From IMG/VR virus record IMGVR_UViG_3300025816_000009, positions 17,412-81,411 of that record: a stretch of 64,000 bases of DNA; one strand, 5' to 3'. Source of the stretch: a virus. A program made the position numbers and the translations under genes. Under the pieces are notes generated by a model. It had not been told where the DNA came from. It did not search any database and was given only the letters and a program-made list of their open reading frames with translations. Below are positions 1-64,000 of the stretch, piece by piece; position 1 is the first letter of the stretch, and the number at the start of each line of letters is the position of its first letter.

Positions 1-1758
1 ACTCGTGAAGGAGCGCAATTGGATTTACTCTATTATTATCGTGAAGAGATTTGCGCTGTATTCGGAATCCCGCCGATGAAACTTGGTTGGGTTCAGACAG
101 GTAAGTTAGCAAATCCCGAACAACAATTAGACGCATGGTACGATGTTGTCGAATCATATCATAATCGAGTTTCGTCTGTAATTAACAACAACATTCTTCC
201 ACTCTTAGATATTACAGATTGGAAGTTCAAGTTTATTTCAATCAGACCAAAACAAGATGGATTGAGAGCAGAGACGTTCCAAAAGAATGCGTCAGCGATT
301 TCCGCTTTGAGACAAGAAGCAACAATCTCAATCAATGAAGCAAGAAACATTCTCGGACTTGAGCGAATAGAAATAAGAGAAGCAGATAATCCATTCTTCG
401 TTTCTCCAAAATTACAAATCAATCAACCGGACGCTTTCGATAATGAACCTAGTGCAGAAACTACACCGGAAGAATCCGAAAACTTGCCCGAGGAAGCGTC
501 GTTGAGATTACTCGACCTATTCCCGTCAATAGGCATCCCCGAAGGCTACGGTCAAGGCGCGGGAGATTCACCTCAATTCGAACTTGGCGAATCTGTCGAT
601 TCTGAATTATACGAACAAATTGCGTTCAAGAAAATTGACGAACAGGATGCGTTCGAAGAAATAGAACAAGTTCGAAGCGCTTCTCTCGAATCAATGTTTG
701 AAGAAAATCAAAAGGACTTTTCTGATAGATTCATGAAAGCGCTAGATGACAGATTTAGAAACGATGAAGTCATGGTTGGTAAAGACATAGGCGCAGGCGA
801 TTTGAGATGGACGGTTCAGTTCATGGATAAAGAGTTAGAAGAATTACTCAACCAACAGACAATCGTTGCCGGTGTGGAAATGATGGGCGGTTATAGTGAA
901 ACCCTTGCCGTCGTCGGAGCAGGTGTTCCCGGTGCAGTTGGTATCGCAGTAAGCCAAGCAGATGAAGCGGCCATGTCATATTGGATGAGAAGATGGACTT
1001 TGCCTGCTTTACAGAATACACTCAACGGATTCAGAGAAAAGATTCTCGACACGTTTGACAGAATGAATACGAATGGTAAAAATTGGGCGTGGGCAAGTTC
1101 GGAAATGCGACGCATGATTGACCCGACAGGAAATAAATATCCGAAAGGATTCTATCAGAGAATCGCTAGAACCGAAACTCGTCGGGTTGTCGAATCAGCA
1201 CACATCTCCGGATTATCAAAAGCGGGAATCCAATTCGTCGAAAGATTAGTGGTTGAAGATGCGACTACCGACAAAGATTTGTGTTCACCTTTTGATGGGA
1301 CAATATATCGAGTTGACCAAGCGACAGGAATATTGCCTGCTCATCCAAATTGCAGATGTACATTAGTTGGTTATATTGGAACGCCGGATGATGTAAACAC
1401 CGACCCATTGAAACCAATTATTCCTCAACCCAAAGCCAAGCGCGTACTTACGGTCGCTGACAGAACTCCACCTCAAGGAGTTCGAAACGCCTGTAAAACG
1501 GGAATCAAACTTCACGAAGATGGTTTGAGTGGTTCGGGATTAGAAGGCGCAACCGTTCGAGAAGCAAACGCCATGATTAGAGGCCAACCGATTACTGTAG
1601 CAAAAGCGAAAAAGATGATTAGATGGTGGGGAAGAAATGCAAGATTCCTCGATGAGCCAAAAGATTCACCGGCATGGGTAGCCGCGCTATTATGGGGTGG
1701 ACGAGCCGGACTTTCTTGGTCAAGGAAATTATCAAGAGCGTTAGAGGCGGAAGAGTGA
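1..1758 (+). CDS. Portal protein C-terminal part fused to Mu F-like head morphogenesis domain (5' partial)
   Basis: The frame is open from base 1, so the N-terminus lies outside the window. The first roughly 130 residues look like the C-terminal clip/stem of an HK97-type portal (REEICAVFGIPP followed by a helical segment with SINEARNILGL), the ring through which DNA is packaged. An acidic linker follows. Residues about 370-460 match the phage Mu protein F / SPP1 gp7 minor-head domain (RIARTETRRVVESAH, then a PAHPNCRCTL metal-binding-like end). The last 100 residues (PPQGVRNACKTGI ... AALLWGGRAG) resemble a helical domain found C-terminally in phage MuF-type proteins. The next head gene starts directly after the stop. 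Portal-MuF fusions are known in phages. The family call is fairly secure; the function of the C-terminal domain is unknown. Confidence 0.8.
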   Translation, partial: TREGAQLDLLYYYREEICAVFGIPPMKLGWVQTGKLANPEQQLDAWYDVVESYHNRVSSVINNNILPLLDITDWKFKFISIRPKQDGLRAETFQKNASAISALRQEATISINEARNILGLERIEIREADNPFFVSPKLQINQPDAFDNEPSAETTPEESENLPEEASLRLLDLFPSIGIPEGYGQGAGDSPQFELGESVDSELYEQIAFKKIDEQDAFEEIEQVRSASLESMFEENQKDFSDRFMKALDDRFRNDEVMVGKDIGAGDLRWTVQFMDKELEELLNQQTIVAGVEMMGGYSETLAVVGAGVPGAVGIAVSQADEAAMSYWMRRWTLPALQNTLNGFREKILDTFDRMNTNGKNWAWASSEMRRMIDPTGNKYPKGFYQRIARTETRRVVESAHISGLSKAGIQFVERLVVEDATTDKDLCSPFDGTIYRVDQATGILPAHPNCRCTLVGYIGTPDDVNTDPLKPIIPQPKAKRVLTVADRTPPQGVRNACKTGIKLHEDGLSGSGLEGATVREANAMIRGQPITVAKAKKMIRWWGRNARFLDEPKDSPAWVAALLWGGRAGLSWSRKLSRALEAEE

Positions 1759-2130
1759 ATGTTCAAAGCATCAGCCACAGGATTGAACTTTAGTAAGTTG
1801 AGCAAGTTCGCAGGCGATTCCAATAAGAAAGTCAATAGAAATGTTTCAAGAGCAGTACAGAAAATCGCATTCAATATTCTAAGAGATGCGAAAAGAAACG
1901 CACCCATCAGAACAGGAGCGCTTAGAGCAAGTGGTCGAGTTTTAGAAATCAATAAAATGAAGCAAGAAATTGAGTTTGGTGGTAGTGGGACAGGAGTAAA
2001 CTACGCGGCGGCAATCGAATACGGGACAGGTCGAATAAGTCCCAAACCATTTCTCCGCCCGGCTGTCAAACAAAATCAAGCCGAAGCGAACCGATTACTA
2101 ATTAAGGCAGTACAAGACGGAACAAAGTGA
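1759..2130 (+). CDS. HK97 gp10-like head-tail joining protein
   Basis: A 123-residue protein with the typical HK97-gp10 layout: a basic helical N-terminus, the hallmark AKRNAPIRTGALRAS (pattern A-P-x-x-T-G-x-L-R-x-S), and a C-terminal YAAAIEYGTG ... PFLRPA motif. This family forms the neck/tail-terminator-type connector in siphoviruses. The ATG directly abuts the stop of the portal-MuF gene and the downstream gene overlaps its stop, so it belongs to a tightly packed head operon. It is unusual that it precedes the protease and capsid genes. Family assignment is firm; the exact position in the neck is inferred. Confidence 0.85.
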   Translation: MFKASATGLNFSKLSKFAGDSNKKVNRNVSRAVQKIAFNILRDAKRNAPIRTGALRASGRVLEINKMKQEIEFGGSGTGVNYAAAIEYGTGRISPKPFLRPAVKQNQAEANRLLIKAVQDGTK

Positions 2131-2297
2131 TGGACTATCGAGACAGGGAATACAAGAAGAAACCCGGTCGTTGTAGAATATGCGAGAAGAAATGGAAGAC
2201 CCCAAAGAAATCCGGCATTGTTCTGATAACGTGTGATGAATGCAGAGCAAAGATGTTGGGCAACAGTAAGAAACCCCGACGAAGGCGTAAGAAGTAA
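2130..2297 (+). CDS. Small basic zinc-ribbon protein (55 aa)
   Basis: This short frame starts with an ATG overlapping the previous stop (TGATG) and ends in a TAA overlapping the next ATG. Such translational coupling on both sides supports it being real. The product has two CxxC knuckles, CRIC near residue 15 and CDEC near residue 35, and a very basic tail ending RRRRKK. This suggests a small nucleic-acid-binding zinc ribbon. Similar tiny CxxC proteins occur at 3091 and 47304 in this genome. No specific function can be assigned. Confidence 0.6.
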   Translation: MDYRDREYKKKPGRCRICEKKWKTPKKSGIVLITCDECRAKMLGNSKKPRRRRKK

Positions 2298-2740
2298 TGC
2301 CGAGGAACTTTCGCAAACTCAACATCCGAAGGTATGTCGGAACTGTTCCCAATCTAACTTACGCATTTGCTAACTTCACAAATATGACTCCAAACGAATT
2401 GTTGAATAATTACAAGGATTATGCAAACGGTGATTCGATAGGCGGAACGGGAACGACACGAACTCCATTAGGAGCGACCGTACATATAGATTCAAGCGCA
2501 CCTAGATTATTGGGAGCATTCCCCGGCGGTGGGATGAATACGACAGGATATACAAATACGAGAATCGCCGCTGTCTCTCAAGTTCCACTACAGACACCCC
2601 AATTGACAGTCGCCGGAACGATTCTTGCGACACCGACGAATCTAACTTTTTCACCATGGGGCGGAACAGGAACTTTGGATAATGCAGTTAATGGAAAAGC
2701 CACGCGATTGCTAAGGCCAATGTTTGTAAAAGTGGTCTGA
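2297..2740 (+). CDS. Hypothetical virion-module protein (147 aa)
   Basis: Not recognised. It is translationally coupled to the zinc-ribbon gene (TAATG) and lies at the end of the first head operon, so a structural role such as capsid decoration or neck is plausible but unproven. The sequence is rich in Gly, Thr, Asn and Pro (for example FPGGGMNTTGYTNT and FSPWGGTGT), which suggests a beta-rich extracellular or virion protein. No transmembrane segment or cysteine pair is visible. The stop codon falls inside the 5' arm of a strong hairpin (2737-2766). Confidence 0.6.
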   Translation: MPRNFRKLNIRRYVGTVPNLTYAFANFTNMTPNELLNNYKDYANGDSIGGTGTTRTPLGATVHIDSSAPRLLGAFPGGGMNTTGYTNTRIAAVSQVPLQTPQLTVAGTILATPTNLTFSPWGGTGTLDNAVNGKATRLLRPMFVKVV

Positions 2741-2779
2741 CGTATTCATAGCGGTTGCCGCGTCAGTCGTTCGCTGTAC
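2737..2779 (-). ncRNA. sR1: candidate small RNA, class-2 initiator
   Basis: On the minus strand a TATA box (TTTATAAC starting at 2804) is followed at the standard distance by CAGTACAG, the initiator also seen at sR9 and sR12. The predicted transcript has no open frame and folds into a two-storey hairpin: CTGACG/CGTCAG (2737-2742 with 2761-2766) enclosing GCGG/CCGC. The hairpin could equally be the terminator of the plus-strand head operon ending at 2740. Promoter geometry is seen directly; the RNA itself is inferred. Confidence 0.35.
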
Positions 2780-2795
2780 TGCCCTCACGCTTTCT

Positions 2796-2835
2796 AGTTA
2801 TAAACCTTTTCATTGATAGATTGTGAAATTGATAT
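2796..2835. promoter_or_regulatory. Dual-box promoter with minus-facing TATA
   Basis: CATTGATA (2811-2818) and AATTGATA (about 2827-2834) lie 16 bp apart, next to a minus-strand TATA box (AAGGTTTATAAC, 2797-2808). No good TATA box faces the plus strand. It is one copy of the cassette repeated through the genome and would drive sR1. Confidence 0.5.
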
Positions 2836-2841
2836 TGGGTT

Positions 2842-2890
2842 AGATTCCCCCCGTTCGTTATCACGAGTAGTTTCGGGGGGGATTCTTTTT
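2842..2890. terminator. C6/G7 hairpin with T-tract
   Basis: AGATTCCCCCC (2842-2852) faces GGGGGGATTCT (2875 on), giving a long GC stem followed on the plus strand by CTTTTT. On the minus strand it lies just beyond sR2 and may terminate it. The same AGATTCCCCCC arm recurs in the terminator at 32459. Confidence 0.5.
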
Positions 2891-2906
2891 CGATGTGTTT
2901 TAAGCA

Positions 2907-2999
2907 TCAGAGTCCGGATTTGCACCGGCAGGTTCGCGACACCGGCCTGTCCTAAATTACCCGACCGAAGCCGGGCGCAGACGCCTCTCCCAAACTGAA
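2907..2999 (-). ncRNA. sR2: candidate structured small RNA
   Basis: Minus-strand TATA TTTATAAC near 3019 is followed 24 nt on by TCAGTTTG, a variant of the TTAGTTTG initiator found at eight other loci. The predicted RNA contains a UUCG-capped hairpin (CCCGGC-TTCG-GTCGGG, 2960-2975) and a CCGG-TGCAAAT-CCGG hairpin (2914-2928). The latter resembles a tRNA T-arm, but no acceptor stem can be built. It ends before the C/G hairpin at 2842-2890. It has no coding frame of note. No function is known. Confidence 0.45.
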
Positions 3000-3011
3000 C
3001 GGGTCGCTTTC

Positions 3012-3070
3012 TAGTTATAAAACTTTCTATTGAGATATTGTAATATTGATAAATAGAAACCTTAATAAGC
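3012..3070. promoter_or_regulatory. Bidirectional dual-box promoter (sR2 / 54-aa gene)
   Basis: TATTGAGA (3029-3036) and TATTGATA (3044-3051) sit between a minus TATA (3012-3022) and a plus TATA (TTAATAAGC from 3062). The plus TATA is 29 nt upstream of the ATG at 3091, the spacing that recurs across the genome. Confidence 0.6.
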
Positions 3071-3090
3071 AAAGCACTACAGGAACAAAC

Positions 3091-3255
3091 ATGATAACCC
3101 ATGAACATAATTGCGCCAATTGCTACAAAGCAACGACTAACGAGATGATAATTAATACCATTTCATTTACAATGTGTGAGGCTTGTGAAGAAAAAATAAA
3201 TGCGTCATTTGCGGCAAAAAGAGAAGAAGAAGAAGAATACGGTTCTATTAAGTAG
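3091..3255 (+). CDS. Small zinc-ribbon protein (54 aa)
   Basis: The start at 3091 is chosen because the ATG lies 29 nt after the TATA box and carries the AACAAAC-ATG context. The longer frame from 3046 would run through the promoter. The protein has CANC near residue 8 and CEAC near residue 34, a likely zinc ribbon, and an acidic tail (EEEEEYGSIK). It directly precedes the Mom-like gene with 20 nt between them, so the two are probably co-transcribed. Function unknown. Confidence 0.6.
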   Translation: MITHEHNCANCYKATTNEMIINTISFTMCEACEEKINASFAAKREEEEEYGSIK

Positions 3256-3275
3256 GTGGGTCTTTACCGATTGGC

Positions 3276-3953
3276 ATGGCTAAATCAGTCAAAGAGTATC
3301 ACGTCAAACCATGTGATGTTTCGGTTATTAGGCCATTTATTGAAAAGTGGCATTATTCTAAATCAATAAACGGGGTTCGTTCCTCGTATTGTTTTGCTAT
3401 GTGGGAAGGAGACGAATCACATTCGAGAGTTCTAGTCGGCGCTATGCTTTACGGAATGCCGGGCATGGCGAACGCTTGGAAGCCTTATGGTGAAAAAGAA
3501 TCTGATGTTTTAGAATTACGCCGTCTCTGTTGCATTGACGATACGCCTCAAAATGCTGAATCATATTTTATTGGTAAGACTCTGAAATGGTTAAAAAATA
3601 ATACGCTTGTCAAAAATATAGTCTCATATTCTGATATGAATCACGGTCATGAAGGAACGATATACAAAGCGTCGAACTTTCGACATGATGGCATTACCTC
3701 TCCGGGACGAGTAATTATCAGATTGTCAGATGGGAAACAATATCACGACAAAACAATCCGAACAATGTACAATGGAAAATTAAAACCATTCGCTCAAAAA
3801 ATCAAGGAACAATTAGAAAACGGGGAAGCCGAATATAGAAATACAGTCGGGAAGAATATATTCGTATATGAACTCAAAAGAAAAAAACATCACAACGTCA
3901 TTCCGGTTTCTCCAAATGTTGAATCGTTAAGTTTCGAAGAATGGTTTAATTGA
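3276..3953 (+). CDS. Mom-like DNA-modification acyltransferase
   Basis: A 225-residue protein resembling the phage Mu Mom family. Mom is a GNAT-related enzyme that modifies adenine in viral DNA and protects it from host nucleases. Visible family features are WHYSKS near residue 25, the block VLELRRLCCIDDTPQNAES leading into FIGKTLKWLK, and IVSYSDMNHGHEGTIYKASNF around residues 117-137. The start follows a GGTGGG-containing leader. It sits between a dual-box promoter and the protease gene, so it may be expressed from its own promoter. The C-terminal 60 residues are not recognised. The family is well supported by motif order; the actual modification and substrate are not known. Confidence 0.7.
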   Translation: MAKSVKEYHVKPCDVSVIRPFIEKWHYSKSINGVRSSYCFAMWEGDESHSRVLVGAMLYGMPGMANAWKPYGEKESDVLELRRLCCIDDTPQNAESYFIGKTLKWLKNNTLVKNIVSYSDMNHGHEGTIYKASNFRHDGITSPGRVIIRLSDGKQYHDKTIRTMYNGKLKPFAQKIKEQLENGEAEYRNTVGKNIFVYELKRKKHHNVIPVSPNVESLSFEEWFN

Positions 3954-3997
3954 TAATCAAATCAGTGATAAACCACGGACAGTCCCGTTAAGGTCGT

Positions 3998-5596
3998 ATG
4001 GAACTAAGCGGAGCAATCAATATCAAAGACCAAGACAAGTTCGATTCCCTCGACCTTCCTTCCCAAGATGTTCAGATTGAGTATAGAATAATCACACCTT
4101 TCGTCGTTAAGGCTTACGAAGATGACGAGAAGAAAAATGCAGATGTCATGATTAGAGGACCTGTATATGTGGGCGACAAGGATATGCTCGACAGGCATAA
4201 TGAACTTGTTGACTATGAAGCGATGATGGCGGCTTGGGATAAGTATTCCAAGAATCCGGTTATCTTATACAACCACTCTAAGACATACGGAGTTATTGGA
4301 AAAATGACTAATGTCTCCATGGATGAATGGGAAGATTATGGAACTGTTCCAATCGGAACTGCTATGATTGACAGTGGTGAAAAAGACATCACAAGAAAAA
4401 TACAGAAGGGAATGCTCAAGGCTTTCTCAATCGGATTCATAGCAAAAGCGGCAGTCAAGATTTGTGAAGACAAGGAAGATGACTGTTATATCAGATTCAC
4501 CGAGATTGATTGGGTCGAGACTTCGGTCGTCGATGTGCCGGCATCTCCGGGCGCATTATTTTCAGTTGAGAAAAAGTTCAGTTGGAAGAATGGAAAATCA
4601 CTTGGGGAGAAAGTGGGATGTGGATGTGGATGCAAAGGCGAGACTATTGAGTCCAATAGTTGCGAAGGAAAAGTTTCTGACAGCGCTGAAAACTTGTCCG
4701 AGAAAGAAATGGTCGGTGTTGATATTTACACAACAGAAGAGGAAGCATTAGCGAGAGCCGAAGAATTAGGTTGTTCCGGATTTCACACAATGGAAAATGA
4801 TGAGGGAGAAACCCTCTATATGCCGTGTAGTAGCCATGATGACTATGAATCTAGTACCGGAGATAGTGAGGAAGTGGAACTGTCAGCGAACGATTTGGTT
4901 AAGAACCCCGACTCACACCCATTGGATTCAACGGAGTCAACAGATATGTCAACAACCGAAGAGAAATCCATCAGCGAGGACGCTGAAACTATCGACGAGC
5001 CTATAGTAGAAGAGGCAGTTGTAGAGGAACAAACAGTAGAACTAACAGCAGATGAAACAATTATTGAAACTAAGGATGCAGAAGAAGCAGTCGAAGAGGA
5101 AGTAGTTGAAGAGGAAGTAGTTGACGAAGTAGTCGAGACTAAAGAAGCAGAGGCTACAGAAGAAGAATCAGCAACCCCATCCGGTGTTGAGGTTCTAATG
5201 GAAGTTGTTGGTGTTCTGAAAGAACTCAATGACAGGATGACCAAAATGGAATCCGCAGTTGACGCAACCGCTACATTAGAGAGCGAGATTGCAGAACTAA
5301 AATCAGTCGTCGAAGCAAGAGACGCAACAATCTCTGAATTAACAGAAGCAAAGAGTGTTGCAGAACAAGAAGCAGAGATTGAATCAGAAGTTTCAAAGAG
5401 AGTCGCAAAGACTCTATCAGAAGTAGGTGTTGAAGTAGAAGCACCTATCGCAAGCAGAAAGTCAGCAATAGTTGACACCGTAGTTGCTGACGTAAACAAA
5501 GCAAGTAGATTCGACCCACAGCCCAATGTAAGTCCCGGTATGAACGGCCTTGCTAAATGGCTAGAGGCTAACTTAGCGGGCAAGGGTAGAAACTGA
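3998..5596 (+). CDS. Prohead protease fused to scaffold-like acidic coiled-coil region
   Basis: Residues 1 to about 200 resemble the S78 (HK97/U35) prohead protease: catalytic-type His in LYNHSKT (about residue 91), Ser in KAFSIGF (about 143) and the acidic ET-SVVDVPASP segment (about 175). It should cleave the scaffold and capsid N-termini during maturation. A Cys-rich GCGCGCK stretch follows, then a small domain (EEALARAEELGCSGFHT ... YMPCSSHDDY) seen in other phage head proteins, a roughly 120-residue Glu/Val-rich low-complexity region, and a coiled coil near 400-460. The tail ends near PQPNVSPGMNGLAKW. This layout suggests that protease and scaffold are one polypeptide. It lies immediately upstream of the major capsid gene, as in HK97-type viruses. 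Confidence 0.8.
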   Translation: MELSGAINIKDQDKFDSLDLPSQDVQIEYRIITPFVVKAYEDDEKKNADVMIRGPVYVGDKDMLDRHNELVDYEAMMAAWDKYSKNPVILYNHSKTYGVIGKMTNVSMDEWEDYGTVPIGTAMIDSGEKDITRKIQKGMLKAFSIGFIAKAAVKICEDKEDDCYIRFTEIDWVETSVVDVPASPGALFSVEKKFSWKNGKSLGEKVGCGCGCKGETIESNSCEGKVSDSAENLSEKEMVGVDIYTTEEEALARAEELGCSGFHTMENDEGETLYMPCSSHDDYESSTGDSEEVELSANDLVKNPDSHPLDSTESTDMSTTEEKSISEDAETIDEPIVEEAVVEEQTVELTADETIIETKDAEEAVEEEVVEEEVVDEVVETKEAEATEEESATPSGVEVLMEVVGVLKELNDRMTKMESAVDATATLESEIAELKSVVEARDATISELTEAKSVAEQEAEIESEVSKRVAKTLSEVGVEVEAPIASRKSAIVDTVVADVNKASRFDPQPNVSPGMNGLAKWLEANLAGKGRN

Positions 5597-5604
5597 AAAT
5601 TAAA

Positions 5605-6681
5605 ATGGAAGTGAAAAAGATGAGTACAGAAGATATTGAGTTTAACGACGTTGTTGAAAGAGTGAAAGCGGCACTAGCGGGTGCGGGTACAGGGACAGGG
5701 CAAGAAATGTTGCCGACTGAAACTGCTGACGAAATTATCGCTATAGTATATGAGAGGAACTTTATGCGTTCTCTATTCCCTGCTATGCCGATGAACCGAA
5801 GAATTATGAAAGTTCCAAAACTAACAGGTTCTATTGAGTTCCATGCTCAAACATTAGGAATGACAGAAGCGGGTACAGCATCCGCTGAATCTCGTGCTAC
5901 AACAGCAGAGATGACTTTAGAATTAAAGACCATGATAGCAAACGTACCAATCGGAAACTATCTAATCGCTTACGGTGTTGAAGGTCTTCTAACAGTTCTA
6001 AGAGATGACATCGCTTCTCGTCTAGCATTTAACGAAGAGTCATTGTTCATCAACGGTGATACAGTCATAACAAACGGCTATGTGAACAACATCAATGGTC
6101 TATACAACGCAGGTACAAACCCTAGTGGTGTTGACGCAGATTCCAACGATTACCTAACATTATTCGATGGTCTAAGAAAGAGTGCAGGTAAGTCAGTTTC
6201 AGTTAGTGGAACTTTCGCACTATCTCACCTACGTTCAGCAATTAACCAACTTGGAGTTTACGCAGATAACCGCGCTGACCTTTCATTAATTGTCCCTAGG
6301 AATCTCGAGGTCCAATTGCTCGGAATGACGGAACTTCAAACCGTCGATAAATATGGAGCAGGTGCAACAATTCTCTCCGGAGAACTTGGACGCATTTACG
6401 GAATCCGTGTTTTCGCTACAGGTGTTATCGCTACCAACCTAAATTGGACAGGCGACTACGAAACAGGTACAGGAACAGTACAGGACAAGACTGTTGCATT
6501 ACTATTACAAAACCGTTCTCCTTTGATTGGAAACCCAACCGTTGCTGACAGAAGATTCAGTATCGGATTCCATGACGAACCACAGAAAGACAGATTCTTG
6601 CTAGTACCAAAGCAAGACGTTGCTTTCGGTGTAAGATACACTGATGCAGTCTGTAAATTAACCGGAATAGCAACAGTTTGA
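5605..6681 (+). CDS. Major capsid protein, HK97 fold
   Basis: A 358-residue protein directly after the protease/scaffold gene. It contains features of HK97-type capsid proteins: an early helix, an E-loop region with MPMNRRIMKVPKLTGSIEFH, an extended P-domain around residues 130-190 (FNEESLFINGDTV) and a C-terminal beta region with FLLVPKQDVAFGVRYTDA. It forms the icosahedral shell. The start could instead be the ATG at 5620 (MSTEDIEF); neither has a clear Shine-Dalgarno. No long cleavable delta domain precedes it, consistent with the scaffold being in the upstream gene. A hairpin after the stop (6691-6710) may end or attenuate the operon. Confidence 0.85.
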   Translation: MEVKKMSTEDIEFNDVVERVKAALAGAGTGTGQEMLPTETADEIIAIVYERNFMRSLFPAMPMNRRIMKVPKLTGSIEFHAQTLGMTEAGTASAESRATTAEMTLELKTMIANVPIGNYLIAYGVEGLLTVLRDDIASRLAFNEESLFINGDTVITNGYVNNINGLYNAGTNPSGVDADSNDYLTLFDGLRKSAGKSVSVSGTFALSHLRSAINQLGVYADNRADLSLIVPRNLEVQLLGMTELQTVDKYGAGATILSGELGRIYGIRVFATGVIATNLNWTGDYETGTGTVQDKTVALLLQNRSPLIGNPTVADRRFSIGFHDEPQKDRFLLVPKQDVAFGVRYTDAVCKLTGIATV

Positions 6682-6690
6682 GTAGGATAA

Positions 6691-6711
6691 TGTGGGGAGC
6701 AATCCCCCATT
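6691..6711 (+). terminator. Hairpin after capsid gene
   Basis: TGGGG-agcaat-CCCCCATTT follows the capsid stop by 10 nt and is followed by a T-rich stretch. It resembles the GGGGGAGCAACCCCCCATTT element at 33128. A partial terminator that raises capsid mRNA over downstream genes is plausible. Confidence 0.4.
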
Positions 6712-6766
6712 TCCTTCTCGGTCTTGTTTAGCATCGCTGATAAACCGTAAAGGGTGAGGTCAGTCT

Positions 6767-7450
6767 ATGCCTTCATCCGGTTATTTCTTTGGGCCATTAA
6801 TTATTGGTCAAGCGACTGACACTGCCTTAGACTATTGCACATTAGCAGACGTCGAAACTTATGCGGGTGTTGACTTTTCAGAAGGGATAGGACCTACTGA
6901 TTCACAAATTGCTACAATGATTTCCAATGCGTCTCGAGTTATTGACGCATATCTCGGAACTCAACAAGCCTCAACGGTCAGTGTTGAAGAGTGGATTGAT
7001 TCTACGGTGTTCGGTGAACACGCAGTTTTGGGTCTTCGTCCGGTGGCAAGCATAACTAGCATTGAAGAATATGATGGGTCGGGTGAAGTTGCTTACACAT
7101 TAGTACAGGGAAGAAACAGAGACACTGATGATTATTGGCTACATAATCCCGAAGCAGGGATTATCAGATTCAATTCGTACTTTGGAGAGAGAATCAAGAA
7201 TCTATTGAAAGTAAGTTATGTTAGTGGGAATACAGAAGTTCCGGCTATGGTGAAGATGGCTACAATTTTGATGGTTTGTCGAAACGCCGCACGAGCCGCC
7301 TTGAATGATGAAAATTGTATGGATAGAGTCAAGGATATGTGGTACAGATTAGAAGATAATACGAACAAAGAACTTGATTGGTTTTTGAACGAATTGAAAA
7401 AGCAAAAACTTGTTGGAGTTGCGACGTTCGGTTTGAAGGGGAACTATTGA
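6767..7450 (+). CDS. Head-tail connector protein (gp6-like)
   Basis: A 227-residue, mainly helical protein with the gp6/gp15 connector pattern: YCTLADVETYAGVDF, then SQIATMISNASRVIDAYLGT near residues 40-65, a short beta insertion, and a C-terminal helix with MVKMATILMVCRNAARAAL. Such proteins form the ring beneath the portal. It follows the capsid gene and precedes a tail-completion-like gene, the usual order. The start has GGTGAGG 8 nt upstream. Confidence 0.65.
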   Translation: MPSSGYFFGPLIIGQATDTALDYCTLADVETYAGVDFSEGIGPTDSQIATMISNASRVIDAYLGTQQASTVSVEEWIDSTVFGEHAVLGLRPVASITSIEEYDGSGEVAYTLVQGRNRDTDDYWLHNPEAGIIRFNSYFGERIKNLLKVSYVSGNTEVPAMVKMATILMVCRNAARAALNDENCMDRVKDMWYRLEDNTNKELDWFLNELKKQKLVGVATFGLKGNY

Positions 7451-7460
7451 GGTCAATAGC

Positions 7461-7979
7461 ATGGCGATAACTGACGCAGGTGTTCCGTCAAACTCTGTTT
7501 GGTACGCAATCAAACAATTTATTCTGACAAATCTAACAAGTCCGAGTCCGGGAACATGGACTGTCTCTGTCAACAATGATTGGTTGGAATACAAAAAAGC
7601 AAAAACATTTCAAGTTTGCATAGTTCCTATCTATTCTGAAACTCAAGCATCGACTTTGACAGGTGGAGCAAGTTTGACAGCAGGCAAGATTTCGACAGCG
7701 TATTATCAAATCACTCTAACTCACCCCGACCGGGAATCGGCTCATGGTTTGTTCCGCAACACCGTGTCTATTCTGAATAATGAAACACTCTCAAGCCCAC
7801 AGGCAGGTGGAGCGCTCACAGGCGTCGCAGGGACAGATTACCATTGGATTAGAATCCAAAAAGCCGCCGCGGGTGAAATGATTACATTGACTGCTCCGGA
7901 ATGTGGACCTGATGGTAAGCATGACAAATGCAACGGTTTCAGATATGATATAACAGTCGCAGTACGTTGGAATGAATGA
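7461..7979 (+). CDS. Putative tail terminator/completion protein
   Basis: A 172-residue protein 10 nt after the connector gene. The alternation of amphipathic strands (TWTVSVNNDWLEYKKAKTFQVCIVPIY, split by a Gly/Thr loop, then AYYQITLTHPD and YDITVAVRWNE) fits the alpha/beta tail-terminator fold, and gene order supports it. No diagnostic motif was identified, so the call rests on position and length. Confidence 0.45.
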   Translation: MAITDAGVPSNSVWYAIKQFILTNLTSPSPGTWTVSVNNDWLEYKKAKTFQVCIVPIYSETQASTLTGGASLTAGKISTAYYQITLTHPDRESAHGLFRNTVSILNNETLSSPQAGGALTGVAGTDYHWIRIQKAAAGEMITLTAPECGPDGKHDKCNGFRYDITVAVRWNE

Positions 7980-8014
7980 ACACGGTTAAAAGCCCCCAAT
8001 AACCCCGGAACTAC

Positions 8015-8440
8015 ATGGCTCTCGTAGATTTGAAGAAAGCAGAACTCGTCGCTCTCGCAGAAGAGAACGGATTAGATACAACAGGAACTAAAGCAGAATT
8101 GGCTGAAAGACTCGATGCCGTCCTATCATGGGATGATGCAGAAGAGGAAGAAGTGGTTGAAGAAACCGTTGAAGAAGTAGCCGAGGAAGTCGTTGAAGAA
8201 GTAGTTGAAGAAGCGGCAGAAGAAGAGACAAGCGATGAACTTACATCATGGAAGGGATTCGATTTGACAGAAGGAGATTCTGACACTTTCTTGAAAGGAC
8301 TTTACATGAAAGTTCTAGGCAGAGAAGTTGACTTAGGTGGTCTTCGTCATTACACATCTGTTCTTGATATGCACAAAACTCAAACTCGTGCAGATGTTTT
8401 ACAAGACTTACTGAACTCCGAAGAATACAAGAACAAGTGA
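8015..8440 (+). CDS. SAP-like plus DUF4214-like fusion protein
   Basis: A 141-residue protein in three parts. Residues 1-35 (LKKAELVALAEENGLDTTGT then KAELAERL) match the SAP DNA-binding helix-extended-helix motif. Residues 45-75 are almost pure Glu/Val. Residues 85-141 (TFLKGLYMKVLGREVDLGG then LRHYTSVL and ADVLQDLLNSEEY) match the DUF4214 repeat, best known from bacterial surface and extracellular proteins. The combination within a virion module suggests a capsid- or DNA-associated linker, but the role is unknown. Confidence 0.6.
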   Translation: MALVDLKKAELVALAEENGLDTTGTKAELAERLDAVLSWDDAEEEEVVEETVEEVAEEVVEEVVEEAAEEETSDELTSWKGFDLTEGDSDTFLKGLYMKVLGREVDLGGLRHYTSVLDMHKTQTRADVLQDLLNSEEYKNK

Positions 8441-8446
8441 TTAGGC

Positions 8447-8542
8447 ATGAATCCCGCATGGGAATTAATTTGCCTCTTCGAGTTTGTTGTTTGGATTGGA
8501 TTGATTACCGATTGGTTTCTCCAAGGTAATAGAAGATGGTAG
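8447..8542 (+). CDS. Tiny membrane-type protein (31 aa)
   Basis: ATG lies 6 nt after the previous stop. The frame gives one hydrophobic helix (WELICLFEFVVWIGLITDWF) followed by a basic end (QGNRRW). Other very short hydrophobic products in this genome occur at 28764 and 42230. It is too short to assign; it could be a small membrane peptide or chance. Confidence 0.35.
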   Translation: MNPAWELICLFEFVVWIGLITDWFLQGNRRW

Positions 8543-8624
8543 TTTTGGGAATGACCTTAGAAGGCTGAACGGATTAGGACATATTTCGAACTATGCACCG
8601 ACGTTGGAATAACTAACTCCACAC

Positions 8625-8731
8625 CTTAGTCTCATTTCACTCTCTTTCAAGCACGTTATGAGATACCTTCACATTCCCGCCGCCCGTTGTGGTCGCGGGG
8701 CGACATAGGAACTAAGTTCCTACAAACTAAG
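8625..8731 (-). ncRNA. sR3: candidate structured small RNA
   Basis: Minus-strand TATA (TTAATAAG within 8746-8756) is followed at the fixed spacing by GCTTAGTTTG. The RNA is closed by CTTAGT (8726-8731) pairing with ACTAAG (8625-8630) and contains an AGGAAC-TTA-GTTCCT hairpin (8711-8725). It lies between two genes that converge on this gap, and its divergent partner sR4 reads the other way, so the promoter pair here has no gene to serve. Inference from sequence only. Confidence 0.5.
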
Positions 8732-8744
8732 CGAAAGGCTCTCC

Positions 8745-8801
8745 CCTTATTAATGTTTCGGTGTATCAATGTCAGTGAACCTCAATGAAAAGGTTTATAA
8801 C
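8745..8801. promoter_or_regulatory. Bidirectional dual-box promoter for sR3 and sR4
   Basis: TATCAATG (8764-8771) and CTCAATGA (8781-8788), 16-17 bp apart, are flanked by a minus TATA (8746-8756) and a plus TATA (GGTTTATAAC, 8792-8801). Neither side leads into an open frame; both lead into stem-closed sequences. Confidence 0.6.
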
Positions 8802-8816
8802 TGAAAGCCTGCCTCA

Positions 8817-8941
8817 TTAGTTTGTAGGAAGACGCGACACGACATCGACCCGGACGCGCCCTTTACTAGACGCTGTTGAAAAATACTCGCATGAAAGGGA
8901 CATGGATGGCGCTATTCACGCTCCGTCTTCCTACGACTTAA
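8817..8941 (+). ncRNA. sR4: candidate structured small RNA
   Basis: Plus-strand TATA TTTATAAC (from 8794) is followed 24 nt on by TTAGTTTG. The RNA is closed by an 11-bp perfect helix, GTAGGAAGACG (8824-8834) with CGTCTTCCTAC (8924-8934), extended outward by TTAG/TTAA. The 3' arm overlaps the last codons of the opposing methyltransferase gene. Bases 8808-8826 are nearly identical to the start of sR14 (reverse strand near 45955), so the two loci share ancestry in their promoter/start segment. Confidence 0.55.
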
Positions 8942-9485
8942 TTCTATCAAAGACCATCAACGTGTTTTTGAACCACCAAAAACTTGAGTCTTTTCTAATT
9001 TGTAATGTATCGGCGAGATGCAAACTGAATCCTCGTCTCGCCATCTCCGCGATTATCACTTCATTCGGTTGTTCGTTTACGTGATAATATCCACCTTGTC
9101 CGGGAATTGCCCAAGATACAATTGCTCTGTTCAAACAAGTTTTACGGATGTTGTGAAGTAAATCTTGTTGCCTATTGGGTGGAATATGCTCGCCGACTTC
9201 TAGGCAGAGGATGTTCGCTCTGTCAAGTTCGACCAACTCTTCGGCCAAATCGACTTGGTGAATTGGATGAAATCTTGCGAGATGTTCTAGCGGCGTTCCT
9301 TCGAATCCTTCAACTTCGAAACCTTGCGTCGAAAGTGATACGCAATAATCTCCCGGTCCACAACCGAAGTCATAGATTGGTTCGTCCATTGGAAAATATT
9401 TCCACAAGTTTTTCATAAGGTCGGGGTCAGAACCATGCTGACCATCCGCTTCTTCGACATTCCAAATCCCGGTCGGTCCTACCAT
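8931..9485 (-). CDS. Class I SAM-dependent methyltransferase
   Basis: About 184 residues from the ATG at 9485 (MVGPTGIWN), which lies 5 nt after the stop of the upstream reverse gene; a longer frame would overlap that gene. Motif I is DFGCGPGDY near residue 40, motif II-like EVEGFEGTP follows, and LCLEVGEHIP is a motif-IV-like acidic segment. The substrate is not evident. It is the last gene of the reverse-strand cassette with the glycosyltransferase, so it may act on a glycan or virion protein. Small FkbM or UbiG-type sugar methyltransferases are possible alternatives. Confidence 0.65.
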   Translation of the reverse strand: MVGPTGIWNVEEADGQHGSDPDLMKNLWKYFPMDEPIYDFGCGPGDYCVSLSTQGFEVEGFEGTPLEHLARFHPIHQVDLAEELVELDRANILCLEVGEHIPPNRQQDLLHNIRKTCLNRAIVSWAIPGQGGYYHVNEQPNEVIIAEMARRGFSLHLADTLQIRKDSSFWWFKNTLMVFDRIKS

Positions 9486-9489
9486 TGAC

Positions 9490-9876
9490 TCACTTCTTCT
9501 TTTTGGAGCGATTTCCGAAAGCCTTTCTTTTACCATCGGCTATGTCTTTTCGTTTCGCCATTTTCTTTGTTTCTTCCTTTAGTCTCTTAGTTATGACAGC
9601 GCCGGGTAAAACTTGTTGAGTAATTGGGTCATATTTGTAATAACCCGGATGACGTGCCTCACGGCGTTCTCTCATACAAATATCACAATAGTGCGTTGAG
9701 TCCTTGGTATGTGAGAACTTTTGCTTGACACCTTCGACGAATAATGCTCTTTCAAGCGCTTCTTGTCTTCCGTCTCCATATCCCATTCCGATTATGCAGG
9801 GACGACCGTGAGTCTTGCATGGTTCTCCGCATAATTTTGTTGGCTTTGATACTCTCTTAATTTCTCGTTGCTCCAT
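9490..9876 (-). CDS. Cys-containing basic protein of unknown function (128 aa)
   Basis: Not recognised. It has cysteines at CGEPCKTHGRPC (residues about 16-27) and YCDICMRERREARHPG (about 63-78), arranged like a zinc-binding module, and a very basic C-terminal third ending RSKKKK. It lies 1 nt from the glycosyltransferase and 5 nt from the methyltransferase, so the three are one operon. A nucleic-acid-binding or HNH-like zinc fold is possible, but catalytic residues are not clear. Confidence 0.55.
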   Translation of the reverse strand: MEQREIKRVSKPTKLCGEPCKTHGRPCIIGMGYGDGRQEALERALFVEGVKQKFSHTKDSTHYCDICMRERREARHPGYYKYDPITQQVLPGAVITKRLKEETKKMAKRKDIADGKRKAFGNRSKKKK

Positions 9877-9877
9877 A

Positions 9878-11185
9878 TTATATCACCCTTGACATTCCGC
9901 CTAGCGGATGTATTTCAATTGCAGTCTTCAATATCTGCTTTTCTAATTGGTCAGTTAGAACATCCCAATTGAAGTTCTTCTCGGCAAACTTTCTCGCGTT
10001 CTCTCCGAACTCTTTTCTTTCTTCATCTTGTTCGTAAGCCGTTCGCATTTTCCAAGCGAGGTCTTCAATATCGACTAATGTCATATTGACTCCCCATTGA
10101 GGTCCTGTAATGTGAGTAGAGGACTTAGCAATCCAACCGCGTCGTTGAGGTCCGTAGCCGACAAGTTCCGGACCTGTTGAGTTATCGGGAAGAATGATTG
10201 GCTTTCCGCAGGCCATGGCTTCTGCTGATGGAATACCAAAACCTTCTCCGCCTGTAGCCATGATATGAACATCACATGATTGGAACAATCTCGCCATCTC
10301 TTCTGTTGTCAATCCCGAAAGTGGATTCGAACTTGTATCAGAGAAAGCGACGTAATCGCCTAAGTCGTATTGAGCGATAAGAGCCGGAAGATTCCAACCG
10401 CCCATTCCGAACGTGTCTGTCGGGTCGCCACAGTGTAGAACCAAGCCGACACTTTCGGGAACATCGGGATTGTAATGAATGAATTGTGAAAATGCTTCTA
10501 ACAACCGGGGTATTTGCTTCCGATTTGTATTTCTTGCCACACTCATAAACACGAAATCCCACTTAATTCCCATCTTCTCTTTTAGTTCCGCTTTTTCCTC
10601 GTCGGTGATTGGTTTGAAAATATCAAGTTCGACACCGTGATACAAAACCGGCGTATCTTCTGTAAGATAACGGTCGAGGATTCCATCTCTGTTTTCAACC
10701 GGCCTTGTTCCTTCGGATGAATAATCTTTTACAAACTCGGTGAAAGTTCTTTTTCCAAACTTGCTCATCCACATCGGCGTGTGAACCATTTTCAGAATAT
10801 CCTTCCAAGCCGGAGATATTGGAAATCCGTCTATTGGAAGATAAGCAATATAAGGGATTGACATTTTGTTTGTTGACATTACCGCATGACCAATATACCA
10901 AGGGTCAATTAAAGAAATGTAAATATCAATATCAAGTTTCTTTATTGTAGCCTCGAGAACTGTTGGGCTATTCGGTCCGCCCAAGTTTTCAGACCCATAC
11001 CCGGAGATACCGGCGTGAACCATAGTCCATCCTTCGGGGTGAAGAAAATCCTCGCCGTTGTAATCCCAACCCATAACGAAAACTTCGTGGCCTTTGGCTA
11101 CTAATCTCTTAATCAAGTTTCGACTTACGATTCCATATCCCGTTGGTCTTGTAGGTTGCTCGCTTCCCCATAGGATTCTCACCAT
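9878..11185 (-). CDS. GT4-type glycosyltransferase (GT-B fold)
   Basis: From the ATG at 11185 (MVRILWGSEQPTRPTGYG) the protein has about 435 residues. The N-terminus has the GT-B glycine turn (PTGYGIVSRN). The C-terminal half has the SVARNTNRKQIPRLLEAF donor-site strand and the family E-x7-E element in GEGFGIPSAEAMACGKPI with a later PE. It should transfer a sugar from a nucleotide donor, possibly onto a virion protein or modified DNA. Alternative ATGs at 11227/11230 overlap the HNH gene; the shorter start is chosen because GT4 enzymes usually begin just before the first beta strand. Confidence 0.75.
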   Translation of the reverse strand: MVRILWGSEQPTRPTGYGIVSRNLIKRLVAKGHEVFVMGWDYNGEDFLHPEGWTMVHAGISGYGSENLGGPNSPTVLEATIKKLDIDIYISLIDPWYIGHAVMSTNKMSIPYIAYLPIDGFPISPAWKDILKMVHTPMWMSKFGKRTFTEFVKDYSSEGTRPVENRDGILDRYLTEDTPVLYHGVELDIFKPITDEEKAELKEKMGIKWDFVFMSVARNTNRKQIPRLLEAFSQFIHYNPDVPESVGLVLHCGDPTDTFGMGGWNLPALIAQYDLGDYVAFSDTSSNPLSGLTTEEMARLFQSCDVHIMATGGEGFGIPSAEAMACGKPIILPDNSTGPELVGYGPQRRGWIAKSSTHITGPQWGVNMTLVDIEDLAWKMRTAYEQDEERKEFGENARKFAEKNFNWDVLTDQLEKQILKTAIEIHPLGGMSRVI

Positions 11186-11216
11186 GTCTTTCGGTTGAAA
11201 CCCACTACTATAACAG

Positions 11217-11762
11217 TTATGATTCATCAATGGAAGGGCCGGGCATATTTTGTTTGTCTTTCAATTCCGCCTTTCTTTTTTCTCGGACTCTTTGTCTTTT
11301 TTTCTTTTGAGACTTGCGTCGAGATTTGATTGCGTTTACTCGGAGCGGGTCATCAATGGTATCGAGGTCAATAGTCTGTTTTCCCCCAACGTGTTCCGGA
11401 CCCTTGCCGACAAGTTTCTGTTCGTAGTGATGAATCCGATGACAATTTGAACAGAGGATGTCGCACTTCGCCATCTCTTCTTCGATTCTTTTTCTTGAAT
11501 ATCCATTACTTACCAAGTGCGAAACGCCGGCAGTTTTAGTTCCGGCAACACGATGATGATATTCTAAAAGCCAAGGACAAGTTTCGCCGCTCAATCCACA
11601 TTCCGAACAATTTGATTCTCTTCTGATTTCATCATACCAACGTCGAATATTCTTACGACGCAACGCAACTTCTGTCTTGCGTTTCTTTGCGTTATTTGCA
11701 TAATAGACCTTCTGATAACGGCGATTGTACGCCCTTCGCTTATCAGCGTCCTTGTACGGCAC
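11217..11762 (-). CDS. HNH endonuclease
   Basis: A GTG start at 11762 gives an N-terminus VPYKDADKRRAYNRRYQ, the typical (M)PYKDxxKRRAY opening of phage HNH proteins; an upstream TTG is less likely. The nuclease core has zinc pairs CSEC (about residue 52) and CSNC, the catalytic-type LEYHH at about 67, and CDILCSNCHRIHH near residue 105. The C-terminus is Lys/Arg-rich. It is the first gene of the reverse cassette, 28 nt after candidate RNA sR5. Roles could be homing-like cutting or a packaging-associated HNH; the terminase is outside the window. Confidence 0.75.
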   Translation of the reverse strand: MPYKDADKRRAYNRRYQKVYYANNAKKRKTEVALRRKNIRRWYDEIRRESNCSECGLSGETCPWLLEYHHRVAGTKTAGVSHLVSNGYSRKRIEEEMAKCDILCSNCHRIHHYEQKLVGKGPEHVGGKQTIDLDTIDDPLRVNAIKSRRKSQKKKRQRVREKRKAELKDKQNMPGPSIDES

Positions 11763-11789
11763 GATTGATTCGAGCAAGTTTGAGGTTAT

Positions 11790-11906
11790 TTAGTGAGGTT
11801 GTAGAAGCCGGGGGAACGATTGCGGGTATTACAGGAGAGGACTTTCGTCTTACACACACACCGTCTTCTGTCTTCTTACCCCGGATTTCTTCTACTTCCA
11901 ATCTAA
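11790..11906 (-). ncRNA. sR5: structured RNA or 5' leader of the reverse cassette
   Basis: Minus TATA TTTATTAATG (near 11929) is followed at the fixed spacing by GCTTAGATTG. The RNA closes with TTAG/CTAA and a bulged helix: GTAGAAG then CCGGGG on the 5' side pair perfectly with CCCCGG then CTTCTAC on the 3' side (11879-11895 with 11801-11813), leaving a 4-nt bulge. A GAC-GAAA-GTC hairpin lies inside. Unlike the other sRs it is directly upstream of a gene (HNH), so it may instead be a structured leader of that operon. Confidence 0.5.
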
Positions 11907-11917
11907 GCGAGTGGACT

Positions 11918-11980
11918 TTCATTAATAAAGGTTTTCATTGAGAGGTTAAGACATTGAGATAAGGAAACCTTTATAGGTGG
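11918..11980. promoter_or_regulatory. Bidirectional dual-box promoter
   Basis: TCATTGAGA (11935-11943) and ACATTGAGAT (11951-11960) lie 16 bp apart. The minus TATA (11920-11931) serves sR5/HNH, and the plus TATA (CCTTTATAGG, from about 11968) serves the ATG at 11999 with 29-nt spacing. Confidence 0.6.
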
Positions 11981-11998
11981 AAACCTCTAGGGTTAAAC

Positions 11999-12295
11999 AT
12001 GGCAAGACAGATGGCGCTTACACAACAAATCAGAAACAGACTACCTACTCTATACTCAACAGATGGAGCGGGAACAGAAGCAATCGGACAAGTACGATAC
12101 TTTTGGGGAAGCAGTGCTTCCTTCGTAGCAACAGAGTTCGACGGAGAAGATACATTCTTCGGATATATCAGCGGTGTTCAAGAAGACGGATGGACTTACA
12201 TGAGCCTTTCAGAAATGTGGTCAACACACGGACGCTTCATGGGTACAGAGAGAGATTACCACTTCACACCAACAGCAATCGCAAACCTACAGTAA
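11999..12295 (+). CDS. DUF2958 family protein
   Basis: A 98-residue protein that matches DUF2958, a small conserved domain common on plasmids and in phages: IRNRLPTLYSTD, then VRYFWGSSASFVATEFDGED, FFGYISGVQEDGWTYMSLSE and the terminal RDYHFTPTAIANL. Function is unknown in the family. The start is fixed by the promoter at 11967-11978 (ATG 30 nt from the first T of the TATA). It has its own strong promoter although it sits inside the tail region, which suggests early or abundant expression. Confidence 0.75.
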   Translation: MARQMALTQQIRNRLPTLYSTDGAGTEAIGQVRYFWGSSASFVATEFDGEDTFFGYISGVQEDGWTYMSLSEMWSTHGRFMGTERDYHFTPTAIANLQ

Positions 12296-12334
12296 GCGAT
12301 TCCCTCATAAACCCCGAATCATCCTCGGAATAGT

Positions 12335-12736
12335 ATGGCGGTTCATGCGTTTACAGGAATCACAGGGCAAATAACAGTTAGTGGAACAATAGTCGGTTTC
12401 GTTTCGGGTGATTTTACAGTAGCAAGAGCGACAGGAAAATACATTACTCTCGGTTCAAACTTGCCGACAGCGAATACACGAGGATTACAATCAGTTAGCG
12501 GTAGTCTGACGAAAGCATGGGGTCTATCAGACGACACTCTATGGGATTGGTTTTACGGAGACACCGAACTTGTAATCGCATTTGACGCAGATGACCCATC
12601 TAGCGGCGGAACTCATACATACACAGTCTCCGGATGTGTTATTACAGATTTAGCAATTGAAGGCTTGGAAGCAGGCGCAGAAGGAGCATTGATGATTAAT
12701 GCGTCTTTCGAAGGACTATCAATCTTGAGAGATTGA
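12335..12736 (+). CDS. Major tail (tube) protein
   Basis: A 133-residue beta-rich protein with ITGQITVSGTIVGFVSGDFTVARATGKYI near the N-terminus, LQSVSGSLTKAWGLSDDTLWDWFY in the middle and a C-terminal LMINASFEGLSILRD. This pattern (start of tube barrel, substitution of small polar beta strands, terminal strand with xINxSF) is usual for phage major tail proteins. It directly precedes the frameshifted chaperone and tape measure, the canonical gene order of siphovirus tails. Confidence 0.7.
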   Translation: MAVHAFTGITGQITVSGTIVGFVSGDFTVARATGKYITLGSNLPTANTRGLQSVSGSLTKAWGLSDDTLWDWFYGDTELVIAFDADDPSSGGTHTYTVSGCVITDLAIEGLEAGAEGALMINASFEGLSILRD

Positions 12737-12746
12737 GTAAATTAAG

Positions 12747-13094
12747 GTGATTAAGATGACAGGATGGTTAAACTCCGCGCTCGAGAGGGCTTCGAACCCA
12801 ATAACAGTGAATGTAGCCGACTTAGGTTTAGAAGTCGATGAACTACAGGTGAAGACACTTAGCGCCGCCGAGTTTCAAATAATGAAGAAAGACCCTGCCA
12901 TATCAAACATGAACATCGCTGATAGGCAAGAATATATGGGCTTGAAAACTATCTATGAAATGTTAGCAAAATGCGATGACAGTTTGAAATGGTCAGAGTT
13001 TCAAAAATTACCTTTACAATTACTTTCAGAACTAGCGTCGAGAATAACTGAAACCGTCGGAAACTTGGACGGTGAAGGTGTTTTGGGAAACTGA
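12747..13094 (+). CDS. Tail assembly chaperone, short form (gpG-like)
   Basis: 115 residues ending at the TGA at 13092. It is mainly helical with VNVADLGLEVDELQVKTLSAAEF at the start, a typical opening for gpG-type chaperones that bind the tape measure protein. The start may be GTG 12747 or ATG 12756; AAGGTG precedes the latter. The reading frame carries G_GGA_AAC directly before its stop, allowing a -1 extension. Position between tail tube and tape measure agrees. Confidence 0.7.
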   Translation: MIKMTGWLNSALERASNPITVNVADLGLEVDELQVKTLSAAEFQIMKKDPAISNMNIADRQEYMGLKTIYEMLAKCDDSLKWSEFQKLPLQLLSELASRITETVGNLDGEGVLGN

Positions 13095-13309
13095 AACTTG
13101 ACGCCGAATCAGACGGCGGGCAGTTCCTCTATGGGCTATTGACCGAAATAGGTTGTACGCCTCAACAGTGGAGAGAAATGTCGTCAGAAGATACACTTTG
13201 GTACATATCAGCCCATAGTGAGAAAAACCGTCGCGCAAATGAATCGTCTCGTAAGCAATCGCAGATGGCGAAGGCGAGAAGTAATTTGGCGAAAAGTAGG
13301 AGACGATGA
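12747..13309 (+). CDS. Tail assembly chaperone, -1 frameshifted long form (gpGT-like)
   Basis: Slipping back one base at 13085-13091 lets ribosomes bypass the TGA and read on in the -1 frame to the TGA at 13307-13309, adding about 72 residues: KLDAESDGGQFLYGLLTEIG, then a CTPQQWREMSSEDTLWYISAH helix region and a basic end (SNLAKSRRR). This extension has no good start codon of its own and resembles the T domains of GT chaperones, which contact the tape measure. Its stop overlaps the tape-measure ATG. The conservation of this arrangement in tailed phages is established; use in this virus is inferred. Confidence 0.65.
13085..13091 (+). promoter_or_regulatory. Programmed -1 ribosomal frameshift heptamer G_GGA_AAC
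   Basis: In the zero frame the codons are TTG GGA AAC TGA, giving an X_XXY_YYZ slippery site immediately before the stop. After slipping, the next codons are CTG AAA CTT and the frame stays open for 72 codons. Confidence 0.7.
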
Positions 13310-15681
13310 ATATGGTTATGGGTGCAGGGAAAACGGCTGTCAATGCAGTTGTCTCCGCTGACGCTTCCGGTTATACAAAAGCCATGAAAGGAGTCGCCGC
13401 GGCAACAGGAACGGCAACTACGGCGGCTAAGGGATTCGGTGGAGCATTAGCCGGATTAGCCATCACCTTCGCAACTTTCTTCGCAGTTTTCAAAGCCATC
13501 GGTTTCGTTGTCAACACAGTCAAACTATTCATTGATTTTGAGGAACAACTTTTCCGCACAAGTGCGATTATGAAACAGTTCACACTTGGAGCAGAAGAAC
13601 AGGCTATCGCCATGGGTAAACTAGAAGACGAAATCCGAAGCGTTGCGGCAGGTTCGAAGTTCACAGCGACAGAAGTCGGCGCTATGGCTGAAACTCTAGC
13701 GCTTGCCGGTTTGTCGCTTGACCAAATGAGAGGTGCGACATCCGATTTAGACACGGAAGCCGGAAATGCTCTGAAAACAATGGTTGACTTCGCGGTTGTT
13801 GCCGGAACAGATGTTGAGACTGCGGCGGGAATTGGTATTGCATCTCTCAAAGCATTCAGACTTGATATTCAAGACCTAGAAAGAGCAACATCAGTATTGG
13901 CAAACACCTTCACTTCTTCTTTCGTGAACCTACAACAATTGGGTGATTCCATGCGTTTCTTCGGTCCTACTGCGGCGGCGGCAGGTGTGAGCATATCAGA
14001 AGCGGCGGCGGCTGTAGGTGCGCTTGGAGACGCGGGATTGCAGGGTTCTATGGCCGGTACGGGTCTTAGGCAGGCAATCAACAAATTAATCGCTCCGACA
14101 GATGATGCGAGAAGAACCATGGAGAGATTAGGATTTGAGTTTACGGTTTTATCACCGGCGGGCTTGGCGGCGAAAGAGGCACTAGGTTCGACAATCAGAA
14201 CCATTGACGATTTAGAAAAAACAATTTCGTCAGCGAACATGGAACTCAAATCTCTGAACAACGAATTAACCGACATGAGTATTGAAGAGGAAAAGAACTC
14301 AATCAACATCGCAAGGATTCGTCAAAGAGCGGCTAGGCAAAACCGAAACTTGACTAAAACCGAAATGGCTACAATCAAAAGATTGGAATCGGCCAATGAA
14401 GATTTAGCACTTGCTCAAAGAGAAGGTGCGTTGGAATCGAGACAAAGAGAAAGAGCGTTAGACAGGTCAACAGATTCGCTTGCAGAGCAGAATGACGCTT
14501 TCAAGATTCTCAAAGATACTGTCGATAGTCAAACCACAGGTGTCGGTAGTTTAGTCGATATGATAGAAGAACTGAATAGTTCCGGCGCTACGACAGCGGA
14601 GATATTGGAAATCTTCGGTGTTCGAGGTGGTGGTTCGATATTGGCTCTCCAAGGAAACGCCGAGGCTCTAAGGTCAATAGCAGAAGCGAATCAATTAGTA
14701 TTCGACGCGACTGATATGAATAACACACTACAAGACCAATTCGTTAGACAGTTAGAAGGCTCAACGGCTTTCGCGCTTGCTGAAACTCGTTCGAAGTTCG
14801 AGGAATTATCTTTGGTTATTGGTGAACCATTTGCTCGCTTGATAACAATGGAAGGTGGGATTAAGCAAACCCTCGATGCGGCAATTGAGAGAGCGTCGGG
14901 AATGGGCGATGAGTTTCAAATGATTGCTGATTCGGTCGAGACTGAATTATTGCCTGCGTTTGCAGAGGCTTTCAAACCCGGCAACGTGGAGAAGTTTGTT
15001 GAAATACTCGGCGCATTAGTTCCGGAAATATTGAAAATAGTTGGGGTCATTGGAAAATTAGCAGAGATAATAGAACCAATACTCGATGGTATTTTAGCAG
15101 TTATGGAGAAGATGGCCGAGTTCAAAGATTTCGTCGGTGATGATAACGAGGATAGAGAAACTAGGTTAGTCGGGAAGGAAGGCGAAACAACATTCGATTC
15201 TGTAAAAGACGTCGGGAAGATGACTGCGGCGGGAGCGGGAGTTGGCGCGTTGGTTGGTGGTCCTGTAGGCGCGTTAGCCGGAGCGGCTGTTGGTTTGGGT
15301 GCGGGTGTTGTTTTTGAAGTCGGGCAAGCAGTTGTTCATCATGGTGGAAATGCTTTAGATAATGAAACAGACATAATGGGAAATCCGGTAGGAATGCCGA
15401 TGGCAATTGGTGGAGTTGTTAACTCTCCAATTACAGCATTGATTGGGGAAGCCGGTCCGGAAGCAGTTATTCCGCTCGATAGGCTTCCGGAAATGGTAAG
15501 TCAAATTAATTCCACAAGTTCGACCTCAAATACCGAGCAGGTGATTAACCTCACTTTCGACTCAATCAATATCGGGGCGGGAAACAACGTCTCGGCGGGA
15601 GATATAAGGCAGATTATTGAAAATGAAATGCCTAAGATTATACGCAGTTCATTAACAAGAGGCGTTCGGGGGGTGTTGTGA
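13306..15681 (+). CDS. Tape measure protein
   Basis: A 791-residue protein with the family layout: an N-terminal hydrophobic segment (GGALAGLAITFATFFAVFKAIGF is split in two by length here, residues about 44-66), then the TP901-type domain (DFEEQLFRTSAIMKQF, SKFTATEVGAMAETLALAG, AAAVGALGDAGLQGSMAG), a long coiled coil (about 300-390, ISSANMELKSLNNELTDMS), and glycine-rich hydrophobic stretches near 640-670. It sets tail length and may aid DNA ejection. At roughly 1.5 angstrom per residue it suggests a tail of about 120 nm. It begins inside the stop of the GT extension. Confidence 0.85.
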   Translation: MNMVMGAGKTAVNAVVSADASGYTKAMKGVAAATGTATTAAKGFGGALAGLAITFATFFAVFKAIGFVVNTVKLFIDFEEQLFRTSAIMKQFTLGAEEQAIAMGKLEDEIRSVAAGSKFTATEVGAMAETLALAGLSLDQMRGATSDLDTEAGNALKTMVDFAVVAGTDVETAAGIGIASLKAFRLDIQDLERATSVLANTFTSSFVNLQQLGDSMRFFGPTAAAAGVSISEAAAAVGALGDAGLQGSMAGTGLRQAINKLIAPTDDARRTMERLGFEFTVLSPAGLAAKEALGSTIRTIDDLEKTISSANMELKSLNNELTDMSIEEEKNSINIARIRQRAARQNRNLTKTEMATIKRLESANEDLALAQREGALESRQRERALDRSTDSLAEQNDAFKILKDTVDSQTTGVGSLVDMIEELNSSGATTAEILEIFGVRGGGSILALQGNAEALRSIAEANQLVFDATDMNNTLQDQFVRQLEGSTAFALAETRSKFEELSLVIGEPFARLITMEGGIKQTLDAAIERASGMGDEFQMIADSVETELLPAFAEAFKPGNVEKFVEILGALVPEILKIVGVIGKLAEIIEPILDGILAVMEKMAEFKDFVGDDNEDRETRLVGKEGETTFDSVKDVGKMTAAGAGVGALVGGPVGALAGAAVGLGAGVVFEVGQAVVHHGGNALDNETDIMGNPVGMPMAIGGVVNSPITALIGEAGPEAVIPLDRLPEMVSQINSTSSTSNTEQVINLTFDSINIGAGNNVSAGDIRQIIENEMPKIIRSSLTRGVRGVL

Positions 15682-15682
15682 G

Positions 15683-18600
15683 ATGGCAAAGTTTACTCAA
15701 AATATAACGAAGCCATTTTCGCGCTTGAAGAATGGTTTGGTTGAACTTCAAAGATGGTGGCCGGCTTATGTCAAGAATGACGGCGTTGGCGGATTGACTG
15801 TTGACCCTGTTTTGTATCACACCAACTTCGGACATCTCACAAATGCCGATGAAGGCTCACTGAACAGCGAGAATGATACGCCGGGGGTAAGAGTCGAGGC
15901 AATCAAAGACGACGGCACAGCGGCCGCTAATAACGACGGAAGCAATACAACATTCACAATCACTATCTCCGGCGCGGGAACTTTCAGTCCCATGTGCGTA
16001 GTCAGCCAAGCCGGAATTGAAACGAAGTTTATGCTCATCGCTCCATCTCCGGACACTCAAGCAAATGCAGAATCGGTTTACGGCGAGAGCGTTTCATCTA
16101 CCGATAGAGGATTCGGTGGCGGAACTACTTGGCTACTTAGTCAAGGTCCTTATCCTGTTTTCATGACAGTACAGGAGTTCGCAGAGATGCTTGATACATA
16201 CAGGCATATTGGTTCAAATGACGGACATAAGAAAGCATTCCTTCCTCATGCGATGCTCGGTGGCGGTGCTTTAGGTCTAGGAGCGTCCACAGCGCTTCCG
16301 CAGATACAGAATGACCCTAGAGTCTCATCAAGCACTAATTGGCCTGCTGACGGCTCAACAGCGTCAATAACACAATCTCTGATTCGAGCAACGGTCTTCA
16401 TGCCTTTGATGTTAGACAATAATCAATTTGATAAGAGAATAACCAATGCTAGTATTGACCATTCGACACCGAGAGACTACGGAACGACGACCAACCCCGA
16501 GTTTGTCGGTTATCTGACAGCAGATGGAACGGGAATAACAAGATATGATTCTGACCCTCAAGGTGAAGATTCGGCTACAATTAGATACAAAGATTTAGGA
16601 TATTCCGGCGACCACTTACAAGGAAAAGTGGGCGGGTGGTCATACTTTGAAATAAACAAAACACACAACAGCGGTACTCCGGTAAAAGGCGGAATGTCAA
16701 ATCCCGATATTACAGCAGATTCCGGTCCATCATTAGCGCCAAAATATAGAATGAGAATGGCGCTTGCCTGCTTTTTGAAAAATGGAACTTATGATATTAC
16801 AGACGGAAATATAATTCCTTACATTTACGACGCTGATAGAACAATCGGCGGAAAAAATACAATGACACTTTATCAAGTTTGGAACGGTAAAGATGGAAAA
16901 GGCGAAACAGGAAATACTCCGCAACATGATTGCGACGCGCAGATTTACCCGATGTTCGATTTCGTTCAAGGTCCTGTTTCACCGGCGGCTCAAGGTTCGA
17001 ACGCTCACAACAGCGCTTTGGCCGAAGCAAGGTCGTGGCCGAACTTGGTAGCACTAGACACGAATAAATCATTGACTGAAAAAATTAATCCAAAGTTCCA
17101 AATTGTCAGACCGAATCCTCGAAGGCATAGATTGTTCGGAGTTAAATTAACGACAGCCGGTGTCATGGAACTTTTCATTGAAGGAAGTGGAGTCGCAAGT
17201 TATTTTGATTTCCAATGCCGAGAAGGAATGCCGATTTACATCACAGGAATGACAGGGGTCTTGGGAACAGGTTCTCCCAATCCGGATTTCAGACTTGATG
17301 GTTATCAAGATGATGCGGCATCCTCGACAACAATTAATGCAACTAAAACGACAGGTGGTTGGAATATGAACGGTTGGTGGATTACAGCGGGTTTTAGTGC
17401 CGGGTTCGATGAAATCAGCACGAATACATATGATGAAATATTTGGCGATGGTGATTCTACCGCGGTCAAGTTTCAAATCGTTAGAATCAAAACTTTGGTA
17501 AACATTAGACCAACGTCTGAACATTTCTATAGAATAGGTTCAGCGGCTTCTCCATCAACAGCATACGTTTGTCAAGGAAGAAAACCGGGTTATATGGACC
17601 TAGTATTGAAGTTAGGCTCAACCACTAATCCTTACGGAATTGCGCCGATGAGTGTAGGCACGTCCATGGGTTCTCCCGGAAATACACAAGTTAGATTCGG
17701 CGGCGTTGGTTCTCATGGAAGTGGATTTAGTTCTGATACCAATGTTCCCCAATCTGAAAACGATACATATCCTTGTAGGCCAACCGTGAGAAATGCTCAA
17801 TACCCCGACTCAAGCGGACATTTTAACAACGATAATAATTACATTGTTAGAGCGATTAGTCCTCGCAAAGATGGAGACGACACTTTCTCAATGTCTCCGA
17901 CAGTATCTTCCTTTGGTGGTGGTTCTCTAAGAGTTCCGCCGCCTGTTGGTTGGGACTTACCACAGGCTTACTTTTCTTGGCCTATATACCAAACAGGACC
18001 GGCGGGAACTACAGTTCCGGGTAGTGAGACGGCTTCAAGAACGTCTCGTCTTTGGTTGAATGACACGACAGGCGCTTATCCGGTGAGAAACGTAAATGTT
18101 GATTATGGTAGTTTTTCCAAATGGGGTCATCGTGGATTATCAATTGCTATGTTGTCTTACATGGATTCGACTACGGGTCGCCACGCTTGGGATTACATAA
18201 AACCCGTTTCAACTTCGGGAAGTTGGTTATACGGAAGAAACAGACCTTGGCCGGCTCACGAAAGATGCGGAACAAGATTTGGTTATGGACCTTCATTATT
18301 AGAAACCGCCAAAGTCGTAAATACAAATGGGATTTCATACGATGGTTGGCAAGACTACAACGCAAATGGCGGCAATAGAATTGAGGCAGGCGAAGAGACT
18401 ACGAAGATAGGCGTCTCTGAAATCGGTTGTTCTCCTGTATGGTTAGACATGGAGATGAGAGCATTCGTCCCGGTCAGTGAAAACAGAATGACACTCATTG
18501 AGTTCGATAACGGTATTTCATATCCTGTACTCGGAAGACATTCTATGATTACAGGCGGAATAACAAACGACGCTCAATTCGGACTTGGGTTCTATCCAAA

Positions 18601-20533
18601 ATCATCAAACGGTTCAAAACAACAATTCAACGCTTCGACTGCCCCCGAAAGTCAATTGCTTGGAGCATTACAGAACTCATCCGTGGCAACTTCCGGCGTT
18701 GATACAAGAAGACCGACATTCACGCTTGGTCGTCCGGCTGTATATATTTGGGGAACTTCTCCATATTTCTCAAATGCTGATTGGTCGAATACCGATACTT
18801 GGCCGTTCAGTACAAATAAACTTGGTTGGGGTGGTTTAGGAAGTGATGTTGGTTATGGAACAGGAACAGCATTAGCAGAGGGAACTCAAACAATTAGAAC
18901 TGTATTCACCGAAGGCGGAATGGAATTACTTTTGAATGGTAATAGCAAAGGTGTTGACACGAACTCGGGTCAGCACATTTGGGGAATGACAATCAAAGCC
19001 TGCGATGTGTTGGCGGCTAACGGAAGTATCAACACACCGACGGTAATTAAGAACAGTAAGGACGAACCGATTACAAACTCAAGTCCGAATCTAGCCGTAT
19101 CTTCTAAAGATTTACAGATTGATTATTTGACGCTTAGACAAATCCCATCTCCGGCCATGCTTCCTTTTGATGTTAGTACGACAACACAGTCCGTTGCTAA
19201 CGTAGCAAAATATCGAAGCCTCGACATCACGGCTGAAAACATTAGCACTAGCAGAGGTATGAGGATTCGAGTCAGTCTTTTCGAACCGCCTGCGGCGACA
19301 GGAATCCCGCAGGCAGAACCAACTACGGCAATTACAGGATTCACAGATTTAGACCCGGGATTCATAGCAGGTGTTGGAAGTGTTGACCTTTCAAACTTGC
19401 CTGCGTCAGCAATAACAAATGGTTTCGTCATCAAATATCATTTCTATATTCCTCATTCAAATGAAACTGATTTACATCCGATTAATTGGAATCAGATTCC
19501 TATCATTAGAAATTGGGAAGTTCAGTATGATTTGAAACCGACGGCAAGTTTGGACGTGATTGGAAACTCATTCAGTGGCGACCTATCGAGTCCAATAGGA
19601 ACAGAAGTGGGCCACATAATCTCGTTCAGAGGAACAGGAATTACAACTGACGTTGATAGATTAATTTCTCAAATCAAGTTTGACTTCGGTGATGGTTCTC
19701 AAACAGGTTGGTTAGATTTTTCCGACCAAACTTTACAAACAACTACTTACGATGTTGCTCACGTTTATTCGAAAGCAGGTTCTTTCAACGCGGTTGTATA
19801 TTCAAAAGATGACAACGGAAATGAGTCTGTAGCAAGTTCCGCAATATCTGTAGTCGTAGCAGAAGTGAAACCTGTCGCCCTATTGAGAGCAATACCTTCC
19901 ATGATAAGAGCCGGACAAGCAACAACTTTTGACGCTTCTGAAAGTTATGTTTTGTCAACTGACCAATCGAGAACAATTGCATCTTATACATTTGATTTCG
20001 GAGATGGCAGTTCAACTGTCTCCGGCTCAAGCCCGAATGCCGACCATACTTATGCAACCGCCGGAGAATATATGGCGACAGTCAGCGCGACTGACAACGC
20101 ATCTCCGGCCAATACATCCGTTGTCGCGAAAGTGGTTGTCAAGATATTACCTGCGACTCTTGTAATACCGTTAAATCTCAACACCAAGCCGGCTTCATTT
20201 GACCGAACAAGAAAAGCGAACTATAGTTCCACGCCTGTTCTTGATGCAGTATATCCGGAAATGAGCGACATGGGTTCGAGAAGTGATGAGTTCAAGATGA
20301 CAGGTTCATTCCTCAAGGCGACAGCGAATGCCGATATTGATTTCATGGAAGAGATTCTAGTCAGTGGCTCTTTAGTCGAGTTCGAATATGAAGATACAGA
20401 TTACAGCGGAAGTGCAGTAAACAAAAAGTTCGTAGGAAGATTAACTGATTTCAACTATCAAAGAGAAGGTGGACGCCATGGCGAAACACCGTGGTCGGCT
20501 ACGCTGATGCGTGAAGCCGGACTAGGAAATTAA
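15683..20533 (+). CDS. Giant distal tail protein with PKD domains (1616 aa)
   Basis: Follows the tape measure with 1 nt between stop and ATG, so it is probably a tail-tip or distal-tail component. The N-terminus is basic (MAKFTQNITKPFSRLK). The first roughly 1280 residues are Gly/Thr/Asn/Trp-rich and not recognised. Two PKD-like beta domains lie near residues 1300-1480 (FDFGDGSQTG ... DVAHVYSKAGSF; FDFGDGSSTV ... DHTYATAGEY). The last 120 residues (SRSDEFKMTGSFLKATANAD ... FVGRLTDFNYQREGG) resemble domains found in siphovirus distal-tail proteins. PKD folds are frequent in archaeal surface proteins, suggesting contact with the host envelope. No signal peptide is seen. Confidence 0.6.
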   Translation: MAKFTQNITKPFSRLKNGLVELQRWWPAYVKNDGVGGLTVDPVLYHTNFGHLTNADEGSLNSENDTPGVRVEAIKDDGTAAANNDGSNTTFTITISGAGTFSPMCVVSQAGIETKFMLIAPSPDTQANAESVYGESVSSTDRGFGGGTTWLLSQGPYPVFMTVQEFAEMLDTYRHIGSNDGHKKAFLPHAMLGGGALGLGASTALPQIQNDPRVSSSTNWPADGSTASITQSLIRATVFMPLMLDNNQFDKRITNASIDHSTPRDYGTTTNPEFVGYLTADGTGITRYDSDPQGEDSATIRYKDLGYSGDHLQGKVGGWSYFEINKTHNSGTPVKGGMSNPDITADSGPSLAPKYRMRMALACFLKNGTYDITDGNIIPYIYDADRTIGGKNTMTLYQVWNGKDGKGETGNTPQHDCDAQIYPMFDFVQGPVSPAAQGSNAHNSALAEARSWPNLVALDTNKSLTEKINPKFQIVRPNPRRHRLFGVKLTTAGVMELFIEGSGVASYFDFQCREGMPIYITGMTGVLGTGSPNPDFRLDGYQDDAASSTTINATKTTGGWNMNGWWITAGFSAGFDEISTNTYDEIFGDGDSTAVKFQIVRIKTLVNIRPTSEHFYRIGSAASPSTAYVCQGRKPGYMDLVLKLGSTTNPYGIAPMSVGTSMGSPGNTQVRFGGVGSHGSGFSSDTNVPQSENDTYPCRPTVRNAQYPDSSGHFNNDNNYIVRAISPRKDGDDTFSMSPTVSSFGGGSLRVPPPVGWDLPQAYFSWPIYQTGPAGTTVPGSETASRTSRLWLNDTTGAYPVRNVNVDYGSFSKWGHRGLSIAMLSYMDSTTGRHAWDYIKPVSTSGSWLYGRNRPWPAHERCGTRFGYGPSLLETAKVVNTNGISYDGWQDYNANGGNRIEAGEETTKIGVSEIGCSPVWLDMEMRAFVPVSENRMTLIEFDNGISYPVLGRHSMITGGITNDAQFGLGFYPKSSNGSKQQFNASTAPESQLLGALQNSSVATSGVDTRRPTFTLGRPAVYIWGTSPYFSNADWSNTDTWPFSTNKLGWGGLGSDVGYGTGTALAEGTQTIRTVFTEGGMELLLNGNSKGVDTNSGQHIWGMTIKACDVLAANGSINTPTVIKNSKDEPITNSSPNLAVSSKDLQIDYLTLRQIPSPAMLPFDVSTTTQSVANVAKYRSLDITAENISTSRGMRIRVSLFEPPAATGIPQAEPTTAITGFTDLDPGFIAGVGSVDLSNLPASAITNGFVIKYHFYIPHSNETDLHPINWNQIPIIRNWEVQYDLKPTASLDVIGNSFSGDLSSPIGTEVGHIISFRGTGITTDVDRLISQIKFDFGDGSQTGWLDFSDQTLQTTTYDVAHVYSKAGSFNAVVYSKDDNGNESVASSAISVVVAEVKPVALLRAIPSMIRAGQATTFDASESYVLSTDQSRTIASYTFDFGDGSSTVSGSSPNADHTYATAGEYMATVSATDNASPANTSVVAKVVVKILPATLVIPLNLNTKPASFDRTRKANYSSTPVLDAVYPEMSDMGSRSDEFKMTGSFLKATANADIDFMEEILVSGSLVEFEYEDTDYSGSAVNKKFVGRLTDFNYQREGGRHGETPWSATLMREAGLGN

Positions 20534-20653
20534 GTGTAGGTGGGAGCGACCCATAGAACTCTCGACAGGTAATCAAGGCGGGTCATCGTCCCTTTTCCTC
20601 AACACCAAGCCGCACGACGACCGCATACACTGACGCCTTCGTGGTTCTCCTAC

Positions 20654-20728
20654 TTTGTAAAAGTCCGCGGGGGGTTAGTCGCCGTAGGGTTCGTACCTTT
20701 CGCGGTGTCCGTCGCGTCCTCTTACAAA
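20654..20728 (-). ncRNA. sR6: candidate structured small RNA (75 nt)
   Basis: Minus TATA TTTATAAC (from 20755) is followed 24 nt on by TTAGTTTG. The RNA is closed by TTTGTAAGAG (20719-20728) pairing with CTTTTACAAA (20654-20663), then a tandem G-A mismatch, then CGCG/CGCG. Tandem sheared G-A pairs between two helices are typical of K-turn-like junctions. Inside lies a GNRA-like CGCGAAAG stretch. It is convergent with the end of the giant tail gene and has no frame. Confidence 0.55.
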
Positions 20729-20745
20729 CTAATGACAGAGCCTTT

Positions 20746-20788
20746 TGGTTATAAACCTTTTCATTGAGAGTTTAGTAATATTGAGGTA
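20746..20788. promoter_or_regulatory. Dual-box promoter for sR6
   Basis: CATTGAGAG (20762-20770) and ATATTGAGG (20778-20786) lie 16-17 bp apart beside the minus TATA GGTTTATAACC (20748-20758). No plus-facing TATA box is evident; the 20790-20860 interval carries nothing else I can name. Confidence 0.5.
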
Positions 20789-20862
20789 AGAGAAGCGGGC
20801 AATTACAAACCTTCTTGGAATCTCTTCCTTTTCTCGGTTTCCTCATCCTGTCCCGTCTTCTC

Positions 20863-21000
20863 TTAGGTTGTAAGATTTCGCGTTGCTGTTGGTCCTAGCC
20901 TTTTAGTGATATTTTCCATCATTCTATTCAAGTTTTTACACTCTGTTTCTTTCACTACCCTAACTTTCACGAATCCGCGCCGCGTCCTCTTACAAACTAA
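20863..21000 (-). ncRNA. sR7: candidate structured small RNA (138 nt)
   Basis: Minus TATA TTTATAAC (from about 21025) is followed at the fixed spacing by TTAGTTTG. The ends pair over 12 of 13 positions: TTAG-TTGTAAGA (20988-21000, read on the minus strand) with TCTTACAA-CTAA (20863-20875). A purine-rich 3x3 internal loop follows, then CGCG/CGCG, the same order of helices as sR6. It shares the first 20 bases of its predicted transcript with sR6, but the internal sequence differs, as expected for a divergent RNA family. Confidence 0.55.
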
Positions 21001-21013
21001 ACGAGTCGTCTTT

Positions 21014-21072
21014 TGGTTATAAACCTTTTTATTGAGAGTTCTTTACATTGATAGTTCGAAACACTTATAAGG
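21014..21072. promoter_or_regulatory. Bidirectional dual-box promoter (sR7 / 91-aa gene)
   Basis: TATTGAGAG (21030-21038) and ACATTGATAG (21045-21054) lie between a minus TATA (21014-21026) and a plus TATA (CTTATAAGG from 21064). The plus TATA lies 29 nt before the ATG at 21093, with CCTAGGACAGAAC just before the start. Confidence 0.6.
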
Positions 21073-21092
21073 GGGAATGCCTAGGACAGAAC

Positions 21093-21368
21093 ATGAACTG
21101 CCAAGAGGAACAAATGACTCAAGAAATGTGGGACGCTATGCCGGAAGGTATGACCGTAAACTATGTGCGTCAAATGGAACAAATGACTCCTAGAGTAGCC
21201 CCGACTGTATCTGTAATGAACGGTTCTTCCCATCAATGGGACGCTGAAGTAGGCGCTTGGTATGCTACTCGTATAACCAACATGGACGAATTATTGTGGG
21301 CTTACGCTGTTAGAACTGACGGTGGAGATGCTTGGGTCGCTACTGAAACAGAGAGGGTTTACGCTTGA
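21093..21368 (+). CDS. Hypothetical protein with own promoter (91 aa)
   Basis: Not recognised. The ATG at 21093 has the promoter-fixed spacing and the context CCTAGGACAGAAC-ATG shared with the gene at 33305. The protein is acidic and Met/Gln/Trp-rich (MNCQEEQMTQEMWDAM, EVGAWYATRITNMDELLWAY). Its second half, with an alternation of RTDGGDAWVATETERV, resembles in style the small proteins encoded at 28829 and 33305, which also follow dual-box promoters. These may be early or accessory proteins. Confidence 0.6.
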   Translation: MNCQEEQMTQEMWDAMPEGMTVNYVRQMEQMTPRVAPTVSVMNGSSHQWDAEVGAWYATRITNMDELLWAYAVRTDGGDAWVATETERVYA

Positions 21369-21571
21369 GTCTAGCATTCGACAGCCGGCTTGACTTTTTG
21401 AAAAACGGCATCGCCGCTTGGGAAATTGGTAATCAATGGAAAGGGCCATGCGGCCATTCTATCTCTGAAATAAAAAGCGATTGCGTATATTGTATGGCAG
21501 TGCATGAATACATGATGTATTTAGATTGGCTACCGGAATATAATTACGGTCAGACAGTGGGTGGTCAATAA
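21365..21571 (+). CDS. Small Cys/Trp-containing protein (68 aa)
   Basis: A TTG start overlaps the previous stop (TTGA) and the stop overlaps the next ATG, so coupling on both sides supports translation. The middle carries CGHSISEIKSDCVYC, a possible zinc site of C-H-C-C type. No family recognised. Confidence 0.45.
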   Translation: MSLAFDSRLDFLKNGIAAWEIGNQWKGPCGHSISEIKSDCVYCMAVHEYMMYLDWLPEYNYGQTVGGQ

Positions 21572-22152
21572 TGAACATCTTCGTTCTCGATTCTCGTCCG
21601 ATGTTAGCGGCTCAATACCAATGTGATAAACACGTCCCGAAAATGATAGTCGAAAATATGCAAATGCTAACAACGGCGCTTGTTAAATCCGGTTCACTTT
21701 TACAATCTGAATTACCGTTCCGCGTTGATGGAATCACAAGATATTCCGGAAACGCATATCCTCACCATCCTTGTACGAAATGGGTTGGAAAAGACTTGAC
21801 AACAAATCTTGAAAATGTCAGTGAAGTCGATGGGAAAAATTACGCTTGGTTATGGCTTAACACCAACCAATTGTTTATTGAATACAATCGAAGATTCAAC
21901 AAAGTCCACGGTTGTCTCAAAGCATACAACCAACTACCAATTCCAACAGACTATTCAATTCAGTTAGCAAAATGCCAAATGCAACACAATCACGATTTTG
22001 TCTTGGCTATGCCGGACGAATACAAAGACCCGGACGCAGTAGTGGCTTACAGGAATTATTATCACAGCAAGACTTTCGCTAAGTGGGAAAAAGACCCACG
22101 TCCAAACGGCAACACGCCTGTTTGGTGGAAGGGTCATAAAGGTGGGATTTGA
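21571..22152 (+). CDS. Conserved phage protein often labelled pyrimidine dimer DNA glycosylase-like
   Basis: A 193-residue protein with the pattern of a family widespread in marine T4-like phages: MNIFVLDSRPMLAAQYQCDK at the start, HVPKMIVENMQMLTTAL, HPCTKWVGKD, YNRRFNKVHGC and the terminal MPDEYKDPDAVVAYRNYYHS followed by WEKDPRPNGNTPVWW. Homologues are commonly annotated as pyrimidine dimer DNA glycosylase, but the catalytic N-terminal Thr of T4 DenV is not evident, so DNA repair is only a tentative role. It is in an operon with three other small genes. Confidence 0.55.
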   Translation: MNIFVLDSRPMLAAQYQCDKHVPKMIVENMQMLTTALVKSGSLLQSELPFRVDGITRYSGNAYPHHPCTKWVGKDLTTNLENVSEVDGKNYAWLWLNTNQLFIEYNRRFNKVHGCLKAYNQLPIPTDYSIQLAKCQMQHNHDFVLAMPDEYKDPDAVVAYRNYYHSKTFAKWEKDPRPNGNTPVWWKGHKGGI

Positions 22153-22155
22153 GGA

Positions 22156-22428
22156 ATGAATATGGAACTGAAAGAATTGACAGTAAAACAGATAATGAGA
22201 TGGAGAGGCGTAGTTCATGGACCGGATGCGGTTGAAACTAGGTTTCAGATTGAATCAGAACCCGGAGCGGATTCGTTAGCGTTATTCCAACTTGAGTTAA
22301 CTGCTAACTTTGCTCATGCTCGTATGTCTGATGTATTAGTTAGAGAAATACTCACACCAATGAAAAATGATTTCAGAGGTGTTAAGTTCATCAAAGAGGA
22401 AGATGCTCAACAATATATGATTCAGTAA
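22156..22428 (+). CDS. Hypothetical protein (90 aa)
   Basis: Not recognised. It starts 3 nt after the previous stop and is part of the 21093-22428 operon. The protein is a compact alpha/beta type with no cysteines, signal or membrane segment (MELKELTVKQIMRWRG at the start, LVREILTPMKNDFRG later). Confidence 0.5.
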   Translation: MNMELKELTVKQIMRWRGVVHGPDAVETRFQIESEPGADSLALFQLELTANFAHARMSDVLVREILTPMKNDFRGVKFIKEEDAQQYMIQ

Positions 22429-22461
22429 GGGTGATGAACCCTAACCCACGCTGATTCATTC

Positions 22462-25400
22462 GTGCCTAAAGTCCCAACCACGAAGGTTTCTCTGATTCCG
22501 CCATTGGGTGCGGGCTTGGGATTGCCGTTTACCGTGATGTATGCGGATGAAAAAATTGACCCATCGTCAACAACGGCAGGGAGATTTAATCGAGATTCAG
22601 ACTTGTTGGCTGATTCATATCCAAGAACCGGACAGTTAGCAACTCAACCAATGCCGAATGCTCCAAAGATTCAGACTAGACAACAATCATCCGGGGGAAT
22701 AACTCCCACTTCCGGAAATACTTTCAATTTGAAACCTGTTTATGAATCAGCATATTTTAACATGGGAGCGCCAAGTTTGAATTATGGAATGGGTCAATTA
22801 GAGTTTTGTCAATTGATGCAACACTCATCTCGGTCAATGTGGGATGCAACTAAGATTCGTTCAGAGTTCATAGTTCCGAGAAGGACGTATTCGACCGCCG
22901 GAAGATACACATCCCATCCCCGAAGAAAGTTTGCATCAGCAAGACAAGGTAATTTTTCTTTGATGGAAGTCATGTCCGCTCCCGACGTCAACGCACTTCA
23001 CACGCCATGCGACCAATTAATCGGAACAGTGGGCGGCTTGGATGGAGTCGGCGCTTGTTCAAATGCAAACTTCAATGGTGGAATGCGGGTTGCGGCTTTG
23101 ACTCATTTTGCTAAATCCGATTTACCTTCGAACGGTTTTGGCTTGACTTATGGCGACGCACATAATACAATATTCGCAACATCTCTGCATTCTCATCCAA
23201 TCAAGGATGGTCAGACTACAGCAAATGCCGGCATCGCTTCCAACGGCGGCGGGACTTCCGATTGGTCGGGTCAAAACTTCTATGAAACTTGGGATGTTAT
23301 GTGGACTTTGAATCAACACACAATTCCTCAAACATTGACCGCAGGGACTACGCTCTCCGCTCCCGATGCTTGTATGACTGCTGACGCTACCAACAATACA
23401 GACGACGACCATTACTTCAAGATGAATACAATTCAAAGTGTGGCCGTTCGAGACATACCGACATATGGTGGAACAGAGAAGACCTCTCCAATAGGAGCGG
23501 CGCAGTATGGGAATCATGTAGTTGCTGATTCTTGCGGGCTTGTAGGATTTGAGGGAACTATTTCAGTGTCGGGATTCTTTTCAGTTTCAGCCGGAAAACT
23601 TGGTGGTAATAGTTTCAGTGAAGATTTATGGAATACAGAAGGCGTCGGATATGGCGGATTAAACATACAGGTTCACTCCGGTTTGACTCATAGAAGAAAT
23701 CGCTTGTACTCTCAAAGAACAAACAATGCCGCTAAAGAATATGACACGATTTTCAGATATGGTTCAGACGGAACAGCAGTTCAACCGATGACAGATGCGA
23801 TGAAAACTCGCGCAAAACGCTTTGCCGGTTCGACTATTGACGCCAATAGTTCTTCCTTCTATGCAACAAGAACTCTGTACGACAACAAGGGTTCGTTTGG
23901 TGGCGGCGGAAATCAAGATTTAGTTGGAGATATTCCAACAACAAATGCTCCGGGAATCCTTGGAGATACTGCGGACATGAATGCAACTTCGGTTTCTAAC
24001 ACTTACAGTTCGGCTTTCTTGAAAAACAGGATTCCAACAAAAGTAAAAATTGTTCCTCAAATTGTTGGATATGAAAATATCACAGTCGCTCCCGGAAGTT
24101 CGAAGACAACTCAACATAGTGGCGCTTCTAATATTGTATTTAGAAAACCAATTGTCGATTATCACGTTCTCGTCTCCGTAATAAAACCGACAACAAATGT
24201 TGCGAAGTCAGCGGCGGCAAGTCCGAACAACGGACACGAAGATGTTGGAACTCCGACAAGTCGAAATAATCCCGCTCCAAGATGGCCGACTATTGACGCC
24301 AATTACGACGGGGAGTCATGCAACATTTTCCATGCGGTTTTCAGAATAAATCCGGAAAACTTGGAACAGGTTTACATCAATACTAGCCAAGGGGCGGCTC
24401 ACGATTTGAATATGAATGAGAAAATATGCGCTCATTCTGTTATGCCTAGACATAATTACGGCACTAACGCTCTCGCCGGAAAAACTTCGCAGGGTTGGGG
24501 TCTTCATCAAATGACACCATTTCGACCAATCTCAAATCACGCTTGGGCAAAGATTCCTAGACTATCCGGAACAATTGAGCCGGGTGGGTTTTATCAGAGA
24601 GGTGGAATATCTCATTTATGGGATGCTGATGGATATGGTGGCGAACTTTTCGTCTCCGCTGACATGACTCACGCTTCTGATTTCAACTCACAAGTTTGGG
24701 GCAACGGACAGATGTGGCCGGATGGAGATAACAACGCAGGTAATCCGCCCGGTTCTGAACTTATGATATTCAAATACAGTAGCAGGGGCGACCCATTTTA
24801 CACCAAGGGGGCTACTACAATGGCCGATAATCCACTAAGGGCGGCGATGGTAGCCAAGACCAATACAGACTACATAACAGGGTTCTATGCGGCTTCTATG
24901 GATGGCGGTTTTACTATCACTGACACTGCAACAAAAACTTGGAAGGGGTGGTCAATTCATGATTGGGTATTCCCTCAAAAAGAATTGATGAGATATTTGG
25001 GAAGAGAAGACAAAGGACTTCTTTCTAATCACCCAAGTTTGCACTGCTCGTCTCTTAGCATTCAAGAAGATGGCCGAATGTTAATGGCCGCCATTCAGAG
25101 AGATGTGATTGTCAGTGCTGACGAATATCCTTACGAAGATGTAGGATTTCCATTGAATCCGAGTATAAGTGCGACAGAATGTCCGTCGGGTTTCTATTAC
25201 GATGCGGCTTCTAAAACCTGTAAATCAATTATGAATCCGACTTACGATTCTAGCGGAAGTGTTTGGCCGGGAACAGGAGATGAAATAGCCGGCTTGGAAG
25301 CACCTAGACCTGTTATTGCGGCTGACGGAACTAAATCAACAAACACTCCACCCGGAAATAATTTTTCAAGATGGCCGACTTGGACTACTCTGAAAGCGAA

Positions 25401-28400
25401 CACAAAGGCTCGTTCTCTAATTCTATTATTCAGCAACACCCCTGCTTCCGGTGGAAAACTTGTAGCAGGCCGAGCCAAGTTTGACATCACGACAGAGAAA
25501 GTCGGAACACAAACTGTCTCTGTTGAAAATTGGACTTTCGACGATACATGGTGGAATGGTTCACAGATTGCTTGGTGGTATCAAGAGTCGGGTCAGAGAG
25601 CGATACCGATTACATACGGTTCGTACCCCGAAGCAAGATGTAGTCATGCCGTTCTTCCAAGAGCGCTTCCGCATCTAATGTCTGATGGAACTCACACCGG
25701 CGGTTATCCACAGTCGATGCCGATTGATAGAGTCATGAGTTCACCTGCCGGAAATAATGGAACAACTCGTTCGACGCTTGATACTTGGGCTACTGCAAGA
25801 CGAAACTTCCTACTTCTTACTCGATACATCCCGACAACAATTGGATTTTCAGATTTCGGAATTGGAATGAATCCACATCAAGAAGTTGGGTGGGCCGGTT
25901 GGTCAATGCCGACTGCCCTATTCGACCCAATAGACTACGGTAATGGAACAGACTTCTTCCAAGAAACTAACATATTGATTTCACTTTGGGAAAATTATTT
26001 TCCGAATAATAATCAAAACGCTAGTGCGGCTAGAAGTTATATCGGACCGAGAGGTGGTTTCTCTCACTTCGGTCCTTTGCATTATGGAACTTCGGGATTC
26101 AATCACCCATACGAAACTGACATAATTTGGACTCAAGTTCACGGCGGAGTTGGGTATGACCTTCCTCTTCATCTTCTGATTCCGCCGGCAGTTCATGTTC
26201 GAGCAAGAAGTGGTGGAAATGGTTCACTCGATTTGGAACTTGAATTGCCGTTTCACAGGACAGATACAATCGAACTTGACGGGGCTATTGGGTTCAATAG
26301 TGGGTTCGACAAAGGCCCCGAAAACTTGCCGGGTGGCTCAAGGCCGACTCTTGGAAATTATTCATTATCGACGAATCTTTGGAATCGCAAAACTTTGAAC
26401 TCGGGCGGTGCGAAGATGGGTGGTTATGATTCCTCATATCAAAGAGTACACGGACCAATAATCGAAGGTACGGGATTGACTGCTTTTTGGGGCGACCATC
26501 CAACAGATAGATTCCATGCTTCGGCTATGCCGATAATGCCACCTAACACATACAGTCATAAAGAAGTCGAGACAAATATGTACCCACCAATCATGCTTGC
26601 TAGAAGTTCTGAATACAATAGGTTAGACCAATTGGCAGTCAGTGAACAACTGCAATCATCAACCGAAGTTCATCTAAGTCAGACAACAAGACCATTTTGG
26701 GATTCCGGTTCTATGGTATCTGCTAGAGGTGTCGGTTCGATGAATGATAAAAAATTGAATCGAGCGAGATTCCTTTCAGAGATAGCAGGCAAGAAAGTTT
26801 ACACATCTCCCGAAGCGTGTGTTGATTTCACATTTACAGGAACGAACAGTCCGGATGCCGGATTAGGAAAAGGTCAGAGAATACTAAGAACACCCGAAGG
26901 AACTCTTCACCAATTCTTAATCGAAAGAAGTGGGCAGGCATCAAGTTCGAATATGCCGATGTGGACTCACTACAAACAACCGACAGGACAGGATTTATTT
27001 TGGAATAGCAAGGCTCTGAAAACAGACGGTTCAAATTACGATGGTAAAGATGAATGCGGACCTTTGTTAGAAACTCTGACAGGAAGTTCAGACAAGGGTC
27101 GAGTATTGGGTGCGGCATACGCAAGCGATTCAGCCGGTACAATCCACGCTGTCATCGAGTACACCGCTTTGAAGTCCGATTCCACATCAACTCTCGAAAG
27201 GGCGCACAGGCTTTACTATACATACGCCAAGCGCACATTGAAATCCAACTCTCCAACTCCTGTTTATGATTGGGATTGGTCAATTCACACGCCTCAATTG
27301 ATTAACGCCGGAACTCTTACAGGAACGGATGGAGAGAAGGCCGGTTCACCAAATGACCTAAGACAACCGTCGTTAGTTTGCGACGCATCAGACCGCCTGC
27401 ATTTGGCCTTTACACAGGTAGTCAAATCAACCAATGGTGGGTCAAGAAATTATTCAGCGATATGGCTAATGAACAAGTTGGCTACAGAAGATGAGTTCCC
27501 TGCGTTCGTAGGTAATGGGAATCATCCGGAGACAACGGATTCCCGTATTCAATTGGTATCTCCGATAATGACATCAGCCGAAGAATCAAACGCGGCAACA
27601 AATAATCCGGCGACTCTGAATCAAAAAGTAATTTATTGCGATATGCCGAAAATATGTTTGCGAGGTGATGGTGTTCCTGTTGTGTTTTATCGAGGCGACC
27701 CAACAGCGAACTACACAACTGCCGCTAGAAGGTTCACGGCTATTTACGTCAATAGGGGAGCGGAAGGAACATCCTCGGACTCCATGGGAAGAATCAAGTT
27801 TGACACGAGTCAAGCAGTTTCGAACTTGGGTTATGTTTTGTCGGGAGATGTTAATTCGACGCCTGCTACAGATGTGATTTATTATGATGCAATTATTGAT
27901 GAGAAAGACAGAGCATACACGACCGGCATTTGGGGGAATGATTCGACTTATCATAGAGCAACCCAAGTAAACACATTCAATACAAGACAAGATTTCCTTG
28001 AACAATATACAACGGCGAAAGGTTTGGGAACGACTAGAACTTTGTACGCAACGACAGTAGCCTCGAATACTTTGTCATATCTTAGCGACATTACAATGAC
28101 TTCAAACGGAGACGGACAGATACACATGATATTCGGTTTCTCTTTACAAGGAGCAACCCCGAAAGGAAAAACAACCCGAACAACTAACACAACTCAAAGT
28201 ATAATCTCACCACTACAAGTTCCGGCAACGCCTGTTAGTCCAATGGACGCAACACAGCCCGGAGACGGAACAATCTATGATGGCGGATATACTGATTCAA
28301 TGGCACATCAAAACTTTTCAACGGGTGGAAGTTATCCATCAAGTTTGAAAGATTGGGAAGGACAGAATAAACATTTCTTGGAAGTTTGGATGCCTTCTTT

Positions 28401-28767
28401 CGAATGGTCGCAAGCCGGCTCGGATGACCATTGGGTGATTCGCTCGGTGAACATGAGATGGTTGTCCGTTCCCGGTCTAGGATTCGACTCAACTAATGGT
28501 TGGTTTCCGACAGGAGCGGCGAGCGGAATTGCGGGAACTGAAACATTCCCTCATCAAGCGCCTCAATTGCGCTATCAGAGATACAATGGATTCAATGCTT
28601 CCGCTCTTGATTTAGCGTGGCTGACAAATGAAATGTCATGGAACAAAACCCCTCTTCCTCAATCCTCTCTTTACCTTCCGGGTGGCGGAACTCAATATGT
28701 CAATCCGGCGGATGAAACTAATGCAGGCGGAACTACTGCTGATGAAATCCCGGGCTATCCAATATGA
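22462..28767 (+). CDS. Giant tail/receptor-binding-like protein (2101 aa)
   Basis: The longest gene in the window. The probable start is GTG 22462. Composition and short motifs (many GTDY, WG, HP and NNGT segments) resemble the 1616-aa tail protein upstream, and its location within the tail module suggests a tail-tip, baseplate or host-recognition role. Around residues 905-925 there is a CPSGFYYDAASKTCKS segment, a small disulfide-type turn. Residues about 1530-1900 alternate short phrases such as RLHLAFTQV, VPVVFYRGD and GQIHMIFGF, which look like BNR/sialidase-type beta-propeller repeats. No catalytic site is visible. No signal peptide or C-terminal anchor is present. Exact role unproven. 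Confidence 0.55.
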   Translation: MPKVPTTKVSLIPPLGAGLGLPFTVMYADEKIDPSSTTAGRFNRDSDLLADSYPRTGQLATQPMPNAPKIQTRQQSSGGITPTSGNTFNLKPVYESAYFNMGAPSLNYGMGQLEFCQLMQHSSRSMWDATKIRSEFIVPRRTYSTAGRYTSHPRRKFASARQGNFSLMEVMSAPDVNALHTPCDQLIGTVGGLDGVGACSNANFNGGMRVAALTHFAKSDLPSNGFGLTYGDAHNTIFATSLHSHPIKDGQTTANAGIASNGGGTSDWSGQNFYETWDVMWTLNQHTIPQTLTAGTTLSAPDACMTADATNNTDDDHYFKMNTIQSVAVRDIPTYGGTEKTSPIGAAQYGNHVVADSCGLVGFEGTISVSGFFSVSAGKLGGNSFSEDLWNTEGVGYGGLNIQVHSGLTHRRNRLYSQRTNNAAKEYDTIFRYGSDGTAVQPMTDAMKTRAKRFAGSTIDANSSSFYATRTLYDNKGSFGGGGNQDLVGDIPTTNAPGILGDTADMNATSVSNTYSSAFLKNRIPTKVKIVPQIVGYENITVAPGSSKTTQHSGASNIVFRKPIVDYHVLVSVIKPTTNVAKSAAASPNNGHEDVGTPTSRNNPAPRWPTIDANYDGESCNIFHAVFRINPENLEQVYINTSQGAAHDLNMNEKICAHSVMPRHNYGTNALAGKTSQGWGLHQMTPFRPISNHAWAKIPRLSGTIEPGGFYQRGGISHLWDADGYGGELFVSADMTHASDFNSQVWGNGQMWPDGDNNAGNPPGSELMIFKYSSRGDPFYTKGATTMADNPLRAAMVAKTNTDYITGFYAASMDGGFTITDTATKTWKGWSIHDWVFPQKELMRYLGREDKGLLSNHPSLHCSSLSIQEDGRMLMAAIQRDVIVSADEYPYEDVGFPLNPSISATECPSGFYYDAASKTCKSIMNPTYDSSGSVWPGTGDEIAGLEAPRPVIAADGTKSTNTPPGNNFSRWPTWTTLKANTKARSLILLFSNTPASGGKLVAGRAKFDITTEKVGTQTVSVENWTFDDTWWNGSQIAWWYQESGQRAIPITYGSYPEARCSHAVLPRALPHLMSDGTHTGGYPQSMPIDRVMSSPAGNNGTTRSTLDTWATARRNFLLLTRYIPTTIGFSDFGIGMNPHQEVGWAGWSMPTALFDPIDYGNGTDFFQETNILISLWENYFPNNNQNASAARSYIGPRGGFSHFGPLHYGTSGFNHPYETDIIWTQVHGGVGYDLPLHLLIPPAVHVRARSGGNGSLDLELELPFHRTDTIELDGAIGFNSGFDKGPENLPGGSRPTLGNYSLSTNLWNRKTLNSGGAKMGGYDSSYQRVHGPIIEGTGLTAFWGDHPTDRFHASAMPIMPPNTYSHKEVETNMYPPIMLARSSEYNRLDQLAVSEQLQSSTEVHLSQTTRPFWDSGSMVSARGVGSMNDKKLNRARFLSEIAGKKVYTSPEACVDFTFTGTNSPDAGLGKGQRILRTPEGTLHQFLIERSGQASSSNMPMWTHYKQPTGQDLFWNSKALKTDGSNYDGKDECGPLLETLTGSSDKGRVLGAAYASDSAGTIHAVIEYTALKSDSTSTLERAHRLYYTYAKRTLKSNSPTPVYDWDWSIHTPQLINAGTLTGTDGEKAGSPNDLRQPSLVCDASDRLHLAFTQVVKSTNGGSRNYSAIWLMNKLATEDEFPAFVGNGNHPETTDSRIQLVSPIMTSAEESNAATNNPATLNQKVIYCDMPKICLRGDGVPVVFYRGDPTANYTTAARRFTAIYVNRGAEGTSSDSMGRIKFDTSQAVSNLGYVLSGDVNSTPATDVIYYDAIIDEKDRAYTTGIWGNDSTYHRATQVNTFNTRQDFLEQYTTAKGLGTTRTLYATTVASNTLSYLSDITMTSNGDGQIHMIFGFSLQGATPKGKTTRTTNTTQSIISPLQVPATPVSPMDATQPGDGTIYDGGYTDSMAHQNFSTGGSYPSSLKDWEGQNKHFLEVWMPSFEWSQAGSDDHWVIRSVNMRWLSVPGLGFDSTNGWFPTGAASGIAGTETFPHQAPQLRYQRYNGFNASALDLAWLTNEMSWNKTPLPQSSLYLPGGGTQYVNPADETNAGGTTADEIPGYPI

Positions 28768-28835
28768 TTAACACTGATGATTATCCCAAGTGGGCGATTT
28801 GGTTAATGAAAAAGATTGGAATCATTATTCAGTAA
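28764..28835 (+). CDS. Possible 23-residue peptide
   Basis: ATG overlaps the stop of the giant tail gene (ATGA) and encodes a short hydrophobic/basic helix (WAIWLMKKIGIIIQ). It overlaps the 3' end of the convergent gene by 7 nt. Coupling is the only support. Confidence 0.25.
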   Translation: MINTDDYPKWAIWLMKKIGIIIQ

Positions 28836-29164
28836 GTGTCTCTAGTCCATTCCATTCCACTTTGGAAGATAACTCTTAATGTTCCATAACGACCTTCTGC
28901 TCTAAATCTTGTCATGAACATATCGAATGCAACAGTCTGCATTTGCCTAGATGTTGTTTGGTCTAACAAATCAGAAGGTTGAGGACCTGCTCTGAATCCA
29001 CCAACAAGCGAAAGGTATTGTCCTTGAAGGTCAAGAGATACCCCTTGTTCAGTCGTTGCGACCCATTCTTCGTCAGCCATTCCATCTCTTACAAGTGCGG
29101 ATAAGTATGCCTGCGCTTCTGCGGTTGTTGCTCTGTATTGCGGTTGTCCGTAATCTCTGCTCAT
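28829..29164 (-). CDS. Hypothetical protein with dual-box promoter (111 aa)
   Basis: Not recognised. The start at 29164 (MSRDYGQPQYRATTAE) is chosen because its ATG lies 30 nt from the first base of a minus-strand TATA box and follows ACGACAGTAT, the initiator context used elsewhere; the longer frame runs into the promoter. The product is mixed alpha/beta with MQTVAFDMFMTRFRAEGRYG near the end and no cysteines. It is isolated on the reverse strand between plus-strand tail genes. Confidence 0.55.
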   Translation of the reverse strand: MSRDYGQPQYRATTAEAQAYLSALVRDGMADEEWVATTEQGVSLDLQGQYLSLVGGFRAGPQPSDLLDQTTSRQMQTVAFDMFMTRFRAEGRYGTLRVIFQSGMEWTRDTY

Positions 29165-29185
29165 ATACTGTCGTGTACTGCTTTG

Positions 29186-29240
29186 CCTATAAAGGTTTCG
29201 TTCTATCAATGTTAACACATATCAATGAAAAGATTAGAAT
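29186..29240. promoter_or_regulatory. Dual-box promoter for the reverse 111-aa gene
   Basis: TATCAATG (29204-29211) and TATCAATGA (29220-29228), exactly 16 bp apart, precede the minus TATA CCTTTATAGG (29187-29197). On the plus side an AT-rich AGAATAATTTTGTAAG leads to 29250-29380, which has two hairpins (AACAG/CTGTT, CGCC/GGCG) but no gene and no clear initiator. Confidence 0.55.
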
Positions 29241-29383
29241 AATTTTGTAAGGGCAACAGTATGCCTCTGTTCAGATTCGCCGGTTTGGCGGCCGCATATT
29301 CCACACAATCCCGGTAAGGATTTCGTTCCCAACCACGAGAACTCAAATGTTTTATAGATAGGCTACTGACCACCATTCTCTCA

Positions 29384-29512
29384 CGTTAGTTCATTTTATA
29401 ATCAAGTCTAACACCAAGCAATTCCTTTCGGACCTCTTAGAGTGCGTTCCCCCTATCCTGTTGCCCGGGCGTCAAAGCGCCCAAGAGAAGCCACCTTCCC
29501 TCAAACCTAACG
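29384..29512 (-). ncRNA. sR8: candidate structured small RNA
   Basis: Minus TATA TTTATAAG (near 29534) is followed at the fixed spacing by CGTTAGGTTTG. CGTTAG (29507-29512) pairs with CTAACG (29384-29389). Inside are GGGCG-CTTTGA-CGCCC (29468-29483) and a CCGAAAGG tetraloop hairpin. Its promoter/start segment is nearly identical to that of sR11 (AAAGGCTGTTCG then TTAG). The divergent partner is sR9. Confidence 0.5.
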
Positions 29513-29524
29513 AACAGCCTTTGG

Positions 29525-29583
29525 CTTATAAAGGTTTCGTTTTATCAATGTTAATAGTTATCAATAGAAAGATTTATTAATGG
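29525..29583. promoter_or_regulatory. Bidirectional dual-box promoter for sR8 and sR9
   Basis: TATCAATG (29543-29550) and TATCAATAG (29560-29568) lie 17 bp apart between a minus TATA (29526-29536) and a plus TATA (TTTATTAATG from 29573). Neither side opens into a start codon at the usual position. Confidence 0.6.
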
Positions 29584-29597
29584 AATGTCCTAGGACA

Positions 29598-29754
29598 GTA
29601 CAGAGTGAACGGCGCTTATCCGAGCAAAGTTCGCAAACCCGGTGGCTACGACCGATTCGAACTTGATTCGTCTTAGCCTAGGAAGTTGGGGGATATGAGA
29701 GAACATATTCTCCGTTAGAAGATTGACTGTATTGCTTGGAAGCAGAACACTTTG
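29598..29754 (+). ncRNA. sR9: candidate structured small RNA, class-2 initiator
   Basis: The plus TATA is followed by CCTAGGACAGTACAG, the same context as the mRNA initiator CCTAGGACAGAACATG but with the ATG replaced. CAGAGTG (29601-29607) pairs with CACTTTG (29748-29754). Internal hairpins are CGAGC-AAA-GTTCG, GAGAA-CATA-TTCTC and TGCTT-GG-AAGCA. The space from here to the next gene at 29874 holds nothing else I can name except that gene's TATA box at about 29845. Confidence 0.5.
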
Positions 29755-29873
29755 GGGCGAACTTGGTCTGTTCTATCTTCTATCATATAGGAGCAGGGAT
29801 GCTTCTAAGCCACCGGGAAATCGCATAATTCAAAAACCAATCAATTCATAAAGGTGCGGCAAGGGTCAAGAAC

Positions 29874-30617
29874 ATGGATAAAATCCGCATCGACACTAAG
29901 AAGTACGATTCTCATCTATCTCAAAAGTGGACTGACGAGAATGCGGCAGGCAACGAGTTCCTTTGGAATGCAAGAATTGAGATACTTTCGAAGAAGGATT
30001 CCAACGCATTTTGGAAAGGCGAAGGATGGCGAACTGCACCACGTCGGCCGAGGAACATAGCACTTCCCTATCAGTGGTTATTTACACAATCAGACAAATT
30101 AGATTTCCCGGGGCGCTTGAAGCCTGTTCCGGGAACGTGCAAAACGACGCTTGAAGTTCTTGATTACGGATGTGGTCGCGGCCAAGATGCTATGAGATTC
30201 GGTTTCAAGAAATACGACCCGAATTGGTTTCCGGACTCTCCATGGGACCCGGTGAGAATAGAGGGGAAATATGATTTCATTTTCTGCATCTATGTTCTCG
30301 ACGTTATATTAACATCGGAAAAAAGACATGAGGTTGTAAATGATATTCGGCGCTTGTTGAAACCGGGTGGACAGGCTTACATCATTAACAGATGTGATGA
30401 TTATGCAAGCATGAAAGATGGAAAAGTGGTAAGGAAAACCGTTGATTCATCTTGGGAACTTGCTAGAGTCGAACCTGCTCGTGAATATGGTTGCGCCGAG
30501 ATTTACAGAAACTTCTTTTTCCAAGTTTGGGTTTGCGACGATAAAGGTCCTTGTGTTCCGGAAAACACAGTGGAATTGAAGACTTCATGGACGGGCTTGG
30601 TATCGGAAGAGGAATAA
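29874..30617 (+). CDS. Class I SAM-dependent methyltransferase
   Basis: A 247-residue protein with motif I VLDYGCGRGQDA (about residue 93), KYDFIFCIYVLDVI as motif IV region and LLKPGGQAYIINR as motif V/VI, a Rossmann methyltransferase of the UbiE/generic class. The N-terminal 85 residues contain Trp-rich helices and may bind the substrate. Its ATG is 30 nt from a TTCATAAAGG TATA box, so it is a leaderless-type transcription start. The substrate is unknown; DNA-modification genes of this type often accompany glycosyltransferases and Mom-like enzymes in viruses. Confidence 0.65.
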   Translation: MDKIRIDTKKYDSHLSQKWTDENAAGNEFLWNARIEILSKKDSNAFWKGEGWRTAPRRPRNIALPYQWLFTQSDKLDFPGRLKPVPGTCKTTLEVLDYGCGRGQDAMRFGFKKYDPNWFPDSPWDPVRIEGKYDFIFCIYVLDVILTSEKRHEVVNDIRRLLKPGGQAYIINRCDDYASMKDGKVVRKTVDSSWELARVEPAREYGCAEIYRNFFFQVWVCDDKGPCVPENTVELKTSWTGLVSEEE

Positions 30618-30640
30618 GCCCCGGCGAAGTCTGAAAGGCC

Positions 30641-32434
30641 GTGGATAGGAAGTTAGAGCGCTATCATCGGATAGTCCGTGAGTCTCCAAAAGAAACAATT
30701 GACCCACCTGCCGGCTTGTCAGAAGCAATAGAACAAATGTCGAAAGACAAGAGAAGGCCACGAACTGCGATAGCAAGATGGGTCAGCAAACAGTGGGCGG
30801 AATTGCATTACGAAAGAATACAAGGTCAACCCTTGCCCGAGGCTTCTGCGGCTATTGGGATGGTTCAGAAGGAAACAATCGAGAGGCCAACTCACTTCCC
30901 AACTCATTTCGGACTTGGGTTAGTCCCGTCAACATTATCAATTGGCGGTTGGCGACAGGATAAGACATACACTTCATGTTATACATCTTTGAGCGTTCCT
31001 AGGCCATTCGACCCGACACTCCATGGAACTATCGCCGGAACTGTTGGGTTCAGTTATATGGGCTACCAAGGAAATCCCGACCCGGCTCAATATGACATAA
31101 CCACTAGAAGAGGCGGTGGTCCTCGTGGTGGTTTCAGTTGGACGACAGGACCAACAGAAGGAAATTATCCTACTAGCGTTCTTCCTCAACCGACTTTCAA
31201 TCTCGGCGTATTGGGATTCAGTAATGGCGGATGGAATCCCGAAGGTCTTCAATGGACGAATAGACCCAAGCAAGTTCGACTTCAAGGTCTTAGAAATAAT
31301 TCGGTTCATCGTGTGATGTTCGCCCGTTCTCGAAAAGTAATGTTCAGAAACTTGTACGGTCCAATATCAGAAGACGAAGCGACACCAAAAGCGCCGAATG
31401 TTTTGATTAACGGAACAAAGCCAATTTCCGGAATCAAAAACTTGCGAATAAAACGCCGATATAATGCACCTGCCGAGGCGACTATTGACCTCAATAGTGT
31501 GGCGGGAAGACGGTCCGGTATTGTGAAACTTGGCGACACGGTGCAAGTTTTTGCATCTCCCCGGGAGTGGGATAATCCACCACTAATTTTTACAGGATTC
31601 GTTTCAGACATTGAAGAAGATTCTACCACGGTTTCAATAATCTGCCTAGATGCTCTAGGGTATTTGACGAAAGAAGTTCTTTTGACTAATCCAACATACC
31701 AAGAAACCGACGCGGGTGTGGTTTGTAGAGATATTATCGCAGGTTCTTCATACGGTCCGCCGCTAGGAAAAATCTCAACACAAACCCGAGTTATACTTCC
31801 CTCAAGTTTGGATTTGTCTAAGAAAAGTCGTCTCGATGCAATCCAAACAATACTCGATATTGTCAACAACACACCCAACCAAGTCATACTTCAAGCAGAG
31901 GTTAACGGGTACATTAATCTTGTGAGATTGAGGGAAGTTGATGATACAAGTTTGAAACCTTACATCGCCGGGAGACTGCCAAAAACTTCTGTCCCACAGG
32001 ATTTGTACCCGACTCAAATAACTAGAGATGAGGGAGATTTAGACTTCGTAAATAAAGTGTCAATCACAAACTCTGAAATCGGTTTGATAGCAACCGAACC
32101 TACAACACCTGTTCAAAATCCTGTTCATATTATTGTCGAAGAAACTGCGGCGACTGACGTTCCGACAGCCAAGTTCTTTGCTCAACAAATATTGAATCAA
32201 CAAGGTCGAGCAGGTTCTCGTTGGAATGTTCAAGCGCTACCGGAGAGGTTTGATATTATGCCGGGTCAAGTAGTTGACTTCGCTTCCACTGATGGCGGTC
32301 TAGCAGGCAGGCAAAGAGTATTCGATGTATCAATAAAATACAGCCCGAGCGACGTATCAATGACGATGACTGTTGGTCGTCAAGCCCCCGATTTGGTTGC
32401 CATGTTGAGATATGCAACAGGCGTTTCGCAATAA
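30641..32434 (+). CDS. Baseplate hub-like tail protein
   Basis: 597 residues from a GTG start (MDRKLERYHRIV). The N-terminal 200 residues are not recognised. The C-terminal 330 residues carry the pattern of gp27/gpD-type hub proteins: NAPAEATIDLNS and LGDTVQVFAS then FTGFVSDIEED (a beta-barrel oligomer interface), a middle DAIQTILDIVNNTPNQ segment and a terminal IMPGQVVDFAS followed by FDVSIKYSPSDVSMTMTVG. Such proteins form the central tube plug and attach the tail tip. It lies apart from the main tail block, after a methyltransferase, and ends at a strong terminator. Confidence 0.6.
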   Translation: MDRKLERYHRIVRESPKETIDPPAGLSEAIEQMSKDKRRPRTAIARWVSKQWAELHYERIQGQPLPEASAAIGMVQKETIERPTHFPTHFGLGLVPSTLSIGGWRQDKTYTSCYTSLSVPRPFDPTLHGTIAGTVGFSYMGYQGNPDPAQYDITTRRGGGPRGGFSWTTGPTEGNYPTSVLPQPTFNLGVLGFSNGGWNPEGLQWTNRPKQVRLQGLRNNSVHRVMFARSRKVMFRNLYGPISEDEATPKAPNVLINGTKPISGIKNLRIKRRYNAPAEATIDLNSVAGRRSGIVKLGDTVQVFASPREWDNPPLIFTGFVSDIEEDSTTVSIICLDALGYLTKEVLLTNPTYQETDAGVVCRDIIAGSSYGPPLGKISTQTRVILPSSLDLSKKSRLDAIQTILDIVNNTPNQVILQAEVNGYINLVRLREVDDTSLKPYIAGRLPKTSVPQDLYPTQITRDEGDLDFVNKVSITNSEIGLIATEPTTPVQNPVHIIVEETAATDVPTAKFFAQQILNQQGRAGSRWNVQALPERFDIMPGQVVDFASTDGGLAGRQRVFDVSIKYSPSDVSMTMTVGRQAPDLVAMLRYATGVSQ

Positions 32435-32458
32435 TCGGAGTTTTTATCCCCATCATTA

Positions 32459-32485
32459 GATTCCCCCCCTTTAGGGGGGAATCTA
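32459..32485 (+). terminator. Perfect C/G hairpin terminator
   Basis: AGATTCCCCCC / GGGGGGAATCT with a short CTTTA loop, 25 nt after the hub gene stop. The same arm sequence is used at 2842. A third C/G-rich hairpin is at 33125. Confidence 0.65.
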
Positions 32486-32603
32486 GTCTAAAGAATCGAA
32501 CTGACTAACCCCCTAAGAGACACATAGTATAGTTGAACTGTATATACATCAGAGTATGAGTATGTTCGTTTAATTAATTAAGGTGGGATTAGCAGGGAAT
32601 GAT

Positions 32604-32726
32604 ATGGGCGCGGACACTCTTTTCCTTGAAAGCCCTGTTGTTGGGGCGTCGCGCCCATGGGGTTTTGTGTTATTTCTCCCCATTAATATGCGCCCCGATG
32701 ATAGGCAACAAGCGACGGTGAAATGA
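32604..32726 (+). CDS. Small hypothetical protein (40 aa), or structured element
   Basis: An ATG sits at the genome's usual distance from a TATA-like TTAATTAAGG, with GTGGG after it as in other leaderless-type starts. The frame runs 40 codons and its stop abuts the next ATG (TGAATG). A GGGCGCG/CGCGCCC helix (32606-32612 with 32650-32656) covers the 5' half, so part of this could be an RNA structure. No family recognised. Confidence 0.4.
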   Translation: MGADTLFLESPVVGASRPWGFVLFLPINMRPDDRQQATVK

Positions 32727-32936
32727 ATGGACTTTTTAGAATTAGAAACTACGACAGGATTAACGATGATTCGAATTGATGACATTTCAGCAATCACACA
32801 CATGGAATATTGTTGGGAGATTCATCTTCAATCGGGAACTATATTCAGAACAAACGACGAGAACAATCGTCTCCGTGAATGGATGCACCGAAGTCAAGGC
32901 GGAACAATGTCTTACAACGGCATTCCGAAGAAATGA
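32727..32936 (+). CDS. Hypothetical protein (69 aa)
   Basis: Not recognised. It follows the preceding small gene without a gap. The sequence (TGLTMIRIDDISAITHME then WEIHLQSGTIFRTNDENN) is typical of a small beta-barrel such as the flagellar FlbD or host-factor-like fold often seen in phages. No catalytic features. Confidence 0.5.
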   Translation: MDFLELETTTGLTMIRIDDISAITHMEYCWEIHLQSGTIFRTNDENNRLREWMHRSQGGTMSYNGIPKK

Positions 32937-33024
32937 GGAATCTGCGGTCAAGAGCCAACACCCGCCCCCCGTCGGGGGTGGAGCAAGCCAACTCTGATTT
33001 ACGGGTTTACCCTACAGGTGGAAG

Positions 33025-33068
33025 GCCGGCCGGTGAAGTCGCCTATTCCGGCTGACTCTATCGCATTT
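33025..33068 (-). ncRNA. sR10: possible small RNA
   Basis: Minus TATA TTTATAAC (from 33093) is followed at the fixed spacing by TACAGGGTCAAATG, similar to the starts of the 11999 gene and sR13, but the in-frame ATG runs into TAG at once. A GCCGG/CCGGC hairpin (33029-33052) follows. Weaker than the others. Confidence 0.3.
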
Positions 33069-33083
33069 GACCCTGTAGCCGTT

Positions 33084-33124
33084 TAGTTATAAACCTTTTC
33101 ATTGATAACTCAAGACATTGATGA
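33084..33124. promoter_or_regulatory. Dual-box promoter
   Basis: CATTGATA (33100-33107) and ACATTGATG (33115-33123), 16 bp apart, with a minus TATA at 33084-33096. The plus side leads directly into the hairpin at 33125 without a TATA. Confidence 0.5.
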
Positions 33125-33145
33125 GGCGGGGGAGCAACCCCCCAT
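33125..33145. terminator. G/C hairpin at the end of sR11
   Basis: GGGGG-agcaac-CCCCCC followed by ATTT on the plus strand. On the minus strand it lies immediately after sR11 and could terminate it. Nearly the same element follows the capsid gene (6691). Confidence 0.45.
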
Positions 33146-33212
33146 TTAGAATCAAGCCCGCAACCATGCGTGGGAATCGAACCTCTCGTAGCCCTCTTCT
33201 TCCTCAATCTAA
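33146..33212 (-). ncRNA. sR11: candidate structured small RNA (67 nt)
   Basis: Minus TATA TTTATAAC (from about 33236) is followed at the fixed spacing by GCTTAGATTG. TTAGA-TTGAG (from 33212 down) pairs with CTTGA-T-TCTAA (ending at 33146), a 10-bp helix with wobble pairs and one bulged T. Inside is CGCA-TGGT-TGCG. A GGTTCGATTCCC phrase resembles a tRNA T-loop, but flanking bases do not pair, so a tRNA was rejected. It ends right before a G/C hairpin. Confidence 0.5.
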
Positions 33213-33226
33213 GCGAACAGCCTTTG

Positions 33227-33283
33227 AGTTATAAATCTTTTTATTGATAACTCAAGACATTGATAGAACAAAACCTTTATATG
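33227..33283. promoter_or_regulatory. Bidirectional dual-box promoter (sR11 / 78-aa gene)
   Basis: TATTGATA (33242-33249) and ACATTGATAG (33257-33266) between a minus TATA (33227-33238) and the plus TATA CCTTTATATG (from 33274), 29 nt before the ATG at 33305. Confidence 0.6.
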
Positions 33284-33304
33284 CTGGAAGCCGTAGGACA
33301 GAAC

Positions 33305-33541
33305 ATGAGCGGCGAGACGACATTCACAACAGGCGAGACATACAGAGCAACATCAGTTTGCGATTCAAACTGTCATTGGTACTTTACAGTAGAGCGCCGA
33401 ACAAACGCATCAGTATGGGTTTCAGAGCGTGGAGAAGAAGCAGTTCGCCGAGCAGTAAGAAATTACAATGGCGAAGAGTATTTCATGCCTTTCGGAACTT
33501 ACTCAATGGCCGCTCATTGTTCAGCGGGCAACGTCGCTTAA
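33305..33541 (+). CDS. Hypothetical protein with dual-box promoter (78 aa)
   Basis: Not recognised. The start at 33305 has the CGTAGGACAGAAC-ATG context shared with the gene at 21093. The sequence is a short beta-alpha-beta type (TGETYRATSVCDSNCHWYF, VWVSERGEEAVRRAV) with two close cysteines. It is probably transcribed separately from the helicase, which has its own TATA box overlapping this stop. Confidence 0.55.
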   Translation: MSGETTFTTGETYRATSVCDSNCHWYFTVERRTNASVWVSERGEEAVRRAVRNYNGEEYFMPFGTYSMAAHCSAGNVA

Positions 33542-33566
33542 TAACGTGGGAATCACCCCTCGTTCT

Positions 33567-35303
33567 ATGGGCATTACTAGAATCAACATACCAAGCAAAG
33601 CACCGCTTCCGGACTTGTGGGAGAAAGTTCGTCCGGACTTCCCAATGCCATCTCCGAGGAAATATCAAGACGAAGTTCTCAACGTAATTTATTGGGCGCT
33701 TGAAAATGACGACTTCGATAACATAGTCATCCAAGCACCTACCGGAATCGGGAAGTCGGCAATCGCCATGACTGTTCAATCAAGATTTCAATCAGCATAT
33801 CTTCTCGCCCCAAGTTTGGGATTGGCTCAACAATACAAAGATGATTACGGTCATGTTCTCAAAGAAGTTCGAGGCCGTTCCAATTTTCCTTGTTGGGTTC
33901 GTTCGGGTAATGCTGACGGAGCGCCTTGTCATGGTGTCAAGAAGTCCTGTCCTCACACGAAGCGGGAAGACCCTTGCCCGTACTACGAACAAAAATACGC
34001 GGCTACTGATGCTCGCTTGACGCTCTCGAATCCGGCATATATGTTCAGAGTCATACAGGGCGACCCAAACTTCGACCAAAGAAAGTTCGCAATAATTGAC
34101 GAGGCTCACAACATGGAATCCTTCTTCATGGATTTGATGGAAGTAAAAATAACGACAAGAGATTGGCAAATGATTCACGGCGCTCGTACAGGTTTACCAA
34201 TGGCTTACGCTCCCGAGGATTGGAAAACTCCGATGGAGAATCTTTTCAATGGCGCGAAGCGTTATCTCGAACTTGCGGAAAAGGATGAAGATGAGAAGGG
34301 TGTAGAAAATGGGCGCAAGTTATTGAGCCGATGTTCAACATTTTTGGAATTGCTAAAACAACCGAAGAGAGTTATTGTCGAAACCAAGAGCGACAGGAAT
34401 GGGAAGTTCGTAGTTGCGAAGCCTATTCGTGTCAATAGTTTCGCGCTTGAACATCTCGAACGAATCAGCGAGAAAAGAATATTCCTTTCAGCGACAATTT
34501 TGAATTGTGAAACCTTCCTCAACAATCTCGGACTTGGGCATCAGAAAACTCTGTATGTTAATGTCAACAAATCTCCATTCAATCCGGATAACTTCAATAT
34601 CGTTTACGCTCCATGTGGTCCTATGTCTTGGAGCAAGCGTGATAATAGCGTCAAGAAACAAATCAAAGCGATAGCCGCAATCATGGATAGAAATACAGAC
34701 AAGCGTGGAGTCGTTCTGCCTCACTCACATTATATCCGTGAGAAAATTGTTGATGGACTTCGCGACTTGGGTTATGGAGATAGGATTCTAACTCATGGTT
34801 CAGATGCGACAGGACGCAATATTGCGATTGACACTTTCTTCAAATCTCCGAGACAGGATTTAGTTCTCATCTCGACCTACGTCGGTGAGGGATTCGATTT
34901 CAAAGGCCGGCTTGCTGAATGGTTGGTCATTTGTAAGATTCCATTCCTTCCTGTCAAAGACCCTCAAATCGAATTGAGAATGAAAGAGGACGAGCATTCA
35001 TGGAGACGAGACAACGAAGGAACTCCGGCTTGTCCGTATGAAGAACCGAATAAATATTCAAACGGAATGTGTTCATCATTCAACTGCGCGAAACCTTGTC
35101 AGTCATGGTACAATCTCCAAACTGCTCTGAAACTTGTACAGGGCGCGGGACGAATTATTAGAAGTCAAGATGACAAAGGCGACCTGTACATCCTTGATGG
35201 GTCGTGGCAAAGGTGGGCGAGATGGAACAGTCATCTGTTGCCGTCATGGTTCAAAAACTCAATAAGAGAGATGAAGCCGTGGTTGAAGCGAGGGATTGCG
35301 TGA
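33567..35303 (+). CDS. XPD/DinG-like superfamily 2 DNA helicase
   Basis: 578 residues from the ATG at 33567, chosen because it lies 30 nt from TTAATAACGTGGG; a longer upstream frame overlaps the preceding gene. Walker A is APTGIGKS (about residue 56), four cysteines between about 109 and 140 (PCWV, PCHG, SCPH, PCPYY) fit the XPD iron-sulfur cluster, DEAH is in IIDEAHNME (about 177) and motif VI is LVQGAGRIIR (about 524). It should unwind DNA 5' to 3' during repair or replication. XPD-like helicases are archaeal/eukaryotic style; DinG is the bacterial alternative. Confidence 0.8.
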   Translation: MGITRINIPSKAPLPDLWEKVRPDFPMPSPRKYQDEVLNVIYWALENDDFDNIVIQAPTGIGKSAIAMTVQSRFQSAYLLAPSLGLAQQYKDDYGHVLKEVRGRSNFPCWVRSGNADGAPCHGVKKSCPHTKREDPCPYYEQKYAATDARLTLSNPAYMFRVIQGDPNFDQRKFAIIDEAHNMESFFMDLMEVKITTRDWQMIHGARTGLPMAYAPEDWKTPMENLFNGAKRYLELAEKDEDEKGVENGRKLLSRCSTFLELLKQPKRVIVETKSDRNGKFVVAKPIRVNSFALEHLERISEKRIFLSATILNCETFLNNLGLGHQKTLYVNVNKSPFNPDNFNIVYAPCGPMSWSKRDNSVKKQIKAIAAIMDRNTDKRGVVLPHSHYIREKIVDGLRDLGYGDRILTHGSDATGRNIAIDTFFKSPRQDLVLISTYVGEGFDFKGRLAEWLVICKIPFLPVKDPQIELRMKEDEHSWRRDNEGTPACPYEEPNKYSNGMCSSFNCAKPCQSWYNLQTALKLVQGAGRIIRSQDDKGDLYILDGSWQRWARWNSHLLPSWFKNSIREMKPWLKRGIA

Positions 35304-35587
35304 AAGAATTACCCGAGTTCGTTCTTGCTCCGAAGCACAAGTTTGAAATGAATGGCGAGACTATTGACATCCCCTCAAGAAAAGTTCGAGTTTACGGTTA
35401 TGCAAATTGGCCGTCATGTCCGAATTGTAAAAGAGAAGGACCTATGGATGGCTTTCTTCTCAAGCCCGAGGAATGGCCGAACGCTGTAATCATTTGCGGT
35501 GAACATCCGGGTTGCGGAATATTTTGGTGTCAGATTGGAGTTCCGCCCCAAGACCATACTTGGACGTATATCGAAAGTAATGGTTGA
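35300..35587 (+). CDS. Small zinc-ribbon-like protein (95 aa)
   Basis: A GTG start overlapping the helicase stop (GTGA) gives KELPEFVLAPKHKFEMNG; upstream in-frame starts would overlap the helicase by about 100 nt. Cysteines in CPNCKREG, ICGEHPGCGIFWC suggest a zinc fold with four Cys and one or two His. It is in the helicase operon. Function unknown. Confidence 0.55.
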   Translation: MKELPEFVLAPKHKFEMNGETIDIPSRKVRVYGYANWPSCPNCKREGPMDGFLLKPEEWPNAVIICGEHPGCGIFWCQIGVPPQDHTWTYIESNG

Positions 35588-35726
35588 CGGGCATGAAGTT
35601 TCAAACGGCACAAGAAACTGCTTTTTATGAGTCCGCCTCTCTCTTCCTTGTGTTGTTCCATTATTCCAATCATGCCCTGTGAGTAAGATAGAAAGGCCGC
35701 TCCCAAATCGTCCGTTCGTTCGGGAA

Positions 35727-35828
35727 CGCCTTTCGGCGAGAGAAGATTTCTGTCCTTCCAAGACCCCTGCGGTGGCGGTTCTGCCTCGTGCTTGAAGGGC
35801 GGTGTCGGAGTGGCTTTCTTCTCTGTAC
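35727..35828 (-). ncRNA. sR12: candidate structured small RNA, class-2 initiator
   Basis: Minus TATA CCTTTATAG (start 35853) is followed by CCTACGACAGTACAG, the class-2 start shared with sR9. AGAGAAGA pairs with TCTTCTCT (35817-35824 with 35739-35746, 8 bp), followed directly by a perfect CGCC-GAAA-GGCG tetraloop hairpin (35727-35738). No open frame of significance. It points towards the end of the helicase operon, leaving about 140 nt (35588-35726) in which I see nothing else. Confidence 0.5.
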
Positions 35829-35846
35829 TGTCGTAGGCACTTCCGG

Positions 35847-35902
35847 CTATAAAGGTTTCGGTTTATCAATGTCTCATTCTATCAATAAAAAGACTTATAA
35901 AC
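35847..35902. promoter_or_regulatory. Bidirectional dual-box promoter for sR12 and sR13
   Basis: TATCAATG (35864-35871) and TATCAATA (35880-35887), 16 bp apart, between a minus TATA (35847-35857) and a plus TATA (CTTATAAAC from 35894). Confidence 0.6.
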
Positions 35903-35918
35903 AGACACCTATAGGGTC

Positions 35919-36112
35919 AAACAGCGAAAGTGGGTACGCCACCCACACAACAGAGGTTGTAAAATATTCATGTTGGGCAGTTCGCCGTCAGAAGACTGAC
36001 GTTAAACAACGAGGAAGTACACGGCAGACCCCGGGCGAGGGGAAGTGGCAGAGGGTAGGGGCTGTCGCAACACGGATTACACGGATTCGTGATAGTAGGT
36101 AGGGGCTATCAC
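35919..36112 (+). ncRNA. sR13: candidate structured RNA (about 190 nt)
   Basis: Plus TATA then CTATAGGGTCAAACAGCG, the same context as the 11999 mRNA start but without the ATG. Strong hairpins follow: GTGGGT-ACGCC-ACCCAC (35930-35946), CGTCAG-AAGA-CTGACG (35986-36001) nested in GTTGT/ACAAC (35956-36010), and a terminal GTGATAG/CTATCAC (36089-36112). Short direct repeats ACACGGATT and GTAGGGGCT occur near the 3' end. The next gene's TATA follows immediately, so it may also act as a long upstream leader. Confidence 0.45.
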
Positions 36113-36152
36113 ACACGACTTTCTTATTAACGTGGGAATGTCCCATTTCAAT

Positions 36153-38126
36153 ATGGACGGCGAAGTTAGGCAATCAGCGGACAGTGCAACAAGATTTGAT
36201 GTGGTGGTTGAAGGACTCGAATGTTCACTGACATTTTTATCAGCCGCAAAAGGTAGAATGGACTTCGCGCTTGAGATTGACGGTACACCGAAGGGTAAGA
36301 TAAATGTCCTATCTCAACACTCACTTAGCCGGCTTGACAGTGGTTTAGAGGGTGATGCAAAAAAGAATTGGGCTAACAGAATGTTGGCTGTCGGAATTAT
36401 TCTGAAAGATGGAACATATATTCCCGCTCCGATTGAGAAGCGAGAACTTGTTGAAGCATCAACTTACCACGGTGAGGATTCAACTCTTGGGGCTATTGAC
36501 GCCGATACGATTGAAGAGTTCCTAAAGAAAGAGGATTTGATTGACCGAGTGAATGAGATTCTACACGAATCAAGAGGAACACCTTTTGTCGGTGATGATG
36601 CGAACTTGCTTCTCACGTTCTTAGTTATGTTGTCATGCAAAACCGGAAGTCCACTGAATCTTGAGATGATTGGTCAGTCAGCGTCCGGAAAAACATACAT
36701 GACTCTAACTGCTAGGAACGGTTTTCCTAAGTCGATGGTTATGGTTCTAGCCGGTGCATCTCGTGAAGCATTGAAGTACGATTATGATGAAGTCGATGAA
36801 GACGGGAACTTCATTGTGAAAGTCGATGGTAAATGTATTGTCGTTCTTGAGAAAGATGAATCAGAACCTTTCATTAGAAAGATGAAACCATTAATGTCCG
36901 GCGACGATTCAGAATTGGTTTGGAAAACTCCAATCAAAAATGAACTGACAGGAGAGATTGAGACAAGAGATTTCATTATTAGAGGTCAACCAAGTTTCAT
37001 AACGCTAACCACTAGAAATCCTAGGGAACAAGAACAAATCACAAGACAACTTCTGATGACTCCGGATATTACAAGCGAGAAAGTCGGAATGGTTGTTGAG
37101 AATCAATTACTCTCCAAAGCAAGACCCGAACAATTCAACGTCCATCCCGATGTGAAATTATTACAAGCGTCAATGCTGTCATTGAAAAATTACAAAGTTA
37201 GGAACATATTCGCTCCTATAATGTCGGACTTCTTCCCTGCTAAGAACGCTCAACATCAAAGAGACATAGCAAAAGTTCTGTCAATAATTGATTCAATCAC
37301 TTTGTTGCATCAACATCAACGCCCGGTTGAAGTTTTCAACGATACAGAATATCTGTTGTCTTCTGTTGAAGATAATGTGTACGGATTAATCCTTGCCGAC
37401 TTGGTATTGAGAGCGAGCCTGTCGGGTGTACCGGATGGTTCGTGGGTTATCTTCACCGAGATGACTGCGATGGAACAATCGAAAAGACCACTCTCCGCTG
37501 ACAATATTCTTCAATGGCTACACATCAATGCGTTCGCCTGCACCAAGAATGCTTTGCTCGAAAAACATTTGCCGACTTTAGAAGATGCCGGCTTGATAGA
37601 AGTAAAAGCAAGAGGTGGTGGCCGAGGCGGTGGGAGAAAGACATGGCGCTTGGTGAAGACCCGTAGCGGTTTAATGGAGACATATGCCTTAACACCCCTA
37701 TTCATTGAACACGCACGAAAAGCAATCCCTGTAATCCTCGAGGACTTCGCTGACGTGATTACTAGAGCAGGCAAACCCGCAAAGTTCAGACAGATAGATA
37801 AGAACGAAAAAGCAATTCTGAAATCGCTTGGATGTAAATCAAAGAAAGATTCGCAGGTTTGGCGAAGTTTGTTATTACCAAATTACATGAGAAAATCAAA
37901 TCGAGATAGAATGCTTTGGGACATTATTGGCGTCAATAGGTCAAGAGACTCAATGTTCTCCGGCACAAGTTGGCTTGACCAAACCAAGAAATCAACTGCG
38001 ACTGAAAAGTTAGAAGCGCAAAAGTCTGTCAGAGAAACTATCAAGAAAGTGCAAATATCAGAGCATTCGAATGAAGGATGGGAATCCTTGGCTGAATTAT
38101 ACATTGATGAATATGAAGATTCTTGA
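36153..38126 (+). CDS. AAA+/P-loop replication ATPase (putative helicase)
   Basis: 657 residues from the ATG at 36153, which lies 30 nt from TTATTAACGTGGG; two earlier start codons lie inside the promoter spacing. Walker A is IGQSASGKTYM (about residue 175), Walker B-like KCIVVLEKDES (about 228), then ITLTTRNPREQE as a sensor-like strand. The C-terminal 170 residues resemble a winged helix (AFACTKNALLEKHLPTLEDAG) and a helical tail. This arrangement is like MCM-related or phage primase-helicase ATPases. Lying ahead of the SSB and recombinase genes, a replicative helicase role is plausible but unproven; no hexameric MCM hallmark was confirmed. Confidence 0.5.
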   Translation: MDGEVRQSADSATRFDVVVEGLECSLTFLSAAKGRMDFALEIDGTPKGKINVLSQHSLSRLDSGLEGDAKKNWANRMLAVGIILKDGTYIPAPIEKRELVEASTYHGEDSTLGAIDADTIEEFLKKEDLIDRVNEILHESRGTPFVGDDANLLLTFLVMLSCKTGSPLNLEMIGQSASGKTYMTLTARNGFPKSMVMVLAGASREALKYDYDEVDEDGNFIVKVDGKCIVVLEKDESEPFIRKMKPLMSGDDSELVWKTPIKNELTGEIETRDFIIRGQPSFITLTTRNPREQEQITRQLLMTPDITSEKVGMVVENQLLSKARPEQFNVHPDVKLLQASMLSLKNYKVRNIFAPIMSDFFPAKNAQHQRDIAKVLSIIDSITLLHQHQRPVEVFNDTEYLLSSVEDNVYGLILADLVLRASLSGVPDGSWVIFTEMTAMEQSKRPLSADNILQWLHINAFACTKNALLEKHLPTLEDAGLIEVKARGGGRGGGRKTWRLVKTRSGLMETYALTPLFIEHARKAIPVILEDFADVITRAGKPAKFRQIDKNEKAILKSLGCKSKKDSQVWRSLLLPNYMRKSNRDRMLWDIIGVNRSRDSMFSGTSWLDQTKKSTATEKLEAQKSVRETIKKVQISEHSNEGWESLAELYIDEYEDS

Positions 38127-38168
38127 ACACACCCTGTCCTTTATATTGGTGGGGAATGAGGGTACGAT

Positions 38169-39356
38169 ATGAGCAAATCTCAAACTGCATTACCCAAGAT
38201 AGCAAAGAAACGCCTCGCACCATATATTGAGCGCGGCATAGTGAACGGCATTTTTACCGACGGAAAACCCGTCGCTGAAATGTATCAGAGAAAAGCGAAC
38301 GACCCTTCGTTGTCGCAAACCATCTCTGAACTCGGCGGAGCATCATCCGAACCGGCGCAACAATTCATAACCGAAACTGTATTAGTGGATTTATCCGCAA
38401 TCCTTCGTCAGAAGAGATACACCGGACACCTAGATATATGGGAAGTAAATCACCGAATCGTTGGTGTGGCTTCCGGAAATCCTCGCCCTGTATGTTTCAT
38501 CATGGGACAGGCAGTAGTTGAAGATGACGATGTTGAATCAGAACCTTCATTATTCAGACTTTCACTTTGGGACGCAGACGCTTCTCTAGCAGATGACGTT
38601 GAAAGAGATGGAAAATATTCTCTAGCAATAACCTGCAAGAATCTTGACGCAGATATTCTTGACCTTCGACCAATGCAAGGTCTTGCTTCATTCGCTCAAG
38701 AAGAATACGAACATGGCGACCGTCAAGAATTACTCAAAGGATTATTCGACATAACAGATATTGCGGACTTGGAAGACAATCTTTCAGTCGGAAACAACGA
38801 CTTCCGTCTTATCGAAGCATCAGTATCTTACGCCGGAGTTCAAAACTCTCGTGCCGGAAATCAATTCGGAAAAATGCTACTGAAAGACGACTCAACTATG
38901 ACCATGGATGCAATTGAATCCGGTGAGAATCTACTTCTCAACTGTATGTGTTCAACTGCAATCGCTACACGATTCGGAAAATACTCAAAAATATTGGCTC
39001 TAGTATCTGTAAAGTCATCCAATGACTACGGATTATCAGCAAACATGGAATGTGCAATCGGTCTAGTGGTTGTTTCTCCACCCGAACCCGAGACACCGAA
39101 AGGTGGCGATGACGACGATGATGATGCGGCGTCATATTTCAAAACGAATGTCCCGACAATAACTGACGATGATGACGACGAAGAAGATGTGGCTTCTGAA
39201 ACACCAACTGAAACTACTGCAATAGTTGAAGATTCCACGGCAGAGGAAACAGAAGAAGTTGTCGAGACACCTACTCCAAAGAAGGCTGAAAAAGCCGCTG
39301 AAAAAGCCGCTGAACCCGCTACAGATGGCGACGATGATTGGGACGATTGGGACTGA
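38169..39356 (+). CDS. OB-fold single-stranded DNA-binding protein (RPA-like)
   Basis: 395 residues with beta-rich segments consistent with OB folds (VLVDLSAILRQKRYTGHLD, VCFIMGQAVVEDDDVESE then LFRLSLWDAD, YSLAITCKNLD) and a long acidic, Ala/Glu-rich tail ending DDDWDDWD. Acidic tails with aromatic ends mediate protein contacts in SSBs. Neighbours are an ATPase and a Sak4-like recombinase, as expected for a ssDNA-binding protein. The ATG is 30 nt from TTTATATTGG. The SSB identification is from composition and context, not from a diagnostic motif. Confidence 0.55.
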   Translation: MSKSQTALPKIAKKRLAPYIERGIVNGIFTDGKPVAEMYQRKANDPSLSQTISELGGASSEPAQQFITETVLVDLSAILRQKRYTGHLDIWEVNHRIVGVASGNPRPVCFIMGQAVVEDDDVESEPSLFRLSLWDADASLADDVERDGKYSLAITCKNLDADILDLRPMQGLASFAQEEYEHGDRQELLKGLFDITDIADLEDNLSVGNNDFRLIEASVSYAGVQNSRAGNQFGKMLLKDDSTMTMDAIESGENLLLNCMCSTAIATRFGKYSKILALVSVKSSNDYGLSANMECAIGLVVVSPPEPETPKGGDDDDDDAASYFKTNVPTITDDDDDEEDVASETPTETTAIVEDSTAEETEEVVETPTPKKAEKAAEKAAEPATDGDDDWDDWD

Positions 39357-39394
39357 TTGGAGTCGCTTAAATAGGTGGTAAATGAGGGATTGAT

Positions 39395-40285
39395 ATGGCT
39401 AAGAAGAAGAAGACTGATTATTCAGCATTAATAGCAACGGCAGATACGGGAACATCAATGGCGGAGAGCAAACCACTTCGTCATATGAAATTACAGGCAT
39501 TTCCGGGCGGTGGAAAATCACACTTCTCTCTGTCCTTTTTCGACCATGAAATGAAAACTGCCGGCTTGAAACCGGAAGAAGGATTGATGACTATTATTGA
39601 TTGTGATTTAGAAGGCCAAAGAGATTTGGTTGCTCGAGATGACATACTATCTCCGGAACTTCGCCCACGACTTTACAGAAAAGTTTGCCGAACACCCGAA
39701 GAAGTAAACCAAATGGTTCTAGCATTTATCGACTTGCACCGACAACACGCCGAAGAACATCCGGATGGCGTCCGTGTAATGTGTATGGAAAATGAAGGCG
39801 CGTATTATCTCGCTTGTCGTGATTATTACTCGATTGAAGTTCATGGAAAATCAGAGGCAGAACAATTACTATCTCGACAGGCTCAAGCAATTTCAGAAGG
39901 GAAGAAAACTCTCCCTATGTTTGCCGAAGGTCAAATGCACTCTTACAAAGTTATTAACAAAATGTTCTTTCAACCATACGAGAGATTGAAGGTTGGTGCG
40001 GAGATTTACAAATATCATTTCATCTCCACCGTTCTTTTGAAATCTTACACCGAAGGATATGGAACTGCAAATGAGAATCGTGTAGTCGCCGCGGCCGGAC
40101 GTGCTGATTTGACAGACCCTTTGTTTGATTGGATTATAGAATTGACTCAACAACAGAGGACAGTGAAGGGCGAATTAAAGACGCGCCACGTATCTGAAAT
40201 CAGAAAATCAAGAACTTGTAAACCGTTCAGAATAGAGAACCCAACACAAGAGAAGTTTTGGAATGCCGTAAAAAAGCAATCCTAA
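39395..40285 (+). CDS. Sak4/RecA-like ATPase
   Basis: 296 residues with Walker A FPGGGKSHF (about residue 36), a Walker B-type TIIDCDLEG and a following core of RecA type. It lacks the long N- and C-terminal domains of RadA, matching phage Sak4 single-strand annealing-associated ATPases, which work with an SSB. The SSB gene is directly upstream and a Cas4/RecB-like nuclease is downstream, forming a recombination module. Start has the standard spacing from TTAAATAGG. Confidence 0.65.
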   Translation: MAKKKKTDYSALIATADTGTSMAESKPLRHMKLQAFPGGGKSHFSLSFFDHEMKTAGLKPEEGLMTIIDCDLEGQRDLVARDDILSPELRPRLYRKVCRTPEEVNQMVLAFIDLHRQHAEEHPDGVRVMCMENEGAYYLACRDYYSIEVHGKSEAEQLLSRQAQAISEGKKTLPMFAEGQMHSYKVINKMFFQPYERLKVGAEIYKYHFISTVLLKSYTEGYGTANENRVVAAAGRADLTDPLFDWIIELTQQQRTVKGELKTRHVSEIRKSRTCKPFRIENPTQEKFWNAVKKQS

Positions 40286-40345
40286 ACATCTCCGTTAGCG
40301 AGTTCTTCAAATAGGTGGCTAACAGCGAAAGGAATGTGAACAAAC

Positions 40346-41545
40346 ATGAAAGTCCCGTACTTATCCGCATCCCGTTTGAAGACTGCACAAGATTGTCAAC
40401 TATCTTACAAACTTCGTTATGACCCACCAAATGAAGAAGCAGTTCAAGTAAAATGGGCTAACGAACATCGCGACAATCTCGGACCTGCTCGTCTTGGCGG
40501 TAATATTCACAACGCTCTCGAAGAGTGGAGAAGACCAAATCCAAAGACAGGAAAAGTCAGACGCCCACGTCTTGACAAACTGCTAGAACTTTACGACGCT
40601 GAATGCGCCAAAGCGGAAATTGATTTCGACCTCTATGAAGATGGAGTGAAAATGTTGACACGTTGGTTTCAGAAGAGAGGAACTGCACCTGTCAAAGTTC
40701 TTCACGTCGAGCAACAATTCGGTTCTCATAGAGCGCCGTACATTTTGTCAAATGGAGTTCCCGTCTTTGGGTTCATTGATTTGACGCTTGAGATTGACGA
40801 GAACACAATCGAACTTGTTGATTACAAAACTCAACGAGCGCCAATCAAACAAGAGGAAGCAGATTCAAATGTACAGGCGGGAATGTATCTTTCAGTCGCT
40901 AAGGAATTATGGCCGGATAAGGATATTATATTCACTTTCGATTTGACTCGTTATGGAACTGTTTCAACTCGTTGGTCAGATGAAAAGATTGACACTTTCA
41001 AAGCATTCTTGAAAACCAAATGGGAATGGATTAATTCAATTGAAGAACCAAAGGCAACAATCGGACCTGCCTGTAAATGGTGTGCGTTTACTGAAATCTG
41101 TCCGAAGGCTCAAAAACTTGTTCAGATGGGAGCGTGGGATATTGTTGTCGGAGCAACACCCGTTGATGATGACCCCGATGAAATGTTAGACCAACTTCAA
41201 GGAATCAAGGCGGCTCAAGCAATTCTCACAAAGAAAAAGAAAGCAATCGAAGACCACATCAAGAATGAGTGGTTCGATAGACACGCCGCCGTAGGAGAAA
41301 ATACTAGGATTACAGAGAAGTATGCGGTGAAGTGGGAAGATAGGAAAAACAAGAAGTATCTTCCACACGAAGTTCAGCGATTAGTACCGGCCGGAGTTTA
41401 CGGACAAATGTCAACTTTGTCAAATACAAATGTTGAACGGTTGTTGCCTGTTTTACCCGAGGATGTGCAAAAAGCCATCAGAGACACCGCAATATCTAAA
41501 CCATTCAAAGCATTGACTATTCGTAAGAGACAAGATGCCAACTGA
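40346..41545 (+). CDS. Cas4/RecB-like PD-(D/E)XK nuclease with Fe-S cysteines
   Basis: 399 residues. Nuclease motifs are PVFGFIDLTLEI (Asp about residue 143) and ELVDYKTQR (about 158, D-x-K). One cysteine is near the N-terminus (TAQDCQLSYK) and three near residues 243-253 (CKWCAFTEIC), the C...CxxC...C pattern of the Cas4/AddB iron-sulfur cluster. It probably resects DNA ends in recombination. No cas1, cas2 or CRISPR array is present, so an adaptation role is unlikely. The C-terminal 100 residues are not recognised. Confidence 0.7.
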   Translation: MKVPYLSASRLKTAQDCQLSYKLRYDPPNEEAVQVKWANEHRDNLGPARLGGNIHNALEEWRRPNPKTGKVRRPRLDKLLELYDAECAKAEIDFDLYEDGVKMLTRWFQKRGTAPVKVLHVEQQFGSHRAPYILSNGVPVFGFIDLTLEIDENTIELVDYKTQRAPIKQEEADSNVQAGMYLSVAKELWPDKDIIFTFDLTRYGTVSTRWSDEKIDTFKAFLKTKWEWINSIEEPKATIGPACKWCAFTEICPKAQKLVQMGAWDIVVGATPVDDDPDEMLDQLQGIKAAQAILTKKKKAIEDHIKNEWFDRHAAVGENTRITEKYAVKWEDRKNKKYLPHEVQRLVPAGVYGQMSTLSNTNVERLLPVLPEDVQKAIRDTAISKPFKALTIRKRQDAN

Positions 41546-41867
41546 TGAAAATAACAGAGAAGTTCCATCATCAAAGTACGGCAAGCGCCAATTCGGACGC
41601 ATGGGCAAGACCGATGGCCGCAACGTAAAACGCCTTCATCGAGCCATGTTAAAAGCAGGCGCGGGGCATCCATCCGGGACGGCATTGACTACAGGTCAGA
41701 TTGTACAATTAGATGACCAACCATTTGAAATGCACCGTCTCACAAATCATCTCGCCAAGAAACCACATCTGTTCAAATGTGTAGGAACTGAAAGAGTCGC
41801 CGGAATTGATGGTCGAACTCGATACCCTCAAAAGTTGTGGCTTGCTAGGGAAGATGCCTACGAATAA
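41535..41867 (+). CDS. Hypothetical basic protein (110 aa)
   Basis: Not recognised. It overlaps the nuclease stop by 11 nt. The N-terminal half is basic (KYGKRQFGRMGKTDGRNVKRLHR) when read in two pieces, and the rest is a mixed alpha/beta region (EMHRLTNHLAKKPHLFKCVG). Its stop lies directly beside the first palindrome of the origin-like stretch. Confidence 0.5.
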   Translation: MPTDENNREVPSSKYGKRQFGRMGKTDGRNVKRLHRAMLKAGAGHPSGTALTTGQIVQLDDQPFEMHRLTNHLAKKPHLFKCVGTERVAGIDGRTRYPQKLWLAREDAYE

Positions 41868-42141
41868 TATTGACGTCAATACCTTGACTACCAAGACTTC
41901 CTATAGGCTCTGTATTTTTACTCCTTATAGAACGACGCCGTTTTGAAGCCAAAATAAATGTGCGCTTGCGGCTCAAAAACGCACTTTTTTTCTAGTGCAA
42001 AAAGTGTGCAAAAGTTCGATTAAAAAGAAACTATTTCCGGGCTATTGGTGTCAATATTCTGACACTACTTAACCTGTGCAAAATATCGCAAGTTTTTTTC
42101 TCAATATTATCCCCAATATACCCACATATTGACGTCAATAT
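41868..42141. other. Origin-like AT-rich stretch with palindromes and short repeats
   Basis: TATTGACGTCAATA at 41868-41881 and ATATTGACGTCAATAT at 42126-42141 are perfect palindromes; ATTGGTGTCAAT at 42044-42055 is a degenerate third copy. Between them are GTGCAAAA repeats (about 41995, 42006 and 42073), a CGCAC-TTTTTT counterpart and long A/T runs. There is no coding frame. The position, just ahead of the clamp, primase, clamp loader and polymerase genes, suits an origin of replication. Operators for a repressor are the alternative. Confidence 0.5.
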
Positions 42142-42181
42142 ATTCGAAAATGTAAAGGAAGTAGGGAAAACGATGTCTTTT

Positions 42182-42209
42182 CATTGATAAAACCAAAACA
42201 TTGATAAGG
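42182..42209 (+). promoter_or_regulatory. Dual-box promoter of the 35-aa gene
   Basis: CATTGATA (42182-42189) and ACATTGATAAGG (42199-42210); the second box doubles as TATA element, with the ATG at 42230 30 nt after TTGATAAGG, preceded by CATAGGACGAAAC. Confidence 0.5.
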
Positions 42210-42229
42210 GGGAAGACATAGGACGAAAC

Positions 42230-42337
42230 ATGGAGATAAGTCCTAGTTTGATAGGACCAATCGTGGTATTGTTGCCACCTTTGGGAATGATAGTAGTCGG
42301 GTTGTTAATGACCGGAATGTTGACCGTTCGTCGGTAA
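42230..42337 (+). CDS. 35-residue membrane peptide
   Basis: The ATG is fixed by promoter spacing and by the AGGACGAAAC-ATG context shared with larger genes. The product is one hydrophobic segment (GPIVVLLPPLGMIVVGLLM) bounded by MEISPSL and a basic VRR end, so it should span a membrane with its C-terminus on the positive side. Its place next to the origin-like stretch and ahead of the clamp gene is notable. Function unknown. Confidence 0.5.
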   Translation: MEISPSLIGPIVVLLPPLGMIVVGLLMTGMLTVRR

Positions 42338-42381
42338 ATATACACCATTCATTTCATAAAGGTGTGGAACGACGAAGAACT

Positions 42382-43182
42382 ATGACCTTAACGCCGAATA
42401 GCAACGTGAGCAGAACGGGAATCGTTCGTGCCGAATCATCATCTCTGTCAACCGCACTTCGTCGAGCAGTTCTCGACAATCCTTCAAATCCTGTGAAAGC
42501 ATTATTCACCGAAGAAGGATTGAGTATTTGGACTCACGATATTGCTAAGACAGTTCAACTGATAATGACCAATGCAACAATTGGCGGCTTGAAGGTAAAG
42601 AATCCTGTCATCATGTTGCTCGACCCGGAATCAATGGCTTCACTTTTAGATACTAAGTTCCCCGGTGAAATGGTCAAACTTGAATGCAAACCAAACTCTC
42701 CAATTACCGTTTCATCTCGAAGCGGTGGAAATGTTGTTTATCATCCGGCTGATGAAGATGATTGTTTCGTCGTTCCCGACCATTGGATTATGCCGAAAGA
42801 TTCTGACGGTTGGTTTACAATTCCAATGAAGAATGGAGAAAAATGTACAACAAGAGTCGTACTTTCGAAACAAGAAATGCAAAACGGAATAGTTGACATG
42901 ACTGTCGCCGGCGCTCCTTACGTTTCATTCGACTTCAATCAGAATGGTTCGACCTGCGAATCCGGACATTGGGGTTCAAAGACCAATCGTTCTATGACGC
43001 CGATTAATGCAACAGTCGAAGGACCTGCAATATCACTAAACTTCACCGAGAATCTTGGTGGAATCCTCGGTCGGCTTGACGGTGAGAATTACGTTGTTCA
43101 GAAACATTCAGCGACTCCGTTCACAATTATTGAAAGTGGTTCGACTGTTGTCGTTGCTACAGAAGCGCAACGTGAGGGATGA
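42382..43182 (+). CDS. Sliding clamp, PCNA-like (divergent)
   Basis: 266 residues from ATG 42382 (MTLTPNSN), which lies 30 nt from TTCATAAAGG. Length and pattern suit a PCNA subunit: ALFTEEGLSIWTHDIAKTVQLIM at the N-terminal strand/helix is similar to the PCNA pattern of a Gly-x-x-x-x-x-D-x-x segment, followed by LLDPESMASLLDT. It should encircle DNA as a trimer and tether the polymerase. The archaeal RFC and PolB genes nearby support this. The sequence is divergent, and an unrelated structural role cannot be ruled out. Confidence 0.55.
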   Translation: MTLTPNSNVSRTGIVRAESSSLSTALRRAVLDNPSNPVKALFTEEGLSIWTHDIAKTVQLIMTNATIGGLKVKNPVIMLLDPESMASLLDTKFPGEMVKLECKPNSPITVSSRSGGNVVYHPADEDDCFVVPDHWIMPKDSDGWFTIPMKNGEKCTTRVVLSKQEMQNGIVDMTVAGAPYVSFDFNQNGSTCESGHWGSKTNRSMTPINATVEGPAISLNFTENLGGILGRLDGENYVVQKHSATPFTIIESGSTVVVATEAQREG

Positions 43183-43427
43183 TAATGTACGACCCGAATC
43201 ATGGATTATATCAACGAGTGAAAGCAGAATCAGCGCTTGGTATTGACGAGGAAACTCGCGACCAAATTATGACTGCCGTCAAACTTGACTTACTTCTTGC
43301 TCATGCGGGAATCACTGACGATAAAATCGAATTGGCTTATGACGCCGCATTGAAAAATCAATTGGCTGATGTCAGAGATGCTTTCGAAGCCCTCGTCGGG
43401 AAGGACGAGGATTTGGATGAGATTTGA
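43179..43427 (+). CDS. Hypothetical helical protein (82 aa)
   Basis: Not recognised. It overlaps the clamp stop (ATGA) and the primase start, so it is translationally coupled on both sides. It is mostly helical and acidic (DEETRDQIMTAVKLDLLLAHAG). A primase or clamp partner is possible from context only. Confidence 0.5.
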   Translation: MIMYDPNHGLYQRVKAESALGIDEETRDQIMTAVKLDLLLAHAGITDDKIELAYDAALKNQLADVRDAFEALVGKDEDLDEI

Positions 43428-44592
43428 TAATGAGAAAATGGAATTACTTCTCGAACATCTCGGGTTCAGACATTTCCCAAGGGCGATAGGAAATCCAAGA
43501 CAAGAGTTCGTTTACTCAACCGATGAAGTTTATCCGAAACTTGTTCAGTGGGATGGTAATTCATCTTGCTTCATTTCAACCGGCGGTTATGACGCGCTCA
43601 AGTGGGAAGTTGGAAATAAACAAAGTCCGGGTAAAATAATTCACGAGATGACTTTCTTTGACTTCGACCACGAGACGAAACCGGAAAACGCATTTGCTGA
43701 CGCTCAAAGATTATCTCAATTCTTGACGAAGATGAACATCGCACATTGGGTTCAGTATTCCGGAAGCAAGGGTTATCATTTATTCATAATTCACAAACCT
43801 ACGAAGTTCAAGTTCGACCATCGCGACGGTTCAGCGGATGCGTTGAAGAATCTTCTAAACCAAACTCAAACTCATCTCGGAAAAACACTTGGACTGAATA
43901 CTTTGGATGAACAAACTACCGGCGACCCAAAACGCTTGTGTAGGATTCCATTCACTCGTCATGTAAATCGCTTGGGTAAATTATCCGGCAGATATGCTGT
44001 TCCTGTTGACACGGAAAAACTTGACACAATTTCACACGAGGATATTGAAAAAATGTCCTATCGACCTCGATACGCTTTGCCTAACATCATCGGGAGAAGA
44101 CTAACTTTGCGAGATTTCATTGTCGAACTTGGTGTTGAACTTCACCAACCCGAAACTCAACTTCGTGATATTATCAATTCCGATTTCGATTACAATCCAT
44201 CAACGACGGCATTTCTAAAATCGCTTGAATACAGATGTCCGGGTGTCGTCAATGAATTGAAGCGTAGGAATCCCCCACACAACGCAAGGGTGTTTAGTGC
44301 GCTGTTCGGAAAAACATTAGGCTATGATGGGGGGAGATTCGAAGATATTTGGATGGAAATGGGGAAGACAATTGGTTATGTGGACTTACACAATAAAGAG
44401 CATAGACTCTATCAAATGTCAACAATATTCGATGACCCGAAATGGCGGTCATTCCCGAACTGTACAACACTCAAAGCCAAGGGCTGTTGCATTGGTGAAA
44501 CCTGTCCGAGATGGAAGACTTTTCAAGGTGGGGCAACTAACCAAGTTCGTACAATAAACAGGAAGTGGAGAAAGAAAAATGGTAGCAAATAA
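43417..44592 (+). CDS. Archaeal-type DNA primase, PriS catalytic core fused to PriL-like Fe-S domain
   Basis: 391 residues from ATG 43417 (MRFDNEKMELL). The PriS core shows FFDFDHE (about residue 80), the catalytic acidic pair, then YSGSKGYHLF (about 114) and RLCRIPFTRH (about 173). The C-terminal third carries cysteines at CPGVV (about 273), FPNC (about 348) and GCCIGETC (about 355-361), resembling the PriL C-terminal iron-sulfur domain with an intervening NARVFSALFGKTLGYDGG region. Cellular archaea use separate PriS and PriL; here both seem fused. It makes primers for PolB. It overlaps the ERCC4 gene by 14 nt. Confidence 0.7.
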   Translation: MRFDNEKMELLLEHLGFRHFPRAIGNPRQEFVYSTDEVYPKLVQWDGNSSCFISTGGYDALKWEVGNKQSPGKIIHEMTFFDFDHETKPENAFADAQRLSQFLTKMNIAHWVQYSGSKGYHLFIIHKPTKFKFDHRDGSADALKNLLNQTQTHLGKTLGLNTLDEQTTGDPKRLCRIPFTRHVNRLGKLSGRYAVPVDTEKLDTISHEDIEKMSYRPRYALPNIIGRRLTLRDFIVELGVELHQPETQLRDIINSDFDYNPSTTAFLKSLEYRCPGVVNELKRRNPPHNARVFSALFGKTLGYDGGRFEDIWMEMGKTIGYVDLHNKEHRLYQMSTIFDDPKWRSFPNCTTLKAKGCCIGETCPRWKTFQGGATNQVRTINRKWRKKNGSK

Positions 44593-45460
44593 GACAGCGA
44601 AATATGACAAGATAATCGAAAACGAAGAATCGCTTGCGGCGTTCTTTGACGGCGAACCGAACCTTGGTCAACTTTTGGGATTGTACAGATACTCGAAAAA
44701 CTTGATTGAAGAAATGGCACTTTCGGGAACGAGACAGGATATGCCGGACCAAGATGAGTTCCTATTGACTTCAATAGACCCATGGAAGTTAGAGAAAAAA
44801 CTTGGGGAAATGATTCTGAACGAAATGGTTAGCCGACATCGAAAAGTTGACCATCGAGAACATTGGACGATGTGCGCGTATCTCGGAGATTTAGGATTCG
44901 AAGTTGTTCATCTCAATACAGGAGAAGGAGATGTATCAAGTCGAAAAGTCAGTATCGAGAGAAAAGAGGACGACCTCGTTCCGTCTCTGTTCGATGGCAG
45001 AAGACTAAGACAACTAAGCGCCATGAGAGAAACTGCTGAATATTCATTTTTGATAGTTTCGAAATCATATACGGAAATCAAAAAGGGATTACAAGAGCGA
45101 CAAGTTTCAGATAAAATCTTCACGTCGTTCATAGCAAGTTTGGCCGCTGTTGGCTATCCGCCGATGTTTATTGATGACAGATACGACGCCGCTCAAGTGA
45201 TGCACCAATTAATCGGGAAGATTGAAGATGACAATCATCGACTCTATGTTCCCCGACCCAAAGGCGCTAACCCAACTGATTTCCGAAATGCTATGGTCGA
45301 GGCTTTGCCGAAGGTTGGATTCAAAACACGCCGAAAATTAGTAGCCAAGTTTCCGAGCATAGCAAAATTAGTAGCCGCGAGTGTTGATGATATACAAGCG
45401 ATTGAAGGAATTGGTCAGAAGACTGCCGAAAAGATTTGGCATTGTCTTCATGATGAATAA
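44579..45460 (+). CDS. ERCC4-family (XPF/Mus81-like) structure-specific nuclease
   Basis: 293 residues. The nuclease signature is VSIERKEDDLVPSLFDGR (about residue 123-140; the ERKxxD core with following basic residues). The last 60 residues form tandem helix-hairpin-helix motifs (GFKTRRKLVAKFPSIAKLV, IQAIEGIGQKTAEKIW). In archaea such enzymes cut flaps, forks and recombination intermediates and often bind PCNA. No helicase domain is attached; the XPD-like helicase is separate. It overlaps the primase gene and ends a replication operon. Confidence 0.75.
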   Translation: MVANKTAKYDKIIENEESLAAFFDGEPNLGQLLGLYRYSKNLIEEMALSGTRQDMPDQDEFLLTSIDPWKLEKKLGEMILNEMVSRHRKVDHREHWTMCAYLGDLGFEVVHLNTGEGDVSSRKVSIERKEDDLVPSLFDGRRLRQLSAMRETAEYSFLIVSKSYTEIKKGLQERQVSDKIFTSFIASLAAVGYPPMFIDDRYDAAQVMHQLIGKIEDDNHRLYVPRPKGANPTDFRNAMVEALPKVGFKTRRKLVAKFPSIAKLVAASVDDIQAIEGIGQKTAEKIWHCLHDE

Positions 45461-45831
45461 CACCGGGGCTTTCAACTCTTCCTACTCAATGAGGCATCCT
45501 TCTTCCCTAGTGTTTTTATGAGAACAGTGCCTAAGTTTCGAGTCGGATGTTCTCAAGTTTTTCTTGTTTGGGTATGCTGTATGACCACTTATTGCCTCGG
45601 CTTCTTTATCCGCTAGTGGTTCAAAGGGTTGGGAATGGGATAGCCCGTCTGCTTAGGTGCGTGAGAATTACCTCGTTGCCCCCTATCCATCGCTACTTTC
45701 TTGCCTAATTTATCGTGGTCTGTTCATTACTATTCCATAGTGTTGTTTCCCTTCAAGGGGTTCTACCCAAGAAGTCTCTCTTCCGCTTCAATCACTCGCT
45801 GTTTTTCGCTTTAGCCGCATATGCCTATGTC
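45461..45831. other. Intergenic stretch without recognised gene
   Basis: Downstream of sR14 on the minus strand and of the ERCC4 gene on the plus strand. I see no gene with plausible start and composition here, no tRNA and no repeats. A longer minus-strand transcript from the 45968 promoter may extend through it. Confidence 0.3.
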
Positions 45832-45947
45832 TTTGTGATTTCGAAGAGAGGACAAGTCCTCGCCGCCGAGCCTTCCTCGGAAGCATCTTCGCTCATTCCC
45901 GGGAGTCCGCCTTTCGACGTCTCCCATGAGAGGCAACCTCTCACAAA
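45832..45947 (-). ncRNA. sR14: candidate structured small RNA (116 nt)
   Basis: Minus TATA TTTATAGG (start about 45974) is followed at the fixed spacing by TTAGTTTG. TTTGTGA (45941-45947) pairs with TCACAAA (45832-45838). Inside lie TGAGAGG/CCTCTCA, GGGAG/CTCCC, CCGAG/CTCGG and GAGGA/TCCTC hairpins and a CGAAAG loop, an unusually dense set of stems. A plus-strand frame of 78 codons overlaps it but runs into the promoter and was rejected as coding. Confidence 0.5.
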
Positions 45948-45967
45948 CTAATGAGGCAGGCTTCCAC

Positions 45968-46025
45968 CTATAAAGGTTTCGGAACATCAATGTCTTGCTA
46001 TATCAATAGTTTACTTTTATTAAGG
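45968..46025. promoter_or_regulatory. Bidirectional dual-box promoter (sR14 / clamp loader)
   Basis: ACATCAATG (45984-45992) and TATCAATAG (46001-46009) between a minus TATA (45968-45978) and the plus TATA TTTATTAAGG (from 46016), 29 nt before the ATG at 46045. Confidence 0.6.
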
Positions 46026-46044
46026 TGGGCATTGAGGATAGTTC

Positions 46045-47064
46045 ATGTGGACTGAAACCTATAGGCCGAATACGTTAGATGATGTAATTGGTCAAGAACA
46101 CATCACTCGCCGGATTAGATACATGATAGATGAACTTCACAAGAGTGGAGATGATGGCGCTTGGCCTCATATGATGTTCGCCGGACCTGCCGGTGTTGGA
46201 AAAACTTCCGTGGCTGTTGCCATGATGCGTTCTCTGTTCGGTGAAGATTGGTCGATGAATTATATTGAATTGAATGCTTCCGACTCGAGAAGTATCAATG
46301 ACATTAGAACTACAGTCAAGGACTTCTCAAGAAAAGGAGTCATGGGCGTTTACTTGGTTGATGGGAAACCAAAACCAATTCCATTCAATGTTGTATTCCT
46401 AGACGAATGCGACAATCTGACACCCGATGCTCAATCGGCTCTCCGTAGAATCATGGAACGGTTTTCGAAACAGACTCGATTTGTTTTGTCTTGTAATTAT
46501 CCGCATCAGATTATTGACCCGATTAAAGACAGGTGTGCTTTCAGCGATACTAGATTCGGACCTATTCCGGCCAAGACAATTTATGGCGCTCTAAAGAACG
46601 TAGTAGCCAAAGAAGAAATCGAGATTACATCCGACGCTCTGAAAGCAGTCGCTAAACATTCCAATGGTTCAATGCGAAAAGGCTTGAACTTCTTATTTTC
46701 AGCAACAAGAGTTCCGGGCGAAGCAACAATCGAGGATGTCAATGAATTGATTGGTGAACTGAATAATGACAGAATGAAACAATTGCTCGGCTTGGCGTTC
46801 GAAGCGTCAACTGAAACTGATTCCAAACAACTTAGGATATGGAGACAGATGGATTCGATGGTCGATTCATTTGCTGACAAGGGTTTGAGTGGCGCAGAGA
46901 TTCTTGACGCCGTTTACAAAACTGCTTCCGAAGAAGACATTCCACCGAAGATTGCTAGAAATATTTATGCACATCTAGGAGAAGCCATATTCCATTGTGC
47001 CGCCGCCCAAGATGATATATTGGCGGTTAAGACATTCATAAGGAGATTGAGTATAGATGCCTAG
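46045..47064 (+). CDS. Clamp loader small subunit, RFC-S-like
   Basis: 339 residues typical of RFC small subunits: MWTETYRPNTLDDVIGQE, Walker A GPAGVGKTS (about residue 46), LNASDSRSINDIR, Walker B VVFLDECDN (about 117), SALRRIMERF (the SRC-containing helix region) and sensor 1 LSCNYPHQIID. It loads the PCNA-like clamp. The SRC arginine finger in archaeal RFC-S is replaced here by a QSALRR/KDRC pattern, with IKDRCAFS preserving the R-C pair. The start is set by the promoter spacing. Confidence 0.9.
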   Translation: MWTETYRPNTLDDVIGQEHITRRIRYMIDELHKSGDDGAWPHMMFAGPAGVGKTSVAVAMMRSLFGEDWSMNYIELNASDSRSINDIRTTVKDFSRKGVMGVYLVDGKPKPIPFNVVFLDECDNLTPDAQSALRRIMERFSKQTRFVLSCNYPHQIIDPIKDRCAFSDTRFGPIPAKTIYGALKNVVAKEEIEITSDALKAVAKHSNGSMRKGLNFLFSATRVPGEATIEDVNELIGELNNDRMKQLLGLAFEASTETDSKQLRIWRQMDSMVDSFADKGLSGAEILDAVYKTASEEDIPPKIARNIYAHLGEAIFHCAAAQDDILAVKTFIRRLSIDA

Positions 47065-47323
47065 TAAAGACGACAACGCTGAAATAATTAAAATGATAAC
47101 CACTAGATTAGCGGTTGGTGAATTGACTTACGGTCATGGTTTCAGAGTCTTTGACGACACTCGAACTTGGGGAACACCCAACGACGATTGGGTTGAAATG
47201 GCGCTTGAAGAAGCAATAGATGGCGCTCTCTATCTTTGCGCTCAAATGTTGCGTATCAGAAAAACCCGACAAGAAATCGAACTTGCAGAGAGGAAGAAAA
47301 TAAATGAGTCGGCCGAGGAATGA
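47057..47323 (+). CDS. Small conserved phage-type protein, MazG-like pattern (88 aa)
   Basis: Overlaps the RFC gene by 8 nt. The pattern RLAVGELTYGHGFRVFDDTR then WGTPNDDWVEMALEEAIDG and ALYLCAQMLRIRKTR is common in small phage proteins with an EALDxxxY helix reminiscent of MazG-type nucleotide pyrophosphohydrolases. Enough acidic residues for metal binding are present (EMALEEAIDG), but full MazG motifs are not. A role in nucleotide metabolism is only suggested. Confidence 0.5.
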   Translation: MPSKDDNAEIIKMITTRLAVGELTYGHGFRVFDDTRTWGTPNDDWVEMALEEAIDGALYLCAQMLRIRKTRQEIELAERKKINESAEE

Positions 47324-47444
47324 TATTAGATTCCCCGCAAGTTCGAGAAGGACAAGAAAATGTGCGGAATGCCGAAGGCGAAAGAATCTTGCTTGGGACC
47401 CAAAAAAGAAATTATGTCATGACTGCCTCATAAAACACTCATAA
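47304..47444 (+). CDS. Small basic zinc-ribbon protein (46 aa)
   Basis: The ATG at 47304 overlaps the preceding gene by 20 nt. The product has CAEC (about residue 20) and CHDC (about 38), with an Arg/Lys-rich body (SSRRTRKCAECRRRKNLAW). It is the third tiny CxxC...CxxC protein in the window. Its stop TAA is immediately followed by the polymerase gene's AAAGGTGGG element. Confidence 0.55.
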   Translation: MSRPRNDIRFPASSRRTRKCAECRRRKNLAWDPKKKLCHDCLIKHS

Positions 47445-47466
47445 AGGTGGGTTGATTAGTAAAGAC

Positions 47467-50085
47467 ATGGCGAATAGCAAAGTCCCTCATCTAGTGGTTT
47501 CAGTATCTTACACCGAATATACAAATCCGGCGAGAGTTGTAATGAATCTCCGTCTCAAAAACTTGCAGAATGAAACTGTCAACTTAGATGTTCACGGTTG
47601 TGTTCCTAGGTTTTGGTCAGAGCAAATGATTCCGGGAAAAGAATCTCGATTTACTTCTATAACAGGAACGCCACTTTCAGAGATTCGAGTTTCGACGCCT
47701 CAAGAAATTATGGATGTTCGCGGAGATTATTATCCGCACTATTGCGCCGACGTTTCATTCAACCAATTATGCCGATGGATTTACGGTTGGACTACGGTTA
47801 TTGACGTCGATAGTCATGCCCTACAAGGGTCCTACAAATGCACCCCGAAAAACATCTCACCGAGTCAAGAAAATATTGATTCGTTCAAACTTGATGTGAT
47901 GTGGTTTGATATTGAAACCGAGGATTCTCTTGATACCGAGAACACTGATGGAAGAGTAGTCAGTATTGCCCTGTTGCGTCCCGATGGAGCGCATGAAATA
48001 GGCACGACAGTACCAACGTCAGCGAGACAGGTCAAACGCTTCCTACAGTCTCAAAAGGCATTAGAATCGGTTGTCGAACATACCGAGCCAATACCCGGAG
48101 TTGAGGGAGATGTACACGTTCAAAACTTTGACCACGTTGACCCGGACACGAATGAAGCCGCTTTGATGTGGTGGTTCAAACAGAGAATCGAAGAAATCAA
48201 CCCGGACGTTATTGCAGGTCAGAACATCAAGGATTACGATAATCCATATCTAATCAATAGGTGCAGAAATCAGAATAAGGCGATGGCTAGACATTACCAA
48301 CAAAGGCCACCGGAATATCATCGCTATCCAAACTTAGGTCCTGTAATCAGACACCGACTTCACTTTGATAGTAAGATTGCTTATGCAGAGCAAGTTCAAG
48401 GAGCGGCCACGACAACCGGCAGAGCAAGTTTGTCTTGGATGGCTACGAAAGAATTGGGATATGGTAAAGTTCCAAGAACTAGAATCACGGACTTGATGAA
48501 AGACCCGTTGATGTTGGCGGTGTACAACGCATGGGATAATGTGGTAGCGGAGCGGGTCTGTACGAAACTTGACTTAGTGAACTTCTATATGATTAAGACA
48601 GGATTTCATAATTCGACATTGAGATATTCTCACTCGAACATGATGCTAGTCGAGGATATGATGGGTCATCTTCTGATGGAAGAAAATGTAATCATGCCAT
48701 CCATCTCTGTAGTGAAAGAAAGAACGACCGGGATAATCGAGGAAGGTGGATTCGTGATGGATGCTCCGACCGGAGTTTGGAAGAATGCTTGCGAACTTGA
48801 CAATTCAATGGAATATCCATCCGCAATTATATCCGGGAACTTTTCACCCGATACCAAAGTTGATGTGCGAGATTATCCGGATGGCGAATATCCATTCCCG
48901 ATAACAATCACACCGGCAGGTCGAGTTTACAGAAGAGATTTCGAAGGCGTCATGCCGAGAGTTCTTCGAACCCTTGCTGAATTGAGAAGGAAAACACAGG
49001 CGCAAATGAGAGAAGCAAAGGCGGCAGGCAATCTGAAACTTGCCCACATTCTGAATCAGAAGCAGAGGGTTGCGAAGGAGAATATGAACTCGTGGTACGG
49101 AGTGTTAGGAAGTGGAGTCAGCGACAAAACAAAGAGTAGGCCGTTCAGAATGGTTGAACCTCAAATCGGTTCTGACATTACTCAAATAGCGAGGCTTCAC
49201 AATGATTGGAATAAGAATTGGATTAACGAAGCACATCTGACATTTACAAAAGAAGGAATTGAACCTCACAATCCGGATGAAGGATTCACTTTGAACTTTG
49301 AAGTTCTGTATCAAGATACTGACTCCTGTAAAGTTTCGATTCAGAATCATGACGAGGCCGAGCAGACAATTCGACCATTCACCGAAAAAGATGTCGTGGC
49401 AATAGCGAATCAATTGTGTATTGAACTCAATAGCACCTACGATGATTTCGTGTACAAGTTTTTGAGCATTCCGAAGAACGAATATTTCTTGGTAAAACCC
49501 GATGCCTACTACGAGCGATATTTTTCATGGGGCGTCAAAAAGAGATATGCGTATCAAGAGTTTGACGGCAAGCAGAGTTTCCGAGGCGTAGAGATGAGAC
49601 GGTCATCCGCTCCGCAAATAGTGAAGACAGCACAGGCACAAGTTTTCGACGCTATTCTAAACGGATGCAATAAAAAAGAACTGAATAATTTACTAAGACA
49701 GATTCATTCTGATTTGATGGACGAAGAGAAAACTCCGAGTATTGATTTTGGAACACCGATGGGAATTAAGAAACCGGGAACTCAACAATACAAAGCGGCG
49801 ATGTGGAGCAATCGTCATCTCGGTCTTAACTTTGACATCGGAGATAAGCCGGTGATTTATCACGCCAAAGACACGAGGGCGGGTTTGCCTAGCAATCGTG
49901 TGGTTGCCTTAGAATATTCAGAGAGGCCGGAAGACCATGGCGTTTCAGTCGATAGAAAGAAATCATTCGAGAAACATTTCACGAACTCTAATTCTTGGAT
50001 TGCGATTCTGAATGCTTTCAATACTTCATGGGGTCATGCACTATCCGGAATGAGTCATGACAGTTTTGAGGAATGGTTCAAATGA
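47467..50085 (+). CDS. polB: Family B DNA polymerase
   Basis: 872 residues from ATG 47467, 30 nt after CTCATAAAGG; the upstream TTG 47452 is less likely. The 3'-5' exonuclease shows MWFDIETED (about residue 145), GQNIKDYDNPYLI and YNAWDNVVAE. The polymerase shows motif A DNSMEYPSA (about 444, with Met-Glu replacing the usual Leu-Tyr), motif B KENMNSWYG (about 536) and motif C YQDTDS (about 614). It should replicate the viral genome with the clamp and loader encoded beside it. No protein-primed TPR insertions are visible, so RNA/DNA primers from the primase are expected. Confidence 0.93.
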   Translation: MANSKVPHLVVSVSYTEYTNPARVVMNLRLKNLQNETVNLDVHGCVPRFWSEQMIPGKESRFTSITGTPLSEIRVSTPQEIMDVRGDYYPHYCADVSFNQLCRWIYGWTTVIDVDSHALQGSYKCTPKNISPSQENIDSFKLDVMWFDIETEDSLDTENTDGRVVSIALLRPDGAHEIGTTVPTSARQVKRFLQSQKALESVVEHTEPIPGVEGDVHVQNFDHVDPDTNEAALMWWFKQRIEEINPDVIAGQNIKDYDNPYLINRCRNQNKAMARHYQQRPPEYHRYPNLGPVIRHRLHFDSKIAYAEQVQGAATTTGRASLSWMATKELGYGKVPRTRITDLMKDPLMLAVYNAWDNVVAERVCTKLDLVNFYMIKTGFHNSTLRYSHSNMMLVEDMMGHLLMEENVIMPSISVVKERTTGIIEEGGFVMDAPTGVWKNACELDNSMEYPSAIISGNFSPDTKVDVRDYPDGEYPFPITITPAGRVYRRDFEGVMPRVLRTLAELRRKTQAQMREAKAAGNLKLAHILNQKQRVAKENMNSWYGVLGSGVSDKTKSRPFRMVEPQIGSDITQIARLHNDWNKNWINEAHLTFTKEGIEPHNPDEGFTLNFEVLYQDTDSCKVSIQNHDEAEQTIRPFTEKDVVAIANQLCIELNSTYDDFVYKFLSIPKNEYFLVKPDAYYERYFSWGVKKRYAYQEFDGKQSFRGVEMRRSSAPQIVKTAQAQVFDAILNGCNKKELNNLLRQIHSDLMDEEKTPSIDFGTPMGIKKPGTQQYKAAMWSNRHLGLNFDIGDKPVIYHAKDTRAGLPSNRVVALEYSERPEDHGVSVDRKKSFEKHFTNSNSWIAILNAFNTSWGHALSGMSHDSFEEWFK

Positions 50086-50552
50086 CTGACAAGTCAGCGG
50101 CGACAAAGATTTGGGATGTGCTTTCAAACGAGCCATTCAATTATTCATTCATACAAGTTCGACATTGTTTCGAGACATTCATCGGAACTGACATTCCGGG
50201 TTTCGACAATTGTGTTTATCAAAAAAAGAAAGCCGCCAAGCGCACATGGGAAAAGCCTGCGGAAATATGTGCAGTTCTTTCGATACGAGCCGGTGATAGA
50301 GAATTATCAAGCCGGCTCTTGCTTCAAGAAGTTTGGAAAAATTATCCGGACGGTCAACCGGATTGTGATTGGATATGTTCGAAACTTGCCGTTGACAAAC
50401 TCGCGGCGGCTATGGAACTCAATAGGCGACAACATGATGCTCTTAGATTTGCAGTTTCGGAAAAAGTTAAGATTGAACAATTGAGTATGGTGGAAAAGGA
50501 ATGGGATGACCGAATGATTACGTCATATTTGAAACTCAAGAAATTGATATAA
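50082..50552 (+). CDS. Hypothetical protein downstream of PolB (156 aa)
   Basis: ATG 50082 overlaps the polymerase stop (ATGA). Not recognised; helical with MTDKSAATKIWDVLSNEPF at the start and a basic C-terminus (ITSYLKLKKLI). Translational coupling suggests a polymerase accessory factor, without direct evidence. Confidence 0.5.
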   Translation: MTDKSAATKIWDVLSNEPFNYSFIQVRHCFETFIGTDIPGFDNCVYQKKKAAKRTWEKPAEICAVLSIRAGDRELSSRLLLQEVWKNYPDGQPDCDWICSKLAVDKLAAAMELNRRQHDALRFAVSEKVKIEQLSMVEKEWDDRMITSYLKLKKLI

Positions 50553-50557
50553 CGAGA

Positions 50558-50680
50558 CATTGATAGACCGATACATTGATAAGTAAAGATGCACAGGACA
50601 GGATAAGAGGTGAGCCACGAGGACTGACATGAGAATATTGAGAAAGTGAGTGATTGAGAAATCAAAACATTCATAAGTAA
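50558..50680 (+). promoter_or_regulatory. Promoter region of the MoxR-like gene
   Basis: CATTGATAG (50558-50566) and ACATTGATAAG (50573-50583), 16 bp apart, followed by a second TATA-like CATTCATAAG (50669-50678). The GCACAGGACAGG initiator-like segment after the first TATA leads into no gene, so two start sites are possible. The second TATA places transcription start near 50690, ahead of the conserved leader. Confidence 0.45.
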
Positions 50681-50686
50681 TGATGG

Positions 50687-50736
50687 ACTCGTTCAGCCCG
50701 AAGGGTATAGCCCGAAAAAAACGGAGAGAAAAAAAT
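50687..50736 (+). promoter_or_regulatory. 50-nt conserved leader of the MoxR-like gene
   Basis: ACTCGTT, four variable bases, CCG-n-AGGGTATAGCCCGA, then CGGAGA and an A-run before the ATG. Almost the same sequence and length precede the VWA gene at 53064. It contains a GGG/CCC hairpin and a GGAGA Shine-Dalgarno, unlike the leaderless-type starts elsewhere. Confidence 0.6.
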
Positions 50737-51924
50737 ATGCAACTAGAAGATGCGATGAGAGATACAGTGAGAAGTGCAGGTGGTAGGATTTCAGAGACGG
50801 ATTACGTCAATGGTATTCTTGCTACTCTACACGCAGACGGAGCGCAAACAACCGAGACGTCTGTAAGAGCGAACGCCTTTGCTAAAGGTAGAATGGATAA
50901 AGCAGGGGTCATAAGAGTTTCAGTGGGCGCGGGTAATACTGCGATAAAAGAGATATGGACTCAAAAAATGGCTAACGATATGATGACAGGAAACATGGCT
51001 AACATCAGCGGTGGAAGCGCGGTTTCGTCAGTACAAACATCACAGACGCCTACATCAACTAAAGTTTGGTTAGGAATCCCTTACCAAAACCAAGAAGAAT
51101 TATCAGAAGCGGCTTTAGCATTAGTGCCTAAAGTAGCACCCGGATTTATTTCATCACCTAACGATGAACTTGGTGGAATGGCTGACGCTTTCTTAGAAGG
51201 TGAACACATGATTTTCGAAGGACCTAAAGGATGCGGTAAAACTATCGCAGTCGCTCAATTCTGTTTCCACACAGGACTTCCAATGTACAGATTCAATTGT
51301 TCAGAAGGAATTACAGAAGACGACTTGGTTGGTTCAAAAGAAGCAATCGACGGCAACACAGTATGGGTTGACGGTATCATTCCTCGTTGGGCTAAGACAG
51401 GCGGAATCCTGTTTGCTGATGAGTTCAATGGCGCTTCACCTTCTGTTATGCTATGGATGCACATGGGAATGGATTCCGGAACTATCGTTCTTCCAACAGG
51501 CGAGAAAATCGACCTTCACCCAACTTGCAGAGTAGTAGCGGCAATCAACCCGCCGGAAGATTATGCGGGGCTTGAAGAATTAAACGAGGCTACTCGTGAT
51601 AGATATGCTCTAGGATTAGAGTTCGATTACCTGCCTGCTTCCGATGAGCAGAATGTAATCATGGACCAATCCGGCAACTTCGAATCACAATTGGCTCGAG
51701 AGATTGTTCAACTAGCAAACGACTTGCGTCGAATGAAGAAAGATAGAACTCTTTCTCGCGATACATCAACTCGTTCTCTAGTACAAATCATGAAACTTGC
51801 TAAGAGACAGAATCAAGAAAAAGCGGTTGAAAGAGCGCTTATCTCAAAGTTCGACAGAATGGAGAGAGACACGGTGCGTACTGCTTGCAGAGCGCGTCTC
51901 TCAAACTTCGGAATAGTTCAGTAA
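50737..51924 (+). CDS. MoxR-like AAA+ ATPase
   Basis: 395 residues from ATG 50737 (MQLEDAMRD), after the conserved leader; the frame from 50680 would translate the leader. The core has Walker A GPKGCGKTI (about residue 161), RFNCSEGITEDDLVGSKE, Walker B ILFADEFNGA (about 223), and VVAAINPPEDYAGLEELNEA with a following arginine (RDRY). MoxR/CbbQ ATPases remodel partner proteins together with VWA-domain proteins. The VWA protein at 53115 shares its leader and is its likely partner. The N-terminal 130 residues may be winged-helix like. Confidence 0.8.
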   Translation: MQLEDAMRDTVRSAGGRISETDYVNGILATLHADGAQTTETSVRANAFAKGRMDKAGVIRVSVGAGNTAIKEIWTQKMANDMMTGNMANISGGSAVSSVQTSQTPTSTKVWLGIPYQNQEELSEAALALVPKVAPGFISSPNDELGGMADAFLEGEHMIFEGPKGCGKTIAVAQFCFHTGLPMYRFNCSEGITEDDLVGSKEAIDGNTVWVDGIIPRWAKTGGILFADEFNGASPSVMLWMHMGMDSGTIVLPTGEKIDLHPTCRVVAAINPPEDYAGLEELNEATRDRYALGLEFDYLPASDEQNVIMDQSGNFESQLAREIVQLANDLRRMKKDRTLSRDTSTRSLVQIMKLAKRQNQEKAVERALISKFDRMERDTVRTACRARLSNFGIVQ

Positions 51925-51925
51925 G

Positions 51926-51960
51926 ATTCCCAATCCGGGGGTCGGCTTGAGGTTGGGAAT
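51926..51960 (+). terminator. Hairpin after the MoxR-like gene
   Basis: ATTCCCAA (51926-51933) pairs with TTGGGAAT (51953-51960), with G-rich loop content. It sits directly after the stop; TATA TTCATAAAGG for the next gene follows at 51991. Confidence 0.45.
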
Positions 51961-52019
51961 TACTCTCCATGCGCCGACTCCCACCTACCTTTCATAAAGG
52001 TGGGAATTGAGGATTCATC

Positions 52020-52178
52020 ATGAACGACGAGAGGTTGACGGAAATCATAAGACAATTACAATACAGAATAGAAGTTCTTGAAGAAACTTTAGACAGAATA
52101 CATAACTCAACGAACAGGCAGAATGTAAGAAGAGACAGGATGCAGAAGAGGATTGATTCTGAATGGCTGAAAGAATAA
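52020..52178 (+). CDS. Short coiled-coil protein (52 aa)
   Basis: The ATG lies 30 nt from TTCATAAAGG. The product is a single charged amphipathic helix with Leu/Ile heptads (LTEIIRQLQYRIEVLEETLD) and a basic end. It overlaps the next gene by 16 nt. Probably a small oligomerising protein; function unknown. Confidence 0.55.
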   Translation: MNDERLTEIIRQLQYRIEVLEETLDRIHNSTNRQNVRRDRMQKRIDSEWLKE

Positions 52179-53008
52179 GCGATTTGTATATTCGCAAATC
52201 CACGCTTGACCCTTTACTTTCTTGGTTGGAAGGTTGGAACTCTCCGACTGCTCCCGAAGCACATCCGTTCATCATAGTTGGCGAAAGTGGATGGGGGAAA
52301 TCAACAATCTCAAAACTTGCGGCAGAGGCTACAGGATTTCATCCGACAATTAGCGAGGCAGGTTTCAGAGATAAGAACCAACTCAAAAAATGGTTCGGAC
52401 AAGTTCGAAGTCTTTCATTCGAAGGGCTGACTAGATTGGCAATTTTAGATGACGCAAGTTTTTTGAAGAAGGCCGAATGGAATTATATTGCTGACCAAAT
52501 CAAAACGAAAGCATTTCCTCTCGTGATATGCGCTCAAACCGAGGCAGATATTCCATGGCCGATTCGTCGGGGTTCACCCAAACTCAAACTTGAGCGACCC
52601 AAACTCGAATCTGTTGTGAAGTATTTGCAGACTATCGAGCCGAATAGGAATGACCTTGGAATCATAGCGAAAGCCGCATCAAGTTTCAGAGCCGCAAAAT
52701 TACTTTTACAAACCACACCCGAAAACTTGAATCCGGAAGCAAGTCCGAGAATCCCATCGCGAACAGGATTTGCAGAAGTACAAGCGATTTTGTCCGGTAA
52801 TTATCCGGCTTTGATTTTCGATTCGCATCCACTTTCGATTTTACAGACGGCACATCACAACGGAGCAAGTCCGACCGACATTTCGAGAGGGATAGTTCTC
52901 CAAGGAATGTCATGGAAACACGAGGGATTGACGCCAATAGCCTCGGCTTATCTCTGTTCACTACGCACAAAAACTTGTGCCAAACCGCCATTTAGGAAGA
53001 GGAAATAA
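52163..53008 (+). CDS. AAA+ ATPase, RFC large-subunit-like (divergent)
   Basis: 281 residues with Walker A GESGWGKST (about residue 40), a Walker B-type LAILDDAS (about 95) and sensor-like VICAQTEADIPWP. The order resembles clamp-loader ATPases: N-terminal P-loop, lid with FRAAKLLLQT and a C-terminal helical collar. As an RFC small subunit is encoded at 46045, this could be the large subunit, but the usual RFC boxes are degenerate. An alternative is a DnaA/DnaC-type or phage-specific ATPase. Confidence 0.5.
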   Translation: MAERISDLYIRKSTLDPLLSWLEGWNSPTAPEAHPFIIVGESGWGKSTISKLAAEATGFHPTISEAGFRDKNQLKKWFGQVRSLSFEGLTRLAILDDASFLKKAEWNYIADQIKTKAFPLVICAQTEADIPWPIRRGSPKLKLERPKLESVVKYLQTIEPNRNDLGIIAKAASSFRAAKLLLQTTPENLNPEASPRIPSRTGFAEVQAILSGNYPALIFDSHPLSILQTAHHNGASPTDISRGIVLQGMSWKHEGLTPIASAYLCSLRTKTCAKPPFRKRK

Positions 53009-53012
53009 TGTT

Positions 53013-53054
53013 CATTGATAAATCGGAATATTGCTACATCGAAACCTTTATAGG
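53013..53054 (+). promoter_or_regulatory. Dual-box promoter of the VWA gene
   Basis: CATTGATA (53013-53020) and a degenerate ATATTGCTA (53028-53036), then TATA CCTTTATAGG (from 53045). Unlike most genes here, the start codon is about 65 nt downstream because of the conserved leader. Confidence 0.5.
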
Positions 53055-53063
53055 TGATGCTTC

Positions 53064-53114
53064 ACTCGTTAGTACCGTAGGGTATAGCCCGACAGACATA
53101 CCGGAGATAAAAAC
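53064..53114 (+). promoter_or_regulatory. 51-nt conserved leader of the VWA gene
   Basis: Matches the MoxR-gene leader position by position: ACTCGTT, variable bases, CCG-n-AGGGTATAGCCCGA, then CGGAGA-n-AAAAA-n-ATG. The shared bases include a GGG/CCC hairpin and the ribosome site. Confidence 0.6.
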
Positions 53115-55283
53115 ATGGAACAATTAATTGAGACATCGAAGAAGGCATCACAGGGTGCGCTTGACAGGCAAATGCAACGCAGATTTTTACACGTCGCTAG
53201 AATCATGAGTGGCGAACTTGACGGGTTCGGTGCTAAGGTTTCTAAGATTGACATCAACGACCAAAACCGCGCTTGCACTGATGGAAAATTAGTTTCAATT
53301 CCTTCTGACTTAGATGCAGACCCTCGCATCAATCTAATAATGCAAGAAGCAGTATTGGCTCACGAGGTTGCAGGGCATCACCGATATACGGATTTCGTCG
53401 CATGGAATAATCTAGTCGTTCAAGAATCAAAGGCAGGTCGATGCGACCCTATGCTTCACGACTTTACAAACATAATCGAGGACGCAAGAATCAACCACTT
53501 GCTCTCTCAAGATTTCCCGGGTAGTGGGAAGAGAATGGATTTCACTCACGACATTTTCATGGGTCGCCATCAGAGTAAAACTGACGAGAACGCATCTTTG
53601 AAGCAACAGGCTATGGTCGCAATCATGTCAGAGTGCATCGCTCACAAACCACATTGGTCAACTGCTCCCGAAGTTATCGACTTCATGGATGAGGCTCGTC
53701 CAATCTTGACAAACGCAATCCGCCAACCGGACACAACTGCGGTTGTAAAACAAGCAAAGCGCTTGATAAAATTATTCAGAACCGCATTCCCGGAAGACGA
53801 TAACGAACTTGACCCGACCATGGGCGACTTCGATATGTCCGGAGAATCAGAATCACAATCAGAAGTTGAACAGGCGGCTCGTGAACAACAGAACCAAGGA
53901 CGCAACCCCGAGAGAGTTTCAAAGAACAGATTCGATGAGATGCCTTCGCTAGAAGAACAGGCAGAAAAAGAAGCGGCTAAGAACGCTAAGAGCGAAGCAC
54001 AGGGCGAAGAGAGCGAGGAATGTGATTCAGATTCCGGCGATGCCGGGTCAGAAGGCGAAGAAGCAGAAGGCGACGGCGACGGCGACGAGAGTGGAGCAGG
54101 TGGGCTTGACAGCGATTCAGATTCAGATTCAGATTCAGATTCCGACGGTGAAGGCGAAGGCGATGCAGATACAGCAGGCGGCGACGCAGAAGCAAATCAA
54201 GGAAACGGAGACGAAGTAAATATCCCTAACGACGGTGAACATGAGTCAGAACTTTTCGAAGGCGGACGAGATTACAATCCGGAAGGAGATGCAGACTCAA
54301 TGACTGAACTCAAAGAACACTACGCGAACTTGATTGCAGATGCTCACAACGAGATGATGTCTATGAACGACGCGGCAATCGAAGATGAGGTTTCTTTGAA
54401 AGAAGATGCAGAGAGAGCAATCGACTCTGTTGGTACTGAAAAAATTAGAATCGAAGGACACGCTATCGAAATCGTAGCGGGTGCATCCGATATGTTCCAT
54501 CACGATTATGACTATCACAGAATGGCGCTTGACAACGGTCTTCAAACATACGATTCAGCAAAACTTGAGAACAACCAAGGAATCAGAATCTTGTCCGAGG
54601 AAATCAAGAGACAATTGAAAGGACGTAATTCACGAAACCAAACCGGCTTGAAGAGAGGTCGTGTAAACAACAAAGACATTTGGAAGGTTAACCAAACCGG
54701 AGCAAAGATGTTCAAGAAGAAGTTAATCCCGAAGAAGGTTGAGGCATCAGCAATCATCTTGATTGACTCGTCCGGTTCTATGGGCGGCACAAAAGCGACT
54801 TGTGCGGCTAAGGCGGCGGTTGTGTTTTCAGAAGTTATGGAAACTTGTGGCGTTGACTTCGAAGTAATCGACTTCTCAACTTCTTACGGTTCTTCTCTAA
54901 GAGTTAGAAAACCATTAGGCGGACGCCTCGGAGCAACTGAAAAATCTGTTATCGCTTCACCAACAGCAGGCGGATGCAACGCTGACGGATATTGTGTACA
55001 GTGGGCAATCGACCGCTTGATGGCTCGTAGTGGTAGTAAAATGTTATTCGTTCTTTCAGACGGTCAACCAACAGACGGCGGACCTTCCGGAATGGATGCG
55101 TCAGAATGGTTGAAAAAAGTAGTTCGAAACTGCCCGAAGGAAATCGCAACTGTTGGGGTTGGAATCCAATCAAACGCAGTTTCTCGATACTATCCTAACC
55201 ACGTAGTAATCCAAAACCCGAACGAACTACCGGATAAGATGATTCCAATCATGCGCCCAATGTTGAAGAGGATGGTTCAGTAA
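53115..55283 (+). CDS. Zincin-like plus VWA-domain protein (CobT-like), partner of MoxR
   Basis: 722 residues. The N-terminal domain has AVLAHEVAGHHRYTDF (about residue 79-94) and FTNIIEDARINHLL (about 117-130), an HE...H plus downstream Glu pattern like zincin metallopeptidases associated with CobT-type VWA proteins. The middle (about 230-390) is a highly acidic low-complexity linker with a DSDSDSD run. The C-terminal VWA domain carries the MIDAS motif IDSSGSMGG (about 550) and a DGQPTDGG turn. MoxR-VWA pairs act as metal-inserting or remodelling chaperones; the target here is unknown. Confidence 0.75.
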   Translation: MEQLIETSKKASQGALDRQMQRRFLHVARIMSGELDGFGAKVSKIDINDQNRACTDGKLVSIPSDLDADPRINLIMQEAVLAHEVAGHHRYTDFVAWNNLVVQESKAGRCDPMLHDFTNIIEDARINHLLSQDFPGSGKRMDFTHDIFMGRHQSKTDENASLKQQAMVAIMSECIAHKPHWSTAPEVIDFMDEARPILTNAIRQPDTTAVVKQAKRLIKLFRTAFPEDDNELDPTMGDFDMSGESESQSEVEQAAREQQNQGRNPERVSKNRFDEMPSLEEQAEKEAAKNAKSEAQGEESEECDSDSGDAGSEGEEAEGDGDGDESGAGGLDSDSDSDSDSDSDGEGEGDADTAGGDAEANQGNGDEVNIPNDGEHESELFEGGRDYNPEGDADSMTELKEHYANLIADAHNEMMSMNDAAIEDEVSLKEDAERAIDSVGTEKIRIEGHAIEIVAGASDMFHHDYDYHRMALDNGLQTYDSAKLENNQGIRILSEEIKRQLKGRNSRNQTGLKRGRVNNKDIWKVNQTGAKMFKKKLIPKKVEASAIILIDSSGSMGGTKATCAAKAAVVFSEVMETCGVDFEVIDFSTSYGSSLRVRKPLGGRLGATEKSVIASPTAGGCNADGYCVQWAIDRLMARSGSKMLFVLSDGQPTDGGPSGMDASEWLKKVVRNCPKEIATVGVGIQSNAVSRYYPNHVVIQNPNELPDKMIPIMRPMLKRMVQ

Positions 55284-56852
55284 ATGCCTTGGGCTTCGCC
55301 TGCTCCAATGTTGGAGCAGTTTGTTGGGACTTTCACAAAGCCCGGCGCGAAGCGTATTGAGAAATTAGAATACCGAAAAAAGAAAATTGACATCGTAGAT
55401 GATTATCGCTTGAGATGGCGAGATACAGTTCGAAAAGGAAAATATCAGAACGGCGCAGGTTGGTTGACTTCATTGGGTCAAGATGATATGCAGTTTTTTA
55501 TTGACGAAGGAAGGAAACTTGTTGACGATTGTCCTAAAGCAAACTTGGATGGCTACTTTTCATCTCCGCTAAGATTGGTTCGCTCTAAGAAAAATGTGAG
55601 CGATAATTTTCCGTATGGAATATCTCCGCGCTTGATTAACATCGTTGATTATATTACTACCAATTCTAAGAAATGGGAATCCGGTTGGATGAAACATTTT
55701 TCTTATTCATATCCTAAAGGTTTCGAAGATGATTGTTTTCACAATAGAACTGATAAACGCCAATGCGGTTTGTATGAAGTGTTCAGAGTCATAACTACAG
55801 ACAACGACAACGCATATTGCATTCGGCAATTATACTCGATGGGTGTCGGCTTGAAATCAGTTATGAAAGAAAATCATCAACTGAATGCCGAACTTGCTCG
55901 GCTTGTTAACGGTCGTGGTTATAATTTTCATCCGGAAGCCAAAATAGACGACGTTTGTAATTTACACCTTTTAGAAACTGATACTGTCGGTCTAAGGTCA
56001 GCCCCATTTATTTATCCGGGTTTAGTAAAACCAAATGGCGTTCGCTCTGTATTCAAGAACTTGAAAGAGAAGATGATGAATGAGTTTCCGTTGGAAGATT
56101 TCGAGGAAGAAAACTTGTCAGAAGGTCAAGATTTGTTCGCTATTCCACTCAATTTGATTACAATGAAAACAGGAGATATGTCGCCAATCGCGATAAGAAA
56201 ACAGAAGGTTGACTTTGGCGATTATATTTGTTTAATTGGCGATATTGAAAATGAAGGATATGAAATAGGCGTTTCAACTAAGCAGAGAGTTGACAGAAGA
56301 GTTCACGACGTTGTGATTTCTCCGACTCGAGATAGTGGCTTTATTCATTTGAGTCAAATGGACGGTGCGTTCGGTACTAACCGTAAATCACATTTACAAA
56401 AAGAGAGTCTGAACTTTTATTCCAAAGAAGCAATCGAGAGAGAAAGATTGTCGGGCGGAAGCCTGCCTTCTAAACCTACTCGAGTAATGGAAAATATGAC
56501 AGCAGAAGAAATGGTGAATATGATGACAGGAATAAGTGTAGCAGATGCCGAAGGAATGGATATTGGGAAGACAACAGAGGACATAACTGACCCGAATAGT
56601 CCGATAAAAATAGAGTTCATTCCGACTTGGAAGGACAACAGGAAAACGATTGAGATAAAGAAAGGAAGTGCATTTTCAGATTATGTGAGATGTTATGTAT
56701 GCAATCAAAAATATCTGATTAGTTTGCCTGCGAATAACAAAATAGAAGAAATGAAATGTACCGTTTGCCCGGCGACCGATGGGTTAAAGGTGGGTCATCT
56801 AGTCGAAGGAAACCCGGGAATAGTGGTCAGTGGTTCGCGCCCATACAGATAG
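55284..56852 (+). CDS. Large protein with C-terminal zinc ribbon, MoxR/VWA-linked (522 aa)
   Basis: Not recognised by family. It starts directly after the VWA stop, so it is co-expressed. The N-terminal 400 residues are mixed alpha/beta with several Trp/Tyr-rich segments; the C-terminal 70 residues have CYVCNQKYLISL and CTVCPATDG, two zinc knuckles. It has the context of a substrate or third component of the MoxR-VWA system. Confidence 0.55.
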   Translation: MPWASPAPMLEQFVGTFTKPGAKRIEKLEYRKKKIDIVDDYRLRWRDTVRKGKYQNGAGWLTSLGQDDMQFFIDEGRKLVDDCPKANLDGYFSSPLRLVRSKKNVSDNFPYGISPRLINIVDYITTNSKKWESGWMKHFSYSYPKGFEDDCFHNRTDKRQCGLYEVFRVITTDNDNAYCIRQLYSMGVGLKSVMKENHQLNAELARLVNGRGYNFHPEAKIDDVCNLHLLETDTVGLRSAPFIYPGLVKPNGVRSVFKNLKEKMMNEFPLEDFEEENLSEGQDLFAIPLNLITMKTGDMSPIAIRKQKVDFGDYICLIGDIENEGYEIGVSTKQRVDRRVHDVVISPTRDSGFIHLSQMDGAFGTNRKSHLQKESLNFYSKEAIERERLSGGSLPSKPTRVMENMTAEEMVNMMTGISVADAEGMDIGKTTEDITDPNSPIKIEFIPTWKDNRKTIEIKKGSAFSDYVRCYVCNQKYLISLPANNKIEEMKCTVCPATDGLKVGHLVEGNPGIVVSGSRPYR

Positions 56853-56878
56853 AAAATAAGGAAAAGGAAGTAGTAAAT

Positions 56879-57322
56879 ATGCCGAAAAAAATACCGAAGC
56901 AATTAAGGAAATCAATAATGAAAGCCCTAGTAAACTCAACAGAACCGTTGAGCGCCACTAACATATCTGAAAGATTGGAAGCAGATAAAGAACTCCCCCA
57001 ATCTATGAAGAAACCACCGAGACAATTTACTTTCACGATGAAGCAATTTGCTCGAGAAGTAGGAATGATTCAATCTCATGTCATGGCTTCAAATGGAATC
57101 AGTCGCCATGGTTCGCCAAGAGTTAGAATTGGATATGCTTTACCGAGGTCAACAACATTAGCAGAAGCAGTCGAGGCCGCCGGTGTTATCGAGAAGCCAA
57201 ACAAAGAATCGAGATTGATAACAGTCAGAATGTCTCTAACTAAGATTTCCGAACTTGAAGCAAAGTACCCGGGATTAACTATCGAAGAGATATTATTAAT
57301 GCCTCTTGAAACCGTAGAATGA
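56879..57322 (+). CDS. Winged-helix-like DNA-binding protein (147 aa)
   Basis: ATG 56879 follows GGAAAAGGAAG; an upstream in-frame start would overlap the previous gene. The pattern PKKIPKQLRKSIMKALVN, LSATNISERLEADKE and FTMKQFAREVGMIQSHVMAS resembles a winged helix with recognition helix near residue 65-80. The C-terminus (ITVRMSLTKISELEAKYPG) looks like a ribbon-helix-helix or dimer helix. A viral transcription regulator is plausible, but its site is unknown. Confidence 0.5.
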   Translation: MPKKIPKQLRKSIMKALVNSTEPLSATNISERLEADKELPQSMKKPPRQFTFTMKQFAREVGMIQSHVMASNGISRHGSPRVRIGYALPRSTTLAEAVEAAGVIEKPNKESRLITVRMSLTKISELEAKYPGLTIEEILLMPLETVE

Positions 57323-57367
57323 TTTCATGCCCAACGGACAAAGACCATAAGTTCTCGCTGACGAGGT

Positions 57368-58039
57368 ATGGTTAGGTCGAAGCGCATGACAGGTTCATAT
57401 ATGCAGTTCAATGATTTAGTTAATCACGCTGACGTTGAGAGAATCCTAGAGTTGGGAAGCCGAGATGGTAAGGATGCGATTCTTCTTAGAGATGAGTACG
57501 ATGCGGAAGTAGTAGCATTCGAATGCAATCCGCCTCAAGTTCGAGTTTGCGAAAATCGCCTCAAGTTCGAAGATAGAATAGAATTAGTTCCGAAAGCGGT
57601 TTGGCACGAGACAGGAGAGATTCCTTTCTATCCTGTAGTTAATGGTAATACAGGCGCAAGTTCGGCATTCAAAGCAAACCCAAAATATCCATATGAAAAT
57701 TATGTACAGGCAGAAGTGTCAGTTCCTTGCATCAGATTAGATGAATGGATATTGGAAAATGATTTCGTCCCGGACTTGGTTTGTATGGATTTACAGGGAA
57801 GCGAACTTGCGGCTCTTAGAGGAATGGGTAAGCAATTATCGAAAGTAAAACACATAATCACCGAAGTTCAATTCGAACCACTTTATCACAACACACCAAA
57901 ACTTTCTGATTTGAGCAAGTTTCTTGAGCCGTGGAATATGTTTGAACATACGACTATTGGGACGAATAGTTGGTTCGGTGATGCTCTCTTCTCAAGGCGG
58001 CTGACTTCATCAGATTATCAACTACCATATACAGAGTGA
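57368..58039 (+). CDS. FkbM-family methyltransferase
   Basis: 223 residues with the FkbM pattern: ILELGSRDGKDAILL (motif I), VVAFECNPPQVRVCENRL, a middle IPFYPVVNGNTGASS and LVCMDLQGSELAALRGM with EVQFEPLY at the end. FkbM enzymes O-methylate sugars or small molecules. Together with the methyltransferases at 8931 and 29874 and the GT4 enzyme it suggests surface or virion glycan decoration. Confidence 0.75.
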   Translation: MVRSKRMTGSYMQFNDLVNHADVERILELGSRDGKDAILLRDEYDAEVVAFECNPPQVRVCENRLKFEDRIELVPKAVWHETGEIPFYPVVNGNTGASSAFKANPKYPYENYVQAEVSVPCIRLDEWILENDFVPDLVCMDLQGSELAALRGMGKQLSKVKHIITEVQFEPLYHNTPKLSDLSKFLEPWNMFEHTTIGTNSWFGDALFSRRLTSSDYQLPYTE

Positions 58040-58065
58040 ATAACCGAAACTTGTCTCTCTAAATT

Positions 58066-58431
58066 ATGAGCGGCAGAACGAACGTCATCGCAGTTTTTCT
58101 TTCACTGATGATATTTCTATCTCTGACCGGATTAATCATAACAACACCCGCTAGGGTCGTCGTTCCTTGGGATGAAGGACAGTGTATGTGGTTGAATGGA
58201 ACTGTCGAAGATAAAGAAATGGCAGAGGATTCTTCCGGCGGGATGAATTATTTTTTCCTCGTCAATGGAACTCTCGATAACGAGACAAGTTTTCATGCAC
58301 AGGTGATTGGAACTCAATTCGATTACCTATTCGTCCCAATAGGCTTACATTATGAAGGTGAGATTTGCGATACAGTTCCGCTTCGTGAAGCAGTTTACAC
58401 AGGAATAATAAGATTCATTGATATTAGATAG
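58066..58431 (+). CDS. Small secreted or membrane-anchored protein (121 aa)
   Basis: The N-terminus has a basic start and a hydrophobic stretch of about 20 residues (VIAVFLSLMIFLSLTGLII), a signal anchor. The rest has paired cysteines (GQCMWLNG and GEICDTV) and several N-x-T/S sites (NGTVED, NGTLDN, NETSF), typical of an extracytoplasmic, possibly glycosylated, beta-rich protein. No family recognised. A role at the host membrane is suggested. Confidence 0.55.
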   Translation: MSGRTNVIAVFLSLMIFLSLTGLIITTPARVVVPWDEGQCMWLNGTVEDKEMAEDSSGGMNYFFLVNGTLDNETSFHAQVIGTQFDYLFVPIGLHYEGEICDTVPLREAVYTGIIRFIDIR

Positions 58432-58459
58432 ACATTGATAGACCGAAACATTCATAAGC
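58416..58459 (+). promoter_or_regulatory. Dual-box promoter of the 183-aa gene
   Basis: CATTGATA (58416-58423) and ACATTGATA (58432-58440), 17 bp apart, then TATA TTCATAAGC (58451-58459), ATG at 58481. Confidence 0.55.
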
Positions 58460-58480
58460 AGATTCCTACTCGCTATTAAC

Positions 58481-59032
58481 ATGGAGAGCCAATCAGACGC
58501 GACCATTGAACTAACGCCGACTGCCCTTGTTTTAGACAGGGAAGAGGGAACACTTGTCCCTAGCAATATGACCGTAGGGTCAGTTGCAGTAATCACCGCG
58601 GGTCTAAAAGACCAAAGAGCGGAAGATTTCCAAACTGCGCTTGACAGCGGTGATAAAATCACAACTGTTGACCACGACTACACAGTAAGAGACAACAACA
58701 CAGGAGCAACACTGAACATCACAGCGGCTCGAGCAACTGTTGGAATCCCTACAACTACACATCAGTGGTCTAATATCTCTATGCCAAAAGCACTACGCGC
58801 GGCTTTCGTTCTTGCAGGTGCTATGTCGCCTCACATCGAATCAGCAATCGCTGACTGCCTAAACGCTGTTGCAGACGGAGCAGATTGGGAAGATGCTTTC
58901 GAAGAAGTTCTAGGAAACAGAGTTTCACAAGAAAGACTTGACAGAGCAGATTCACGAATCTCTGACCTACGCCGTGAGACATTACAATCACGAAACGGAC
59001 GCCAACAGGCTACCGGCGTTAACACTCAATAA
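58481..59032 (+). CDS. Hypothetical protein with own promoter (183 aa)
   Basis: Not recognised. It has an acidic beta-rich N-terminal half (TPTALVLDREEGTLVPSN) and helical C-terminal half (SAIADCLNAVADGADWED then SQERLDRADSRISDLRRE). High-level expression is likely from the dual-box promoter. It could be a virion-associated or early protein. Confidence 0.5.
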   Translation: MESQSDATIELTPTALVLDREEGTLVPSNMTVGSVAVITAGLKDQRAEDFQTALDSGDKITTVDHDYTVRDNNTGATLNITAARATVGIPTTTHQWSNISMPKALRAAFVLAGAMSPHIESAIADCLNAVADGADWEDAFEEVLGNRVSQERLDRADSRISDLRRETLQSRNGRQQATGVNTQ

Positions 59033-59046
59033 ATACGAAAACTTGA

Positions 59047-59074
59047 CCCCACCTTATTCCTTAATAGGGTGGGG
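59047..59074 (+). terminator. Hairpin between genes, overlapping the next TATA box
   Basis: CCCCACC (59047-59053) pairs with GGTGGGG (59068-59074). The loop carries TTAATAGG, the TATA element of the next gene 30 nt before its ATG, so terminator and promoter are interleaved. Confidence 0.4.
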
Positions 59075-59089
59075 TTGAACATTCGTTTT

Positions 59090-59293
59090 ATGAGCAAGAC
59101 GAGATTCAGAGTGAGAGTTGACCTAGGTGAAGATGGGGTCGTTGACTTAGAGGTCAATGGCAATATCAAAACTGCGCTTGGGGCAGGCTACGAAGAATGC
59201 AGAAAAAGAAAGACAAATCCTGTCAGTATTACGACAACCCAAATCATTGACTTGGGAAAATGGCAGGCCACCATGCCAATTCGACCGGCTTGA
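59090..59293 (+). CDS. Hypothetical protein (67 aa)
   Basis: Start chosen by the 30-nt TATA-ATG spacing (MSKTRFRVRVDLGED). Small beta-rich protein with VNGNIKTALGAGYEECRKRK; not recognised. Confidence 0.45.
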   Translation: MSKTRFRVRVDLGEDGVVDLEVNGNIKTALGAGYEECRKRKTNPVSITTTQIIDLGKWQATMPIRPA

Positions 59294-59499
59294 AGTTAGT
59301 GTCAATTGCGGAACGTGGTGGCGGACGATTTCATATCACTGATGACTCGGTGAAAACTTTGTGTAAAAGGGACATTCCATCTTGGGCAAATGCGCTTGAT
59401 GATGATTGGGCTTTAGCCATGTTGCGTAATGGTGTATCAACATCAATTTGCGCTAAATGCCGCATGAAGAGAAAAACAGTAATAGACCACGAGGCATGA
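59260..59499 (+). CDS. Small zinc-type protein (79 aa)
   Basis: Overlaps the previous gene by 34 nt in another frame. Pattern CKRDIPSWANALDDDWALAM then SICAKCRMKRK resembles zinc-binding phage-encoded regulators or Zn-ribbon fragments. Not recognised further. Confidence 0.45.
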   Translation: MAGHHANSTGLKLVSIAERGGGRFHITDDSVKTLCKRDIPSWANALDDDWALAMLRNGVSTSICAKCRMKRKTVIDHEA

Positions 59500-59503
59500 G
59501 TTC

Positions 59504-59815
59504 ATGTCGTTAAAGATGAAGTGGATTGTCGAGGGTGAGATGGGGAAGACTCTTATCGGCTATGATGACGACATGGTTGAACAGGCTAGAGTTAAGGTCG
59601 GAGAAAAGCATTGGACTTTTCAATTTTGTAATTTCGAAGGAAGCGGTCGAGTTCGAATTGGACTTGGTTGCGACTATAATCCTTTACAGATGATTGAGGC
59701 TATGTTTGAACATATTGCGTTTGGTGGATTAGACCCCGACCCGGTTGTTGAATACGATTTATCAGAAGTCGAAATGGGAAGGCCGCTTGGAAAATGGACG
59801 GGGGATTTCCAATGA
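59504..59815 (+). CDS. Hypothetical protein (103 aa)
   Basis: Not recognised. Alpha/beta with WTFQFCNFEGSGRVRIGLG and an acidic C-terminal half. Its tail (DPVVEYDLSEVEMGRPLGKW) is similar in style to the 100-aa product at 59892 (TEKWEVFDV), suggesting related genes. Confidence 0.45.
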   Translation: MSLKMKWIVEGEMGKTLIGYDDDMVEQARVKVGEKHWTFQFCNFEGSGRVRIGLGCDYNPLQMIEAMFEHIAFGGLDPDPVVEYDLSEVEMGRPLGKWTGDFQ

Positions 59816-59895
59816 CTAGAGTTCATCATCATGGCGAATGCCAATGGATGAAAGATTTCATGGAATCGCTTGATGATGTTAAGGTGGAATTATGA
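59812..59895 (+). CDS. Possible 27-residue His-rich peptide
   Basis: ATG overlaps the preceding stop (ATGA) and its own stop overlaps the next ATG. The product begins TRVHHHGECQW. Coupling is the main support. Confidence 0.3.
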   Translation: MTRVHHHGECQWMKDFMESLDDVKVEL

Positions 59896-60194
59896 GCGAT
59901 GCTAATGGCGTTATTTCTATTGTCTTCAAAGGTGAAGAGGGTCATACTATCATGCAGTCTTATAATTCTAATTTCCAACGAATTGCGACGCTTGTAGAAA
60001 ATGGAGACGATTGGACTTTATTGGTTGGTTCTCAACACGAGTTCAATGTCAAAGGTGCAGGGTGTGAAGACCCTATCACATTCGTCGAACACATCGTATC
60101 TCCGCCCTTGACTGAAAGCGAGGCAACAAACAATTCGGCATTGATGTCATTCACATCACCGACAGAGAAGTGGGAAGTCTTCGATGTTAAGTAA
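59892..60194 (+). CDS. Hypothetical protein (100 aa)
   Basis: Not recognised. Coupled to the preceding frame, with GGTGG upstream. Beta-rich (GVISIVFKGEEGHTIMQSYN, WTLLVGSQHEFNVKGAG). Probably part of the same accessory operon as the products at 59504 and 59812. Confidence 0.45.
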   Translation: MSDANGVISIVFKGEEGHTIMQSYNSNFQRIATLVENGDDWTLLVGSQHEFNVKGAGCEDPITFVEHIVSPPLTESEATNNSALMSFTSPTEKWEVFDVK

Positions 60195-60241
60195 TAATAA
60201 GACTGATGAACCTCACTAGACTCTCGATGGTATGAGTAGCC

Positions 60242-64000
<3,759 letters not shown>

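Follow-up and report, generated by a model that had tools for sequence, protein, structure and literature searches.

A predicted lambda G/GT-type −1 frameshift in the tail assembly chaperone of an archaeal-type virus and its relatives

Does a tailed virus carrying archaeal replication genes produce its tail assembly chaperone in two forms, as lambda does, through ribosomal slippage at the end of the first reading frame? The question is raised by two overlapping frames in a stretch of 64,000 nucleotides (referred to below as the window), which is part of an 81,411-bp IMG/VR record, itself perhaps incomplete. The results presented below argue that the two forms, G and G-T, are very probably made by −1 slippage of the lambda G/GT type, and we put the probability of this reading at about 0.93.

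Anatomy of the predicted shift site and its gene neighbourhood

The first frame encodes a predicted G-like tail assembly chaperone of 112 residues (12756..13094, + strand) which starts at the ATG at 12756, while a GTG at 12747 lies upstream in the same frame. Its 3′ end reads GTT TTG GGA AAC TGA, with the stop at 13092-13094, so that the heptamer G_GGA_AAC (13085..13091, + strand) stands in the slippery phase and adjoins the zero-frame TGA. The −1 frame is open over 13091..13309 (+ strand), comprising 72 codons and a TGA, and this T-like extension is predicted to be made only as a G-T fusion. Its stop (13307-13309) overlaps the tape-measure ATG at 13306 in the sequence ATGA. The initial annotation had described the TTG GGA AAC TGA end, the heptamer directly before the stop and the 72-codon −1 extension reaching the tape-measure start, and every number was found to be exact.

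The position of this heptamer within its gene is singular in the window. The 38 coding sequences on the + strand (15,375 codons) contain 26 in-phase heptamers of the X_XXY_YYZ form, and the one at 13085 is the sole one touching a stop codon and the one followed by the longest −1 extension; at this density, chance would place about 0.13 of them in the final two codons of a gene, summed over all 38. Further + strand copies of GGGAAAC occur at 3732, 15579 and 46363, of which only that at 15579, within the tape-measure gene, is in the slippery phase, and there the −1 frame is shut after 11 codons. A separate in-phase A_AAA_AAG of the E. coli dnaX type was noticed at 40270-40276, 6 nt ahead of the stop of the ORF 39395-40285, with a −1 frame open for 12 codons only.

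The two frames occupy the place expected of tail assembly chaperones, in the order tail tube, G, T, tape measure, with the second ORF in the −1 frame. The tail tube (major tail) protein is encoded at 12335..12736 on the + strand; its match to PF18906 (Phage_tube_2, E=1.2e-5) is marginal, at 25.5 bits just below the 27-bit cutoff, and PHROG 290 (tail) is matched with E=1.3e-6. The tape measure protein of 791 residues (13306..15681, + strand) matches PF10145 (E=1.9e-27) and a PHROG tape measure family (E=5.2e-38). No sequence match was obtained for G or T among the Pfam and PHROG chaperone families, nor did anything convincing emerge when 13 T members were scanned against Pfam and 13 G and T members against PHROG. 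Likewise, a tblastn search with G in named phages returned nothing significant, and profile comparison with the G proteins of lambda, HK97, HCTV-1 and 019DV002 gave no significant match. The AlphaFold model of G (pLDDT 76) has as its first-ranked fold in the PDB the HK97 tail assembly chaperone 2ob9, with a weak E value of 0.42, and several named tail assembly chaperones are among its top BFVD matches. The T model is all-helical (pLDDT 89); one of its matches is to the frameshifted chaperone in Bacillus phage 019DV002, with a TM score of 0.67 and an E value of 0.92, which is below significance. Such model-based matches are weak when taken singly, and they are consistent with the chaperone role suggested by gene position.

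According to the proposed mechanism, most ribosomes would terminate at the TGA at 13092 and release the 112-residue G. On a minority of ribosomes, the tRNA-Gly on GGA and the tRNA-Asn on AAC would move back in tandem by one base, onto GGG AAA, and these ribosomes, which would be those of an archaeal host, would continue in the −1 frame to give a 184-residue G-T fusion with the junction peptide GVLGNLKLDAESD. Since the zero-frame stop follows the heptamer directly, termination would compete with slippage. By analogy with lambda, many copies of G and a few of G-T would coat the tape measure protein, recruit the tail-tube subunits and depart before the tail is completed.

Elements that might stimulate the slippage lie on both sides of the heptamer. 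Just upstream, in a Gly-rich linker, the sequence GGTGAAGGTG (13071..13080, + strand) may act as an internal Shine-Dalgarno-like stimulator, and a G-rich tract resembling GGTGGTGGT is present in most relatives. Downstream, 10 nt after the heptamer, RNA folding suggests a possible 5-bp hairpin, CGCCG-AATCAGA-CGGCG (13102..13118, + strand), as a candidate stimulator. The 50 nt of this region fold no better than shuffled sequences (z=-0.4), a stretch of 90 nt shows a modest advantage over them (z -2.7), and the 5-bp hairpin of the window is not kept in the relative L007. Over 50 nt, strong hairpins (z -3.4 to -4.4) were found in L012, L031 and L032; a search across the relatives revealed no single conserved stimulatory stem-loop.

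Conservation, coding selection and alternatives to slippage

Two scans of IMG/VR yielded about 30 distinct contigs, many of them near-identical, which represent some 14 distinct junctions (in L030 the contig end cuts T). A G ORF and a T ORF in the −1 relation are present in all of these roughly 30 loci, with identity falling to about 40%, and a slippery heptamer stands at the same place in every relative lineage. The loci were checked both for loss of the heptamer and for a separate start of the second frame, and the claim of frameshifting was supported, the −1 relation and the heptamer being kept throughout. Because some 14 distinct relatives retain both ORFs, their −1 relation and the heptamer at the same place, the site is not a matter of chance.

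A detail that is new concerns the heptamer itself, since each relative belongs to one of two classes, G_GGA_AAN or G_GGG_GAA, and the class can change even between near relatives. GGGAAAC is found in the window group, L007, L024, L010 and L011, GGGAAAG in L009/L026 and GGGAAAA in L012 and L029, while GGGGGAA is found in the L014 group, L030-L032, L033/L034 and L035-L044. The chaperones of L029 and L034 are 93% identical in G and 98% identical in T, yet L029 carries GGGAAAA and L033/L034 carry GGGGGAA, which indicates that the shift site was switched recently.

Purifying selection acts on the two frames to a similar degree. Among the relatives, dN/dS was 0.03-0.27 for the T frame and 0.09-0.20 for the G frame, mostly 0.1-0.25, and the substitutions in the T frame fall mostly at third codon positions. 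In 13 aligned T sequences a G, the TPQxWR motif and an A are invariant, and the C-terminal end is basic. At the heptamer, the preceding codon is TTG, CTG, GTG or ATG (Leu, Val or Met) and always has G as its last letter, and the codon following Gly encodes Asn, Lys or Glu but is restricted to AAN or GAA. The nucleotides are thus more conserved here than the protein, as a slippery site predicts.

These data allow us to weigh other ways in which the T frame could be expressed. If ribosomes terminating on G reinitiated at its stop or nearby and so made T as a separate protein, the heptamer would be incidental, and a start codon should be found at the overlap; indeed, two relative lineages (the L014 group and L030-L032) have TAATG there and several others have GTGA, which would provide a −1-frame start at the stop. 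The window reads CTGA, however, and at least five other lineages likewise lack ATG, GTG or TTG at this place (having GTA or CTG instead). In the −1 frame of the window none of these three codons occurs before 13139, and the first ATG, at 13178, lies inside the conserved TPQxWRE(M/L) motif. The same was observed for the window group, L007, L024, L009/L026, L010 and L034 together: the overlap ahead of the conserved T domain contains no ATG, GTG or TTG, and the nearest downstream starts are within that domain. Moreover, the start codon varies between the near relatives L010 (GTA) and L011 (GTG) while the heptamer is constant. An overlap start that is present in only some relatives, and that differs even between L010 and L011, cannot serve as the shared mechanism, and we consider reinitiation very improbable as an account of this locus. 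In the window lineage, the second ORF lacks a start of its own and is under coding selection in the −1 frame.

At the G stop of L014/L015/L016/L017/L037 and of L030/L031/L032 the sequence is GGGGGAATAATG, in which the heptamer, the stop and the −1-frame ATG overlap. This TAATG stop-start overlap makes reinitiation possible in these two lineages. They might use both routes, frameshifting for G-T and reinitiation for free T, given that G_GGG_GAA co-occurs with TAATG in the L014 group and L030-L032; this combination, read from sequence, would concern the relatives and not the window, and we regard it as unlikely. As for a single gene whose frame was disrupted by a mutation or a sequencing error, a one-base shift would likewise appear as two overlapping ORFs, but some 30 loci, drawn from many metagenomes, are interrupted at the identical position, keep the −1 relation and have both frames under selection, which leaves this explanation a negligible chance. 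Sequencing error and a separate start were accordingly both rejected on the grounds of conservation. Transcriptional slippage is thought unlikely; it usually requires a longer homopolymer run. Slippage of the ribosome at the heptamer is thus the reading that we retain, and the −1 shift of the lambda G/GT arrangement proposed in the initial annotation is supported by the anatomy of the site, the conserved heptamer, the selection on both frames and the gene order.

The virus and its putative host

That the genome carries archaeal replication genes, as had been noted from the sequence, was supported by its RFC small subunit (1.4e-58 to Pyrococcus RFCS) and by its PolB. In the phage collection, the latter is nearest to the polymerases of HCTV-5, HCTV-1 and HVTV-1 (haloarchaeal Druskaviridae), and in the PDB to Pyrococcus/Thermococcus-type polymerases. 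Each of the four longest relative records, those exceeding 40 kb, encodes RFC (51-58% identical), and three of them also encode PolB. The window also encodes an XPD-like helicase (Helicase_C_2), an ERCC4/HHH nuclease, and a pair made up of a CbbQ/CobS-like AAA protein (50680-51924) and a CobT-type VWA protein (53115-55283), as in HCTV-1 genes 56-57. The terminase and tape measure proteins, in turn, are closest to those of bacterial phages, and for this reason the archaeal host can only be inferred. Scans of genome contigs with the chaperone alignment and with RFC found no provirus or host genome and thus gave no host link.

Poseidoniales are a plausible putative host. In Magrovirales, the viruses of Poseidoniales, the replication and morphogenesis modules are transcribed in opposite directions and the genome measures 90-110 kb (PMC12999244, PMC10768690). 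This layout differs from that of the window, where both modules lie on the + strand of a record of 81,411 bp.

Several other features of the genome were recorded. A Mom-family protein (3276-3953; PF25680, E=9e-33), possibly an adenine hypermodification enzyme, has its gene flanked by the portal/MuF region and the gene for the prohead protease. Within the protease ORF (Peptidase_S78, 3998-5596) there is a DUF3721 stretch, and its tail is long, acidic and of low complexity. A minus-strand gene island at 8931-11777, within the plus-strand head-tail module, encodes a group 1 glycosyltransferase, a methyltransferase and other proteins. Ahead of the window, bases 236-3806 of the record (L047) encode two proteins with collagen repeats (PF01391, 1.5e-46 and 8.5e-11), which are likely fibres.

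Comparison with known G/GT systems

In lambda, −1 tandem slippage takes place near the end of G, as is predicted for the window; in both, the G and T frames lie between the tail tube and tape measure genes (V-G-T-H in lambda), and the T frame runs into the beginning of the tape measure gene. The lambda heptamer is G_GGA_AAG, whereas that of the window ends in C and is followed directly by the stop, and lambda has no detectable sequence similarity to the window G. Bacillus phage 019DV002, whose terminase is among the nearest in the phage collection, resembles the window in having an annotated joined chaperone gene just ahead of the tape measure and a similar predicted T fold, but it differs in its A-rich shift region and in its bacterial host and replication. 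The second heptamer class of the relatives, which is not that of the window itself, coincides with the G_GGG_GAA of actinophage chaperones, whose hosts are bacteria. GGGGGAA (“fivetwo”) occurs at about a thousand joined-gene sites of the SEA-PHAGES collection, where the second tRNA re-pairs with a G:U pair (PMC10885494, PRFect), and it has also been proposed for corynephage phi16 (PMC5506516).

The closest parallel is found in viruses of haloarchaea. For HVTV-1, HCTV-1, HCTV-2 and HCTV-5, G/GT-type −1 frameshifting goes back to a prediction of 2013 and has been covered by reviews of 2016 and 2021 (PMC5009743, PMC8211752). The HCTV-1 heptamer is G_GGA_AAC, identical to that of the window (PMC5009743); we read the same heptamer from the HCTV-1 record, in which the joined gene is annotated. 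Hardycor1 carries G_GGA_AAT (PMC7911831). HCTV-1, HCTV-2, HCTV-5 and HVTV-1 thus resemble the window in being archaeal viruses with a predicted −1 G/GT shift and the nearest PolB. Their G and T proteins, however, are not detectably similar to those of the window by profile, their hosts live in high salt, and in HCTV-1, unlike in the window, two extra genes separate T from the tape measure. The initial annotation was therefore right in placing a lambda-type site in an archaeal-type genome, but the novelty that it implied was overstated in view of these published predictions. A literature search combining frameshifting with magroviruses found a single paper, which mentions frameshifting in its reference list only, and within this search frameshifting thus seems not to have been described in marine archaeal viruses.

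Experimental proof of frameshifting in archaea exists for very few genes (PMC8211752), and a site as conserved, short and portable as this one would therefore be well suited to reporting slippage in archaea under ordinary conditions of salt and temperature. A broader reading, which we offer as speculative and rather doubtful, is that within one non-halophilic family of archaeal-type viruses the site switches between G_GGA_AAN and G_GGG_GAA and TAATG adds reinitiation in two lineages. On this view, archaeal ribosomes would arrive at one and the same chaperone ratio through two kinds of slippage chemistry and perhaps by a third route as well. Taken together, since G/GT shifts with the same heptamer were previously published for archaeal viruses, the present finding adds to a known kind. 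Beyond the tailed viruses of haloarchaea, the G/GT frameshift would now be attributed to a second family of archaeal-type viruses, apparently not halophilic, and the window and its relatives reveal which parts of a G/GT site are under selection.
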